In this document: piece after piece, positions 1 through 45,213 of the stretch
Layout: every line of letters begins with the position of its first letter
Numbering within the stretch: the stretch's first letter is position 1
Assembly (NCBI GenBank): GCA_024227475.1
Contig: JAAEUI010000008.1
Span: 1-45,213, forward strand
Reading direction: 5' to 3'
Origin: Paracoccaceae bacterium
GTDB taxonomy: Bacteria; Pseudomonadota; Alphaproteobacteria; Rhodobacterales; Rhodobacteraceae
DNA length: 45,213 bases
Position numbers and translations under genes: made by a program
Notes under the pieces: generated by a model
Told to the model about the DNA's origin: nothing
What the model saw: the letters and a program-made list of their open reading frames with translations, nothing else
Database searches by the model: none

Positions 1-844
1 CACGCCCGGCTGCCATTCTGCGTTCAATTTATTCCATGCAGTCTTTCAGCACCGCTAAGACCGAATTCCGACTTACTTTCTTGTTTTGAGTATTCAGCGC
101 ACCGAAATCGTTCCGTTTAACTTTCCTCGGCGCTCTATTAGTTGGCTCCCAGGAATGGAGTGTTTGCACAGGCGGTAAGCGATAGTTGTCCGCCAAAACC
201 AACTGACGGCCAGTGCGCGAGGCGTTTGAGCTCTCAATCTCATTATGCATAGCTCGCTACTCTATTGCTTTGTCCACAACCTTGGCACCAAACTCAGAAC
301 GAATTAATTGCGGATGTGTTGCGGTTACATGCAGGCAGGGCGAGCTGCCTATTGACTCGGAAGAGGGTCTGAGCCCCTAGCAGTCGACAATTATTATCCG
401 CCAATTTTTCTTGTGTAGCCAGCGTCTATGCGTGAAACGACACCTACAGTTCGTGAGATAACACATCTAGCTATTTTGAATTTTCCGCGCTTTGCGAAAT
501 ACCAAATCTGGTTTTGACGTTCTTCTTCGTTGTAAAGGTCGTTCTGCTCCTCGGGTTTTGGCTTGTCATCGTATAGTGCGAATTGGCTTGCGGCACTCCT
601 TACAATCCGGGTCCTGCCTTCTGACGTCAGACACCGTGCAGCGCAATCGCCGTCACAAGCCAATCAAATTTCAAAAGCCGGCCTGTACCAGTAGTGTCCA
701 ATCATTGGTCCAAGGACACTCTCAAAACCATCGAGTGCAGCAAAGGTATTCCGGTACCCATCGATACAAGCACAGTATACCGATTGCTGCGTAACGCGTG
801 AATGTCCGTTCGCCAGCGGATCTTTCCTGGAATATTTGACCCAG
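1..844. other. Stretch without a confident gene
   Basis: Only short open frames are present (for example minus strand 29-250 and 394-663), and none has a family motif that I recognise. The minus-strand frame 394-663 ends in a charged, plausibly protein-like segment, but it has no clear ribosome binding site. A plus-strand frame ending near 800 closes with S-T-V-Y-R-L-L-R, which resembles the helix-turn-helix of some transposases. Because IS relics follow directly on the right, I read this stretch as decayed mobile-element DNA. This is inference; nothing here was confirmed as a gene. Confidence 0.4.
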
Positions 845-1039
845 CCCCCCGATCCGGGCCACGGCCTAGGAGAGTCTGTTCATGTCTTGCTCTTTTGAGC
901 GGGTTGTGGTCAAGGCCTGCTGAGCGGAGCGTTTGCGTAGCTCAAACGAGGCAGGCCGGTTGGAACGGTAAAGTTTTGCGTAGACGGCCCGGGCCAACCC
1001 TCCAAGTGACGTGTGCGGTCTGAGTGTGTTATAATCAAT

Positions 1040-1080
1040 CCCGCTGACCGGCAGGTAAATGTTAATTCACCGAGAGGTTC
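1040..1080 (+). repeat. Palindromic element, copy A (inside IS3 orfB)
   Basis: This 41-bp segment starts CCCGCTGACCGGCAGG and ends CACCGAGAGG. It splits the OrfB C-terminus between I-E-N-W and D-Y-N-T-L. The central stem is decayed to TAAATGTTAATT. It belongs to the same family as copies B to E; orientation is as in copy B. Confidence 0.75.
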
Positions 1081-1461
1081 CAGTTTTCGATGATGTGGCG
1101 GGCTTTCGCGAGATTTCCAAAGATGTGCTCGTTCAGACACTCGTCCCTGAGCCGTCCGTAGAAGCTTTCGACAAATGCATTCTGTGTCGGCTTTCCGGGC
1201 GCAATGTAATGCCAGCCGATCCCGGTCTCCTGCGTCCAAGGTAAAATGGCGTGGCTGACCAATTCAGTGCCGTTGTCTGAGACAATCATGTCTGGCTTTC
1301 CGCGATGCCGGATGAGCCTGTCCAATTCACGGGCCACCCTTTGCCCGGACATCGACGTATCGACCACAACCGCCAGAGCTTCGCGAGAATGATCGTCAAC
1401 GACACACAATGTGCGGAACCGCCGCCCGTCCATCAGCGCATCCGACACGAAGTCCAGGCTT

Positions 1462-1505
1462 CCCATTGACCGGCAGGCGATTGTTTCTCAATCACCGAGA
1501 GGGGG
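1462..1505 (+). repeat. Palindromic element, copy B (inside IS3 orfB)
   Basis: This 44-bp segment starts CCCATTGACCGGCAGG, has the stem GATTG-TTTCT-CAATC, and ends ACCGAGAGGGGG. It lies between A-P-N-Q and S-L-D-F-V-S-D of the transposase and shifts the frame. Joining the flanks restores N-Q-R-S-L-D-F, very near the usual N-Q-R-W-S-L-D-F. Confidence 0.85.
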
Positions 1506-1790
1506 CTCTGGTTTGGTGCATCAGGCACCAGGATCGGCCTCCTTGTCCCCAGAGCACGTTTTGTGCCGCGCCTGCGGCGCACGACGAGGCCTTCCTCCCG
1601 ATACAGTCGGAATAGCTTCTTGTGGTTCACTGTGAAGCCTTCTCGCTCAAGCAGGATACCCAGACGCCTGTACCCAAACCGGCGGCGCTCATCGGCAAGT
1701 TCACAGAGCCGCTTTCTCAGCGCCTCATCGCCACCGCTTTGCTTCTCTCATACTGGAACGTGGATCGATCCAGTCTCGCCAATCGACACG

Positions 1791-1832
1791 CCCCCTCTCG
1801 GAGATTGCTTGCAATCGCCTGCCGGGCAATGG
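1791..1832 (-). repeat. Palindromic element, copy C (inside IS3 orfB)
   Basis: On the minus strand this 42-bp segment reads CCATTGCCCGGCAGG, then the stem GATTGC-AA-GCAATC, then TCCGAGAGGGGG. It matches copy B almost base for base outside the loop, in the opposite orientation. It separates L-S-E-R from A-C-R-L-A-R-L-D-R-S-T-F of OrfB. Confidence 0.85.
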
Positions 1833-1889
1833 ACGTTCGCTCAGCCCGTGCACCTCCATCACTTCGCGCACAGCTCGCCGCTTTACATT

Positions 1890-1930
1890 CCCCTTTCAGG
1901 CATGCTTTGCATGCCCTTTCGGGCAGCGGG
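1890..1930 (-). repeat. Palindromic element, copy D (inside IS3 orfB start)
   Basis: On the minus strand this 41-bp segment reads CCCGCTGCCCGAAAGG, then the stem GCATGC-AAA-GCATGC, then CTGAAAGGGG. It falls between K-K-L-L-T and N-V-K-R-R-A-V-R-E-V of OrfB. The outer boxes match copies A to C while the stem bases differ but still pair, a sign of compensating change. Confidence 0.75.
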
Positions 1931-1933
1931 TCG

Positions 1934-2108
1934 TCAGTAGTTTTTTGTCGCAAGATCCTTCAATGCAGCATTGTCCAACATCGCTTCCGCCAAAAGCCGC
2001 TTCAGCCTCCCGTTCTCGACTTCCGCGGCCCTCAGTTTCTTGGCGTCTGACACAGTCACGCCACCGAACTTTGCCTTGTACTTGTAAAATGTCGCGTCGC
2101 TGATCCCT
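1934..2108 (-). pseudogene. IS3-family OrfA, C-terminal fragment
   Basis: The frame reads F-Y-K-Y-K-A-K-F-G-G, then a leucine-zipper-like stretch and L-A-T-K-N-Y before a TGA at 1934-1936. This is the usual end of the OrfA DNA-binding protein of IS3-family elements. The N-terminal helix-turn-helix is gone: upstream sequence switches abruptly to an IS6 transposase C-terminus near 2108. The normal frameshift overlap with OrfB is interrupted by a palindromic element at 1890-1930. Confidence 0.75.
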
Positions 2109-2109
2109 T

Positions 2110-2500
2110 CAGGTGGCGCTGCAGATTGAATTGGTTGTAGATGACATCGTGGACGGACAGAAAACGTTGCATCGATCCGGGAGATTTGAACCGGCCCATT
2201 CGGCGTTCTCGGCGCCGGGTTGGCCCCTTCTCGTGGTTTGCAGGCAAACCACTGCCAGACAAGGGATGTGATACCTCGGCGCGATTGTTCAATTGACCGC
2301 CCGTGACATGAAGGTGGTCCAGGCCCAATTCCCCCAGCGCCGCAGAGTATGAACCCAGTTTGTCGGCGACAATCACGTCGGGAATGTATCCCTGTTTCTT
2401 CAATAGTTTCCGCATCAATTTCAAGGCAGCGCGCTTGTTTCGCCGCGGTTGGGCAAGAAGTTCAAGAACCTCCTCTTCGTCATCTACGGCACGCTACAGA
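2110..2500 (-). pseudogene. IS6-family transposase, C-terminal relic
   Basis: This is the remnant of a DDE transposase of the IS6 group. The frame reads R-A-V-D-D-E-E-E-V-L-E-L, R-R-N-K-R-A-A-L-K-L-M-R-K-L-L, D-V-I-V-A-D-K-L-G-S-Y-S-A-A-L, then R-A-E-V-S-H, R-R-R-E-R-R-M-G-R-F-K-S and Y-N-Q-F-N-L-Q-R-H-L, the well-known IS6 C-terminal half. About 100 N-terminal residues are missing at 2500, where a PanB-like gene begins. The tail runs straight into IS3 orfA at about 2108. A palindromic element at 2224-2265 adds an in-frame insertion. Not functional. Confidence 0.85.
2224..2265 (-). repeat. Palindromic element, copy E (inside IS6 relic)
   Basis: On the minus strand this 42-bp segment reads CCCTTGTCTGGCAG, then a perfect stem TGGTTTGC-CT-GCAAACCA, then CGAGAAGGGG. 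It sits inside the IS6 transposase between R-A-E-V-S-H and R-R-R-E-R and keeps the frame open, adding about 14 residues. It shows that the element enters unrelated transposase genes. Confidence 0.75.
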
Positions 2501-3113
2501 TAGGTCCTCCGGCCATTATGCGGTGAGGAATGACCTCACTTTCGACCGCCCATGCGCCCGCATCCTCCAACGACTTCATATAGCGATGGATACCGATTGC
2601 CTCTGCCAGCGTCTTTCCCACGGCCCGAAGGCCACCCGTCCAGGTGCTTTTACGAGGCACCAATCCGGCGTGGCCCTGGACTGGAATTCCGGCTTCTGCA
2701 ACAGCCGCAATAAATCGAATGTTCCAACAACAATAGATCCCATCGGCCCCGGCTTCCATCGCGTCGAAAGCACCCCGTAGTGCTTCTGCCTCGCTTACAT
2801 ACTTTGTGAGCGGCACACAGAAAGTCGTCAGCGTACGCCCAGCCGCACTGCGGATCACCCGACTTTGATTGGGTATATCCGGCATCCAGCGCACATTGAT
2901 CATATCGATCCCCGCGGACTCAGCCGCTTCGGCCTCTTCTTCAGAATTGGCCAGGATTTGGGTCAAAGGTCTCTTGCCTTTTAGCTTAATCACGTCCCTT
3001 ATCGTATGGTTCCGGGAAACAAAGCGCCCGTTCATGGAATAGAATTGTTTCGATTTGGCTTTTTTCGTTTCGGAAATTGAACTGGGTTCCTTTACCGATT
3101 TATCTGTCGTCAC
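2484..3113 (-). pseudogene. PanB-like (ketopantoate hydroxymethyltransferase family) gene, 3' end lost to IS6
   Basis: The 209-residue product resembles 3-methyl-2-oxobutanoate hydroxymethyltransferase, which adds a one-carbon unit to ketoisovalerate. Visible family features are K-G-K-R-P-L-T near residue 45, A-G-I-D-M-I near 67, A-G-A-D-G-I-Y near 121, E-A-G-I-P-V-Q-G-H-A-G-L-V-P-R near 140, the G-K-T-L-A-E-A helix, and E-D-A-G-A-W-A-V-E near 187. Active family members are about 260-280 residues; here the last 60 or so are replaced by IS6 sequence from about 2500. The metal-binding segment after the first strand is atypical, so the original enzyme may have had another keto-acid substrate. 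A GTG start at 3113 is supported by AGGAGG eight bases upstream. It may have belonged to the catabolic locus on the right. Confidence 0.65.
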
Positions 3114-3252
3114 TGCCGGTGCCTCCTAGGCGGTTTCTAGCGCAAAAGCACCTTCCCAGTCGCCTCTAACGTAATCCAATTCAAAATTTGAATGCAGTGT
3201 CGTTGTTTCGTAAATGCCAGATTGCAGAAGCAATTATCTCCATCATTTTTTA

Positions 3253-3315
3253 GGTGTGTCGCAAAGATATGGGAACTGAAGGGAGATGTTGTTTGATCGG
3301 CTGTGTCGCAAAGTT
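3253..3315 (+). repeat. Tandem IS6-like terminus, TGTGTCGCAAAG twice
   Basis: The 12-base string TGTGTCGCAAAG occurs at 3255-3266 and again at 3302-3313. Its second copy (GGCTGTGTCGCAAAGTT) looks like the terminal inverted repeat of IS6-family elements, which begin GGCTCTGTTGCAAAG or similar. Two ends in the same orientation 47 bp apart suggest repeated insertion or a partial duplication. Confidence 0.5.
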
Positions 3316-3505
3316 GTCCGGAATTCGGTACTTTGGATTATCAACCAAAGGTGGGGTTTCAGCGGTGATGTCATTCAAAGGTACACAGTTTCCAAAAGAC
3401 ATCAATCTTCATGCAATGTTTTCCTATCTCAGATATTCTGTGCCTTTTCGAGACCTGGAGGAAATCCTCGCAGAGCGCGGTGTCAGCTGCATTCGACAGT
3501 TTTAG
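3299..3505 (+). pseudogene. IS6-family transposase, N-terminal relic
   Basis: An ATG at 3368 begins M-S-F-K-G-T-Q-F-P-K-D-I-N-L-H-A, then Y-L-R-Y-S-V-P-F-R-D-L-E-E-I-L-A-E-R-G-V, the standard opening of IS6-family transposases. The frame stops after about 46 residues at 3503-3505, before any catalytic aspartate. The left terminus lies at about 3299. It is on the opposite strand from the C-terminal IS6 relic at 2110-2500, with the broken PanB-like gene between them. Confidence 0.8.
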
Positions 3506-3644
3506 ACAGCCGTTCACCTCTTGCAAGCTTCGGCTATTGATCTCCGCATTGCCCACAAGGCCATATCTTTAGCGCTCCACGACCTTCGAGTTCGCCGTAC
3601 GAAAAGCAGTGCTGGCCTTTCGACATATTCGGCGCGATAGACGC

Positions 3645-4352
3645 CTACTGATCTTTGTCCATCTTGTTGCCGGGATGATCGGGGTGGTTTCCAAAAACTG
3701 CCTGGTAGGTGTCATGTCGATATCCTTTGCCCTCAAAGACAACAACAAAAGCGAAGCCGCCCAGCAGAAAGAGAACCAGCAAAACGGCAATCACCGGCAT
3801 CCAGAATTGCATCAAGCCGGATGCCACGGTGCCAATTGCCAGAAAAAGAGCAAAATAGCCGCCGGGCTTGTGGTAGGCCTCGAACCAGAGACGTCTGGTT
3901 GTCATGTCGAAATGATCACCGCGCCAGGTTGACGGATCGTCCGGGTTGCTACTGAGGTGGTTGTGCCCACCATGGGTGCCGCGCTGCCAGGCTATGATGA
4001 TTTGCATTGCGCCGAAGATCACCGTCAGGCCACCGAACCAGGCATGCAGCGAACCGCTGAACCCGCCACTGACATAAAGCGCAATGACGATACCCCCGAG
4101 CGACAGGGTGATCGCGGTATAGAGCGTCCAGATATGCATCACCCACCAGATGAAAAGTGGGTCAAATTTGCCGACACCTCTCGGCAGGCCATAGGGTTTA
4201 GGCTTGGTTTTGAAATAACGGATCGCCATCACTCCGAACGGCACCATCACGAACCAGCAGGTAAACATCAACCAGGCGTGCAGGTTCCAGTGAATCTCGA
4301 ACGTACGGTCCAGAAAGGGGACGTAGAATTCGGTCGGTATTTCAGTTTTCAT
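3645..4352 (-). CDS. Cytochrome b561-like membrane protein
   Basis: This 235-residue integral membrane protein has about five hydrophobic helices (near residues 26-46, 67-92, 102-122, 165-183 and 184-206). Histidines at 25, 73, 103 and 161 lie at helix ends and are candidate haem ligands, the pattern of the eukaryote-like b561 family of di-haem transmembrane electron carriers. The ATG overlaps the end of the dehydrogenase gene upstream by 11 bases, so the two are translationally coupled. As the last gene of a six-gene operon it could pass electrons from the hydroxyacid or alcohol oxidation steps to the membrane, but no quinone site can be read from the sequence. The family call is moderately sure; the electron partner is inference. 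Confidence 0.65.
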   Translation of the reverse strand: MKTEIPTEFYVPFLDRTFEIHWNLHAWLMFTCWFVMVPFGVMAIRYFKTKPKPYGLPRGVGKFDPLFIWWVMHIWTLYTAITLSLGGIVIALYVSGGFSGSLHAWFGGLTVIFGAMQIIIAWQRGTHGGHNHLSSNPDDPSTWRGDHFDMTTRRLWFEAYHKPGGYFALFLAIGTVASGLMQFWMPVIAVLLVLFLLGGFAFVVVFEGKGYRHDTYQAVFGNHPDHPGNKMDKDQ

Positions 4353-5331
4353 GACGGCCCCTGCTTTTCAATTCCTCGCGGTTGAAAATCAATTCCGGAT
4401 CAAGGCTGCCTTTAAGTCCCGCGATGACATTTCGCGCTGAAATCTCGCCCATTTTCCGAGCGGATTCCTCGGTCATGGCGGCGCTGTGGGGGCTGAGGGT
4501 TACATTCGACAGCGACAGAAGCGGGGTGTCTGGCGCAGGTGGTTCGGTTTCGAACGTGTCCAGCCCTGCCCCGCCGGACGCCATGCGCCCGCTGAGCTCG
4601 GCAAAAAGCGCATCCTCATCAATCAGTCCGCCGCGCGCCAGATTCAAAACGATAGCGCTTGGTTTCATTGCAGCCAGTACTTCTGCATTGATGATATTGT
4701 GGGTTTTGTCATTTAGCGGCAGGTGAATACTTAGGACGTCAACTTCGGGTAGGATGGCAATCCAGTCCTCAACCTTGGTTGCACCGGCCCCCGCTATGAT
4801 CTTTGCCAAAAGATAGGGGTCAAAAACAAGTATGTTCATATCAAAGCCGCGCGCGCGCTTTGCGACTTCGCTGCCGATACGTCCGAGCCCCAACAGGAGC
4901 AAGGTCTTGCCTGCAAGTTCAGCCGTCCTCAACGAATTGCGAATTTCCCAGTTTCCGTCGCGCACGGCATGATCGTATTCCTCCACACGCTTTGAAAGGG
5001 TCAGCATCATAGAAATAGATTGTTCGGCCACGGAGATCGCATTTGCCGGCCCCACGATGGTCACTGGAATGCCTCGTGCAGACAGGGCAGAAACCGGCAG
5101 GTTATCGCAGCCAACCCCGTGGCGGGACACCACGCACAGTTTGTCAGCGTTCCTGATGTCGTCTTCGGTCAGGATGCCGGTTCGAACCAGCAGGGCATCA
5201 GCCTCGGTAATCTTTTCTGCCGGTACCGGAACCTTGGGATCAGTGAATTCGGCAATCTCTAACCCGCCTTCACCATAGAGAATATCCAGCCCGGATTGAT
5301 GCAGCTTGCCAATGACCGTTACTTTTTTCAT
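4342..5331 (-). CDS. D-2-hydroxyacid dehydrogenase (PGDH-like)
   Basis: This 329-residue NAD-dependent enzyme interconverts a 2-hydroxy acid and a 2-keto acid in the cytoplasm. The Rossmann motif G-L-G-R-I-G is at residues 148-153, with Asp171 ending the next strand, favouring NAD over NADP. The catalytic trio of the family is visible as Arg233 (N-L-A-R-G-G-L-I-D), a Glu at about 261-263 (E-T-E-P-P) and His282 (S-P-H-S-A). Length is normal for glycerate, hydroxypyruvate or phosphoglycerate dehydrogenase-like members without ACT domains. Its ATG overlaps the stop of the LVIVD gene (ATGA). Next to an HpcH/HpaI aldolase, it probably reduces or oxidises a keto acid released by, or fed to, that aldolase. 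Confidence 0.8.
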   Translation of the reverse strand: MKKVTVIGKLHQSGLDILYGEGGLEIAEFTDPKVPVPAEKITEADALLVRTGILTEDDIRNADKLCVVSRHGVGCDNLPVSALSARGIPVTIVGPANAISVAEQSISMMLTLSKRVEEYDHAVRDGNWEIRNSLRTAELAGKTLLLLGLGRIGSEVAKRARGFDMNILVFDPYLLAKIIAGAGATKVEDWIAILPEVDVLSIHLPLNDKTHNIINAEVLAAMKPSAIVLNLARGGLIDEDALFAELSGRMASGGAGLDTFETEPPAPDTPLLSLSNVTLSPHSAAMTEESARKMGEISARNVIAGLKGSLDPELIFNREELKSRGRHEN

Positions 5332-6599
5332 GCCCTCTCTGCAGGCCAGCAGGCCTCGTCCATCTCTAGAATGTAGAGACCGGCGTTGAAATCGGTGATG
5401 TAGATCAGCCCGTTTTCGTCAACGAATACATCCGTAGTATCAACGATTTGCGGGCGGTCTGGCCGGTGGTCCGCCATTTTCAAGGGCGCAGGTGGTACGA
5501 GAGCGGCGATCTCCTTGGGCCGGAACGGGTCGCGGATGTCGTAGACCCTCAAGCCGGCGTTCTGGTAGGTCACGAAAATGATATCCGAGCTCTGGAAGCT
5601 CTCAGGGCGGTTTTCGTGGATGTTGTGCGGGCCGAACTGGCCACCCTTGGTGGCGTAGTCGTAGTCATCCGGGATCGGCAGGGTCGCAATGCTGATCGGA
5701 TTGGCCGGGTTGGTGATGTCAAATATCCAGTTACGTTTGATCCCGTCTTCCAGATCGTCAAAAACCGATTCTTCCACCACCACCAGCAGGTTGCGATCAG
5801 GCAACGCCAGCGCGTTATGGGTGCCACCAGCAAAGGGTGGTGCAAAATTGACGTGGGCGAGCATTTTGGGGTTGTGCCGGTCGCTGACATCCATCGTGGT
5901 CAGGCCGCCGTCACGCCAGGCGCCACAGGCCAGATCGCCCTTGATGATCGCATGGTGCAATGCGTAACGGTATTTTGGATCCCAATCGGGTTTTTCCCCA
6001 GCAGCGGCGTTCATTCCCGGCAGCCAGAGTTTGCTGACCACCTTTGGATTCGTCGGATCGGACATATCGACAATGTGGAAAATATCGTCGGTAAATCCGG
6101 GTGGCAAAGCCGAGACGTAAGCCCATTGCCCGCCGGTATACCAGATACGGTGCAGGCCCAGCCCTTCGAGCGGCATGAAGCCGATTTCAACCGGGTTGGC
6201 ACGGTCGGAAATGTCATAGACCCGCATCCCCGCCGAATATGACTGATCGCCACCTGATGTATCTATCTTGTCGCCAATCGAGCCCTTGTAATAGTCGCCG
6301 GTTTCCACCGCATCATCACGCAGCATGTCTTTCATGTTGACCACCAGCAACAGGTCGCCGTGGGTTTGCAGATGCTGGCTCCAGGTGTTGCCTGGCTGGG
6401 GGTAATGTTTGACGAATTTCGGTTTCTTCGGGTCGCGCACGTCGATCACAGACCAGCCTTGGGAAAACAGGTGTCCCACATAGGCATACCCGCTCGTCAC
6501 CATGACCTGCACGCCATCGCCACGCCCGCCCTGATCAGAGTGGCCAAGGATGCGCATATTGCGCGCGTAATCGGGTTTTAGAACGTCATGAATTGCCAC
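5328..6599 (-). CDS. LVIVD-repeat beta-propeller protein
   Basis: This 423-residue protein is built of repeats of the LVIVD type: V-I-D-V-R-D-P-K-K-P near residue 55, then V-Y-D-I-S-D-R-A-N-P, I-V-D-M-S-D-P-T-N-P, T-M-D-V-S-D-R-H-N-P, I-F-D-I-T-N-P-A-N-P, V-Y-D-I-R-D-P-F-R-P and a last Y-I-L-E-M-D-E, which fits a seven-bladed propeller. It has many histidines. No signal peptide is visible, so it is predicted cytoplasmic, unlike many LVIVD proteins. The GTG start at 6599 overlaps the aldolase end by 22 bases. Neither a reaction nor a partner is established for this family; its place between an aldolase and a dehydrogenase suggests a role in the same pathway, perhaps as a lyase- or lactonase-like enzyme or scaffold. 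Confidence 0.75.
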   Translation of the reverse strand: MAIHDVLKPDYARNMRILGHSDQGGRGDGVQVMVTSGYAYVGHLFSQGWSVIDVRDPKKPKFVKHYPQPGNTWSQHLQTHGDLLLVVNMKDMLRDDAVETGDYYKGSIGDKIDTSGGDQSYSAGMRVYDISDRANPVEIGFMPLEGLGLHRIWYTGGQWAYVSALPPGFTDDIFHIVDMSDPTNPKVVSKLWLPGMNAAAGEKPDWDPKYRYALHHAIIKGDLACGAWRDGGLTTMDVSDRHNPKMLAHVNFAPPFAGGTHNALALPDRNLLVVVEESVFDDLEDGIKRNWIFDITNPANPISIATLPIPDDYDYATKGGQFGPHNIHENRPESFQSSDIIFVTYQNAGLRVYDIRDPFRPKEIAALVPPAPLKMADHRPDRPQIVDTTDVFVDENGLIYITDFNAGLYILEMDEACWPAERA

Positions 6600-7387
6600 T
6601 GTCCATCTCCATATTCATCGCGGAACCTGCCCGCCATCTCGTTTGCCGCCTTGACCAGGGCCGTACCGTCCTGCATCACGATTAACCATTGATACCCCTT
6701 GGCGAAACACTCTTGCGTGCGTTCCCAAGTCGTCGTCAGAGTGCCGAGGAATTTATCCGAGGCCAGCACCTTTCCCTCGATTTCGGTGAAAGCTGCCTGG
6801 ACGTCTTCATGGCCCGGGTTGCCCAGATGGCCAAGATTGGTCGCCAGATCCATCGGTCCGATAAAGACGCCGTCAAGATCATCAACTGCCAGTATATCAT
6901 CAAGATTATCAATCGCTTCGCGAGTTTCTATTGCGACGATGACAATGATTTCGCGGTTGGCGCTTTCCAGATAGGCCTTGATGTTCTTGCCATACCGTGC
7001 CGCCCGCGTACTGCCGGCAACACCACGCACGCCCGCTGGAGGATAACGGCAGGCTGCAACCGCCGATGCCGCCTCGGCCCCGGTGTTGACATAAGGCACC
7101 AGCACCCCTTGTGCACCGGTATCAAGAATCCGTTTTATCCAGACATCGTCGTTCCAGGGTGGACGCACGAAAGGCACTGTGCCTGTCCCGCTGATTGCCT
7201 GCATCTGGCCCAGAAGGTTACCCATATCACCAGCGGCGTGTTCCATGTCGATGATCAGCCAGTCAAACCCGGCCTGGGAAAAAATTTCGGTCGGGATAGA
7301 ATGGGGAATTTGCAGAAATGCTCCCGCCGTTTTTTGCCCAGCCAGCAGTTTGAGTTTGACCGGGTTCTTGATATCGTCGCTCGCCAT
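6578..7387 (-). CDS. HpcH/HpaI-family class II aldolase
   Basis: This 269-residue divalent-metal aldolase cleaves or forms a C-C bond next to a pyruvate-type enolate, as in 4-hydroxy-2-oxoheptanedioate or 2-keto-3-deoxy-sugar-acid aldolases. Conserved residues are visible: Asp47, Glu49 and His50 in I-D-M-E-H, Arg75 in F-V-R-P, the metal ligands Glu154 (I-E-T) and Asp180 (G-P-M-D-L-A). The ATG at 7387 was chosen because it begins M-A-S-D-D-I-K just before the conserved barrel, and GGGG of TTAGGGGGC, which overlaps the SDR stop, provides a ribosome binding site. The gap to the SDR gene is 13 bases. The substrate cannot be read off; the neighbouring dehydrogenases suggest a hydroxylated keto acid. 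Confidence 0.85.
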   Translation of the reverse strand: MASDDIKNPVKLKLLAGQKTAGAFLQIPHSIPTEIFSQAGFDWLIIDMEHAAGDMGNLLGQMQAISGTGTVPFVRPPWNDDVWIKRILDTGAQGVLVPYVNTGAEAASAVAACRYPPAGVRGVAGSTRAARYGKNIKAYLESANREIIVIVAIETREAIDNLDDILAVDDLDGVFIGPMDLATNLGHLGNPGHEDVQAAFTEIEGKVLASDKFLGTLTTTWERTQECFAKGYQWLIVMQDGTALVKAANEMAGRFRDEYGDGQWQFMTF

Positions 7388-7400
7388 TGGCCAAAGCCCC

Positions 7401-8195
7401 CTAACCAGCGGTGTAGCCACCATCGGCATAAAGAATGTGGCCAGTATAGAAATCCGAAGCTGCAGAGGACAGGAACAAGAGCGGCCCGGCCAAGTCCTCA
7501 GGCTCGCCCAGACGACCTTTGGGCAGGCGGGCATAGAACCCCTCGCGCACCTTTTTGGCTTCATCCGTATCGGCAAACATCCACGCAGTCAGTGGCGAGC
7601 GGAACACCGTCGGCGCGATAGCGTTCACCGTCACACCGTTGGCCCCGAGTTCGCACCCCAGCGCCTTGGTCATGCCATCGATGCCGGATTTTGAGGTGCA
7701 ATAGGCGGTATAGCCCGCCGGATGCCCCAGCAGCCCCCGCGCGGATGAAACCAGAACGATCTTGCCTGATCCCTGCTTTTTCATCTGTGGTGTGACCGCA
7801 CGGGACAAGAGCCAGGACTGGGTGACATTGGCGTCCATCACCTCAAGAAAGGTCTCCGGCTCCATATCGTCAATCTTAGCAACCCGGTTGATTCCGGAAG
7901 CGACCACCAGAATATCGAGCGAACCATAGGTATCCACAGCTGTCTGCGCCATGGCCTCGCTGGATTGTTTTGACGTAGGGCGGTCATTGACCAGCGTCAC
8001 CTCAGCACCAAGCGCTTCGCATTCCGCCCCGATCTTTTCCAGCGCTTCCTTGTTACCGGCGGTCAGCACCACCCTGCACCCGGCCCCGGCCAGTGTTTTT
8101 GCGGCAACATTGCCGAAAGCACCAGAGGCACCGGCGACAAGGGCAACCTTGCCCTTCAAGTTAAACAGCGAACTCGGGTCGTTGAAAAAGCTCAT
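7401..8195 (-). CDS. Short-chain dehydrogenase/reductase
   Basis: This 264-residue classical SDR oxidises or reduces a hydroxyl group with NAD(P). The cofactor motif is G-A-S-G-A-F-G at 22-28, a variant of T-G-x-x-x-G-x-G with alanine before serine. Catalytic serine is Ser150 or Ser151 (V-S-S-A-R-G), followed by Tyr165 and Lys169 (Y-C-T-S-K). The C-terminal Y-A-D-G-G-Y is typical of the group. It follows the cupin gene by 14 bases with an AAAGGA site. It looks like a gluconate 5-dehydrogenase-type or 3-oxoacyl-reductase-type SDR; in this operon it likely supplies the substrate for the aldolase. Confidence 0.85.
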   Translation of the reverse strand: MSFFNDPSSLFNLKGKVALVAGASGAFGNVAAKTLAGAGCRVVLTAGNKEALEKIGAECEALGAEVTLVNDRPTSKQSSEAMAQTAVDTYGSLDILVVASGINRVAKIDDMEPETFLEVMDANVTQSWLLSRAVTPQMKKQGSGKIVLVSSARGLLGHPAGYTAYCTSKSGIDGMTKALGCELGANGVTVNAIAPTVFRSPLTAWMFADTDEAKKVREGFYARLPKGRLGEPEDLAGPLLFLSSAASDFYTGHILYADGGYTAG

Positions 8196-8209
8196 GGGTT
8201 GTCCTTTGC

Positions 8210-8554
8210 TCAGGATGTTGGTGGGTAAGGCATGGCGATAATCATGGTTACGATGTCGTTACCTTCATTGACGATTTCACGTACTTCCCCGCTGGGAATG
8301 GTCACGCTGTCCATGGGTCCGGCTTTTTGTTCCTTGCCATCGACACGAATGGTCAGTTCCCCGGTCAAGATCACATAGACCTTTTCCATTGGAGAGCTAT
8401 CAGGTCCGGCACCACCGCCCGGTAGAAAATGCGAGCAGCCCACCCAGAAATTTTCGGGTCCGCCTTCTTCGAAGCCAGCGAGACGCATCGACTTACAGTC
8501 AAAGTGGTTTGGCGCCTCATAATGCGGCGCATCGGAGAATCGTTTGATTTGCAT
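8210..8554 (-). CDS. Cupin-domain protein
   Basis: This 114-residue protein is a single small beta-barrel of the cupin superfamily. The second half shows V-Y-V-I-L-T-G-E-L-T-I, G-P-M-D-S-V-T-I-P-S-G-E-V and I-V-N-E-G, the usual second-motif layout. The classical metal-binding histidines are mostly replaced (no H-x-H-x-E), so enzymatic activity is uncertain and it may bind or isomerise a small acid. It is the first gene of the six-gene operon, with AGGAGG-like sequence (TGGAGGTCC) shortly before the ATG and a 239-base divergent promoter region upstream shared with the IclR gene. Confidence 0.7.
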   Translation of the reverse strand: MQIKRFSDAPHYEAPNHFDCKSMRLAGFEEGGPENFWVGCSHFLPGGGAGPDSSPMEKVYVILTGELTIRVDGKEQKAGPMDSVTIPSGEVREIVNEGNDIVTMIIAMPYPPTS

Positions 8555-8655
8555 ATGGAGGTCCTCCCGGGTTTTTCATCGATTTGCGGGTGAATCCGAC
8601 CAGAGAAAACGACCCGTCATACGCTTTGGGGTATAGCTGCGAACAGCTTGCAATA

Positions 8656-8691
8656 TGTATTGTATATTAATACACTTGTATCATATTGTGG
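8656..8691. promoter_or_regulatory. Candidate IclR operator between cupin and iclR genes
   Basis: Two nested signals are visible. TGTAT (8656-8660) and ATACA (8670-8674) form an inverted repeat with nine bases between. Overlapping it, ATAC-N4-GTATC-A-TATTGTGG runs from 8670 to 8691 and recurs with 18 of 22 bases matching upstream of the RutE-like and YCII genes (13926-13947). The site lies in the divergent promoter of an IclR gene, where such regulators usually bind. Which regulator binds is inference. Confidence 0.55.
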
Positions 8692-8793
8692 TCAATAACC
8701 GAAATGCGGCTAGCCACTGGTTCAGAAAAGGGTTTCTGATACCTGCCGGTATGTGCTTTTAAGGCAGGGGCGAATTTTGGGTGGACAATTAAA

Positions 8794-9555
8794 GTGAATA
8801 CCGAACCGGCAAAAAAGGGTTTTAATGGTCAGGGTGTGCAGGTTATCGCGCGGGCTGCCGACATTTTACGAGCCCTGAAGACCGATAATGAGGGCTTGAG
8901 TCTGGGTAAGATCGCAGAACGGGTCTCCTTGCCCCGCTCAACAGTTCAGAGGATCGTTAACGCCTTGCTGGCGGAGAGGTTGGTGATGAGTGCCTCGGCC
9001 GAAGGCGGTCTTCGCCTGGGGCCGGAAATTCAGGCATTGGCCGCAGCCGGGCGGATCAATGTGGCGGAACTTATCCGGCCCATTCTGACGGAACTGGCAA
9101 AAGAAACCGGGGAAACAGTCGACCTTTCGGTCTATCGAGATCATCTCGTGCTGTTCGTCGACCAGGTTATTGGCACTCACAGGCTCAGAACCGTATCTGC
9201 AGTCGGTGAAGCTTTCCCCATGACAAACACCGCCACTGGCAAGGCAACTCTGGCCTTGCTCGACGAAGAAGAAGTGGCAACCATTGCGGCGCGCGAATTG
9301 CGTCAGTCAGGTGAAGGTTCCAAATCCCTTTCGCAAGCGATTGCCGAGATCGAAGGTATCCGCGAAAGCGGCGTGGCATTCGATCTTGATGAACATACAG
9401 ACGGGATTTCCGCTGTCGCGATGGCCTTCAAGGATCCGGCCGGGATGATCTATTCAATCTCCCTGCCGGTCCCCTCGCACCGTTTTGCGAAAAAGCGCGA
9501 AGCCCTGGTGGCGGCACTGAAAACAACTTGGAAAGCGGTTGAGGCTGCGCTTTAG
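8794..9555 (+). CDS. IclR-family transcriptional regulator
   Basis: The 253-residue protein has the N-terminal winged helix-turn-helix (I-L-R-A-L, then L-G-K-I-A-E-R-V-S-L-P-R-S-T-V-Q-R-I-V-N-A-L at about 37-59) and a C-terminal GAF-like effector domain (V-D-L-S-V-Y-R-D-H-L-V-L-F-V-D, then T-G-K-A-T-L-A-L-L and the closing I-S-L-P-V-P). IclR proteins bind a small carboxylic or aromatic acid and control adjacent catabolic operons. It is divergent from the aldolase operon and convergent with the TRAP genes, whose last stop codon overlaps its own. The start is a GTG at 8794 with a weak AAAG site. Confidence 0.9.
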   Translation: MNTEPAKKGFNGQGVQVIARAADILRALKTDNEGLSLGKIAERVSLPRSTVQRIVNALLAERLVMSASAEGGLRLGPEIQALAAAGRINVAELIRPILTELAKETGETVDLSVYRDHLVLFVDQVIGTHRLRTVSAVGEAFPMTNTATGKATLALLDEEEVATIAARELRQSGEGSKSLSQAIAEIEGIRESGVAFDLDEHTDGISAVAMAFKDPAGMIYSISLPVPSHRFAKKREALVAALKTTWKAVEAAL

Positions 9556-10859
9556 TTGACGATTGCCAGGCTCAAAACCGGAAAGCGGATCAGCAGGATC
9601 AGCACAATCAGCATGACACCCGCAAACGGCAGGGCACCAAGAAATACGTCTTTAAGGCTGATCTGATCGTCGTCAAGCGTGGCCTTGATGACAAAGCACG
9701 ATATCCCCAGCGGTGGAGTCAACAGGCCGATTTCAGCCCCCACCACCGTAATGATACCGAACCAGATCAGCGACAGGCCCATCGGTTCGATCAGCGGTAG
9801 GAACAGGGGGACGACAATCAGGATGATGGATGCGGTATCCAGCAATGTTCCCAGGAACAGCATCAGGCAGACATAAATCACCATGATCCAAAGAAAGCTC
9901 ATCTGGCTTTCAGCGAGGATGTCGGCCAGTTCATTCGGCAACCCGGCAAGACCCAGCATGCGGCTGTAGATGGAGGCCGCAGTGATCAGAAACAGGATGG
10001 CCGCGGTAATGTGACCGGTTTCTATCAATGTGTGCCAGAAGACGCGAAGGGAAAACCGCCGTTTGAGTATCGCGATCAACAGGCCGAAGAACGAACCCGC
10101 AGCACCTGCCTCGACGGGTGTCAACCAGCCAGTGTAGATACCGCCAAGAACGATTGCAATCAGCCCGACGGTTGGCAAGGTCTTGGAAGCGATCTCGCCC
10201 CAGTTCATCCATTCGTAGTCGCTGGATGGCCGGCCTCCGACAAATCCCGGGGTGAATTTTCCCATGAACCAGATTGCACCCACATAGGCCACCGCCAGCA
10301 TAAGGCCTGGAATTATTCCTGCCAGGAACATCGCACCGACCGACTGTTCGGCCACGAAGGAATAAATGATCAACATCGCCGAAGGTGGAATGATCATGCC
10401 CAGGACCGAAGATCCGGCAACCACACCGACAGCAAATCGCTTGTTGTAGTCAAACCGTATCATCTGGGGTACCGCGACCTTGGCAAACACCGAAGCGGAT
10501 GCAATCGATGACCCGGTCACTGCGGCAAACACAGCATTGGCGCCAACGGTCGCCATACCAATCCCACCTTTAACTCTGCGGAACCCGGAATTCATGACCT
10601 CGTAAATATCCGCGCCCAAACCTGCCTTGGATACGATCAATCCCATGAACGTAAAAAGCGGAATTGTGGCAAATGTGTATTCCATCACGCTGTCGCCAAT
10701 TGCTATTTTCAACAGGTTGACCGCCAGGGTGAAATTGTCACGCATCAGCCAGATGGAAATGAAGGAAACCACCCCAAGTGCCACCGGGATATACATTCCC
10801 AAATAGATCAGGATGACGATGGCAACGACCGAAATCAGGCCGATTTCAATCGGGCTCAA
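9552..10859 (-). CDS. dctM: TRAP transporter large permease DctM
   Basis: This is the roughly 435-residue large membrane subunit of a tripartite ATP-independent periplasmic transporter, driving uptake with an ion gradient. It is strongly hydrophobic with about twelve helices and shows G-S-S-I-A-S-A-S-V-F-A-K, V-V-A-G-S-S-V-L-G-M-I-I-P-P-S-A and T-P-V-E-A-G-A-A-G, all hallmarks of DctM. I place the start at a TTG (10857-10859) that overlaps the dctQ stop (TTGA) with AAGGA upstream, since translation then begins S-P-I-E-I-G-L, the normal amphipathic start; longer frames only read dctQ out of frame. The stop overlaps the stop of iclR on the opposite strand. Confidence 0.9.
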   Translation of the reverse strand: MSPIEIGLISVVAIVILIYLGMYIPVALGVVSFISIWLMRDNFTLAVNLLKIAIGDSVMEYTFATIPLFTFMGLIVSKAGLGADIYEVMNSGFRRVKGGIGMATVGANAVFAAVTGSSIASASVFAKVAVPQMIRFDYNKRFAVGVVAGSSVLGMIIPPSAMLIIYSFVAEQSVGAMFLAGIIPGLMLAVAYVGAIWFMGKFTPGFVGGRPSSDYEWMNWGEIASKTLPTVGLIAIVLGGIYTGWLTPVEAGAAGSFFGLLIAILKRRFSLRVFWHTLIETGHITAAILFLITAASIYSRMLGLAGLPNELADILAESQMSFLWIMVIYVCLMLFLGTLLDTASIILIVVPLFLPLIEPMGLSLIWFGIITVVGAEIGLLTPPLGISCFVIKATLDDDQISLKDVFLGALPFAGVMLIVLILLIRFPVLSLAIVN

Positions 10860-11416
10860 GTGTCTTTTCCTTCTTTCTTGCCCCTGCTTCCGCCCACAGC
10901 TTTTTCGCTTGGTAGCAGAACTTTCAGGATGAACAGCAGGGTGCAAAGCACAGCGCTCAGAAAAATCGTCAGTTTTATCGGCCACCATGGGGCGGTAAAC
11001 ACACCTGGAATGCCGAAATAATCTTTGGTTTCAAACATCTCGAGGAATTCAGGCCATATCGCATAAGCAATCACGCCCAAGAACAAGGCTGCGACTCCAT
11101 CAACGAAAATTCCGATCGCACGGGCAATTCTTGGCCTGCGGTTCCCCAGAACCACAAGAAAACCATCCGACCGGGTCAAGCGGTTTACCCTGACCACATC
11201 TGGGAGTTGCAGGAAAACGATCAGGACCATCGAGAATTGTACGACCTCGACAGCGCCAAGAAACGGGGCGCTGAAAACACCACGGGCAACCACATCAAAA
11301 TTTACGACAATAACTAATGCAAGAACCACCAGAGTCCCAACAACGTTGGCTCCTGTGGCTATCGCATTGGCTATCTTGGAAATTCTTGAGGCACCCGAAA
11401 GCAGCAGGTTTGTCAT
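10856..11416 (-). CDS. dctQ: TRAP transporter small permease DctQ
   Basis: The 186-residue protein has four hydrophobic helices and is the small membrane subunit that joins DctM. The helix containing V-N-F-D-V-V-A-R-G-V-F and the Q-L-P-D-V-V-R-V-N-R segment fit the family. The ATG at 11416 is preferred because AGGAG lies ten bases upstream; a GTG further up at 11461 falls inside a repeat element and would add an unlikely N-terminus. The 144-base gap to dctP is mostly filled by a structured repeat that may set the ratio of binding protein to permease. Confidence 0.9.
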   Translation of the reverse strand: MTNLLLSGASRISKIANAIATGANVVGTLVVLALVIVVNFDVVARGVFSAPFLGAVEVVQFSMVLIVFLQLPDVVRVNRLTRSDGFLVVLGNRRPRIARAIGIFVDGVAALFLGVIAYAIWPEFLEMFETKDYFGIPGVFTAPWWPIKLTIFLSAVLCTLLFILKVLLPSEKAVGGSRGKKEGKDT

Positions 11417-11447
11417 TCGGATGCGCTCCTGTTTATCGTCTTGAAGA

Positions 11448-11564
11448 CTACAGCGTTTCACGTCTAATCTGATCCAGATTGAACTTGAAGCGCCGGTCCA
11501 AGTATCTGAAGTCTTAGCCTTTCACGGTTCATCGGCGATTCCAATGAACCGTGAAACGCTCTAG
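11448..11564 (-). repeat. Structured repeat, copy 1 (dctP/dctQ junction)
   Basis: On the minus strand the 117-bp copy begins CTAGAGCGTTT and ends AAACGCTGTAG. Its first arm is the hairpin CACGGTTCAT-N10-ATGAACCGTG, followed by CAGATACTT and TTCAATCTG boxes shared with copies 3 and 4. Its first TAG is the stop codon of dctP, so the element abuts or replaced the gene end. Confidence 0.85.
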
Positions 11565-12643
11565 TCCAGATCTGCCGCCCAGTCACGAGCTGGGGAATAT
11601 CCGGCTGCGGTCAGTTTCCCGAGATAGGCCCGCAACATTTCTGAGCCCGGCTCACCGCTTTCGTCAAGCTTGGTGGCCCATTCCTCGGCAATCGCCGGGA
11701 TCGCGGCAATCCACGCGGCGCGCTCGGCCGCTTCCATTTCTACGATCGTTCCACCGGATTTGACGTAACCATCCCTGCTTTTTCCGGCCCGGTTCATTGC
11801 TTCGGCAGCAATATGGTCGCGGTAAAGAACTGCCACCTCCTGAAGAACACCTTTGACCTCATCCGGCAGGCTTGCCCAGTAGTCGGCGTTAACGGTCACG
11901 GTTTTTGAATTTACCGCGCCTATGTCAGCCTGCAGCATGTAAGGTGCCACCTCGGCGATTTTGAACCGGTTTGCAGCTTCGGGCCACAGCATTGCGTGAT
12001 CCACAAGGCCAGTTTGCAGCATGTTATAGAAATCCGTCAGACCACCACGCACACCTGCGGCTCCGTTGATTCCTTCAAGATAGCGAAGGTTCATACCGGC
12101 ACCGGCGACCTTATCGCCTTCGATATCGGCCAGCGAATTGATCGGGGTTTTGCTGAATATCTGGTAAGTATCCAGCACCACGCCTGTCGCCAGGTACACC
12201 TGATTTTGCTTGGCAAACTCGTTCTGCATTGTCGGGAATTCCCGTGCGATTTCATCGACTGCTTTGGCAACAACACGTGCGTCCGCCACGATAAATGGTG
12301 TCACCGCGGAAATCGCCTGACTAGGCAGTTTGGAGGAATGGAAAATCGTCGTAACGATGCCAATATCGCCGAGGCCCAGCTTGACGCCCTCCAGAACACC
12401 CTTGGGCTTGACGATCGAACCGCCATAGCTCTCCTGCCATTCCATTTTGTAGTTGCCGGTCTCAGCCAACCGTTTGTCGACTTCTGGAATGAAGAAAGCC
12501 GAAAACTCTTTTACCCACATGGCTTTGGCTGGATATCCGTCGATGACAACCGCCTTGATAGTTTCCGTTGCGATAGCCGGAACAGCCACCAACCCTGCAA
12601 GCGCAAGGCCAAGCGCGGAACGTCTCGTCCAGTTCTTTAGCAT
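11561..12643 (-). CDS. dctP: TRAP transporter periplasmic binding protein DctP
   Basis: This 360-residue periplasmic solute receptor delivers its ligand to DctQM. A signal peptide is visible (basic N-terminus, hydrophobic core to about residue 25 and A-I-A before the mature T-E-T-I). The family segments L-A-D-I-E-G-D-K-V-A-G-A-G near 175 and M-L-Q-T-G-L-V-D-H-A near 210 are present; the usual R-x-x arginine of DctP is replaced around M-N-L-R, so ligand coordination may differ. It is first of the dctPQM trio. Its stop codon is supplied by the repeat element. An organic acid ligand is likely from the family and the catabolic neighbours. Confidence 0.88.
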   Translation of the reverse strand: MLKNWTRRSALGLALAGLVAVPAIATETIKAVVIDGYPAKAMWVKEFSAFFIPEVDKRLAETGNYKMEWQESYGGSIVKPKGVLEGVKLGLGDIGIVTTIFHSSKLPSQAISAVTPFIVADARVVAKAVDEIAREFPTMQNEFAKQNQVYLATGVVLDTYQIFSKTPINSLADIEGDKVAGAGMNLRYLEGINGAAGVRGGLTDFYNMLQTGLVDHAMLWPEAANRFKIAEVAPYMLQADIGAVNSKTVTVNADYWASLPDEVKGVLQEVAVLYRDHIAAEAMNRAGKSRDGYVKSGGTIVEMEAAERAAWIAAIPAIAEEWATKLDESGEPGSEMLRAYLGKLTAAGYSPARDWAADLD

Positions 12644-12688
12644 ATTAGTCTCCCGAGTTAGGGCTCGTTCGCCCGGTGGATTGCCCGG

Positions 12689-13147
12689 TCACGCGGGGTG
12701 CCAGGTCGTGTTTATCTGTGTTCCCGCCTGTTCGAACAGTTTCGACAGCGGGCAATATTTTGCGACTTCAACAGCCAGCCGGTCAAGGTCATCCTGCCGG
12801 GCTGAGCCGTGGCATTTCACGGTGAGTTCGATGCTTTGAAACGGCACGTCAATTTCCTCTTCGAGGGTCACGCCGCGCCGATCAAAATCGCAGACACAGG
12901 TGACAGACATATCACCTGCGTCGATACCCATCTTATCCGCGCATTTGCTGCCAATCACATTGGTGCAGCCAATCAGGGCCGCCAGGGCTGTATCAGTCGG
13001 GGTCGGCCCTAGATTGGTGCCACCTCGTTCGGTCGGTTCATCGATGACGAAATCCAGATCACGTATCTTGATATCAGTACGAGCATGAGAGGTTGTTTCA
13101 CCCATGGCACGAAGTTTAACAGTGGTTTTCATTCGCATCGCGCACAT
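12689..13147 (-). CDS. OsmC-family peroxiredoxin-like protein
   Basis: This 152-residue OsmC/Ohr-fold protein reduces organic hydroperoxides or otherwise uses paired thiols. The two expected cysteines are present: Cys61 (A-L-I-G-C-T-N) and Cys132 (K-Y-C-P-L-S-K-L). The M-C-A-M-R-M start at 13147 was chosen because GAGGGCGG precedes it at proper spacing; M-R-M-K at 13138 and M-K at 13132 are alternatives. It follows the RutE-like gene by seven bases and precedes dctP by 45, so it is part of the same transcript. It may protect against reactive intermediates of the pathway. Confidence 0.85.
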   Translation of the reverse strand: MCAMRMKTTVKLRAMGETTSHARTDIKIRDLDFVIDEPTERGGTNLGPTPTDTALAALIGCTNVIGSKCADKMGIDAGDMSVTCVCDFDRRGVTLEEEIDVPFQSIELTVKCHGSARQDDLDRLAVEVAKYCPLSKLFEQAGTQINTTWHPA

Positions 13148-13154
13148 ACCGCCC

Positions 13155-13820
13155 TCATAAGGTTGTACAGACCTGGTCAAACGCGAACCGAGGAAGGCGC
13201 TGGAACAAAGCAGATTCGTCGGCGTAACCAAGGTTGCACAGGAAATTGGATTTGATCGTGGTGCCGGAAAAGAATTCCTCGTCCACAATCTTATTGTTGA
13301 AACCAGACATCGCCCCGACATCCAGACCGACAGCTCGCGCGGTAATCATGAAATACGCGCCTTGCAAGGTGCCATTGCGAAAAGCAGTGTCTTTTGAATG
13401 CTGTTCTTTACCTTCGAAATGCGGTCGACGATCCTCGTGCGGGAACAAAAACATGAGTTCGCGCCAAAACTCAGGGTCGTATCCGATGATGGCCGTCACC
13501 GGGGCCTCCATCATCTTTTCGATGTTTTTTTCTTTCAGAGATTTGGCCAGCCGCTGTTTCGCATCAAGCGAAGTCGCAAACACAAAGCGAGCCGGGCAAC
13601 AATTCATGCTGGTTGGTCCAAGGGAGGTGATTTGGTAGATGGTTTCCAGCAACTCAGGCGCTACCGGGCGATCGGTCCAGGCGTAATGCGATCTGGCATC
13701 ACGCAGAATGAGATCGATTGCGTCATCGTCCAGAGCAGGTTTGCGTAGCCTTAGCGAACGCACGGATTCCTGTGCCTTGGCACGTGCGTCAGCCAGCGCT
13801 TTTCCGACCAAAGCATTCAT
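13155..13820 (-). CDS. RutE/HadB-like nitroreductase-family oxidoreductase
   Basis: The 221-residue flavoprotein resembles RutE, the NAD(P)H-dependent malonic semialdehyde reductase. Shared signatures are W-T-D-R-P-V, L-G-P-T-S-M-N-C-C-P-A-R-F near 85-97, A-P-V-T-A-I-I, F-R-N-G-T-L-Q-G-A-Y and the end region S-N-F-L-C-N-L-G-Y. The ATG at 13820 (M-N-A-L-V) has AGAGGG upstream and sits next to the shared regulatory motif; longer frames run through the promoter. It has about 25 extra N-terminal residues compared with RutE. No other pyrimidine-degradation (rut) gene is nearby, so a semialdehyde or enone of the local pathway is a better guess than uracil breakdown. Confidence 0.8.
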   Translation of the reverse strand: MNALVGKALADARAKAQESVRSLRLRKPALDDDAIDLILRDARSHYAWTDRPVAPELLETIYQITSLGPTSMNCCPARFVFATSLDAKQRLAKSLKEKNIEKMMEAPVTAIIGYDPEFWRELMFLFPHEDRRPHFEGKEQHSKDTAFRNGTLQGAYFMITARAVGLDVGAMSGFNNKIVDEEFFSGTTIKSNFLCNLGYADESALFQRLPRFAFDQVCTTL

Positions 13821-13924
13821 CTGACACCCTCTGGCATGGTAATTATTCCCTAAAACACCATCATTTCGTTTCAACAACACGGCCTGCCATACCCGAACCG
13901 CCTGTCAGTGTTTGACCGCATTAT

Positions 13925-13947
13925 GATACTTATGTATCGTATTGTGG
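13925..13947. promoter_or_regulatory. Second copy of the IclR-type motif (rutE-like / YCII promoter)
   Basis: GATAC-TTAT-GTATC (13925-13938) is a perfect inverted repeat with a four-base centre, followed by G-TATTGTGG to 13947. From 13926 it matches 8670-8691 at 18 of 22 positions, including ATAC-N4-GTATC and TATTGTGG. It lies in the divergent gap between the RutE-like operon and the YCII gene, which suggests that both are co-regulated with the aldolase operon. Confidence 0.55.
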
Positions 13948-14057
13948 GCGACTTGGTCAAGCAATATGTACGGGGTGTTTGGTCTCCCGTCCCATGCAGA
14001 AAGCTTGCCGCACACCGCAGAAGATAAAACCCAAACCCGCACAAACAGGAGATAGCG

Positions 14058-14432
14058 ATGGTTGCCTGGAGAGATTACAAAAAACACGCTCAGGAACGTG
14101 GTTCGTTGGCGCTGGAATTATTTGTGGTGTTCAGCACGCCCGTGAAACCACCAGAAGCCGTGAAGGCGGTTTTACCGGATCATCTGAACTATCTGGCCGA
14201 ACAGGAATCTGATGGGCGCTTGGCGTTTGCCGGTCCCCTCTCAGATCTATCCGGAGACAATATGGAGGGCGACGGGTTTCTTGTTTATTGGGCAGAATCC
14301 CTGAAGGAAGCCAAAAAACTCGCCGCAAATGATCCTATGCACCTGACAAAAACCCGGACATTCACCATCCGGCGCTGGTTGCTGAACGAGGGATTTTTGA
14401 AACCGGAAGATGCTTCTTTTTTGAAAGGCTGA
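14058..14432 (+). CDS. YCII-family protein
   Basis: This 124-residue protein has the YciI/YCII fold: L-F-V-V-F-S-T-P-V, L-P-D-H-L-N-Y-L near 42 with the conserved histidine, G-P-L-S-D near 60, and a late A-A-N-D-P-M-H near 88. The family fold is ferredoxin-like and related to muconolactone isomerase-like enzymes, but the reaction of most members is unknown. AGGAGATAGCG precedes the ATG. It is divergent from the RutE-like gene across the shared motif and probably acts in the same pathway. Confidence 0.8.
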   Translation: MVAWRDYKKHAQERGSLALELFVVFSTPVKPPEAVKAVLPDHLNYLAEQESDGRLAFAGPLSDLSGDNMEGDGFLVYWAESLKEAKKLAANDPMHLTKTRTFTIRRWLLNEGFLKPEDASFLKG

Positions 14433-14609
14433 AATGATAATTGGAGCGAATCTCATGGGTTAACGAGCGCTGGCCGTGCCATGTAGTTGCTCTACAATAC
14501 GGCAGCTTGAATTACTCCCCAATCATAGGACAGGACCTGTAGGGGTAAGGCTACTCTTTGCGCCTGCTGATCAGGTTTGGTTTCTTCATTCACAACCAAA
14601 AAGCCAAGG
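14433..14609. other. Gap between YCII gene and IS3 relic
   Basis: No coding frame with family features is seen here. It may contain the eroded left part of the IS3-family element that follows. Confidence 0.4.
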
Positions 14610-14930
14610 CGGGGGGCGAAGACCAAGAGCTGCACCCACCATTCCGATAGGGGCAGCCAGTATTGTTCGCATGACTACCAGAAGCTGGCATGCCAGCATG
14701 GCTTCAAAGTGTCGATGAGCGGTAAAGGTAACTGTTACGACAACGCACCGATGGAAACCTTCTTCAAAACCATCAAGGCTGAGCTGATCTGGCAGCATTC
14801 CTGGCAAACGCGTAGGGCTGCCGAGATTGCCATCTTCGAATACATCAATGACTTCTATAGCCCCCGCCGCAGGCACTCGGCACTAGGCTGGAAAGCCCCT
14901 TGGCATTCGAAAAAGGGCCGCTTAAATGGG
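14610..14930 (+). pseudogene. IS3-family transposase C-terminal relic
   Basis: The frame carries H-H-S-D-R-G-S-Q-Y (second catalytic Asp), S-M-S-G-K-G-N-C-Y-D-N-A-P-M-E-T-F-F (catalytic Glu), K-A-E-L, and the closing R-R-R-H-S-A-L-G-W-K-A-P, the standard end of IS3/IS150-type OrfB. The first catalytic Asp, the helix-turn-helix and OrfA are missing, and the tail runs on past the normal stop. It is unrelated in sequence to the IS3 relic at 845-2108. Confidence 0.85.
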
Positions 14931-15089
14931 CACTCAGGGCAGAACGAAACCGCGACAGGTCCTGCTCAGGAAAGCCGCCCTTGGTTCCGCTCTTAACATA
15001 GATAGAGACGCTACTTGTTTCGGGTCACAGGTTGGCCCATCACGACGACTCGTTGCTCTTTGATTTGGCAAGGATACTCCTCTTTGGTC

Positions 15090-15938
15090 TCAAACCTCGT
15101 AGTTTTCGAGATCCTCGACGATCCCACTTTCCCCTGAGAAATAACTGCCCAAATCCGCTTTAGCCAGCGCATGCCCCTCCTCGGTATCCATGTGAATTCG
15201 GAAATGCGTCAGATATAGCCGCTTGACCTCGGCCTTTTCCGCCATTCGGGCAACTTCACCAGGATCCGGGCTCATTGACATTAACGCCGGGTGTACTTGT
15301 TCACCGCTGCCGCGATAGCACCAATGGAGCAGGAAATCGGCGTCCTGGCACAAGGCTGTTACCTGATCGTTGATGCCAGTGTCGCCGGAGTAGACAAATT
15401 TCTTACCCTCATGTTCTACCGAAAACGCCAGGCATTCCAGAACCGGCTGGGCGTGAGTTGCCTGCACTGTGCCGAGTGTCCATCCATCTCCGTTGAAGCT
15501 AAACCCGGGTTCGATTTCGGTGATTTCGGGCGCGGGCCATGGGCGTGGCAAGGTTCCACCACGTGCCACCCAAACTTGCTGGCTGGTTGGTAGTTCGGTT
15601 CTGGCACACAGGTCGTTTTTCAATACCCCGTCCTTGCCAAAATACCCATCATTGATTTCGGCCAGCGGTTTGGGGCCAAACACTTTTATCGGCTTACCGC
15701 CCTCATCCCAAGCGGCGTGCACAAGCCGTGCGTAATCCATCATGTGATCGGAATGGTAATGACTGAAAAACAAATGGGTGATATCGGCGGGCAGGCGATC
15801 TGAGCGGATCAGATTGTCAACAACCCCGCCACCGCAATCAAACAGGATTTTGTCTGCGCCGATTTCCAATAGATACCCGGTTGAGGCACGACGTTTGTAG
15901 GCTTCGGGGGATCCTGATCCCAATATCGTAAGTTTCAT
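15090..15938 (-). CDS. Metallo-beta-lactamase-fold hydrolase (RNase Z/arylsulfatase-like)
   Basis: The 282-residue protein shows the zinc-binding motif H-Y-H-S-D-H at about 61-66, then Y-S-G-D-T-G-I-N-D near 180 and T-H-F-R-I-H near 245. Its closest architecture by eye is the RNase Z-like/alkyl- or arylsulfatase-like branch of the superfamily. No signal peptide is visible. It lies nine bases after the sulfatase gene, in the same MarR-headed operon, which favours hydrolysis of an ester, lactone or sulfate ester over tRNA processing. Confidence 0.75.
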   Translation of the reverse strand: MKLTILGSGSPEAYKRRASTGYLLEIGADKILFDCGGGVVDNLIRSDRLPADITHLFFSHYHSDHMMDYARLVHAAWDEGGKPIKVFGPKPLAEINDGYFGKDGVLKNDLCARTELPTSQQVWVARGGTLPRPWPAPEITEIEPGFSFNGDGWTLGTVQATHAQPVLECLAFSVEHEGKKFVYSGDTGINDQVTALCQDADFLLHWCYRGSGEQVHPALMSMSPDPGEVARMAEKAEVKRLYLTHFRIHMDTEEGHALAKADLGSYFSGESGIVEDLENYEV

Positions 15939-15947
15939 GGTTATATC

Positions 15948-17378
15948 CTATGTCTCCGGTGGAGGGGTCGCGCCGGATGCGCCCAGTGTCAGGGCGGCTT
16001 CGCGGCCGCCAAATTGCGCGATCAGGGCTGCCTGATCAGAGAAGGCCTGTGCATCCACTGCGTCAGGATCGCATATAGCGCGGAGGTTTTGCTCCATCTC
16101 TGACAGAACACCCCGAAAAACCGGATCACTGGCGAGGTTGGAGGTCTCCTCGGGGTCGTTCTCCAGATCAAACAGCTCTGGAGGGAACCCGATATAGTGG
16201 TGGTATTTGAACCGCCCCTTACGCAGCATGAAAGCACCTGAAACAGCACCGGCTGCGTGGTATTCACTGAGGATGATCCGGTTCTTATCTGCTGGCTCCC
16301 GGGCGATATCGTGCAGCGAACGAATGCCTTCCGCCCCGTTCAGCTTTGCCCCGAAATGGCTGGCGATGGTCATCGACAAGTCGATCAAGCTGACGGGCGT
16401 TTCACAACTACCTTGCGGTGTGTCCGGCCCGGCCATGATCATCGGCACGGTCACGCTTTCCTGATAGAGGTTCGATTTGCCCCACAAGCCGCGCGCGCCG
16501 ACATTGTCGCCATGATCCGAGGTATAGACGATCGTTGTGTCGGCCAGCATTCCCGAACTTTCCAGTGCTCTCAGAATTTCCCCGATATTGTGATCAAGCC
16601 ACGAACATAATCCGTAATAGGCTGCCATTGCCCGCAACCGTTCGTCTTCGTTTTCAAACTTTGCCTCGCTGTCCATGAAGGCGTTTTGCTTTTCGACCCA
16701 GGGGTGGCGTTCATAGCCATCGCGCGGGTGGAGTTTGACATCGGGCAGGCTATCGGGTGGGTAGAGATCAAAAAATTTCTGCGGTGCCACAAGTGGAAAA
16801 TGCGGAGCGACAAGACCAACATAAAGACACCAGGGGCGATCATCCTCCGTTGTTGCCCGGTTCTTGATCCACTCAACAGTCCGGCTGGTAACGGCGGCGT
16901 CATAGTCGATGTATTTGCTGGTCCCCGGACCGATATTGTCGCCAAGCATCCGGCCTTTGCCGAAAACCCGCTCGTCTTCCTTGCGGATCGAAGCCCAGAC
17001 CATGCCAACCCCCCCCGCCACCATCATCGGCAGATGTTCGGTGTCAAAACCGGCGGGATCTTCCTCTGAGCGGTAGTGAAGCTTGCCTATTGATTCCACA
17101 GGTACGCCTTTGGCTTGCAAAGCGTGTCCCCAGCCGGGGATTTCGCCGGTATAGGGCATAGCGTTATCCCAAAGCCGTGTCTGATGCACATAGCGACCGG
17201 TCGCGAAGCAAGCCCTTGCCGGAACACAGATTGATGAAGGGGTATAGGCGTTTTCAAACCGCATCCCGCGCGCCGCCAGCGCATCCAGGTTCGGGGTTTG
17301 AACAAACGGATGGCCGGCACATCCCATGGCGCGAGCCTGATGCTCGTCAGACATGAGTATGAGGAGGTTTGACGTCAA
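15948..17378 (-). CDS. Cys-type sulfatase (alkaline-phosphatase superfamily)
   Basis: This 476-residue enzyme hydrolyses a sulfate (or phosphonate) ester. The formylglycine signature is Cys51 in C-V-P-A-R, within S-S-I-C-V-P-A-R-A-C-F-A-T-G-R. The N-terminal S-D-E-H (metal site), G-K-L-H-Y near 96, H-F-P-L near 190 and the late T-S-D-H-G-D-N-V-G metal site are present. The start is a TTG at 17378 that overlaps the MarR stop (TTGA); it is preferred to the internal ATG because it keeps the conserved first strand. There is no signal peptide, so the substrate must be imported, plausibly by the adjacent TctABC. It resembles choline-sulfatase and phosphonate-monoester-hydrolase types; the substrate is unproven. 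Confidence 0.88.
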   Translation of the reverse strand: MTSNLLILMSDEHQARAMGCAGHPFVQTPNLDALAARGMRFENAYTPSSICVPARACFATGRYVHQTRLWDNAMPYTGEIPGWGHALQAKGVPVESIGKLHYRSEEDPAGFDTEHLPMMVAGGVGMVWASIRKEDERVFGKGRMLGDNIGPGTSKYIDYDAAVTSRTVEWIKNRATTEDDRPWCLYVGLVAPHFPLVAPQKFFDLYPPDSLPDVKLHPRDGYERHPWVEKQNAFMDSEAKFENEDERLRAMAAYYGLCSWLDHNIGEILRALESSGMLADTTIVYTSDHGDNVGARGLWGKSNLYQESVTVPMIMAGPDTPQGSCETPVSLIDLSMTIASHFGAKLNGAEGIRSLHDIAREPADKNRIILSEYHAAGAVSGAFMLRKGRFKYHHYIGFPPELFDLENDPEETSNLASDPVFRGVLSEMEQNLRAICDPDAVDAQAFSDQAALIAQFGGREAALTLGASGATPPPET

Positions 17379-17851
17379 AGTAATTCGTCCAGACTGTCGA
17401 TCGCCACTTCCAACTTGTCAAAGCTCTCAAACAAAGCGTTACGTTCATCCTTGTTCAGGCAATCCAGCAGGCGGACCTGTCGTTCGCGCATGTAAGGGCG
17501 GGCCCTTTCAAACAGGGCAAGGCCCTTTTCTGTCATGTCCACAGAATGCGATCGCTGATCGGAGTCACTTGATTCAGCGTAAAGAAGGCCGTTTTTGATC
17601 ATGCCTTTGATTGTGCGGCTAACCAAGCCCTTGTCGAATTTCGTGTGCTTTACGAATTCCTTCGGAGAGGTTTTCCCGTGCGATTCGATCAGCACCATGA
17701 TGCGCCATTGCGACAGTGTGATACCCGCAGATTTGTTCAGAATTCTTGTGGATTGAGCGTTCGTTTTGGCATGCAGGCGGGCCAGTCGGAAAGTCACCAT
17801 CTGCTGTAGCGGGATCGTTTTCCCAGACTGCTCAAGCATCTTTTTTGTCAT
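17375..17851 (-). CDS. MarR-family transcriptional regulator
   Basis: This 158-residue winged-helix dimeric repressor has I-T-L-S-Q-W-R-I-M near 43, the recognition region F-D-K-G-L-V-S-R-T-I-K-G-M near 72-84 and the wing D-S-D-Q-R-S-H-S-V near 96-104 that fits the MarR D-x-R-x-x-x-V pattern. It is the first gene of the sulfatase operon and is divergent from tctC; two perfect palindromes between them are its probable binding sites. The stop overlaps the TTG start of the sulfatase. Confidence 0.9.
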   Translation of the reverse strand: MTKKMLEQSGKTIPLQQMVTFRLARLHAKTNAQSTRILNKSAGITLSQWRIMVLIESHGKTSPKEFVKHTKFDKGLVSRTIKGMIKNGLLYAESSDSDQRSHSVDMTEKGLALFERARPYMRERQVRLLDCLNKDERNALFESFDKLEVAIDSLDELL

Positions 17852-17891
17852 TCTTCCCTCCGAAGGTCTGTCCCCTTATTGTCAGAATAAT

Positions 17892-17925
17892 GTTGACAGG
17901 TCAACTTTAATGTTGACAGGTCAAC
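17892..17925. promoter_or_regulatory. Tandem MarR operators
   Basis: GTTGAC-AG-GTCAAC occurs twice, at 17892-17905 and 17912-17925, each a perfect palindrome, with centres 20 bp apart (about two helical turns). They sit between the MarR and tctC start codons. MarR proteins usually bind such 14-20 bp palindromes in their own promoter, so this is the expected switch for both operons. Confidence 0.8.
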
Positions 17926-17973
17926 TAAATTTAGTGCAGAGTTGAGAAATCATAGTTTCCAGGGAGGAAAATC

Positions 17974-18924
17974 ATGAATCGCATTCTCAAAGCAGGCGTC
18001 GCGGCGCTTGGGCTTGCCATAATCTCCACCGGAGCACTGGCAGCAGACTGGGCCCCACCCGGGCCGATCAAGATGATGATCGCATTTCGCGCTGGCGGTG
18101 GAGCCGACACCCAGGCAAGGCTGATTGCCGAGGCGCTTGAAGCCCAGATGGGCTGGAAGTTCATTCCCGAGCAGGTCACCGGCAAAGGTGGTGTAAACCT
18201 TTTGGCAACGATGAAAGACCAGCCAAATGACGGCACGGTCATCGGCATCGTTGTGACTGAATCTGTTGGTTACAATCTGGCGGCGGCCAACGCCGGAATT
18301 ACGCCTGCGGATTTCATCGGTATTTCCACCACAGCCGGGTTCCAGATGGGGATTGTCTCTCTCAGCTCTAAAGGCTGGACCACCTTTGCCGATGTGGTTG
18401 CTGCAGCCAAAGGAGGCCAGGAGATCCGTTTTGGCGTGATGAGCCCGAAACTGGCTGACCTTGCGTATCTCCTGGGCAAGGCACAGGGTGTTGACTTCAA
18501 TATTGTCTCGGTCAAGGGCGGCAAGGCGGTCATGAACGGGGTCAATGCGGGCGATCTTGATATTGGGTTTATGGCGGGCATTCAGGCCAAAGGTGTTGCT
18601 GCGGGCGATCTTGTGAACCTCGCATCAGGTCTTTCGACACCGCTGAACCAAACACCGGATGCCCCGACACTGGCTGATCTTGGTGTAAGCTTCAATTCCG
18701 ATGGCTACTTCGTCTTTGTCGGCCCCGCTGGGATACCAGCGGATGCCCGCGATGCACTGGCCCAAGCAATTGCCGGCGTTGTAAGTGATGAAACCACCAA
18801 GGCCGGTGGTATTATCAAAAAGGCCTTTGGCGGTTCAGCCACAATTACTGGTGACGCGTTGACGACGCTTATGGCAAATGACTACTCGGACGCTGGCGCA
18901 TTAATGGACGCTGCTGGCGAATAG
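17974..18924 (+). CDS. tctC: Tripartite tricarboxylate transporter binding protein (TctC/Bug)
   Basis: This 316-residue periplasmic receptor has a clear signal peptide cut after A-L-A (about residue 23). The Bug-family pattern P-I-K-M-M-I-A-F-R-A-G-G-G-A-D, the segment G-I-V-V-T-E-S near 90, D-I-G-F near 196 and Y-F-V-F-V-G-P-A-G-I-P near 250 are visible. AGGGAGG precedes the ATG. As first gene of tctCBA under MarR control, it probably binds the anionic (sulfated?) compound processed by the sulfatase operon; the ligand itself is inference. Confidence 0.88.
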   Translation: MNRILKAGVAALGLAIISTGALAADWAPPGPIKMMIAFRAGGGADTQARLIAEALEAQMGWKFIPEQVTGKGGVNLLATMKDQPNDGTVIGIVVTESVGYNLAAANAGITPADFIGISTTAGFQMGIVSLSSKGWTTFADVVAAAKGGQEIRFGVMSPKLADLAYLLGKAQGVDFNIVSVKGGKAVMNGVNAGDLDIGFMAGIQAKGVAAGDLVNLASGLSTPLNQTPDAPTLADLGVSFNSDGYFVFVGPAGIPADARDALAQAIAGVVSDETTKAGGIIKKAFGGSATITGDALTTLMANDYSDAGALMDAAGE

Positions 18925-18935
18925 ACGGGGCCATC

Positions 18936-18960
18936 GCGGGCCCGGGTTGCCCGGGCCTGC
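18936..18960 (+). terminator. Hairpin after tctC
   Basis: GGCCCGGG-TTG-CCCGGGCC (18939-18957) is a perfect eight-base stem with a three-base loop, extendable by three more pairs. No T-run follows and tctB starts 24 bases later, so it is more likely a 3' stabiliser or partial terminator that raises binding-protein levels than a full terminator. Confidence 0.65.
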
Positions 18961-18983
18961 GCTTCTGCAATGGAGGTTCGCCG

Positions 18984-19550
18984 ATGTCTTCAAGGTCAAA
19001 AAGCAACCTTTATCTCGGGTTTTGCTGTCTGGGTTTTTCCCTGCTACTGCTGTTCGTCTGGATCCCGCTTGATACCGAAACCGGATGGATCGAGAAAGTC
19101 CGCCGCCAGATAACGATTGGCGACAGTCTGGCTCCGTCGGTGGCCGCACTGTTTCTGCTGGTGGGTGGGGCGATTCTTACACTGATCGAACGAAAGGCAC
19201 CCGGTCAGCCGAAACTGACCGGTGCAAATATGCGTTTCATCGGCTCGGTCCTTCTGATCCTGTTCTTCAGCCTTACGATCATGCGCTATTGCGGGCCGCT
19301 TGCCGTTGCGATCACCAGCGCGTTCACCGGTGACGAGTTGGAATACCGCCTGCTTCGGGACACGGCACCGTGGAAATACATTGGTTACATTTGCGGCGGA
19401 ATCGTTTTGATCGCCGGCCTGATTGCCCTGATCGAGGGGCGCATGACAGGCCGTGCCGTGTTAATTTCGGCACTCGCCGTGCTGGTATTGATCGCAATTT
19501 ACGACCTACCTTTTGACGATCTTCTTTTACCACCCAACGGAGATGTCTGA
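18984..19550 (+). CDS. tctB: Tripartite tricarboxylate transporter small membrane subunit TctB
   Basis: This 188-residue protein has four hydrophobic helices and no other domain, as expected for TctB, which is poorly conserved in sequence. Identification rests on its size, topology and position between tctC and tctA. GGAGG precedes the ATG. The stop TGA overlaps the tctA start by one base (TGATG). Confidence 0.85.
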   Translation: MSSRSKSNLYLGFCCLGFSLLLLFVWIPLDTETGWIEKVRRQITIGDSLAPSVAALFLLVGGAILTLIERKAPGQPKLTGANMRFIGSVLLILFFSLTIMRYCGPLAVAITSAFTGDELEYRLLRDTAPWKYIGYICGGIVLIAGLIALIEGRMTGRAVLISALAVLVLIAIYDLPFDDLLLPPNGDV

Positions 19551-21148
19551 TGGGTGTGCTTGATTATATCTGGCTTGGAATCCTGTCAGTTTTTCAGGGA
19601 CCTGAGTTGTTTTCCCTATTCGGTCTGCCGGTATCGGTGACACTGGTGATGATCCTTTGCGGTTTCCTTTTGGGCATTGCGGTCGGGGCGACGCCGGGGC
19701 TGGCCGGGCCGATTGCCATGGCGATTGCGCTGCCGATCCTGATTTCGGTCTTTGGTTATCATCAGGATGCGCTGTTACCAGTGATGGGGTTTCTGATCGG
19801 GATCATGAAAGGGGCGACAATTGGCGGCGCAGTGCCCGCAATCCTGTTCAACACCCCAGGCACGCCCGACGCCTATATGACCACGCTTGACGGTTACCCG
19901 ATGACCCAGAAAGGGCAGGCTAAAAAGGCGCTCAGAGTGGCACATTTTTCTTCGGCCAGCGGGGATACGTTTTCTGACATCGTGCTGATTGTCTGCGCGC
20001 CGTTTCTGGCACTTCTGGTTGAGGCCTATCTCGACTTGCCGGAAAAAACCGCGCTTCTGATCCTGTCGCTGTCTTTCATTTCAGCCGTCATCGGGGGATC
20101 CCCGGCAAAGGGTTTAATCTCCGCCGGGCTTGGATTGCTGGCGGTCTATATCGGCACCGGCGAAGATTTCTATCCCCGCCTGTCGCTGGGAACCAGTCAA
20201 CTTTCGCAAGGTTTTCCAATAGCGACCGCCGTTTTGGGGGTTCTGATCATCGGGTCTGTCTTCAAAGGACTGGAGGAACTCTGGCACGAGAAACGGCAAA
20301 GCGGCCAGATCTCGGTGATCAAGGACAAGGGTGATCAGCGCTTGCGTTTTGCTGAAATCCGCCGCCTGTTCCCGTTCATCGCCCGTTCGGCCGTGATCGG
20401 AACCGCGATTGGTGCCCTGCCAGGCATCGGCTCCACCCTGGCGGCAACTTTGGGCTATACGGTTGGCAAAGGCCGCTATCAACGTCTGAAAGCCGAAGAT
20501 GACCCCGAGTTTGGCACCGGTGTGCCGGAAGGGATCGCCGCAACCGAAGCGGCTAATTCCTCGGTCTCAGGCGCAAACCTGATCCCGGTTTTGTCGCTGG
20601 GTATTCCGGGAAACGCAGCCGCTGTGTTTCTGATCCTCGCGGCTGAAAGTATCGGGGGCTTCAACCCCGGACCTTCGGTATTTCGCTTCACGGCTGACAC
20701 GGTGAACCCCGAACTGGTGGTTGCCTTTGGCCTGTTTACCGCCATGTTCATTGCCAACGGACTCAACTGGACTATCGGCGGGGTTTTCATGCGCTCGATG
20801 GGCGTCATGATCCGCATCCCCAAGCATATCCTGCTGCCAATCGTTCTGCTGCTGACGCTAACTGCCATTTACGTACAGGAAACACGGATGGCGGCGATCT
20901 GGTTCGCGCTGGCCTTCGGGGTGTTGGGTTATTTCATGCGCGCCCTTGCCATCTCACCTCTGCCTTTCGTTATTGCATTCATCCTTGGCGGCAAACTTGA
21001 GGAAAGCGCACGGCAAGCCTTTGCCGCAACCGGCGGTGATGCTTTCTTTCTGTTCACCAGCCCGGTTGCGCTGGTGTTCATGCTGATGTCCGTCGGGGTG
21101 GTCGTGTTCACAGCGATCCGGTCCAAAGGTTCCGAGCAGTCAAGCTGA
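19550..21148 (+). CDS. tctA: Tripartite tricarboxylate transporter large permease TctA
   Basis: The 532-residue polytopic permease shows the TctA signatures G-A-T-P-G-L-A-G-P-I-A near 46, the F-N-T-P-G-T-P-D near 100, G-A-L-P-G-I-G-S-T-L-A near 290 and a second-half E-A-A-N-S-S-V-S-G-A near 335, S-L-G-I-P-G-N near 351. It carries about twelve helices and uses an ion gradient. It is the last gene of the operon and faces the convergent ABC ATPase gene 140 bases away. Confidence 0.92.
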   Translation: MGVLDYIWLGILSVFQGPELFSLFGLPVSVTLVMILCGFLLGIAVGATPGLAGPIAMAIALPILISVFGYHQDALLPVMGFLIGIMKGATIGGAVPAILFNTPGTPDAYMTTLDGYPMTQKGQAKKALRVAHFSSASGDTFSDIVLIVCAPFLALLVEAYLDLPEKTALLILSLSFISAVIGGSPAKGLISAGLGLLAVYIGTGEDFYPRLSLGTSQLSQGFPIATAVLGVLIIGSVFKGLEELWHEKRQSGQISVIKDKGDQRLRFAEIRRLFPFIARSAVIGTAIGALPGIGSTLAATLGYTVGKGRYQRLKAEDDPEFGTGVPEGIAATEAANSSVSGANLIPVLSLGIPGNAAAVFLILAAESIGGFNPGPSVFRFTADTVNPELVVAFGLFTAMFIANGLNWTIGGVFMRSMGVMIRIPKHILLPIVLLLTLTAIYVQETRMAAIWFALAFGVLGYFMRALAISPLPFVIAFILGGKLEESARQAFAATGGDAFFLFTSPVALVFMLMSVGVVVFTAIRSKGSEQSS

Positions 21149-21288
21149 AAGTGTAATGACTAAGAACAGGCAGAATTTTGACCACCCAAAAAAGGGCTGC
21201 AGACCTGCGCCGATTTGAAATTGCAAGCACTTCAGAGAGATGAACTGTGAGCACGGCTATCGCAATTACACGCGGTCAACTCGTTATA

Positions 21289-22305
21289 TCAGGCTGCCAT
21301 CGCGCTTCCTATGCGTTGACCTTCTGCGTTGAACAAGAAGCTGTGCATGTCGTCAAAATCCAGATGAACAGTGGTATCCACTGCTACAGCATGCTGACCG
21401 AACAACCGGATTGTGAGGTCCTGCCCTGCTTCGGTTCTGACAATCACGTTGGTATCGCCGCCAAGGCGTTCCACGTGGACGACCTTTGCATCCAGCCGAC
21501 CACCTGCTTCTACCAGCTGAATATGCTCAGGACGGATTCCAAACGTATCCGCACTGGAACCACCCACGGTATCGGCGGAAATGAAGTTCATTGAAGGTGA
21601 CCCGAGAAAACTGGCAACGAACTGGTTGGCGGGATTGTTATAAAGTTCCATCGGGCTGCCAACCTGCTCGACCCGGCCATCGCGCAGGACCACGATTTTG
21701 TCGGCCAGCGTCATCGCTTCGGTCTGGTCGTGGGTGACGTAGATCATGCTGGCACTGAGCGTCTTGTGCAGATTCGAGATTTCGATCCGCGTATTCATCC
21801 GCAGGGCCGCGTCGAGGTTTGAAAGGGGCTCGTCGAACAGGAACAATTCAGGTTCCCGGACAATAGCGCGACCGATCGCGACCCGTTGGCGCTGGCCGCC
21901 GGACAGTTCGGAAGGACGGCGCTCCAGGTATTCATCCAAGGAAAGCATCCGGCTGGCCTCGGCCACGCGTTTTTCAACTTCTGCCTTGGGTTGTTTTTCC
22001 TGCTTCAGTCCAAGTGACATGTTGCCGCGAACAGTCAAATGCGGGTAAAGCGCGTAGGACTGAAACACCATAGCGATGCCGCGTTTTGCCGGGGGTACGT
22101 TGTTCACAACCGTGCCGCCAATGTCGACGGTGCCAGAAGTGGCATCTTCCAACCCGGCGATAACCCGCAGGAGCGTGGACTTGCCACAGCCTGACGGCCC
22201 GACAAAAACGACAAACTCTCCCTCATCGACTGTCAGGTCAATATTCTTCAACACCTCCACTTTACCAAAGGATTTACAGACGTTTTTCAAAGTTAGAGCG
22301 GTCAT
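21289..22305 (-). CDS. Sugar ABC transporter ATPase (UgpC/MsmX type)
   Basis: The 338-residue nucleotide-binding subunit has Walker A G-P-S-G-C-G-K-S-T (36-44), Q-loop V-F-Q-S-Y, signature L-S-G-G-Q-R-Q-R, Walker B L-F-L-F-D-E-P and switch histidine T-H-D-Q-T, followed by a C-terminal TOBE/OB region (G-I-R-P-E-H near 248), as in MalK-like importers. It lies at the end of the minus-strand sugar operon and its ATG overlaps the stop of the oxidoreductase gene. It energises the two permeases upstream. Confidence 0.93.
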   Translation of the reverse strand: MTALTLKNVCKSFGKVEVLKNIDLTVDEGEFVVFVGPSGCGKSTLLRVIAGLEDATSGTVDIGGTVVNNVPPAKRGIAMVFQSYALYPHLTVRGNMSLGLKQEKQPKAEVEKRVAEASRMLSLDEYLERRPSELSGGQRQRVAIGRAIVREPELFLFDEPLSNLDAALRMNTRIEISNLHKTLSASMIYVTHDQTEAMTLADKIVVLRDGRVEQVGSPMELYNNPANQFVASFLGSPSMNFISADTVGGSSADTFGIRPEHIQLVEAGGRLDAKVVHVERLGGDTNVIVRTEAGQDLTIRLFGQHAVAVDTTVHLDFDDMHSFLFNAEGQRIGSAMAA

Positions 22306-23339
22306 GTTTGGGCTCCCAAAAGATTGATTGCTTGGCCAGTTCGGATGCTGGTATCAGCGGCGAGACAAATACGCAGTGATTGTACTGCGTCAGACATATG
22401 GCGGTTGAGACCTATGTCGGAGCTTATGGTTTCGAGCACATAGGCTTGCTCGGCATTGCACAGGTCCTGGTGACCCGGTTCATCGTCCAGCACAATTACC
22501 TGATCGGCACCTGAAACGGGGTGAATGCGCAAAGCGCCAACCCGCGTGTGACTGTCAATGTCGTCAGAATTCGTTGGATCGTCTGACACAATCGAAACCG
22601 CCCCGTTGGGGGAGATTATGTCTTTTACGAAATGGGCGGTTTCAGACATCATCGGCCCCCAACCAGCCTCGTACCAGCCAACCGAACCATCATCAAAGAC
22701 GACCTGAAACTGTCCGTAATTGTACATGTCTGCCGCAATTTCGTCCGACAAGCGCAGGCCCATACCATGTACACGCACAGGCTTGGCATCGGTAATCTGA
22801 CACATGATATCCACGTAATGCACACCACAATCCACAATCGGAGATGTTGTCTGCATCAGCGACTTGTGAGTCGACCAGGTCTCGCCCGAACTTTGCTGGT
22901 TAAGGTTCAGCCGGAAGACGTAAGGCCCGCCCAGATTGCGCGCCTCACCAACCAGCCGTTGCCAGCTTGGGTGGTGGCGCAGGATGTATCCGACCACCAA
23001 CTTGCGGTCGGTTTCCTTTGCTTTCGCTACCACGCGCTCTGCATCGGAAACGGAAGTTGCCAGAGGTTTCTCGATGAAGACATGGGCACCGGCATCCATC
23101 GCGGCAATTGCGAATTCCGCGTGGCTGTCGGAATAGGTAGCAATACAAACCAGATCCGGTTTCAGTGCCGCCAGCGCCTTGGTGTAATCCGTATGCAATG
23201 GGTAACCCGACAGCTCCGGCGGAAGATCGACAGGCGAGCGGTTCACCAGCCCAACAATCTGGGAACCCGGCGTGGCGTGGTGCGCCAGCGCGTGGCTGAC
23301 CCCCATGTTACCAAGGCCTGCAATCAGGACGCGTATCAT
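22302..23339 (-). CDS. Gfo/Idh/MocA-family oxidoreductase
   Basis: This 345-residue NAD(P)-dependent sugar or cyclitol oxidoreductase has the Rossmann motif G-L-G-N-M-G (9-14), I-A-T-Y-S-D near 68, the E-K-P-L-A motif near 95, and a putative catalytic histidine in D-C-G-V-H-Y-V-D near 170. It overlaps both neighbours by four bases, inside an ABC transporter operon of an amino-sugar locus. No known step of MurNAc or GlcNAc breakdown needs it, so it may process a modified or anhydro sugar before the common pathway. Confidence 0.88.
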   Translation of the reverse strand: MIRVLIAGLGNMGVSHALAHHATPGSQIVGLVNRSPVDLPPELSGYPLHTDYTKALAALKPDLVCIATYSDSHAEFAIAAMDAGAHVFIEKPLATSVSDAERVVAKAKETDRKLVVGYILRHHPSWQRLVGEARNLGGPYVFRLNLNQQSSGETWSTHKSLMQTTSPIVDCGVHYVDIMCQITDAKPVRVHGMGLRLSDEIAADMYNYGQFQVVFDDGSVGWYEAGWGPMMSETAHFVKDIISPNGAVSIVSDDPTNSDDIDSHTRVGALRIHPVSGADQVIVLDDEPGHQDLCNAEQAYVLETISSDIGLNRHMSDAVQSLRICLAADTSIRTGQAINLLGAQT

Positions 23340-24175
23340 TTGACTGCACCAGACGTAATGCCTCGGATCAACTGACGCGAGAAGATGATATAGAGGATCA
23401 TGACCGGCAGGATGGCCATCGACAGGGCGGACAGAACCGCGTTCCAGTCGGTGACGAACTGGCCGATAAAGACTTGAGAGCCTAGCGTAAGCGTTTTAGT
23501 GCCTTCTGCCGGGGCTAAGATCAACGGGAACCACAGGTCGTTCCAGATCGGAATCATGTTGAACACCGCTACCGTTGCCATAGCCGGACGGACCAGTGGC
23601 AGCACCAGCCTGAAAAATATGGTGTATTCGTTCAACCCATCGATCCGGCCCGCATTCTTCAGGTCATCTGAGACCTGTTTCATGAACTCGCTGAGAATGA
23701 AAACAGCCAGCGGCAGGCCCTGGGCGGTATACACCAGAATTAGTGCCATCAGCGTGTTCACCAGTCCGGTTGAAACCATCAGCTCCAGAATAGCCACCGT
23801 GCCGATACGGATTGGAATCATGATGCCAAGGGCCAGATACAGCCCCATCAGCGTGTTACCCTTGAAGCGGTATTCCGCCAGCGCAAAGGCGGCCATCGCA
23901 CCAAACAGCAGAACCAGAAACAGCGACACTACGGTAACGATCATTGAGTTCTGGAAGTAGAGGAAAAAGTCCCCCTGCTTAAATACTGTTTGATACCCGA
24001 TCAACGAAAAACTGTCTGCGTCAGGCAGCGACAAGGGTTCCCGGAAGATCGCCTTGCGCGTCTTGAAGCTGTTGATGAGGATCACGAAGACCGGGAACAG
24101 GGCGATGATCGTATAGAGGATCAGAATGCCGTGGGCGGCAAAGACGTTTGCGGGGTTTCTGCGTGCTTTGTTCAT
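23336..24175 (-). CDS. Carbohydrate ABC transporter permease (MalG/AraQ type)
   Basis: The 279-residue protein has six hydrophobic helices and the EAA-like loop N-A-G-R-I-D-G-L-N-E-Y-T-I-F that docks on the ATPase, here with Asn where Glu is common. It follows the other permease by ten bases and overlaps the oxidoreductase gene by four. Confidence 0.9.
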   Translation of the reverse strand: MNKARRNPANVFAAHGILILYTIIALFPVFVILINSFKTRKAIFREPLSLPDADSFSLIGYQTVFKQGDFFLYFQNSMIVTVVSLFLVLLFGAMAAFALAEYRFKGNTLMGLYLALGIMIPIRIGTVAILELMVSTGLVNTLMALILVYTAQGLPLAVFILSEFMKQVSDDLKNAGRIDGLNEYTIFFRLVLPLVRPAMATVAVFNMIPIWNDLWFPLILAPAEGTKTLTLGSQVFIGQFVTDWNAVLSALSMAILPVMILYIIFSRQLIRGITSGAVK

Positions 24176-24185
24176 GTCCGCCTCC

Positions 24186-25112
24186 TTAGAACTGATACCG
24201 GCGCATCCGGGTCTGGATGCCGAAGAGATAGAGGCAGACGCCGATCAGAATGATCCCGAACATCGCCGTGGCAATCGCCGAGCCCATGTGCGGGTCGCCC
24301 AGCTGCAGCTGGAAGCCAAAGAACGTGCGGTACATGAAGGTGCCGAGGATATCAGTTGAGAAATCCGGCCCTGCAAGCGCCCCTTGGGCTGCATAAATCA
24401 GGTCGAACGCATTGAAATTGCCAACAAAAGTCAGGATTGATATGATGCCGATCGCAGGCAGAATCAACGGCAGTTTGATTTTCCAAAAGGCGGATAGCCC
24501 CGTTATACCGTCGCATTCTCCGGCTTCCAGAATTTCCTCGGGTATCGACAACAATGCTGCGTAGATCAGCATCATTGGAATGCCGATGAACTGCCAGACC
24601 GAGATCAGAGCCAGCGTGGTCAGGGCGTATTCCTCTTTGCCGAGGTAGGGCGCGTAAAGGCTCTTCAGGCCAACCGCGTCGAGCATCGAGGGTGCAATGC
24701 CCCAGATCGGCGAGAGGATCAGTTTCCAGGCGAAACCGATGATGACGAAGGAAAGAATGGTCGGGATAAAAATCGCGGAGCGGTAAAAATGAGCAAATCG
24801 AAGACGCGGGTGGCTGAGGATCGCAGCGAGGACGATGCCGATAGGGTTCTGCACGATCATATGAATGAAGAAGAACCAGAAGTTGTTGCCCAGGGCGTTC
24901 CAAAAGGCATCTGACCAAATTGGGTCACCGAAAAGAGTGTAAAAATTCTGCAGGCCAACAAAAACGCGTTCCCGTTCAATCTCGGTATAGAGAGCCAGGC
25001 GCAGAGTGTTGAACAACGGGAAGATCATGATCGCCGTATAGACCAACACTGCTGGCGCCAGAAACACGACGATGTGCCATCTGATCACAGAAGAGTCTTT
25101 GGATGCCGGCAT
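24186..25112 (-). CDS. Carbohydrate ABC transporter permease (MalF/LacF type)
   Basis: The 308-residue protein has six helices and the EAA loop E-A-G-E-C-D-G-I-T-G-L-S-A-F-W-K-I. It follows the binding-protein gene after a 72-base gap that contains a strong hairpin, and precedes its partner permease by ten bases. Confidence 0.9.
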   Translation of the reverse strand: MPASKDSSVIRWHIVVFLAPAVLVYTAIMIFPLFNTLRLALYTEIERERVFVGLQNFYTLFGDPIWSDAFWNALGNNFWFFFIHMIVQNPIGIVLAAILSHPRLRFAHFYRSAIFIPTILSFVIIGFAWKLILSPIWGIAPSMLDAVGLKSLYAPYLGKEEYALTTLALISVWQFIGIPMMLIYAALLSIPEEILEAGECDGITGLSAFWKIKLPLILPAIGIISILTFVGNFNAFDLIYAAQGALAGPDFSTDILGTFMYRTFFGFQLQLGDPHMGSAIATAMFGIILIGVCLYLFGIQTRMRRYQF

Positions 25113-25146
25113 GATAGTCTCCAGAATTTTAGGGGGGCGATTGTAT

Positions 25147-25173
25147 TTCCGGGCGGGGGTTCCCCGCCCGGAA
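25147..25173 (-). terminator. Hairpin between binding-protein and permease genes
   Basis: TTCCGGGCGGGG and CCCCGCCCGGAA form a perfect 12-bp stem with a three-base loop. No T-run follows on the minus strand. Placement after the binding-protein gene fits a 3' stabiliser or partial terminator that gives excess binding protein. Confidence 0.75.
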
Positions 25174-25184
25174 GTCTCAAAGGG

Positions 25185-26438
25185 TTATTGCTGAGGTGTG
25201 TACCAGCTGGCCAAGCCATCCTGCAGACGCTTGCCTGCATCTTCTGGGCTTTCGGTACCCTTGATTGCATTCACCGATGCATTCCAGGTATCGTTTTCGA
25301 GGTTCGGTGTGCCACGGGACAGGATCTGGTAAGTCGAGCGGATCGATGAATGGCATTTACCACGCCAGGACACGAATTCCTGTGCCAGCGGGTCCTCCAT
25401 AGCGACGTCATGGCTGGACAACGAGAAGAAACCTGGCAAGGCATTGGCGTAGAGTTTTGCAAACTCCTCCGAGCCAACCCAATTCAGAAGAGTCTTTGCT
25501 GCCTCGGCATTCGGGCTTTTGGCATTCAGTCCGATCGCGATGTCGGTGTGATCGGAAATGTAGCAGTCGTCACCCGCGTTCTGAACCGGCGGATTGAATG
25601 CGCCCATCTCAAAATCAACCAACGAATTAAAGCCGGAAATTTCCCAACTGCCTGCCGGATAGATCGCAGCGCGGCCCAAAGTGAAGATGTTCTGGCTGTC
25701 GGGATACGTTTGTGCTTCGTATCCGTCTCCCAGATATGCGCCCCATTTCGCCAGTGTGCGGTAAGGCGCAACCCAAGCTTCATCCGTCAGCTTCTGGTCA
25801 CCCGCGATCAGCGCCAACCGGCCCTCTTCGCCTTTCCAGTAATTCGGACCGATGTTGTTGTAGCCCATCGTCGCCGCTTCCCACTGGTCGTTTGTGCCCA
25901 TTGCCATCGGGGTGTAGGAACCGTCTTCCTTGATGGTTTCCAGGGCTGCAAAGAAGTCGGCTTCGGTTTCCGGAACACTAATGCCCAGTTCCTTGAACGC
26001 GTCTTTGTTATAAATAAAACCGTGGATCACAGAAGCCATCGGCACACAGAATGTGGCCGAACCATCGTCTGTCTGCCAGGCGGATTTTGCAACACCCGAG
26101 AAGTTGGCCATACCCTCGAGCGCCGACAGATCGGTCAAATGGCCAGCTTCATAAAGCGCCAGTGAGGCGTCAAACGGACGACAAGTGATCAAATCGCCTG
26201 CCGAGCCCGCATCAAGTTTGGAGTTCAGAACCGCATTGTATTCGGCCGGGGCTGAAGGTGTGAACTGAACCTTGATGCCAGGGTTTGCGGCTTCGAAGGC
26301 CGGGATGATCTTATTCTGCCACAGCAACAGATCGTCGTTGCGCCAGCTTTCGATGGTCAGGGTGGTGTCGGCTGCTGCTGCAGTCGCCCCTAGTATTGAG
26401 GTGGCCAGAAGTGCAAGGCCAAGTTTCGATTTAGACAT
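25185..26438 (-). CDS. Sugar ABC transporter substrate-binding protein
   Basis: The 417-residue periplasmic receptor has a signal peptide (cut near A-T-A-A-A-A-D at about 23) and the family 1 pattern T-L-T-I-E-S-W-R-N-D-D, N-P-G-I-K-V-Q-F-T near 55, the inner segment P-M-A-S-V-I-H-G-F-I-Y-N-K-D near 133 and an aromatic-rich pocket (N-Y-W-K, W-E). AGGGAGG precedes the ATG. It follows murQ by 28 bases, so its ligand is probably an amino sugar or a MurNAc-containing fragment. Confidence 0.9.
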   Translation of the reverse strand: MSKSKLGLALLATSILGATAAAADTTLTIESWRNDDLLLWQNKIIPAFEAANPGIKVQFTPSAPAEYNAVLNSKLDAGSAGDLITCRPFDASLALYEAGHLTDLSALEGMANFSGVAKSAWQTDDGSATFCVPMASVIHGFIYNKDAFKELGISVPETEADFFAALETIKEDGSYTPMAMGTNDQWEAATMGYNNIGPNYWKGEEGRLALIAGDQKLTDEAWVAPYRTLAKWGAYLGDGYEAQTYPDSQNIFTLGRAAIYPAGSWEISGFNSLVDFEMGAFNPPVQNAGDDCYISDHTDIAIGLNAKSPNAEAAKTLLNWVGSEEFAKLYANALPGFFSLSSHDVAMEDPLAQEFVSWRGKCHSSIRSTYQILSRGTPNLENDTWNASVNAIKGTESPEDAGKRLQDGLASWYTPQQ

Positions 26439-26466
26439 AGTGTCCTCCCTTGAGTTAAAGTCTGCG

Positions 26467-27381
26467 TTAAAGTCGTTCGATGGGGTTTGTCGGAGTCCGG
26501 AGTTCGGTTAAAGCCGGGCGCAGGTGGCCATCGCTGTGCTTTAGCAGCGCGACGGCCTGCTCCTGCGTTTGGGCGCCTGCGGCCAGCAGAACGGCCGGTT
26601 TTATCGCTCCGCCTGTCCGCGACAGGGTGTTTTCGGCTTGCTCTGGGCTGGCGCCGGTGATGGTTTTAACAATTGTAGCGGCGCGGGCGCGCAGTTTTGT
26701 ATTGTCGGCGATCAGGTTAACCATCATGCCGTCATGCACATGGCCCAACAAAACACCCATCAAAGTGGACATTAAATTGAGCGCCACTTTTTGTGCCGTT
26801 CCGGCACCCAGACGTGTTGAGCCAGCCACGACTTCCGCCGGGGTCGCCAGGCAGATCGCAACGCTTGCCGTATCAAAAAGTGGCGCGCTACGGTTGTTGG
26901 CTATACATACGGTTTGAGCTCCGGCAAGCGTCGCCGCTCTGGCCAGCTGCAAGGCGTGTGGAGTAGTGCCGCTTGCGCTCAGCGCGATTACTAGGTCACA
27001 CGATTTGATTGTCCGGGCGAAAGTATCGGCCTCGGCGGTGTCATCCTCTGAATGACCCGGCATTGTGCCATCAGTGGGAAGCCCACCCGCCATGAGGATA
27101 GCTATCTGACTTTGCTCGATGCCGAAAGTCCCCGGTAGCTCCAGAGCGTCGGCCATAGCCATCAACCCCGAAGAACCCGCTGCTGTGTAGATTAGACGTC
27201 CGCCTGAACGAACTGTATGGGCCATCAGATGAGCAGCGGCCGCAATTTCGGTCAGAACAGGAGCGACGGCCTGTACTGCCTGTGATTGAGAATCGTGCAG
27301 ATGGCACAGAATATCTGCATCCGGCAGGGCATCCAGGCCCTTTGCCGCGGCGTGCAGGTACTCCGTTTGTTGCAACGACAT
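26467..27381 (-). CDS. murQ: N-acetylmuramic acid 6-phosphate etherase
   Basis: The 304-residue SIS-domain enzyme splits MurNAc-6-phosphate into GlcNAc-6-phosphate and D-lactate. Family glutamates are seen at Glu81 (L-E-L-P-G-T-F-G) and Glu112 (S-E-D-D), along with V-A-G-S-T-R-L-G-A-G-T-A-Q-K near 187. The usual G-T-S-G-R-L-G loop reads G-S-S-G-L-M-A, so the arginine is missing. GGGAGGGAA precedes the ATG. It heads the ABC operon and is divergent from the kinase, pointing to MurNAc or peptidoglycan-sugar salvage. A relaxed SIS isomerase or etherase is the alternative. Confidence 0.82.
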   Translation of the reverse strand: MSLQQTEYLHAAAKGLDALPDADILCHLHDSQSQAVQAVAPVLTEIAAAAHLMAHTVRSGGRLIYTAAGSSGLMAMADALELPGTFGIEQSQIAILMAGGLPTDGTMPGHSEDDTAEADTFARTIKSCDLVIALSASGTTPHALQLARAATLAGAQTVCIANNRSAPLFDTASVAICLATPAEVVAGSTRLGAGTAQKVALNLMSTLMGVLLGHVHDGMMVNLIADNTKLRARAATIVKTITGASPEQAENTLSRTGGAIKPAVLLAAGAQTQEQAVALLKHSDGHLRPALTELRTPTNPIERL

Positions 27382-27410
27382 TCGATTCCCTCCCGAGGAT
27401 GGGAATATAA

Positions 27411-27425
27411 TACCCTTTTAATACC
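27411..27425 (-). promoter_or_regulatory. GGTA-N7-GGTA site on the murQ side
   Basis: On the minus strand the site reads AGGTATTAAAAGGGTAT, two GGTA direct repeats 11 bp apart. It lies just upstream of the murQ start and resembles the site at 27532-27546. Likely operator of the linked GntR/UTRA regulator (inference). Confidence 0.5.
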
Positions 27426-27531
27426 TATTGTCTACCATTTTCTAATTGTGGCGGAAATATGACGCATTTTGAAGTATTTAGCGTGGCATTTTCCGCTATT
27501 GGCTCCAAATAGGCCTTTCTTTGCGATCAAA

Positions 27532-27546
27532 GGTATTATATAGGTA
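27532..27546 (+). promoter_or_regulatory. GGTA-N7-GGTA site on the kinase side
   Basis: AGGTATTATATAGGTAT has GGTA direct repeats 11 bp apart, as at 27411-27425. It overlaps the ribosome binding region of the kinase start at 27551, so binding here could block both transcription and ribosome loading. Confidence 0.5.
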
Positions 27547-27550
27547 TCTT

Positions 27551-28441
27551 ATGCTTGAGTCGGATGACATGTGCCTGGTTGGCGTCGATGGGGGTGGCAC
27601 CAGCTGCCGGATCGGGCTTTTGCACCGTGGAGTTCGAACCGAAGTTAAAGTTGGCAAAGCAAATGTTTCAACCAATTTGGGCGGCGCAATTCACACGATT
27701 ATCCAGGGTATGGACAGCGTTGCAGAAAAGGCAGGAGTATCAAAAGATACTCTGTATCAGGGCAATGCCTACCTTGGGCTTGCCGGGGTTACCGGGCCAG
27801 AAGTGACCGCAACTGTTGCTGCGGGTTTGCCATTTAGGAACATCGTTGTTGAAGACGATCGCATTTCTGCGGTCGTTGGCGCATTGGAAGATCAGGATGG
27901 TGTCGTCGCCGGTATCGGTACTGGCTCGTTTTTGTCGCGGCAATCGCAGGGCAAAATCCGCTTCATAGGTGGCTGGGGATTTCAGTTGGCTGACGAGGCC
28001 TCTGGGGCTTGGCTGGGCCGGGCTCTGCTTTCTCGTGTGTTGCGCGTCGTCGACGGAATCGCAGAGCCGACAAAGCTCACGAAAACTGTCTTTGCTGAGT
28101 TTGGTAACCAGGCGGGGGGTGTTGTCATCTTTAGTCTGAACGCCAGCCCGGCGGATTACGCTCAACTTGCCCCGCAAGTCATCGATGCCGCAGCGCTAGG
28201 AGACGAGGCAGCGATCAAGTTGATGGATGAGGGTGCGCGATTTATCGAAAGCGGCTTGACTGCAATCGGATGGCAGCCTGGCGAACCATTGTGCCTGATG
28301 GGCGGCGTTGCTCGTCACTACAAACCCTATCTGGGTTCTGATTTTCTTACATCCCTGATCGCGCCAAAAGGAAAGGCGCTGGACGGGGCGCTGGCATTGG
28401 CTTCCCGCTTGGGAGCAGGAACCGAGAGGCGATCCGCATGA
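27551..28441 (+). CDS. BadF/BadG-type amino-sugar kinase (GlcNAc/MurNAc kinase)
   Basis: The roughly 296-residue ASKHA-fold protein phosphorylates a sugar with ATP. Motifs are V-G-V-D-G-G-G-T-S near residue 8 (phosphate 1), the middle V-A-G-I-G-T-G-S near 120 (phosphate 2) with G-G-W-G-F-Q-L-A-D-E-A-S-G-A-W-L-G, and C-L-M-G-G-V-A near 250 (adenosine). These match the GlcNAc kinase/MurK branch of the BadF family. The ATG at 27551 has AGGT seven bases upstream; M-C-L-V-G at 27569 is an alternative. Four-base overlap with the GntR gene. Next to murQ and nagA, GlcNAc and MurNAc are the best guesses. Confidence 0.85.
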   Translation: MLESDDMCLVGVDGGGTSCRIGLLHRGVRTEVKVGKANVSTNLGGAIHTIIQGMDSVAEKAGVSKDTLYQGNAYLGLAGVTGPEVTATVAAGLPFRNIVVEDDRISAVVGALEDQDGVVAGIGTGSFLSRQSQGKIRFIGGWGFQLADEASGAWLGRALLSRVLRVVDGIAEPTKLTKTVFAEFGNQAGGVVIFSLNASPADYAQLAPQVIDAAALGDEAAIKLMDEGARFIESGLTAIGWQPGEPLCLMGGVARHYKPYLGSDFLTSLIAPKGKALDGALALASRLGAGTERRSA

Positions 28442-29196
28442 ATGTTGCAAAATTCCTTGACCCCAATAGTTGGATCGATGGCTCAATAGGCCCACTTTAC
28501 GTCCGTTTGCGCAAACGGATCGAAGACGGCATCGAAAGTGGTGTGCTTGAACCCAACACACCCTTGCCTCCGGAACGTGAAATCGCAAGTCTTACCGCAT
28601 TATCCAGAGTAACGGTTCGCAAAGCGATAGAAGAGCTCGTCGACCGGGGAGTTATCGTCCAAATTCAGGGCTCCGGTTCATTCGTTACTGAGAAAAAGGC
28701 CCGCGTAGAACAATCTTTGTCCCGCCTCACATCATTTACAGAGGACATGGAACGCCGCGGCATGGCCTCGGAATCTAAGTGGCTGGAGCGAGGAATTTTC
28801 ATACCGTCGCCGGACGAAGTCGTGGTTCTGGCATTAGGGGCGAGCGACTCGGTTTCGCGCATCACTCGCCTTCGAATCGCCGGAGACAGACCGATGGCTT
28901 TGGAGCGGGCATCGTTGCCGCTCGATATCCTACCTAATCCAACAGCTGTGGAAAAATCACTCTATGAAGTTCTGCAGGCATCTGGAAACCTGCCTGTTCG
29001 GGCAATTCAAAAGATATCCGCCATCAATCTTGATGAAAAAGACGCGGAATTGTTGGGAGTCCCAGAAAATTCAGCTGGGCTACACATCGAACGGACATCC
29101 TACCTTTCAAGTGGGCGCGTGGCGGAGTTTACCAGATCAAAATACCGCGGCGATGCCTACGATTTTGTAGCCGAGCTGCGACTTGCAACGAATTAG
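28438..29196 (+). CDS. GntR/HutC-family regulator with UTRA domain
   Basis: The 252-residue protein has an N-terminal GntR winged helix (P-L-Y-V-R-L-R-K-R-I near 20, P-P-E-R-E-I-A-S-L-T-A-L-S-R-V-T-V-R-K-A-I near 44-64, G-S-G-S-F-V) and a C-terminal UTRA ligand domain. NagR/DasR-like members sense GlcNAc-6-phosphate or GlcN-6-phosphate. It sits between the kinase and deaminase genes and probably controls both divergent amino-sugar operons. Confidence 0.9.
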   Translation: MNVAKFLDPNSWIDGSIGPLYVRLRKRIEDGIESGVLEPNTPLPPEREIASLTALSRVTVRKAIEELVDRGVIVQIQGSGSFVTEKKARVEQSLSRLTSFTEDMERRGMASESKWLERGIFIPSPDEVVVLALGASDSVSRITRLRIAGDRPMALERASLPLDILPNPTAVEKSLYEVLQASGNLPVRAIQKISAINLDEKDAELLGVPENSAGLHIERTSYLSSGRVAEFTRSKYRGDAYDFVAELRLATN

Positions 29197-29204
29197 GAAA
29201 AGAT

Positions 29205-30236
29205 ATGTCTGACACGATCAGCCAAATGCGGCGTGAAGTTCTCGAGATTCCAACGGCAGTGGATCGTCTTTTGACGTCCGGGGCGAGCGATATTCAGCAC
29301 GCTGCAGCGGCAGTTCGCACTCTTGATCCGAACTATTTGGTAACAGTGGCGAGGGGGTCTTCGGACCATATCTGTACCTATCTGAAGTACGCAACCGAGA
29401 TCCTCTTAGGCAGGCCTGTTGCCTCGATCGGTCCGTCTGTTGCTTCCATATTCAAAGCCCCCCTGCATCTCGACAACAGCCTGTGTATTTCCGTCTCTCA
29501 ATCTGGCCAGAGCCCCGACATTGTTGAAATGGCGCGTGCCGCCAAACGCGATGGATCTTTGTCGGTCGCGATCACAAATGACCCCGCATCACCTTTGGCC
29601 AATACCAGTGATCACACGCTGCAGATTCACGCCGGACCAGAGCGGAGCGTCGCAGCGACCAAGACCTTTGTAACCTCGGCCGTCGCCGGGCTGTCGCTGC
29701 TGGCAGAATGGCGCGGCGACGCAGATCTGCGCGGGGCCATACACACCCTGCCTGAGGCGCTGGAGCGTGCGATTTCGATCGATTGGCCTGAGGTTCGCGC
29801 CGCAATCGGTGAGGAGTCCTCGTTGTTTACACTGGGTCGCGGACCGGTTTGGGCAGTTTCCAATGAAGCAGCGCTGAAGTTTAAGGAAACGTGCCAGATC
29901 CACGCTGAGAGTTACTCTTCCGCAGAAGTTCTTCACGGGCCGGTTTCGATTGTGGATGAAGGGTTCCCAGTCCTGTGCTTTGCCGCCGCTGACGCTGCCC
30001 AGGATGCTCTTGTCGAAATAGCTGATCAGGTTGCCGCAAAGGGCGCTAAGGTTTTTGTAACTTCAAAACGCAGCAAGGCAGCGGTTGGAATTGACCACAT
30101 TCGTACAGATCACGCACTCACCGATCCGCTGAGCCTGATTGTATCCTTCTACGCTATGGTAGAGCGCGTCGCAGCATCACGCGGGATCAACCCGGACGCA
30201 CCGCGCCACCTAAAAAAAGTCACGGAAACCGTATGA
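29205..30236 (+). CDS. SIS-domain glucosamine-6-phosphate deaminase (NagB-II type)
   Basis: This 343-residue protein has two SIS domains (V-A-R-G-S-S-D-H near 49, S-V-S-Q-S-G-Q-S-P-D near 98, then G-R-G-P-V-W-A-V-S-N-E-A-A-L-K near 206). It looks like the isomerase half of GlmS without the glutaminase domain, as in NagB-II/AgaS-type deaminases that turn GlcN-6-phosphate into fructose-6-phosphate and ammonia. AGGAAAAG precedes the ATG; the stop overlaps nagA by four bases. No classical NagB is in the window. Confidence 0.85.
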   Translation: MSDTISQMRREVLEIPTAVDRLLTSGASDIQHAAAAVRTLDPNYLVTVARGSSDHICTYLKYATEILLGRPVASIGPSVASIFKAPLHLDNSLCISVSQSGQSPDIVEMARAAKRDGSLSVAITNDPASPLANTSDHTLQIHAGPERSVAATKTFVTSAVAGLSLLAEWRGDADLRGAIHTLPEALERAISIDWPEVRAAIGEESSLFTLGRGPVWAVSNEAALKFKETCQIHAESYSSAEVLHGPVSIVDEGFPVLCFAAADAAQDALVEIADQVAAKGAKVFVTSKRSKAAVGIDHIRTDHALTDPLSLIVSFYAMVERVAASRGINPDAPRHLKKVTETV

Positions 30237-31405
30237 CACAGGCCCTGACAGCGTACTGTGGTGCTTCGATCTTTGATGGGAGCCAGATGCATGAAGGGTG
30301 TGCTCTTCTGGTCAATGGCGCGGTAGTTGTTGGCGTTGTGCCGGAGAAGGAACTTGCGAACGGGACCGAAGTTCACCGGTTGGAGGAGGGGATTCTGGCT
30401 CCGGGATATGTTGATCTGCAGGTCAACGGTGGTGACGGCATCATGTTCAACGACGAACAGTCGGTTGCCGTTCTGCGACGGATTGCCGCCGCACATGCAA
30501 GCCTTGGGGCAACGTCGATACTGCCGACCCTGATTACCGATACGCAGGAAAGAACGATTGCGGCTATTGACGCCGTGGAACAGGCCGTTGCCCAGGGCGT
30601 GCCGGGGATCATCGGGTTACATCTGGAAGGTCCGCATCTGGCCCAGTCGCGCAAGGGTGCCCATGATCCAGCGTTAATTCGCCCCATGCAGGACGGCGAT
30701 CTTGATCTTCTGTTAGCGGCCGCCTCCCGTTTGCCAACCCTGAAAATTACGATTGCGCCTGAAAACGTAACGCCGCAACAAATGAGAAAACTAGCAGACG
30801 CTGGGGTTATTCTGTCGCTCGGCCACACGGATGCGAGTTTTAGGGATTGCGAGGTAGCAGTTGAGAACGGCGTTTCCTGTGTAACCCATTTATTTAACAC
30901 CATGAGCCAGCTTAGCAATCGGGAGCCCGGTTTGGTTGGTGCTGCGATAACACTGGGCGGGCTTTCCGCCGGGCTGATTGCCGATACAATCCACGTACAT
31001 CCTGCTTCCATCGCAGTGGCGCTGCAGGCCAAGAAAGGCCCGGGTCGAATTTTTCTGGTGAGCGATGCCATGGCAGTCGCCGGATCGGACATTACTGAGT
31101 TCATTCTCAACGGGCGGATTGTAAGACGCAACGCAAACCGACTGACACTGGAAGACGGTACCCTGGCGGGGGCCGATCTGGACCTTTCGACCGCGATCAG
31201 TGTGGTATCGGATATTACCGGATTCACACCTTCAGAATCGATCGCCATGGCGACATCAATTCCCGCCGCCGTGATCAAGCGGGAACAGGACTGTGGAACA
31301 ATTTACAACGGGGGGTCGGCCGATTTCATCTTTCTGGATGGCTCCAATCAGCTGGCTGGGGTCTGGCAACACGGGGAGAGAGTTTCGATACCGGCGGAAA
31401 ACTGA
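30233..31405 (+). CDS. nagA: N-acetylglucosamine-6-phosphate deacetylase
   Basis: The 390-residue amidohydrolase removes acetate from GlcNAc-6-phosphate. The metal-binding Glu in L-H-L-E-G-P-H-L, the histidines in L-G-H-T-D-A and T-H-L-F-N-T-M-S, the I-H-V-H-P loop and catalytic Asp in V-S-D-A-M-A are present, and the beta-sandwich start G-Y-V-D-L-Q-V-N-G-G-D-G is typical. Last gene of the plus-strand operon; a structured repeat begins 27 bases after the stop and may act as terminator. Confidence 0.95.
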   Translation: MTQALTAYCGASIFDGSQMHEGCALLVNGAVVVGVVPEKELANGTEVHRLEEGILAPGYVDLQVNGGDGIMFNDEQSVAVLRRIAAAHASLGATSILPTLITDTQERTIAAIDAVEQAVAQGVPGIIGLHLEGPHLAQSRKGAHDPALIRPMQDGDLDLLLAAASRLPTLKITIAPENVTPQQMRKLADAGVILSLGHTDASFRDCEVAVENGVSCVTHLFNTMSQLSNREPGLVGAAITLGGLSAGLIADTIHVHPASIAVALQAKKGPGRIFLVSDAMAVAGSDITEFILNGRIVRRNANRLTLEDGTLAGADLDLSTAISVVSDITGFTPSESIAMATSIPAAVIKREQDCGTIYNGGSADFIFLDGSNQLAGVWQHGERVSIPAEN

Positions 31406-31432
31406 GTGCCCTGGTAGTTTTGTTCGTATTCC

Positions 31433-31551
31433 CTAGAGAGTTTTGAGTTTTGTTTGAATCACAAACGAAACTCAAAACTGCAACGTTAACAGCACCATAG
31501 ACTGGCGTTTTCTACATCAACTTGTCTCAAGTTAATGTAAAAACGCTTTAG
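31433..31551 (+). repeat. Structured repeat, copy 2 (after nagA)
   Basis: The 119-bp copy begins CTAGAGAGTTTTGAGTTT and ends AAAAACGCTTTAG. Its first hairpin pairs AGTTTTGAGTTT with AAACTCAAAACT around TTTGAATCACAAA-type loop sequence identical to that of copy 3. The distal half has diverged from copies 1, 3 and 4. It begins 27 bases after the nagA stop. Confidence 0.8.
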
Positions 31552-31694
31552 CGGTGAGTTGTTTTGATTTGGCCCCCTGCCCTGTTGGGTTGAGGCACTG
31601 CCTTTTTAAGAATTTGGGAGGGAACTGCACCGCGAATACCAGTAACGCACATTCTCCTAAACTCCGCCAATTGTGATCAACACGGTCATCGTTC

Positions 31695-32597
31695 TTACGA
31701 AAACTGCAAGGAAAGACTTTTGTTCACAGTTTCCAGTAGCCTAGCGGCTGCAACAGGTAAGGTGCGCCCGCGCAGATGCCCTGCAATCAGAACGCCGGCC
31801 GGGATGCCGCCCAGGTCCAATGGCACCGATACAAGCCGGTCTTTGGCCAAATTCGGTCTCAGATTGATGGCCAGACTAAAACTCAGCGCCTGACTGTCCT
31901 GCGACATCAGGCGCAGCAAATCCAAACTGTTGGATTCAAGGGCAGGTTCCAGCGTGATCCCAATCTTTCCCGCCGTCGCATCCAGTACTTGACGGATGCC
32001 TTCGGGTTGTTTGGGCAGCAGGAGTGGAAAGTCGATGCAGTCATAGATTTTTAAACTGTCGCGGCTGGCAAGTGGATGTCCCACCGACATGTTACAGAAC
32101 ACCTGCTGCACGCCAGAATAAACGATTTGCAACTCCTTCAAACGAATGGGTTCAAACACGATGGCGATGTCGTTGGTGTTGTCCAGAAGCGAGGTTTCCG
32201 CTTCGCCGCGCTCGTGCAGATTGACGCCAAATGTGACGGCCGGAAATTCGGCCAAGTGGGTCTTGATAAGGGCAGGCAGGAAGAATTGTACCACCTCGCG
32301 CGTGGTAGCGATGTTAATGTGGCCCGCACGCATGCCGGACAGATCAGCGATGCGCGATTTCACCTGGTCCATGTCGGCGATCTGGTCACGAATGTGTTTC
32401 AGCAGGGTTTCGCCCGCGGTATTAGGGCGCAAGCCCGCGGGGTGGCGCTCGAATATCTCGACCCCCAGTTCCTCTTCGATCCCCAGAATCCGTCGGTTCA
32501 GGGCAGAGGCGGTGATGCCCAATTCCTCGGCCGCGCTACGTAATGATCCAGTACGGGCGATTTTTTCCACGTATTTCAGAACCTGAAGGTGGCGCAT
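31695..32597 (-). CDS. LysR-family transcriptional regulator
   Basis: This 300-residue regulator has the N-terminal helix-turn-helix (T-G-S-L-R-S-A-A-E-E-L-G-I-T-A-S-A-L-N-R near 17-36) and a two-lobed effector domain. The ATG at 32597 (M-R-H-L-Q-V-L-K-Y-V) was chosen because LysR proteins start at the helix carrying L-K-Y-V; a longer frame would run into the shared promoter. It is divergent from nirB with 136 bases between, but the effector-domain style (E-R-H-P-A-G, V-S-V-P-L) is closer to catabolic LysR proteins than to nitrogen regulators such as Cbl or NtcB, so control of nirBD is only likely from position. Confidence 0.9.
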   Translation of the reverse strand: MRHLQVLKYVEKIARTGSLRSAAEELGITASALNRRILGIEEELGVEIFERHPAGLRPNTAGETLLKHIRDQIADMDQVKSRIADLSGMRAGHINIATTREVVQFFLPALIKTHLAEFPAVTFGVNLHERGEAETSLLDNTNDIAIVFEPIRLKELQIVYSGVQQVFCNMSVGHPLASRDSLKIYDCIDFPLLLPKQPEGIRQVLDATAGKIGITLEPALESNSLDLLRLMSQDSQALSFSLAINLRPNLAKDRLVSVPLDLGGIPAGVLIAGHLRGRTLPVAAARLLETVNKSLSLQFS

Positions 32598-32733
32598 CTG
32601 AGTGCTTTCTTTGGAGAAAATTCGGTGTTGCGTTTTTTGCAACGCATGACTGATTTCATAGCAACAGACAGCAACGCGAACAAGGTGTATCACCAGAAAA
32701 AGTGTTTCACTGTCTGGAAAGGGTGCGCGCGGG

Positions 32734-35163
32734 ATGTCGCAGAAACTTGTCGTTATTGGCGCCGGAATGGCATCCGGTAGGATGCTGGAAGAGCTGCTCG
32801 CGTTGGACGAAGGTGCCTATGACATCACCCTGTTTGGGGCTGAGCCGCGCGGTAATTATAACCGGATCATGCTATCACCCGTCCTGTCCGGCGAAAAGAC
32901 CTATGCGGAGATTGTCACCCATGACGCCGATTGGTACGCCGCCAACGGTGTGACCTGCCGCTTTGGCGAAGCGGTGGTCAGGATCGACCGCAAGACCAAA
33001 CGGGTGATCAGCGCAGGCGGGGTGACGGAGTATGACAAGTTGGTCATCGCCACCGGATCTGCATCATTCTTTGTCCCGGTACAGGGCAATAATTTGCCTG
33101 GCGTGATCGGTTTTCGCGATCTGGATGATGTCGAGGCGATGCTGGAAGCCGCCGACAAACCCCATTCCAGAGCAGTAATCATCGGTGGTGGTTTGCTCGG
33201 GTTAGAGGCAGCGGCAGCCCTGAATGAACAGGGCATGCAAGTCACTGTATTGCATCTGATGGGCCACCTGATGGAGCGCCAGCTTGACCCCGCGGCCGGG
33301 CAGCTATTGCAAAAAGAGCTGGAAAGCCGCGGCATCAAGGTGATTTGCAGGGCCCATACCAATGCAATCCTTGGGCACGGACGCGTAGAAGCGGTATTGC
33401 TTGAGGACCAGTCTATGCATCCTGCCGATCTGGTGGTAATGGCCGCCGGTATTCGCCCTGAAACCCGTCTTGGTATCGACGCCGGGCTGCATACCGAACG
33501 CGGGATTGTCGTCGATGATCAGATGCAGACCTCGGACCCGGACATTCTGGCGCTCGGCGAATGTGTCGAGCATGACGGCACTGTCTACGGTCTTGTCGCA
33601 CCACTTTTTGACATGGCCAAAGTGCTGGCGCGTACGCTGATCAACCAAGCGGCGGCGTTCAAGGCGCCCGAGGTTTCGACCAAGCTGAAAGTCACCGGGG
33701 TTGATTTGTTCTCGGTCGGGGATTTTGGCGACGAGCACGAAGAGATCGTGTTTCGCGACCCCGGTCTAGGCGTCTACAAACGAATAACCCTGAAAAACGA
33801 CCGCATCGTCGGCCTGGTCATGTATGGTGACACCAGCGACAGCACCTGGTTTTTTGACAAGCTTAAATCCGCCGAGGACATCAGCGACATTCGCGGCAGC
33901 CTGATTTATGGCTCAGCCGCAGTGGGCGCAGACCCGCTGGAAGCGGTTGCGGCCATGCCCGACAGCACCGAGGTTTGCGGTTGCAACGGGGTCTGCAAAG
34001 GCACGATCGTAGCCGCGATCGGTGGTGGCGCAACGGATCTTGCTGCGCTCAAAACGATGACCAAAGCGTCGGCCTCCTGCGGCAATTGCACCGGGTTGGT
34101 CGAGCAGGTTCTGGCCAGCACATTGGGTGATGATTTCGTTGTTCCTGCAAGGGCTGGTATCTGTGGCTGCTCCGACCTGACCCACGAAGACATCCGTCAG
34201 ATCATCAAATCACAAAAGCTGAAAACCATTCCGGCCGTCATGCAAGAGGCGGGGTGGAAAACGCCCTGTGGTTGCCATGTCTGCCGCCCGGCGCTGAATT
34301 ATTACATGATTGCCGAATGGCCGCTCGAATATGCCGACGATCTGCAAAGCCGTCTCGTGAACGAGCGCAACCACGCCAACATTCAAAAGGACGGCACTTA
34401 TTCGGTCGTGCCCCGCATGTGGGGCGGGATGACGACACCATCCGAATTGCGCGCCATTGCCGACGCCGCCGAGAAATACAATGTCCCGACGATCCATGTG
34501 ACCGGCGGCCAGCGAATTGATCTTCTTGGTGTCCAGCGCGATGATTTGCCGGCGATGTGGGCAGATCTGAACACCGCGGGTCTGGTCTCGGGTCATGCCT
34601 ATTCCAAGGGTTTGCGCACGGTTAAAACCTGTGTCGGTTCCAAGCATTGCCGGTTTGGAACACAAGATAGTTCAGGCCTAGGCATCAAGCTGGAAAAGAT
34701 TCTCTGGGGCAGCTGGACACCGCATAAGGTCAAGCTGGCCGTTTCGGGCTGCCCGCGCAATTGCGCCGAGGCAACCTGCAAGGACGTGGGCGTGATCTGC
34801 GTGGACAGCGGTTACGAGGTGTCGGTTGCGGGCGCGGCAGGGATGGAAGTGAAGCAGACCGAGGCTCTGGCCAAGGTCACAACCGAAAAGGAGGTGATCG
34901 ACCTGACGGTGGCTTTTATCCAACTCTATCGTGAAAACGCCGCCTATCTGGACCGGCCCTACAAGTGGGTCGCCAAGGTGGGGATGGAATGGGTTCGCGA
35001 CCGGGTTTTGGAGGATGAGGCCGAGCGCCTAGCGCTGTGCGACCGGTTCGAGATTTCGCAGACAGTTTACCGAAAGGATCCGTGGGTCGAGCAAGCCAAA
35101 CCCGAATACTGCCTGAACAAATGGGCCGCCTTGGCTGACCTGACACTGGAGGCCGCAGAATGA
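32734..35163 (+). CDS. nirB: NAD(P)H-dependent assimilatory nitrite reductase, large subunit
   Basis: This 809-residue cytoplasmic enzyme reduces nitrite to ammonia with six electrons. In order it has an FAD/NAD(P) oxidoreductase half (V-I-G-A-G-M-A near 6, second G-G-G-L-L-G-L-E near 152), BFD-like [2Fe-2S] motifs (C-G-C-N-G-V-C-K-G near 414 and C-G-N-C near 447), a second cysteine cluster (C-G-C-S, C-G-C-H-V-C near 480-515), and the sirohaem/4Fe-4S half with C-V-G-S-K-H-C near 635 and G-C-P-R-N-C near 673. Length is normal. nirD overlaps by four bases. No nitrate reductase or nitrite transporter gene follows. Confidence 0.95.
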   Translation: MSQKLVVIGAGMASGRMLEELLALDEGAYDITLFGAEPRGNYNRIMLSPVLSGEKTYAEIVTHDADWYAANGVTCRFGEAVVRIDRKTKRVISAGGVTEYDKLVIATGSASFFVPVQGNNLPGVIGFRDLDDVEAMLEAADKPHSRAVIIGGGLLGLEAAAALNEQGMQVTVLHLMGHLMERQLDPAAGQLLQKELESRGIKVICRAHTNAILGHGRVEAVLLEDQSMHPADLVVMAAGIRPETRLGIDAGLHTERGIVVDDQMQTSDPDILALGECVEHDGTVYGLVAPLFDMAKVLARTLINQAAAFKAPEVSTKLKVTGVDLFSVGDFGDEHEEIVFRDPGLGVYKRITLKNDRIVGLVMYGDTSDSTWFFDKLKSAEDISDIRGSLIYGSAAVGADPLEAVAAMPDSTEVCGCNGVCKGTIVAAIGGGATDLAALKTMTKASASCGNCTGLVEQVLASTLGDDFVVPARAGICGCSDLTHEDIRQIIKSQKLKTIPAVMQEAGWKTPCGCHVCRPALNYYMIAEWPLEYADDLQSRLVNERNHANIQKDGTYSVVPRMWGGMTTPSELRAIADAAEKYNVPTIHVTGGQRIDLLGVQRDDLPAMWADLNTAGLVSGHAYSKGLRTVKTCVGSKHCRFGTQDSSGLGIKLEKILWGSWTPHKVKLAVSGCPRNCAEATCKDVGVICVDSGYEVSVAGAAGMEVKQTEALAKVTTEKEVIDLTVAFIQLYRENAAYLDRPYKWVAKVGMEWVRDRVLEDEAERLALCDRFEISQTVYRKDPWVEQAKPEYCLNKWAALADLTLEAAE

Positions 35164-35513
35164 ACAACTGGATTGATATCGCCACCCTTGACGACATTCC
35201 GCCGCGTGGCGCCCGGGTGGTAAAAACCCGCCTCGGATGCGTCGCGATCTTCCGCACCGCAGACGACAAGGTTTTCGCCCTCGATGATGCCTGCCCACAC
35301 AAAAAAGGACCGCTGTCCGAGGGGATCACGCATGGAAATGCCGTAACCTGCCCGTTGCACAACTGGGTCATTGATCTGGAAACCGGTATGGCACAGGGGG
35401 CCGACACGGGCCGCGTAAAAACTTATGAAATCAGGATCGAAAATGACCGCATCCTGCTGGACGGGACGCGTTTAGTGGACCGTTCGCTGCATTGTGCGGA
35501 CGGGGCGGCATAA
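35160..35513 (+). CDS. nirD: Nitrite reductase small subunit (Rieske-like)
   Basis: This 117-residue Rieske-fold partner of NirB retains C-P-H (residues 44-46) and C-P-L-H (64-67), so a [2Fe-2S] cluster is possible; many NirD proteins have lost these ligands. The ATG overlaps nirB (ATGA), ensuring equal synthesis. Confidence 0.92.
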   Translation: MNNWIDIATLDDIPPRGARVVKTRLGCVAIFRTADDKVFALDDACPHKKGPLSEGITHGNAVTCPLHNWVIDLETGMAQGADTGRVKTYEIRIENDRILLDGTRLVDRSLHCADGAA

Positions 35514-35955
35514 CGGGCCCCCGGACGATGGGTAGATACGGCAACCGAACGGGCATGGTATGGGTGTCTCTTTCGCTTTGGATTCATTAGGAAAGAACCA
35601 CTTTACCAGTTTGAGCGCCTATCAGCGTGTCTGATGAAGCAAGTTCGGATTGGCAATGTTTGAGCGCAACATTCACATCTGGACCAAATCATCCAGTATT
35701 TCACGCATTTGCAGAAGTGGCCAAAAGAACGGCGAAGCAAAAAGCGAAAAAATGAGTCAGCATATTGCCCTCCCTAAAGTCAGCCCAATCCCTGCGACGT
35801 GATCTTTCAAGTGAATGCTGCGGTGAGGAATTTGTTCTTCAATAACTTCCAGCGCACCTCCCGCTTGATCTCTTTTACGTTTTCAACCGATCCACCCGGC
35901 TCAGATCTGGTTCTCATCTCGCGTCCTTTCAAGGAGACCGATCAGCCCAAAACTC
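35514..35955. other. Intergenic region between nirD and the URO-D-like gene
   Basis: The two genes converge here. No family-level coding frame, tRNA or strong hairpin with a T-run was seen in 442 bases. Local codon-like texture is poor. It may hold decayed sequence. Confidence 0.5.
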
Positions 35956-37251
35956 TCACTTGAATGTTCCCTGCTCGCGAACGGTGCGGATGATGATCTC
36001 CATCATCTCGAACTGGGACTCTGCTGCGACGTCCTCAAAGTAGACATGGCTCGGCCAGGGCTGGGCACGGAACCGGTCTTCAGGCATCTCGACTTTGCTT
36101 GCCACTTCCTTTTGAGCTGCGACAAATGCCTCTGCGATGTCTTTGATCTCAACTTTGGCCGCCGCCAGGTCCCCGACGCTGTTTGCATCAATCTGACACG
36201 AGCCTACACCTGTGGTCAGCGGCACGCCCCGCTGGACCGCCTGATCTACATAGAACGGCACCTCCACTTTGTCAGCTTCAAGACGCATAATGAATTTCGG
36301 ACACACCATGTGCTTGTGATCGGTTAGCTCACGCAGGCCAACTTTGGGAGTGTTATCTGCATTGTTTGCCCCCCGACGCCGTCCTCCACGATCCCGTTTG
36401 GCCACAGTCGCCACGTGGTCCCCTCGATAATTACAGTCAAATAGACGGTCTCCCCACTCCTTTCCCTCAGCCATCCGTCGCATGGACCGGATTGCCATGT
36501 TCTTGCAGTTGTCCGGGCCAATAAAGAAAGGCGAACCGGACGCATCCGATAGTTCTATCCAGCCGTTAGGAAACCTTTCGACAAAATGCTCGATCCAAGG
36601 TGTCAGAACCGTATCAGCAAGGAAATCAAGAAGTTCGTTCACAAATTCTGGGTCATGCACCACGTCCGCAAGCAACGGTTCTTGCCCATAGATGTCGGCG
36701 GCAAAACTGTAGGGTGCCGATATCTGCAATAGCGGTTCCATCCCAGTCAGACGCTCAGTTTCAGCCAGTATGCCGGTGATGATCTTGGCCACACCAGTAT
36801 CAAAATCCGGTGTCCTTAAGTCGCGCCAGTTGTCGCGATTGATCAGCGGCTCATCAGGATCCGAACCCGGCGGGAACCGATCAGGATACATCATCTTCTG
36901 GCCGACTTGTTCGCAAGTGAAGCCGTATAGCGCCCATGCAGTATACACCTTGTCCACGCCGACCAGACGGCTGGTTATCAGGTTCGTACGGGCGTACCTC
37001 TGTGAATCGCCCTTGTAGTACGCTGCCGAGTCGATCCCATAAAGGTCGTGCAGGATTGCCAACGCCAACATGTGTATTGACGCAGAAACATGCACCCGAT
37101 CCACGGGCGCCGGCGTTGCAAATTCGGCATCCATTTTACCTTCGATCGTGTCATCGAAAATCTGGCGCAGCTCTTCGCGGGCTTCCGCATCTCCTGCCTT
37201 CCAGCGGGCAATCAGATGCAAGCCAGCTGGGAATTTGGGGTAATCAGCCAC
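35956..37251 (-). CDS. Uroporphyrinogen-decarboxylase-superfamily protein (methyltransferase-like)
   Basis: The 431-residue protein resembles the URO-D/MtaA-like TIM-barrel superfamily: A-Y-Y-K-G-D near 77, the W-A-L-Y-G near 106, I-S-A-P-Y-S-F-A near 177, W-I-E-L-S-D-A-S-G near 231, and a late T-G-V-G-S-C-Q-I-D near 347. It is longer than haem-pathway HemE (about 340-350) and lacks the HemE N-terminal arginine motif, so it is not HemE. The zinc motif H-x-C of corrinoid methyltransferases is not clear; the nearest is His314-x-x-Cys317 with Cys352. No corrinoid protein is nearby. It is divergent from a MocR regulator and shares a 51-bp operator with potD. Function unknown; a methyl- or carboxyl-transfer step on an imported amine is a guess. 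Confidence 0.7.
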   Translation of the reverse strand: MADYPKFPAGLHLIARWKAGDAEAREELRQIFDDTIEGKMDAEFATPAPVDRVHVSASIHMLALAILHDLYGIDSAAYYKGDSQRYARTNLITSRLVGVDKVYTAWALYGFTCEQVGQKMMYPDRFPPGSDPDEPLINRDNWRDLRTPDFDTGVAKIITGILAETERLTGMEPLLQISAPYSFAADIYGQEPLLADVVHDPEFVNELLDFLADTVLTPWIEHFVERFPNGWIELSDASGSPFFIGPDNCKNMAIRSMRRMAEGKEWGDRLFDCNYRGDHVATVAKRDRGGRRRGANNADNTPKVGLRELTDHKHMVCPKFIMRLEADKVEVPFYVDQAVQRGVPLTTGVGSCQIDANSVGDLAAAKVEIKDIAEAFVAAQKEVASKVEMPEDRFRAQPWPSHVYFEDVAAESQFEMMEIIIRTVREQGTFK

Positions 37252-37344
37252 GGTATGATCCTTACATCTTTCTAAGGTTTGGCCCGTCCAAAAGTCGACA
37301 GCCCAAAAAATATCACGAGTCGCGACCCATATTGCGCTTATTAG

Positions 37345-37395
37345 GTGGGTATGTGAAAATACCCACTACTGCGAATTACATATACCCACATGGGC
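37345..37395. promoter_or_regulatory. MocR composite operator, copy 1
   Basis: Three half-sites are visible: GTGGGTAT (37345-37352), ATACCCAC (37359-37366) and ATACCCAC (37382-37389). The first two form a perfect inverted repeat with a six-base centre (GTGAAA); the last two are direct repeats 23 bp apart. It lies between the URO-D-like and MocR start codons. MocR proteins such as GabR bind direct repeats of ATACCA type, so this pattern fits. Confidence 0.8.
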
Positions 37396-37425
37396 GCAAA
37401 TGCTGCAGATGAAAGGTGACGTAAT

Positions 37426-38913
37426 ATGAAACAATCCGGCGGCGCTCTTCTGTCAATGCTTAACCTAGACCGGCTAAGCAAAACGACGCTCACACGCCAG
37501 CTTGAGAACAACATTCGCAAGGCTGTATTAGATGGCAAGTTGCCGGCGGCCACTCGTATGCCTTCCAGCCGTCAGTTAGCCGTAGACCTTGGTGTTTCAC
37601 GAATAACGATAAAGAATGCGTTCGAGCAATTGACCAGTGAAGGCTTTCTTGAAACCCAATACGGGTCTGGCACCTATGTCGCGCAATTGTCTACAGGTGA
37701 CCTGCCGGTGATTGCCACCTCGTCACGTCGTCGAACACACACACCCAAGACCAGCCCGATCTCACCTCATGTTGAGCGGATCCAGCAATCACTTGCTACT
37801 ACGCGGCTCTCGCAAGTCCGCGCTTTCCGGCCTGGCATTCCTGCGCTGGATGTTTTTCCTCGTCGCGCCTGGGCGGAGGTGTATTCTCGTGCCATTCGAC
37901 ACCACGACAGTTATTTGCTTGGGTACGGCCCTTCCAGCGGCCTTGACGAACTTAAAGCGGCGATAGCACGACACGTCTTTGACAGCCGCGGTATCGAGTG
38001 TCAGCCCGACCAGATCATCATCACTTCTGGCGCTCAACAGGCCTTTTCCCTCATCCTTCTGACGCTGCTCACTCCGGGTAATACGATTTGGATGGAAGAC
38101 CCAGGCCACATTGCTTTTCGCGACGCCGCAAAATTCCAGGGGTTGCAGATCGACCCCGTTCCGTTAGACGCCGAGGGTTTTTCACTTAGCTATGCGCGCG
38201 CGAACTATGTGCCTTGCAGTCTCATGTTCGTAACCCCTTCTCATCAGCATCCCCTTGGCATGACCATGAGCCTCACTCGTCGTCTTGACCTGCTTGAATT
38301 GGCTCAGTCACAGGAAAGTTGGGTCATTGAGGATGACTATGACAGTGAATTTCATTACGAAGAACGTCCACAACCGGCGCTCAAAGCCCTCGATAAGCAT
38401 GGGCGCGTGCTTTATGTCGGCAGTTTTTCGAAATCCATGTTCCCGGCGATGCGCCTTGGCTATCTGATCTGCCCGCTGGAGCTTGGCCCTGCCTTCGCTG
38501 CCGCCCAAACACTGCTAAGCCAGAACGTCTCGCTTTTGCAGCAAAAGGCGATGACCTATTTCATGGAAGACGGCAGTTTTAACGCGCACCTTCGCCGCAT
38601 GAAACTTGTCTACAAGAAGCGCCGCGACATCCTTGTCCACGCGCTCGAGGAACATGCGTGTTCCCTTTTGCGGCCAGAGCCTTGTCGTGCTGGTATGCAT
38701 CTGGTTACTCTTTTTTCGGACTCTTCGGTTCGGGATCACGAAATAGCCAAAAGACTTTGGAATGCCGGGATCGATTGCCTCCCGCTTTCAATATTCCGCG
38801 ATCAGGCCGTGGTCGCCCCCGGCTTGCTTCTTGGCTTTGCCTGCGCCCCAGAGGATCAGATTAGTGGAAAGATTCGTCAGGCTGTGCAGGTGATGGGCGC
38901 AAATGCTCTTTGA
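37426..38913 (+). CDS. MocR-family (GntR-aminotransferase) regulator
   Basis: The 495-residue chimera has a GntR winged helix (L-P-A-A-T-R-M-P-S-S-R-Q-L-A-V-D-L-G-V-S-R near 40-60, G-S-G-T-Y-V-A near 85) joined to a fold-I aminotransferase-like domain (Y-G-P-S-S-G-L near 165, T-S-G-A-Q-Q near 200, D-D-Y-D-S-E-F near 306 and the PLP lysine in S-F-S-K-S near 338). Such proteins bind PLP and an amino compound and regulate neighbouring transport or catabolic genes. Divergent from the URO-D-like gene, with potDABC downstream under a matching operator. Confidence 0.93.
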   Translation: MKQSGGALLSMLNLDRLSKTTLTRQLENNIRKAVLDGKLPAATRMPSSRQLAVDLGVSRITIKNAFEQLTSEGFLETQYGSGTYVAQLSTGDLPVIATSSRRRTHTPKTSPISPHVERIQQSLATTRLSQVRAFRPGIPALDVFPRRAWAEVYSRAIRHHDSYLLGYGPSSGLDELKAAIARHVFDSRGIECQPDQIIITSGAQQAFSLILLTLLTPGNTIWMEDPGHIAFRDAAKFQGLQIDPVPLDAEGFSLSYARANYVPCSLMFVTPSHQHPLGMTMSLTRRLDLLELAQSQESWVIEDDYDSEFHYEERPQPALKALDKHGRVLYVGSFSKSMFPAMRLGYLICPLELGPAFAAAQTLLSQNVSLLQQKAMTYFMEDGSFNAHLRRMKLVYKKRRDILVHALEEHACSLLRPEPCRAGMHLVTLFSDSSVRDHEIAKRLWNAGIDCLPLSIFRDQAVVAPGLLLGFACAPEDQISGKIRQAVQVMGANAL

Positions 38914-38992
38914 TCCTATACTCCCAAGATCCAAAAAGTGGCTTAGCATTGGCGAAAGAGCATCGCCGGATTGGTTGATATTTTGGCACTAT

Positions 38993-39108
38993 CTAGGGCA
39001 TTTCTGGTTTTGTTTGAATCACAAACGAAACCAGAAGCGCAACGACGCCAGATACTTAGATCGGAGTTTCAGGTTCAATCTGGTTTAGCTTAAACCGGAA
39101 ACGCTCTA
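38993..39108 (+). repeat. Structured repeat, copy 3 (after mocR)
   Basis: The 116-bp copy begins CTAGGGCATTTCTGGTTT and ends GGAAACGCTCTA. The first hairpin pairs TTCTGGTTT with AAACCAGAA; CAGATACTT and TTCAATCTG follow, and a second arm TGGTTTA-GC-TAAACC precedes the end. It starts 80 bases after the MocR stop. Confidence 0.85.
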
Positions 39109-39123
39109 ACTGCTGCATGCCGG

Positions 39124-39174
39124 CCAATGTGGATATATGTAAATCACTAAGGTGGGTATTTTCACATGCCCACG
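39124..39174. promoter_or_regulatory. MocR composite operator, copy 2 (upstream of potD)
   Basis: This is the reverse complement of the module at 37345-37395. GTGGGTAT-TTTCAC-ATGCCCAC (39153-39174) differs from copy 1 at one of 22 bases, and the other box (39124-39143) at 2 of 20, with the same nine-base spacer length. Its orientation relative to potD equals that of copy 1 relative to the URO-D-like gene. Confidence 0.8.
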
Positions 39175-39430
39175 TGATGGGTCCAATATTAGCCAAGGCG
39201 CCTATCACCCGGATATGCAGCGTATGAAACCGCTCATACCGGATCCCGCAACAGATGAGTTGAAAGCTGAAGTAACCCCTGATTTGGCTTTGGCAAGAAT
39301 GTGATCTAAGGTCCGACTCAATTGGAAGTCGGAAAAAATAGGGAAATGGAAATATTGGCAATGCCGCCAATATGTTTTCGTGAGCATAGATGTAAAAAAG
39401 AATGTTCACAAATCTTCGGGAGGAAGAAAC
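39175..39430 (+). other. Leader between operator and potD
   Basis: No gene is seen in these 256 bases. GTATGA-N6-TCATAC (about 39224-39241) and TCCGACT-N8-AGTCGGA (39312-39333) could fold in a long potD leader. The second hairpin is followed by A's, not T's, so it is not a terminator in the potD direction. Confidence 0.4.
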
Positions 39431-40570
39431 ATGACAATAACCAAAAGCGGCGTTAATCGCCGTTCATTTCTGAAAGCAGGGACAGCTGCAGGTGCCGTTG
39501 CGCTGGCTTCGCCTGCACTGGTTTCAAAAGCTCTTGCTGCGTCTGGTGAGTTGGATATCCTGATGTGGTCAGACTATTTGCCAGATGGCTTTTTGGCTGA
39601 ATTCAAGGCTGAAACAGGTATCACTGTGAACTTCACGGGGATTGGTTCCAATGAGGAGCTGATCAACAAGATGAAGGCGTCTAACGGTTCTGGCGCAGAT
39701 ATCATTTCACCGACCAACAACCGCTCTTTGCAATGGGGCCCGCTTGAACTGTTGCAAGCCTTCGACATGAGCCGCGTCCCCATCGACAAAGTGAATCCTG
39801 CGATGGCGAAAATTGGCCCGGATGCATGGAACTTCGGTGATGGCAGTACATGGCTTCCTCATATTTGGGGCACCGAGGGTATGGCTTGGCGCATTGATCT
39901 GTGGTCTCCCGCTGATGCATCAGGCGTGCCTTCTTATGGTGCGGTTTGGGCAGAAGAAAACGCAGGCAAGACAATGATGCGTGCACACTCCGGTATGTTG
40001 GGTGCGGGCCTCTACATGGAAGGTTCGGGCCAAATGGATCCCGGCTCGGTCTGGGCTGCCTATGAGTCAGAAGAAAACATGCGCAAAACCTGGGGCATGA
40101 TCGCTGATTGGTGTATCGCACGTAAGAATAATCTCAAACTGATCTGGAACGATGCTGACACCCAGAAAAATGGCCTGTTGAACGACGGTGTTATTGTTGG
40201 GCAGACTTGGGATGGACCCCCACTGGCGTTGAAATCTGCCGGCGAGCCGGTAACCTACCAGGCACCGAAAGAGGGTTCGATGGCTTGGGTTGACGGTATG
40301 GCAATTCCAAAAGGCGCCAAAAACATTGACCAGATATATGCCTTCATCGAATTTGCGTATCGCGCAAAACCAGCTGGTGTTGCTATTGACGGCCATGGAT
40401 ATAATTCACCTGTTCTTGGGGCGGACACCCATGCCAGCGCGCAATATGCTAAAAACTTCGCCGAAGCATACCCCGGTGACGCTCTTGCCAATCTGAATGC
40501 TTGGCCGGCAGAGGCACCCTGGTATGCCGATGTGCGCACTGAATATGTGAACAAATTCAAAAGCGCATAA
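39431..40570 (+). CDS. potD: PotD-type ABC transporter binding protein
   Basis: The 379-residue receptor carries a twin-arginine-like signal (N-R-R-S-F-L-K-A-G, then a hydrophobic core and A-L-A near 36), so it may be exported folded. The mature start L-D-I-L-M-W-S-D-Y-L-P and T-G-I-T-V-N-F-T-G-I-G-S-N-E-E match polyamine-type receptors. GGGAGGAAGAAAC precedes the ATG; an upstream frame start at 39380 lacks support. The ligand is probably cationic but not necessarily a polyamine. Confidence 0.88.
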   Translation: MTITKSGVNRRSFLKAGTAAGAVALASPALVSKALAASGELDILMWSDYLPDGFLAEFKAETGITVNFTGIGSNEELINKMKASNGSGADIISPTNNRSLQWGPLELLQAFDMSRVPIDKVNPAMAKIGPDAWNFGDGSTWLPHIWGTEGMAWRIDLWSPADASGVPSYGAVWAEENAGKTMMRAHSGMLGAGLYMEGSGQMDPGSVWAAYESEENMRKTWGMIADWCIARKNNLKLIWNDADTQKNGLLNDGVIVGQTWDGPPLALKSAGEPVTYQAPKEGSMAWVDGMAIPKGAKNIDQIYAFIEFAYRAKPAGVAIDGHGYNSPVLGADTHASAQYAKNFAEAYPGDALANLNAWPAEAPWYADVRTEYVNKFKSA

Positions 40571-40580
40571 ATAAAACAAG

Positions 40581-40618
40581 AAGTCCCCGACTGTGATATC
40601 GATCACGGACGGGGACTT
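40581..40618 (+). terminator. Hairpin after potD
   Basis: AAGTCCCC (40581-40588) pairs with GGGGACTT (40611-40618), and inside it GTGAT pairs with ATCAC. No T-run follows. It separates potD from potA and probably limits readthrough or protects the potD message. Confidence 0.7.
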
Positions 40619-40675
40619 GCCGGAAGTTACCGGCAAAGTACCAATGGGACGTAAAATACTTTTTGGGGGAATCAT

Positions 40676-41788
40676 ATGGGTGCCGGGGTAACTGTTAACC
40701 TGGAGAACGTTTGGATCAAATTCGGGGATTTTGTCGCCGTCAGAGAAGCCAATGTAAATATCAAGGGCGGGGACTTTTTCTCGTTCCTTGGGCCATCGGG
40801 CTGCGGGAAAACCACAATTCTACGCGCTGTTTCGGGCTTTCTAGACCCTTCCGAAGGGCGGGTTTTGATCGGTGGAAAAGATATGGCAGGAATTGGCCCG
40901 AACAAGCGGCCAACGGCACTGATTTTCCAGAATCTTGCACTGTTTCCCTTGATGAAAATCTGGGAGAATATCACGTTTTCGATGGAAGTCGCAGGCGCCT
41001 CTGCGGGTGATCGCCGCAAACGCGCCGACGAACTGCTGGACATGATCGCCCTGAGCGGACAGGGGGACAAGTTTCCCTCTGAACTCTCCGGTGGACAAAA
41101 ACAACGCGTCGCGATCGCCCGCGCCTTGTGCGCCGAACCCGATGTGTTGCTGCTGGACGAGCCGCTTTCAGCGCTTGATCTGAAACTGCGCCAGCATATG
41201 CGGACCGAACTGCGTGAGATACAGCAGCGGGTCGGAATTTCGTTTATTTATATCACTCACGATCAGGGCGAGGCTCTGACCATGTCCGACAGCGTGGCTG
41301 TGATGCGCGCTGGTATCATCGACCAAATCGCCGGTGGCCATGAAATTTATGACCACCCGGCCACGCCTTTTGTGGCGTCTTTTGTTGGTGAAAACAACGT
41401 TTTCCGGGGCAAGCTCCAGTCGGTCAATGGCAATGAAGCTGTTATCAGAACCAACAGGTCGGGTGATCTTCTGGCGCAGATAACACCAACTGCCGTGGGC
41501 AAAATGAAAGCTGGCGATGATGCGATGATGTTTGTGCGACCAGAAGCCCTTGCTTTGGGCGAGGCGAGCCCGGATTCCAAAACTACGATTTCGGCGAATG
41601 TCCTGAACGAGGAATTCGAAGGCAACTCCTACAGCGTGTTCCTTGAAGGCGATGGCGGCAAGCAGATTAAAATGTCGCTGCCAAACCTGGGGCAGGATCG
41701 CGAATCTTCCAAAGGCAGCAGTTTGGCGTTGCACTACGATGCGTCCACCGCGGTGGTTATGCCTGCGGGCGAGCTGGCGTCGGAATAG
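40676..41788 (+). CDS. potA: PotA-type ABC transporter ATPase
   Basis: The 370-residue ATPase has Walker A G-P-S-G-C-G-K-T-T near 39, signature L-S-G-G-Q-K-Q-R near 138, Walker B V-L-L-L-D-E-P and T-H-D-Q switch, then a TOBE domain (F-V-R-P-E-A near 286). GGGGGA precedes the ATG. It follows potD after the hairpin and precedes potB by nine bases. Confidence 0.92.
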   Translation: MGAGVTVNLENVWIKFGDFVAVREANVNIKGGDFFSFLGPSGCGKTTILRAVSGFLDPSEGRVLIGGKDMAGIGPNKRPTALIFQNLALFPLMKIWENITFSMEVAGASAGDRRKRADELLDMIALSGQGDKFPSELSGGQKQRVAIARALCAEPDVLLLDEPLSALDLKLRQHMRTELREIQQRVGISFIYITHDQGEALTMSDSVAVMRAGIIDQIAGGHEIYDHPATPFVASFVGENNVFRGKLQSVNGNEAVIRTNRSGDLLAQITPTAVGKMKAGDDAMMFVRPEALALGEASPDSKTTISANVLNEEFEGNSYSVFLEGDGGKQIKMSLPNLGQDRESSKGSSLALHYDASTAVVMPAGELASE

Positions 41789-41797
41789 GGGGAAATC

Positions 41798-42727
41798 ATG
41801 AAAAAGCCCATGATTTTTTCTGAATTTTTCAAAAACAACGGCCCTGTTATGGGCAGTATCCTGATGGTGCTGGTGGGGTTTTGGATCATTGTCCTGATCG
41901 TTCTGCCACAGCTTTCGATGCTGGACTTCTCATTCAGGTTTAACCTGCCTCCTGCCGAACTTGGAGGCCCAAAAGATAACTATACGCTCAAAAACTACAA
42001 ACAGCTGGTGTATGGCGCTGCTGGGTCCGAAGGGACGTATAACACGGTCGACCTTATGGTCTTCGTGCGCACGATCGTCACCGCGATATTTGTAACAATT
42101 GCAAATATTATCATGTGTTATCCGCTGGCCTATTACCTTGGGCAGTCAAAAGGCACCAGTTTCGCGCGCCTTCTGGTCGTGATGCTGATAATCCCTTACT
42201 GGATCAACGAAATCCTGCGCGCTTTTGCCTTGCGTATTATTTTCGGTGAAACTGGGCTGATCAACGAAGTGCTGACGTTTTTGCACCTCACGGCCGAACC
42301 TATCGACTTTATCCGTCAGAACTATGCGCTCTATGCGGGTTTGGGCTATGCCTACATCCTGCTGATGCTGTTTCCGATGTACAATGTCATTGAAAGCCTC
42401 GACCGAAATCAGATCGAGGCGGCTCGGGACATGGGGGCCAGTTGGATACGTATTCACCGGCGCATTGTCATTCCGCATGCAAAACCAGGGATCGCGTCCG
42501 GCGCGACAATGGTGTTCATGCTGTCAGCCGGGGCACTGGCCGTGCCACAAGTGTTGGGCGGTCCGTCCAGCCTGTGGTTCACCCAGTTGGTTTATCAATG
42601 GTTTAACGATTCTCTCAACTGGCAACAGGGCTCGGCTTATGCGATCGTTCTGTTGTTCTCCAGTATCGCGATCGTCCTGACCCTGATGCGTATCTTCAAG
42701 GTGAACATGGGGGATATCGGCAAATGA
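41798..42727 (+). CDS. potB: PotB-type ABC transporter permease
   Basis: The 309-residue permease has about six helices and the EAA loop E-A-A-R-D-M-G-A-S-W-I-R-I near 208. A roughly 50-residue periplasmic segment follows the first helix, as in PotB. GGGGGAA precedes the ATG; the stop overlaps potC by four bases. Confidence 0.9.
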   Translation: MKKPMIFSEFFKNNGPVMGSILMVLVGFWIIVLIVLPQLSMLDFSFRFNLPPAELGGPKDNYTLKNYKQLVYGAAGSEGTYNTVDLMVFVRTIVTAIFVTIANIIMCYPLAYYLGQSKGTSFARLLVVMLIIPYWINEILRAFALRIIFGETGLINEVLTFLHLTAEPIDFIRQNYALYAGLGYAYILLMLFPMYNVIESLDRNQIEAARDMGASWIRIHRRIVIPHAKPGIASGATMVFMLSAGALAVPQVLGGPSSLWFTQLVYQWFNDSLNWQQGSAYAIVLLFSSIAIVLTLMRIFKVNMGDIGK

Positions 42728-43899
42728 GTCCGAAAGTTATTTCCCGTCTCGCGCTTGGAGCATATCTGCTGATATTCTTCGGGTATCTCCTTGGACCCCT
42801 GGTGGTGATGAGCCTGACAGCTTTTAACTCTTCTGGCTTTCCGTCGGTTTCTCCCTGGGCCTGTTTCACCTTTGAATGGTTTGACGTTTTGTTCAAAGAT
42901 CAACGCATCCTGAATGGGATCAAGAACAGCATTATCATTGGTATTGGCACGGTGATCGTATCGATAGCAATTGGTTTGTCGGCAGCCCTTGTGCTGACAC
43001 AGGTATGGCCGAAATTGCGGACGACCTATTACACCATTATCATTGCGCCGATCCTTATCCCCGGCGTGGTTCTCGGGATATCAACGATTGTGTTTTGGGA
43101 TCGAGTCAGCCGGCTGTTAGGGCCTTCGACAGATGCCCTGTTTCATAACGGAATTTTCCTGACCATCTTGGGCCAATCCACCTTTATTGCCTCTTACGCG
43201 ATGCTTATCTTTGTTGCACGTCTAGCGCGATTTGACCCCGGTCTGACCGAGGCGGCGCTTGATCTCGGAGCTACCCACACGCAGGCATTTCGCAAAATCC
43301 TGCTGCCGTTCATGCGTCCTGCGATCGCGTCGGCGGCCGTATTGGCGTTTCTGGCCTCGTTTGAAAACTACAACACAACCACATTCACCTTCGGAAATTA
43401 CCCGACACTGACAATCGAACTGGCGCAAAAAGTGCGCTATGGGATTAATCCGTCGATATCGTCACTGGCGTTTATCATTGTTGTACTCACGGTTTTCGGT
43501 GCTCTTGCGTTTGAGGCGTATCGCCGGAATACCGGCAACAAGGAACGCGCCAAGGAAGGCAAAGCTGCACCAAAATCTGGTGGCATTCTTCCGGGCTTCC
43601 TGCGTGGCAACCCAGCCGCAGTCGTTTTGGTTCTGCTCTGCTTCACAGTGATCACTGCGGTTGGAACAGCCCAAAGCTATAGTCCAGAACAATGTAAGAT
43701 GGATGTGCGAGCCGCCAAGCAGCTGGAAATTGACCTTCGTATCGAAGCGCTGGAAGAGAAACGCCGTCTTCGTGAGCTGGGGAAAACCCACGAAGGTCCG
43801 GATATCTTTGGGACCCCAGAAGTGGAATCCGAAGACAAGGCCCCAAGTTCAAGCGGCGCTTTTGGTGACGTATTTAAAGATTTGGAACAGGGTGACTAA
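42724..43899 (+). CDS. potC: PotC-type ABC transporter permease with C-terminal extension
   Basis: Residues 1-266 form a normal PotC-type permease with six helices and the EAA loop E-A-A-L-D-L-G-A-T near 176. Usual PotC proteins end near 260-280, but this one runs to 391. The extra part has a basic linker (270-295), a seventh hydrophobic helix (about 297-316), a charged, probably coiled-coil stretch (325-352, rich in E, K, R and L) and an acidic tail ending G-D-V-F-K-D-L-E-Q. The frame is open throughout, so it is one polypeptide rather than a sequencing join, unless a late frameshift fused a small downstream gene. Confidence 0.88.
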   Translation: MSPKVISRLALGAYLLIFFGYLLGPLVVMSLTAFNSSGFPSVSPWACFTFEWFDVLFKDQRILNGIKNSIIIGIGTVIVSIAIGLSAALVLTQVWPKLRTTYYTIIIAPILIPGVVLGISTIVFWDRVSRLLGPSTDALFHNGIFLTILGQSTFIASYAMLIFVARLARFDPGLTEAALDLGATHTQAFRKILLPFMRPAIASAAVLAFLASFENYNTTTFTFGNYPTLTIELAQKVRYGINPSISSLAFIIVVLTVFGALAFEAYRRNTGNKERAKEGKAAPKSGGILPGFLRGNPAAVVLVLLCFTVITAVGTAQSYSPEQCKMDVRAAKQLEIDLRIEALEEKRRLRELGKTHEGPDIFGTPEVESEDKAPSSSGAFGDVFKDLEQGD

Positions 43900-43965
43900 G
43901 GTCTGTTGAGAGTCAGGAGTCCCATCTGCGTTGATTTCTGATTCAACCTTCCAAACGAGGAGGTT

Positions 43966-44080
43966 TAGAGCGTATCTCGTCTAATTGGATTCACAGAAGG
44001 ACCGAGATACGCAGCAACATCAGATACTTAACCCGGCATTTCCATTTCAATCTGAAACCGATTAAATAGGAAACGCTCCA
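43966..44080 (+). repeat. Structured repeat, copy 4 (after potC)
   Basis: The 115-bp copy begins TAGAGCGTATCTCG and ends GGAAACGCTCCA. The first arm pairs CGTATCTCG with CGAGATACG. CAGATACTTA and TTTCAATCTG boxes match copies 1 and 3. It begins 67 bases after the potC stop and ends one base before an IS5-type start codon. Confidence 0.85.
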
Positions 44081-44081
44081 A

Positions 44082-44155
44082 ATGGGCACAGGCCGATTGG
44101 TTATCTCCGATCGCCAATGGGAGCAGATGGAGTCGCACTGCCTTGATCGCGAGAC
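44082..44155 (+). pseudogene. IS5-family transposase, N-terminal scrap
   Basis: The frame opens M-G-T-G-R-L-V-I-S-D-R-Q-W-E-Q-M-E-S-H-C-L, the usual first helix of IS5-group transposases (S-D-x-Q-W-x-x-x-E). Homology fades after about 25 residues and no DDE core follows before the flavin reductase gene. Confidence 0.6.
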
Positions 44156-44302
44156 AAACCCAACCCTAGCCCAGGGATTGGCAACCACGGTGGCAACTCC
44201 GATCATACGCAAACCGGATCGGCGGCACGGCCACCTTCGCAAAGTATGTCCTCGTCGAAGGCGACCACCTTTCTCAATTCGGCAAGCATGAATGCTCGCC
44301 CG

Positions 44303-45213
44303 TCATACGTGATATCCGGTATACCCGGCGACGGCGTGCACGACTCCCTTGATTTCCGTTCCGTGATAGATGCCAAAGGCACCGTGCCGGTTTTCGCGCT
44401 GGAACCGGCGAAGCATTGATTGCTCGGCCTCGCTTTCGACCCGCTCCAGAGGCAGCGCATTCAGATCGAAAAATCCCATGCCGCCTGGCGCGTCACCGGC
44501 AACGATCCCATGATAGATTATCGAATGTGTACCATTTTGGGTGTTCTGAAATACGGCATAGAGGTGATCCAGTTTTGGGGTCACGCCAAGTTGCTTGAGA
44601 TACGCCGCAAGCCCCTCCACCGTGTTTTCGGCTGACGGGGCTTTGGGCACCGAAACCGCTCCATCGCGGCCAAGTTCCAGCAGGACCGAATTACCCTTTG
44701 CAAGCACCGCTCCAATGGAGACATGGTTGGCCCCGGCCGCGGCATCGGCCAGCGAATTTTCCAGCCCGATGTCGAAATAGGCGCCGCGGAAAAAGCCGAG
44801 CGGTTTTGCTTCCGTCGAACTGTGCGACAGAACCCGCCCGATCAGAATCAAGTGATCCCCGGCATCGACCAACCGGTGCCGCGCGCATGTGAAACTCGTC
44901 AGAGCATTATCGATGACCGGCATATCCAGAGGACCCGCATGCCACGCGGCAATGTTGAACTTGTCAGGCGATTGCGACGCAAAAAGGCCTGAGATTTCCT
45001 TTTGATCGTCTGCAAGAACGTTAACGGAAAAATGGTCGGCCTTGGCAAACACATCACAGCTGTGTGCCGATTTTGCCAGGCACACCAAAAGCAGCGGCGG
45101 ATCGAGGGAAGCGGAACTGAACGAATTTGCGGTAAACCCCCGGGGGGTGTCGTCGGTCTGTCGCGTCGTTATCACCGTTACACCGGTGGCAAAGCTGCCA
45201 AAGGCGTTACGCA
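44303..45213 (-). CDS. Flavin reductase-family protein, 5' end beyond window
   Basis: The reading frame enters at the right edge (R-N-A-F-G-S-F-A-T-G-V-T-V-I-T-T) and continues into T-A-N-S-F-S-S-A-S-L-D-P-P-L-L-L-V-C, the FMN-binding flavin-reductase fold of two-component monooxygenases, ending that domain near F-F-R-G-A-Y-F. About 125 further residues follow (starting A-L-A-K-G-N-S-V-L-L-E-L-G), beyond the normal family length of about 160-180; they look Nudix-like in strand pattern but lack a clear Nudix box. The stop is at 44303. Its oxygenase partner would be outside the window. Confidence 0.85.
   Translation of the reverse strand, partial: RNAFGSFATGVTVITTRQTDDTPRGFTANSFSSASLDPPLLLVCLAKSAHSCDVFAKADHFSVNVLADDQKEISGLFASQSPDKFNIAAWHAGPLDMPVIDNALTSFTCARHRLVDAGDHLILIGRVLSHSSTEAKPLGFFRGAYFDIGLENSLADAAAGANHVSIGAVLAKGNSVLLELGRDGAVSVPKAPSAENTVEGLAAYLKQLGVTPKLDHLYAVFQNTQNGTHSIIYHGIVAGDAPGGMGFFDLNALPLERVESEAEQSMLRRFQRENRHGAFGIYHGTEIKGVVHAVAGYTGYHV

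Follow-up and report, generated by a model that had tools for sequence, protein, structure and literature searches.

Divergons of the MocR/GabR type (GabR, TauR, PdxR, EutR/EnuR, OapR) combine a regulator of wHTH and aminotransferase domains with a divergently transcribed target and with direct and inverted boxes. According to the main text of a survey of MocR regulons (PMC5320631), two direct boxes and one inverted box form the commonest motif layout (32% of regulons), and the assigned roles concern mostly PLP, GABA, taurine and ectoine; the terms 'uroporphyrinogen' and 'URO-D' are absent from this main text. In Phaeobacter MED193 (PMC10132767), phosphate starvation increases PotA and PotD in dependence on PhoB, and phosphorylethanolamine induces the ethanolamine gamma-glutamyl pathway (EtoX, ETAGA, GAADDH, GETADH, GGAH).

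The window, i.e. the whole analysed stretch of 45,213 nucleotides (Paracoccaceae bacterium, contig JAAEUI010000008.1), belongs to a draft genome of 4.23 Mb and 79% completeness, probably from a marine bacterium. The locus resembles the described MocR divergons in its regulator, divergent arrangement and boxes, and differs from them in the target, a URO-D-like gene. The features of the locus are:

35956..37251, minus strand: URO-D-like protein of 431 aa, divergent target of op1 (weak Pfam/NCBIfam scores, alignment with 14 homologues)
37345..37395, plus strand: op1, with inverted box GTGGGTAT, then direct boxes ATACCCAC 23 bp apart
37426..38913, plus strand: MocR-type regulator, GntR wHTH and aminotransferase fold (profile and PDB searches)
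38940..38989, minus strand: decayed inverted copy of the mocR 5' end, 38/50 identical, start codon ATG changed to ATC
38994..39108, plus strand: MITE-like repeat splitting the inverted duplication, with terminal inverted repeats and TA at both ends (by eye)
39123..39173, minus strand: op2, the second operator, reverse-complement match to op1, inverted box facing potD
39431..40570, plus strand: PotD-like binding protein with Tat-type signal (profile matches, site alignment)
40676..41788, plus strand: PotA-like ATPase (NCBIfam best PhnT2, then PotA, both below cut-off)
41798..42727, plus strand: PotB-like permease (profile matches)
42724..43899, plus strand: PotC/PotI-like permease (profile matches), C-terminus longer than in those models
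43966..44084, plus strand: second direct copy of the MITE-like repeat (68%), directly 3' of potC

These gene calls and profile matches agree with the genes named in a preliminary description of the locus; an Rfam scan of the whole window returned nothing at gathering score. We propose that a MocR divergon (URO-D-like gene <- op1 -> mocR) gained an ABC importer, and that the system would serve an aminoalkyl phosphate or phosphonate, e.g. phosphoethanolamine, a reading to which we assign a probability of about one half. MocR, together with PLP and its amine ligand, would occupy op1 and op2, repressing mocR and activating the URO-D-like gene and potDABC.

The regulator possesses an N-terminal GntR wHTH (Pfam, 48 bits) and a class I/II aminotransferase domain (Aminotran_1_2, 107 bits). 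Its identity as a MocR is borne out by the PDB search, in which GabR is matched over the full length (E 4e-60), and by NCBIfam scores of MocR type. The Lys of its SFSK motif, presumably the PLP-binding lysine, aligns with the Lys of FSK in GabR, and as in MocR/GabR systems a repeated-box operator lies in the divergent intergenic region. Among NCBIfam models, rhizopine MocR is matched with 446 bits, under the cut-off of 650, and the equivalog of PdxR, the vitamin B6 regulator of MocR type, with 415 bits, over the cut-off of 320. This match to PdxR counts against our reading; since no pdx gene turned up in the scan of the window genes, a PdxR function is not claimed. The protein is 44-45% identical to the MocRs adjoining URO-D in six loci of relatives.

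The preliminary description reported a 51-bp module occurring twice. The first copy (op1, 37345-37395) stands as described, whereas the second, placed at 39124-39174, belongs at 39123-39173: 13/51 bases match op1 in the earlier register, and 42/51 in the corrected one. The earlier figures of three differences in 42 box bases and of a nine-base spacer hold exactly (39/42 identities in the boxes, 3/9 in the spacer), and so does the common orientation, the inverted box being nearest to the target in both operators, 93 bp from the URO-D-like start for op1 and 257 bp from potD for op2. When the 517-bp gap between mocR and potD was shuffled 300 times by mononucleotide, the best 51-mer match to op1 reached 28/51, against the 42 observed, and an unprompted repeat search picks out the same pair as an 80-nt inverted repeat (75%). 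Within the own draft genome, the exact pattern GTGGGTAT-N5-7-ATACCCAC occurs only in op1, op2 being a single base away. A looser two-box pattern, its spacing two bases off, recovers op1, op2 and one 3-mismatch match on contig C611; another, with up to 2 mismatches, has zero matches and misses op1 and op2 themselves. The two matching sites support the earlier claim of one MocR operator type before both the URO-D-like gene and potD. A matrix built from relatives' sites only ranks op1 first in the window (18.3 bits; next 13.6) and op2 fifth (11.1 bits).

op2 lies in a 132-bp inverted duplicate (75%) comprising the operator and the mocR start, interrupted by the MITE-like repeat. The 38 identities of the mocR remnant were reached in 0/1000 shuffles (highest 28). 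TA ends are present in two of three copies of the MITE-like repeat, and BLAST of the repeat flanks against plasmids gave no match. In our reading, op2 arose when the op1-mocR start region was copied in inverted orientation; the remnant of mocR decayed and took in a MITE-like element, while the operator boxes were kept. op2 might also be a mere fossil of this duplication that does not regulate potDABC, as the decayed remnant beside it, the inserted repeat, the 257 bp to potD and the low score with the relatives-only matrix would suggest. We consider this improbable, since 39/42 positions are identical in the operator boxes vs 60/90 in the remainder of the duplication (Fisher p=0.001); because of this better preservation, op2 looks to be under selection.

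MocR adjoins URO-D in six of 15 other loci, each such gap holding a site of the same layout; counted by genomes, the MocR/URO-D-like divergon with operator is found in 6/11 relatives. A search of these 11 genomes with the operator pattern gave eight matches, seven within MocR/URO-D gaps; the pattern was drawn from those gap sites, and therefore tests rarity elsewhere and not the existence of sites. It counts against our reading that the reversed pattern has 14 matches in the same genomes (up to 3 mismatches) and that nine of the 15 URO-D loci show no adjacent MocR. Some of these lie at contig ends, for which reason L005 and L026 say little on adjacency. Two operators are present in one relative (G164, locus L014), one before DUF47 and PHO4 phosphate transporter genes and one before URO-D; L028 contains only a degenerate resemblance (11.6-13.5 bits). 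No clear operator copy precedes potDABC in the relatives examined, another point against our reading, and potDABC therefore appears to be a local recruit to the MocR regulon. Weak hits above the 11.1 bits of op2 are located before potD in L033 (15.7 bits) and before mocR of L081 (12.5), but neither of them retains CCC in both boxes. Among the loci examined, PotDABC stands beside the MocR/URO-D pair in this genome only. Thus, of the gene neighbourhood for which the preliminary description advised a genome search, the MocR/URO-D pair with operator recurs, whereas PotDABC is not conserved together with it. The URO-D-like subfamily itself is rare (7/394 family genomes, own included).

With uroporphyrinogen decarboxylase and the MtaA/MtbA methyltransferases (PF01208) the URO-D-like protein shares remote profile similarity and a presumed TIM-barrel fold; it differs in its score below the Pfam cut-off (E 3.1e-4, 20.3 vs 23.9 bits), in zinc-ligand positions that are not kept and in the rarity of its subfamily. 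NCBIfam methylcobalamin:CoM methyltransferase is matched with 23 bits (cut-off 244). Profile comparison of the family with methyltransferases aligns 89 columns at a probability of 14%, and PDB searches with the protein and with the family alignment (A1) gave no match. The alignment comprises 15 sequences, among them L017 without N-terminus because it was taken from an internal ATG, and contains no invariant Cys or His, whereas invariant Arg residues are present; C249 is found in 14. His-x-Cys plus Cys, which we take to be the conserved zinc-ligand motif of MtaA/MtbA, is missing: where L100 and L101 have H-I-C-G, the family lacks a conserved Cys in what is a weak cross-family alignment, and C249 lies elsewhere. 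The demethylation suggested earlier, by a corrinoid- or THF-linked relative of URO-D, could draw on the weak similarity to methylcobalamin:CoM methyltransferases, on a MetE-like gene after URO-D in L004 and on the retention of C249; it is highly improbable in view of the absent invariant Cys/His, the H-x-C position without conserved Cys, and a corrinoid protein gene seen neither in the window nor among the scanned neighbour genes. We suggest, tentatively and with some doubt, that the subfamily may represent a metal-free URO-D-fold enzyme that attacks the aminoalkyl phosphate or phosphonate once taken up, by cleavage (C-N, C-P or C-O-P) or rearrangement; MocR would induce it on sensing that amine, and the duplicated operator would tie it to an importer of its own. 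To our knowledge, such chemistry is not known for the URO-D superfamily. The corrinoid-type methyltransferases of the genome sit elsewhere (C273), a further reason to discard corrinoid demethylation. Homarine was discarded too, a search of open-licence literature having listed nothing recognisable as this gene set.

The importer shares with PotDABC and PotFGHI its sequence family, the arrangement of SBP, ATPase and two permeases, the aromatic cage and D257, the latter two in all 23 PotD sequences (window and 22 relatives). Numbering and roles are those we assume for E. coli PotD, with D168, E171 and D257 as amino-group acidic residues, and Q327. In contrast to the polyamine importers, the equivalents of D168, E171, Q327 and Y85 are lost in 23/23 (Y85 replaced by Asn in 22). 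A second alignment shifts the D168-E171 stretch slightly, again without acidic residues. Polyamine import was rejected because of these changes. Of the preliminary proposal, an undescribed uptake and demethylation or modification of an amine by a 'polyamine-type' importer, the shared MocR operator remains, while the PotD site losses and the missing zinc ligands speak against polyamine type and demethylation. The ATPase scores 324 bits for PhnT2 (cut-off 457.7) and 306 for PotA, thus below the level of a 2-aminoethylphosphonate (2-AEP) transporter; by contrast, L042 genes pass the PhnS2 and PhnT2 cut-offs. For a PhoB box before potD, the best matches in the 23 loci have 3-6 mismatches, similar to random positions.

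As cargo of the importer we would expect a primary amine that bears an anionic end; phosphoethanolamine or a similar aminoalkyl phosphate or phosphonate is the most likely candidate. Judging by the gene content in relatives, Pi would be released by an IMPase-type phosphatase and removed by a Na/Pi cotransporter, and a gamma-glutamyl pathway would oxidise the amino alcohol. The URO-D-like protein would work without zinc, either on the imported compound itself or on one derived from it. The neighbours (IMPase, Na/Pi cotransporter, PHO4, PehA, GDPD, phosphonate genes, gamma-glutamyl ethanolamine-type pathway) point to phosphate-linked amines, and the MED193 responses given above also favour our reading. 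URO-D loci contain IMPase (L004, L005, L016 and, at 27-31% identity, L018), NptA (L005), GDPD (L018), PehA-like and PbfA (L015) or GS and FGase (L016), and MocR/URO-D-IMPase-FGase-GS form one run in G340 (on C14), whose PotDABC genes are on C11. In L048, IMPase adjoins a choline/ethanolamine-kinase-family gene. At the 23 PotDABC loci, tblastn finds NptA in 7, PehA-like in 8 and IMPase in 3, with queries partly from counted loci (L016, L018, L033, L042, L089, L090; self-matches). GS, ALDH, Fe-ADH and FGase stand beside PotDABC in three of the 23 (L084, L090, L092). In enzyme type, these and the GS and FGase of L016 match the MED193 pathway. In MED193 (PMC10132767), hydrolysis takes place outside the cell and ethanolamine then enters through a TRAP system; for the present locus, in contrast, an ABC importer and an intracellular phosphatase are proposed.

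Under control of both targets by MocR, the substrate may also be an ordinary P-free amine or omega-amino acid (taurine/GABA-like, polyamine-derived), the phosphate genes being coincidental. This is possible, if doubtful: it accords with the roles mostly assigned to MocR regulons in the main text of PMC5320631 and with the 13 of 23 PotD loci without NptA, PehA-like or IMPase, several of the closest relatives included (L082, L083, L086), but at least one of the three occurs in the other ten, URO-D loci contain PHO4, IMPase, GDPD, NptA and phosphonate genes, and the second acidic site of PotD is lost. L081, L036 and L096, also against our reading, have an omega-aminotransferase or amine oxidase family gene instead; in L081, the closest PotD in the family sample, an AptA-type omega-aminotransferase is divergent to its own MocR, and in L036 an amine oxidase family gene lies beside the locus.

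2-AEP or a hydroxylated or methylated form, instead of a phosphate ester, is a rather unlikely substrate. PhnW-PhnA-PhnY are located about 5 kb from MocR/URO-D in L032, but are missing from the stretch of L031, which is that plasmid locus in a second Leisingera; their absence also weakens our reading. PbfA occurs in L015. Enzymes of the IMPase and PehA families attack esters and are not known to attack C-P bonds, which speaks against 2-AEP. The window genome possesses a separate 2-AEP cluster in which an IMPase-NptA pair accompanies PhnS2/PhnT2/PhnW-type genes: the pairing speaks for 2-AEP, the transporter set already present against it, and the separate cluster also counts against our reading. 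That cells growing on 2-AEP export Pi has been reported (PMC8316502) and favours 2-AEP.

The locus offers a tagged entry (regulator, operator, importer, enzyme) to an uncharacterised route for N- and probably P-containing metabolites in Rhodobacterales, and with it a candidate new activity within the URO-D superfamily and a lead, open to testing, towards a nutrient pathway not yet described. It would illustrate in one locus how a MocR regulon can acquire a transporter via operator copying, and suggests that a group of 'spermidine/putrescine'-like transporters carries something else. Agmatinase genes adjoin IMPase in L035, L047, L049, L051 and L052, from which phosphagen uptake may be considered as a minor possibility.

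The draft genome holding contig JAAEUI010000008.1 comprises 4.23 Mb (79% complete), and its source is probably a Roseobacter-type bacterium, since most of the relatives with a name belong to the Rhodobacterales (Roseovarius, Leisingera, Ruegeria, Aliiroseovarius). The features concerned are:

35956-37251, minus strand: URO-D-like gene, divergent from mocR
37345-37395, plus strand: first operator (op1), between the URO-D-like gene and mocR
37426-38913, plus strand: mocR, divergent from the URO-D-like gene
39123-39173: second operator (op2), ahead of potD within the 517-bp mocR-potD gap
downstream of mocR: potD, potA, potB and potC, in that order
38994-39108: MITE-like repeat of about 115 bp, full copy with terminal inverted repeats
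43966-44084: MITE-like repeat, full copy (68%)
11449-11564: MITE-like repeat, full copy (72%)
31447-31485: MITE-like repeat, fragment

The preliminary description had placed the second operator at 39124-39174; the copy is present, its register shifted by one base. Both operators are identical at 42 of 51 positions, with 39/42 in the half-site boxes and 3/9 in the spacer, and the best of 300 shuffles reaches 28/51. We regard the proposed two-operator MocR regulon as real and probably functional, at a probability of about 0.75. Among the genomes examined, only the source genome has so far shown the MocR/URO-D arrangement joined to potDABC.

URO-D-like homologues (E <= 1e-60, own genome included in each sample) occur in 7/394 family, 8/390 order and 1/398 phylum sample genomes, that is, in 11 genomes besides the source. 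Further loci came from a scan of genome contigs (two) and from four Leisingera plasmid records, two of which equal loci of the genomes G491 and G569. The source genome possesses a paralogue (C99:1734-3023, 52-53% identical), adjoining which no MocR was found on C99; by eye, a neighbouring ORF resembles an NAD(P) transhydrogenase subunit. Fifteen other loci were compared, one of the 15 being this paralogue; a MocR (44-45%) adjoins URO-D in six of them, namely L013, L014, L016, L027 and the closely related L029 and L030. The best four of 408 plasmid records with a MocR match are Leisingera MocRs adjoining URO-D (43.9-44.5%; next 39.7%).

The gaps of all six MocR/URO-D loci contain sites that share the operator architecture, roughly TGGR-N-TATACCCAYTAT-N-TATARRCCCAYT, its CCC triplets at a spacing of 23 bp. 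L014 has such a site upstream of URO-D as well; of its two operators, one precedes a DUF47-PHO4 pair and the other URO-D. A pattern drawn from the relatives' own sites, run on 11 genomes, matches in six; seven of the eight matches are already known sites (0-2 mismatches), the eighth lies elsewhere in G164 (3 mismatches), and none was found in the five genomes without an adjacent MocR. Read backwards as a control, the pattern matches 14 times in the same genomes when up to 3 mismatches are allowed. The search therefore shows no more than that good matches are confined to MocR/URO-D gaps. With a matrix built solely from relatives' sites, op1 is the window's top hit at 18.3 bits (next 13.6), and op2 ranks only fifth (11.1). 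In 36 other loci the best scores of this matrix are 17.6 bits, at a position within potC of L086, and 15.7 before potD of L033; such scores thus arise by chance or mark doubtful sites at best. L016 contains a further, weaker site before a GlxA-type AraC gene (23 bits, the matrix including L016's own main site), which the pattern run on 11 genomes did not recover; relatives of this AraC gene adjoin URO-D in L005 (51%) and L027 (28%). A separate, mis-spaced operator pattern has a 3-mismatch match at C611:35891-35924 of the source genome.

A repeat search of the window revealed two distinct pairs of inverted repeats: 37329-37408 is matched by 39110-39189, and 37416-37465 by 38940-38989. The latter is a copy of the mocR start (38/50 bases), a value reached by none of 1000 shuffles (maximum 28), with 82 other window chunks at 30 or below. 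In the copy, the pairs are separated by a 115-bp element bounded by terminal inverted repeats. When this element is omitted, its borders being set at the best among 56 choices, they merge into a single inverted duplication of 132 columns that has one gap and 99/132 identical positions; identity is 39/42 in the boxes and 60/90 in the remainder (Fisher p 0.001). On the simplest reading, op2 would have originated by copying of op1 and the mocR start in inverted orientation, or else as the operator of a second mocR that stood divergent to potD before it was lost. On this reading the coding remnant would have decayed, and selection would have kept the operator boxes. The MITE-like repeat is present in three full copies and one fragment in 45 kb, flanked by TA at both ends in two full copies and at one end in the 44-kb copy (by eye); two direct copies bracket op2-potDABC.

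The URO-D-like protein scores under the Pfam cut-off, and a PDB search with it gave no match. Seven arginines (R85, R88, R95, R269, R276, R288, R323) are among the residues invariant in 15 aligned URO-D-like sequences. No Cys or His is invariant; C249 is conserved in 14/15, and some His in 10-12/15. Two proteins of the source genome on contig C273 pass PF01208, both with an H-I-C-G motif, at whose position the URO-D-like family has no conserved Cys in a weak cross-family alignment; they are read as corrinoid-type methyltransferases. By eye, a corrinoid-protein-like and an activase-like ORF lie in the same stretch, an apparent corrinoid demethylation system.

PotD relatives (E <= 1e-110, own genome counted) occur in 17/394 family genomes, 69-79% identical with one at 50%; of 407 plasmid records with a match, 17 show 60-80% identity. 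URO-D and PotD occur together in three of the seven URO-D genomes of the family sample, with 0.3 expected (hypergeometric p 0.002; 0.02 without the own genome; uncorrected for relatedness). At the E. coli PotD positions that we take to be polyamine-binding, W34, Y37, W229, W255, Y293 and D257 are kept and D168, E171 and Q327 lost in every one of the 23 sequences aligned (the window's own and those of 22 relatives); Asn replaces Y85 in 22. The aromatic cage could still accommodate one amine, and the far end of the site is, judging from these residues, no longer built for a second. The importer quite probably carries a non-polyamine amine; that this amine bears phosphate or phosphonate is about an even prospect.

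Among 23 PotD loci (19 from genomes, one being a second locus of G340, and four from plasmids), PotDABC neighbours are NptA (Na/Pi cotransporter) in seven, PehA-like proteins in eight and IMPase in three, with at least one of them in 10 loci and none in 13; a GS-like, ALDH, Fe-ADH and FGase set lies near three. IMPase, counted as one subfamily (39-83% identical to two references), is found near URO-D in L004, L005 and L016 and near PotDABC in L035, L090 and L092. The L004 contig, labelled a Gammaproteobacteria MAG, has IMPase, URO-D-like, MetE-like and sulfoacetaldehyde acetyltransferase genes adjacent. In G340, MocR / URO-D-IMPase-FGase-GS runs to the end of C14 (L016), and PotDABC begins at the start of C11 (L094); the partial GS shares 81% identity with the GS encoded in G327's PotDABC operon, and the two G340 runs may be one operon. 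In L018, where identity of the URO-D-like protein is no more than 39%, a distantly related IMPase stands with GDPD and an Ugp-like ATPase.

The source genome also contains a DeoR-IMPase-Na/Pi cotransporter-2-AEP ABC transporter-LysR-PhnW cluster (L042, C628:1-10991), whose IMPase belongs to the subfamily above and whose genes beside IMPase-NptA pass PhnS2, PhnT2 and PhnW models; the next, partial ORF resembles phosphonoacetate hydrolase by eye. In L048, an IMPase of this subfamily adjoins an FAD/GCV_T oxidoreductase and a gene of the choline/ethanolamine kinase family. The L031 stretch is without the phn genes seen in L032, which counts against a phosphonate theme. In Phaeobacter MED193 (PMC10132767), an ethanolamine pathway, with enzyme types matching those here, shows induction on phosphorylethanolamine. 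Phosphate starvation raises PotA and PotD (MED193_11419, 11424) in that strain only with phoB present; 11439 is a GlpR-type gene. The gene order PotA, PotD, two unnamed tags, GlpR resembles PotA-PotD-EamA-NptA-DeoR of L093.

Elsewhere in the window, 21289-31405 contains ABC transporter genes, SIS-domain proteins, a GntR/UTRA regulator, a BadF-type ATPase and NagA, and looks like an amino-sugar utilisation cluster.
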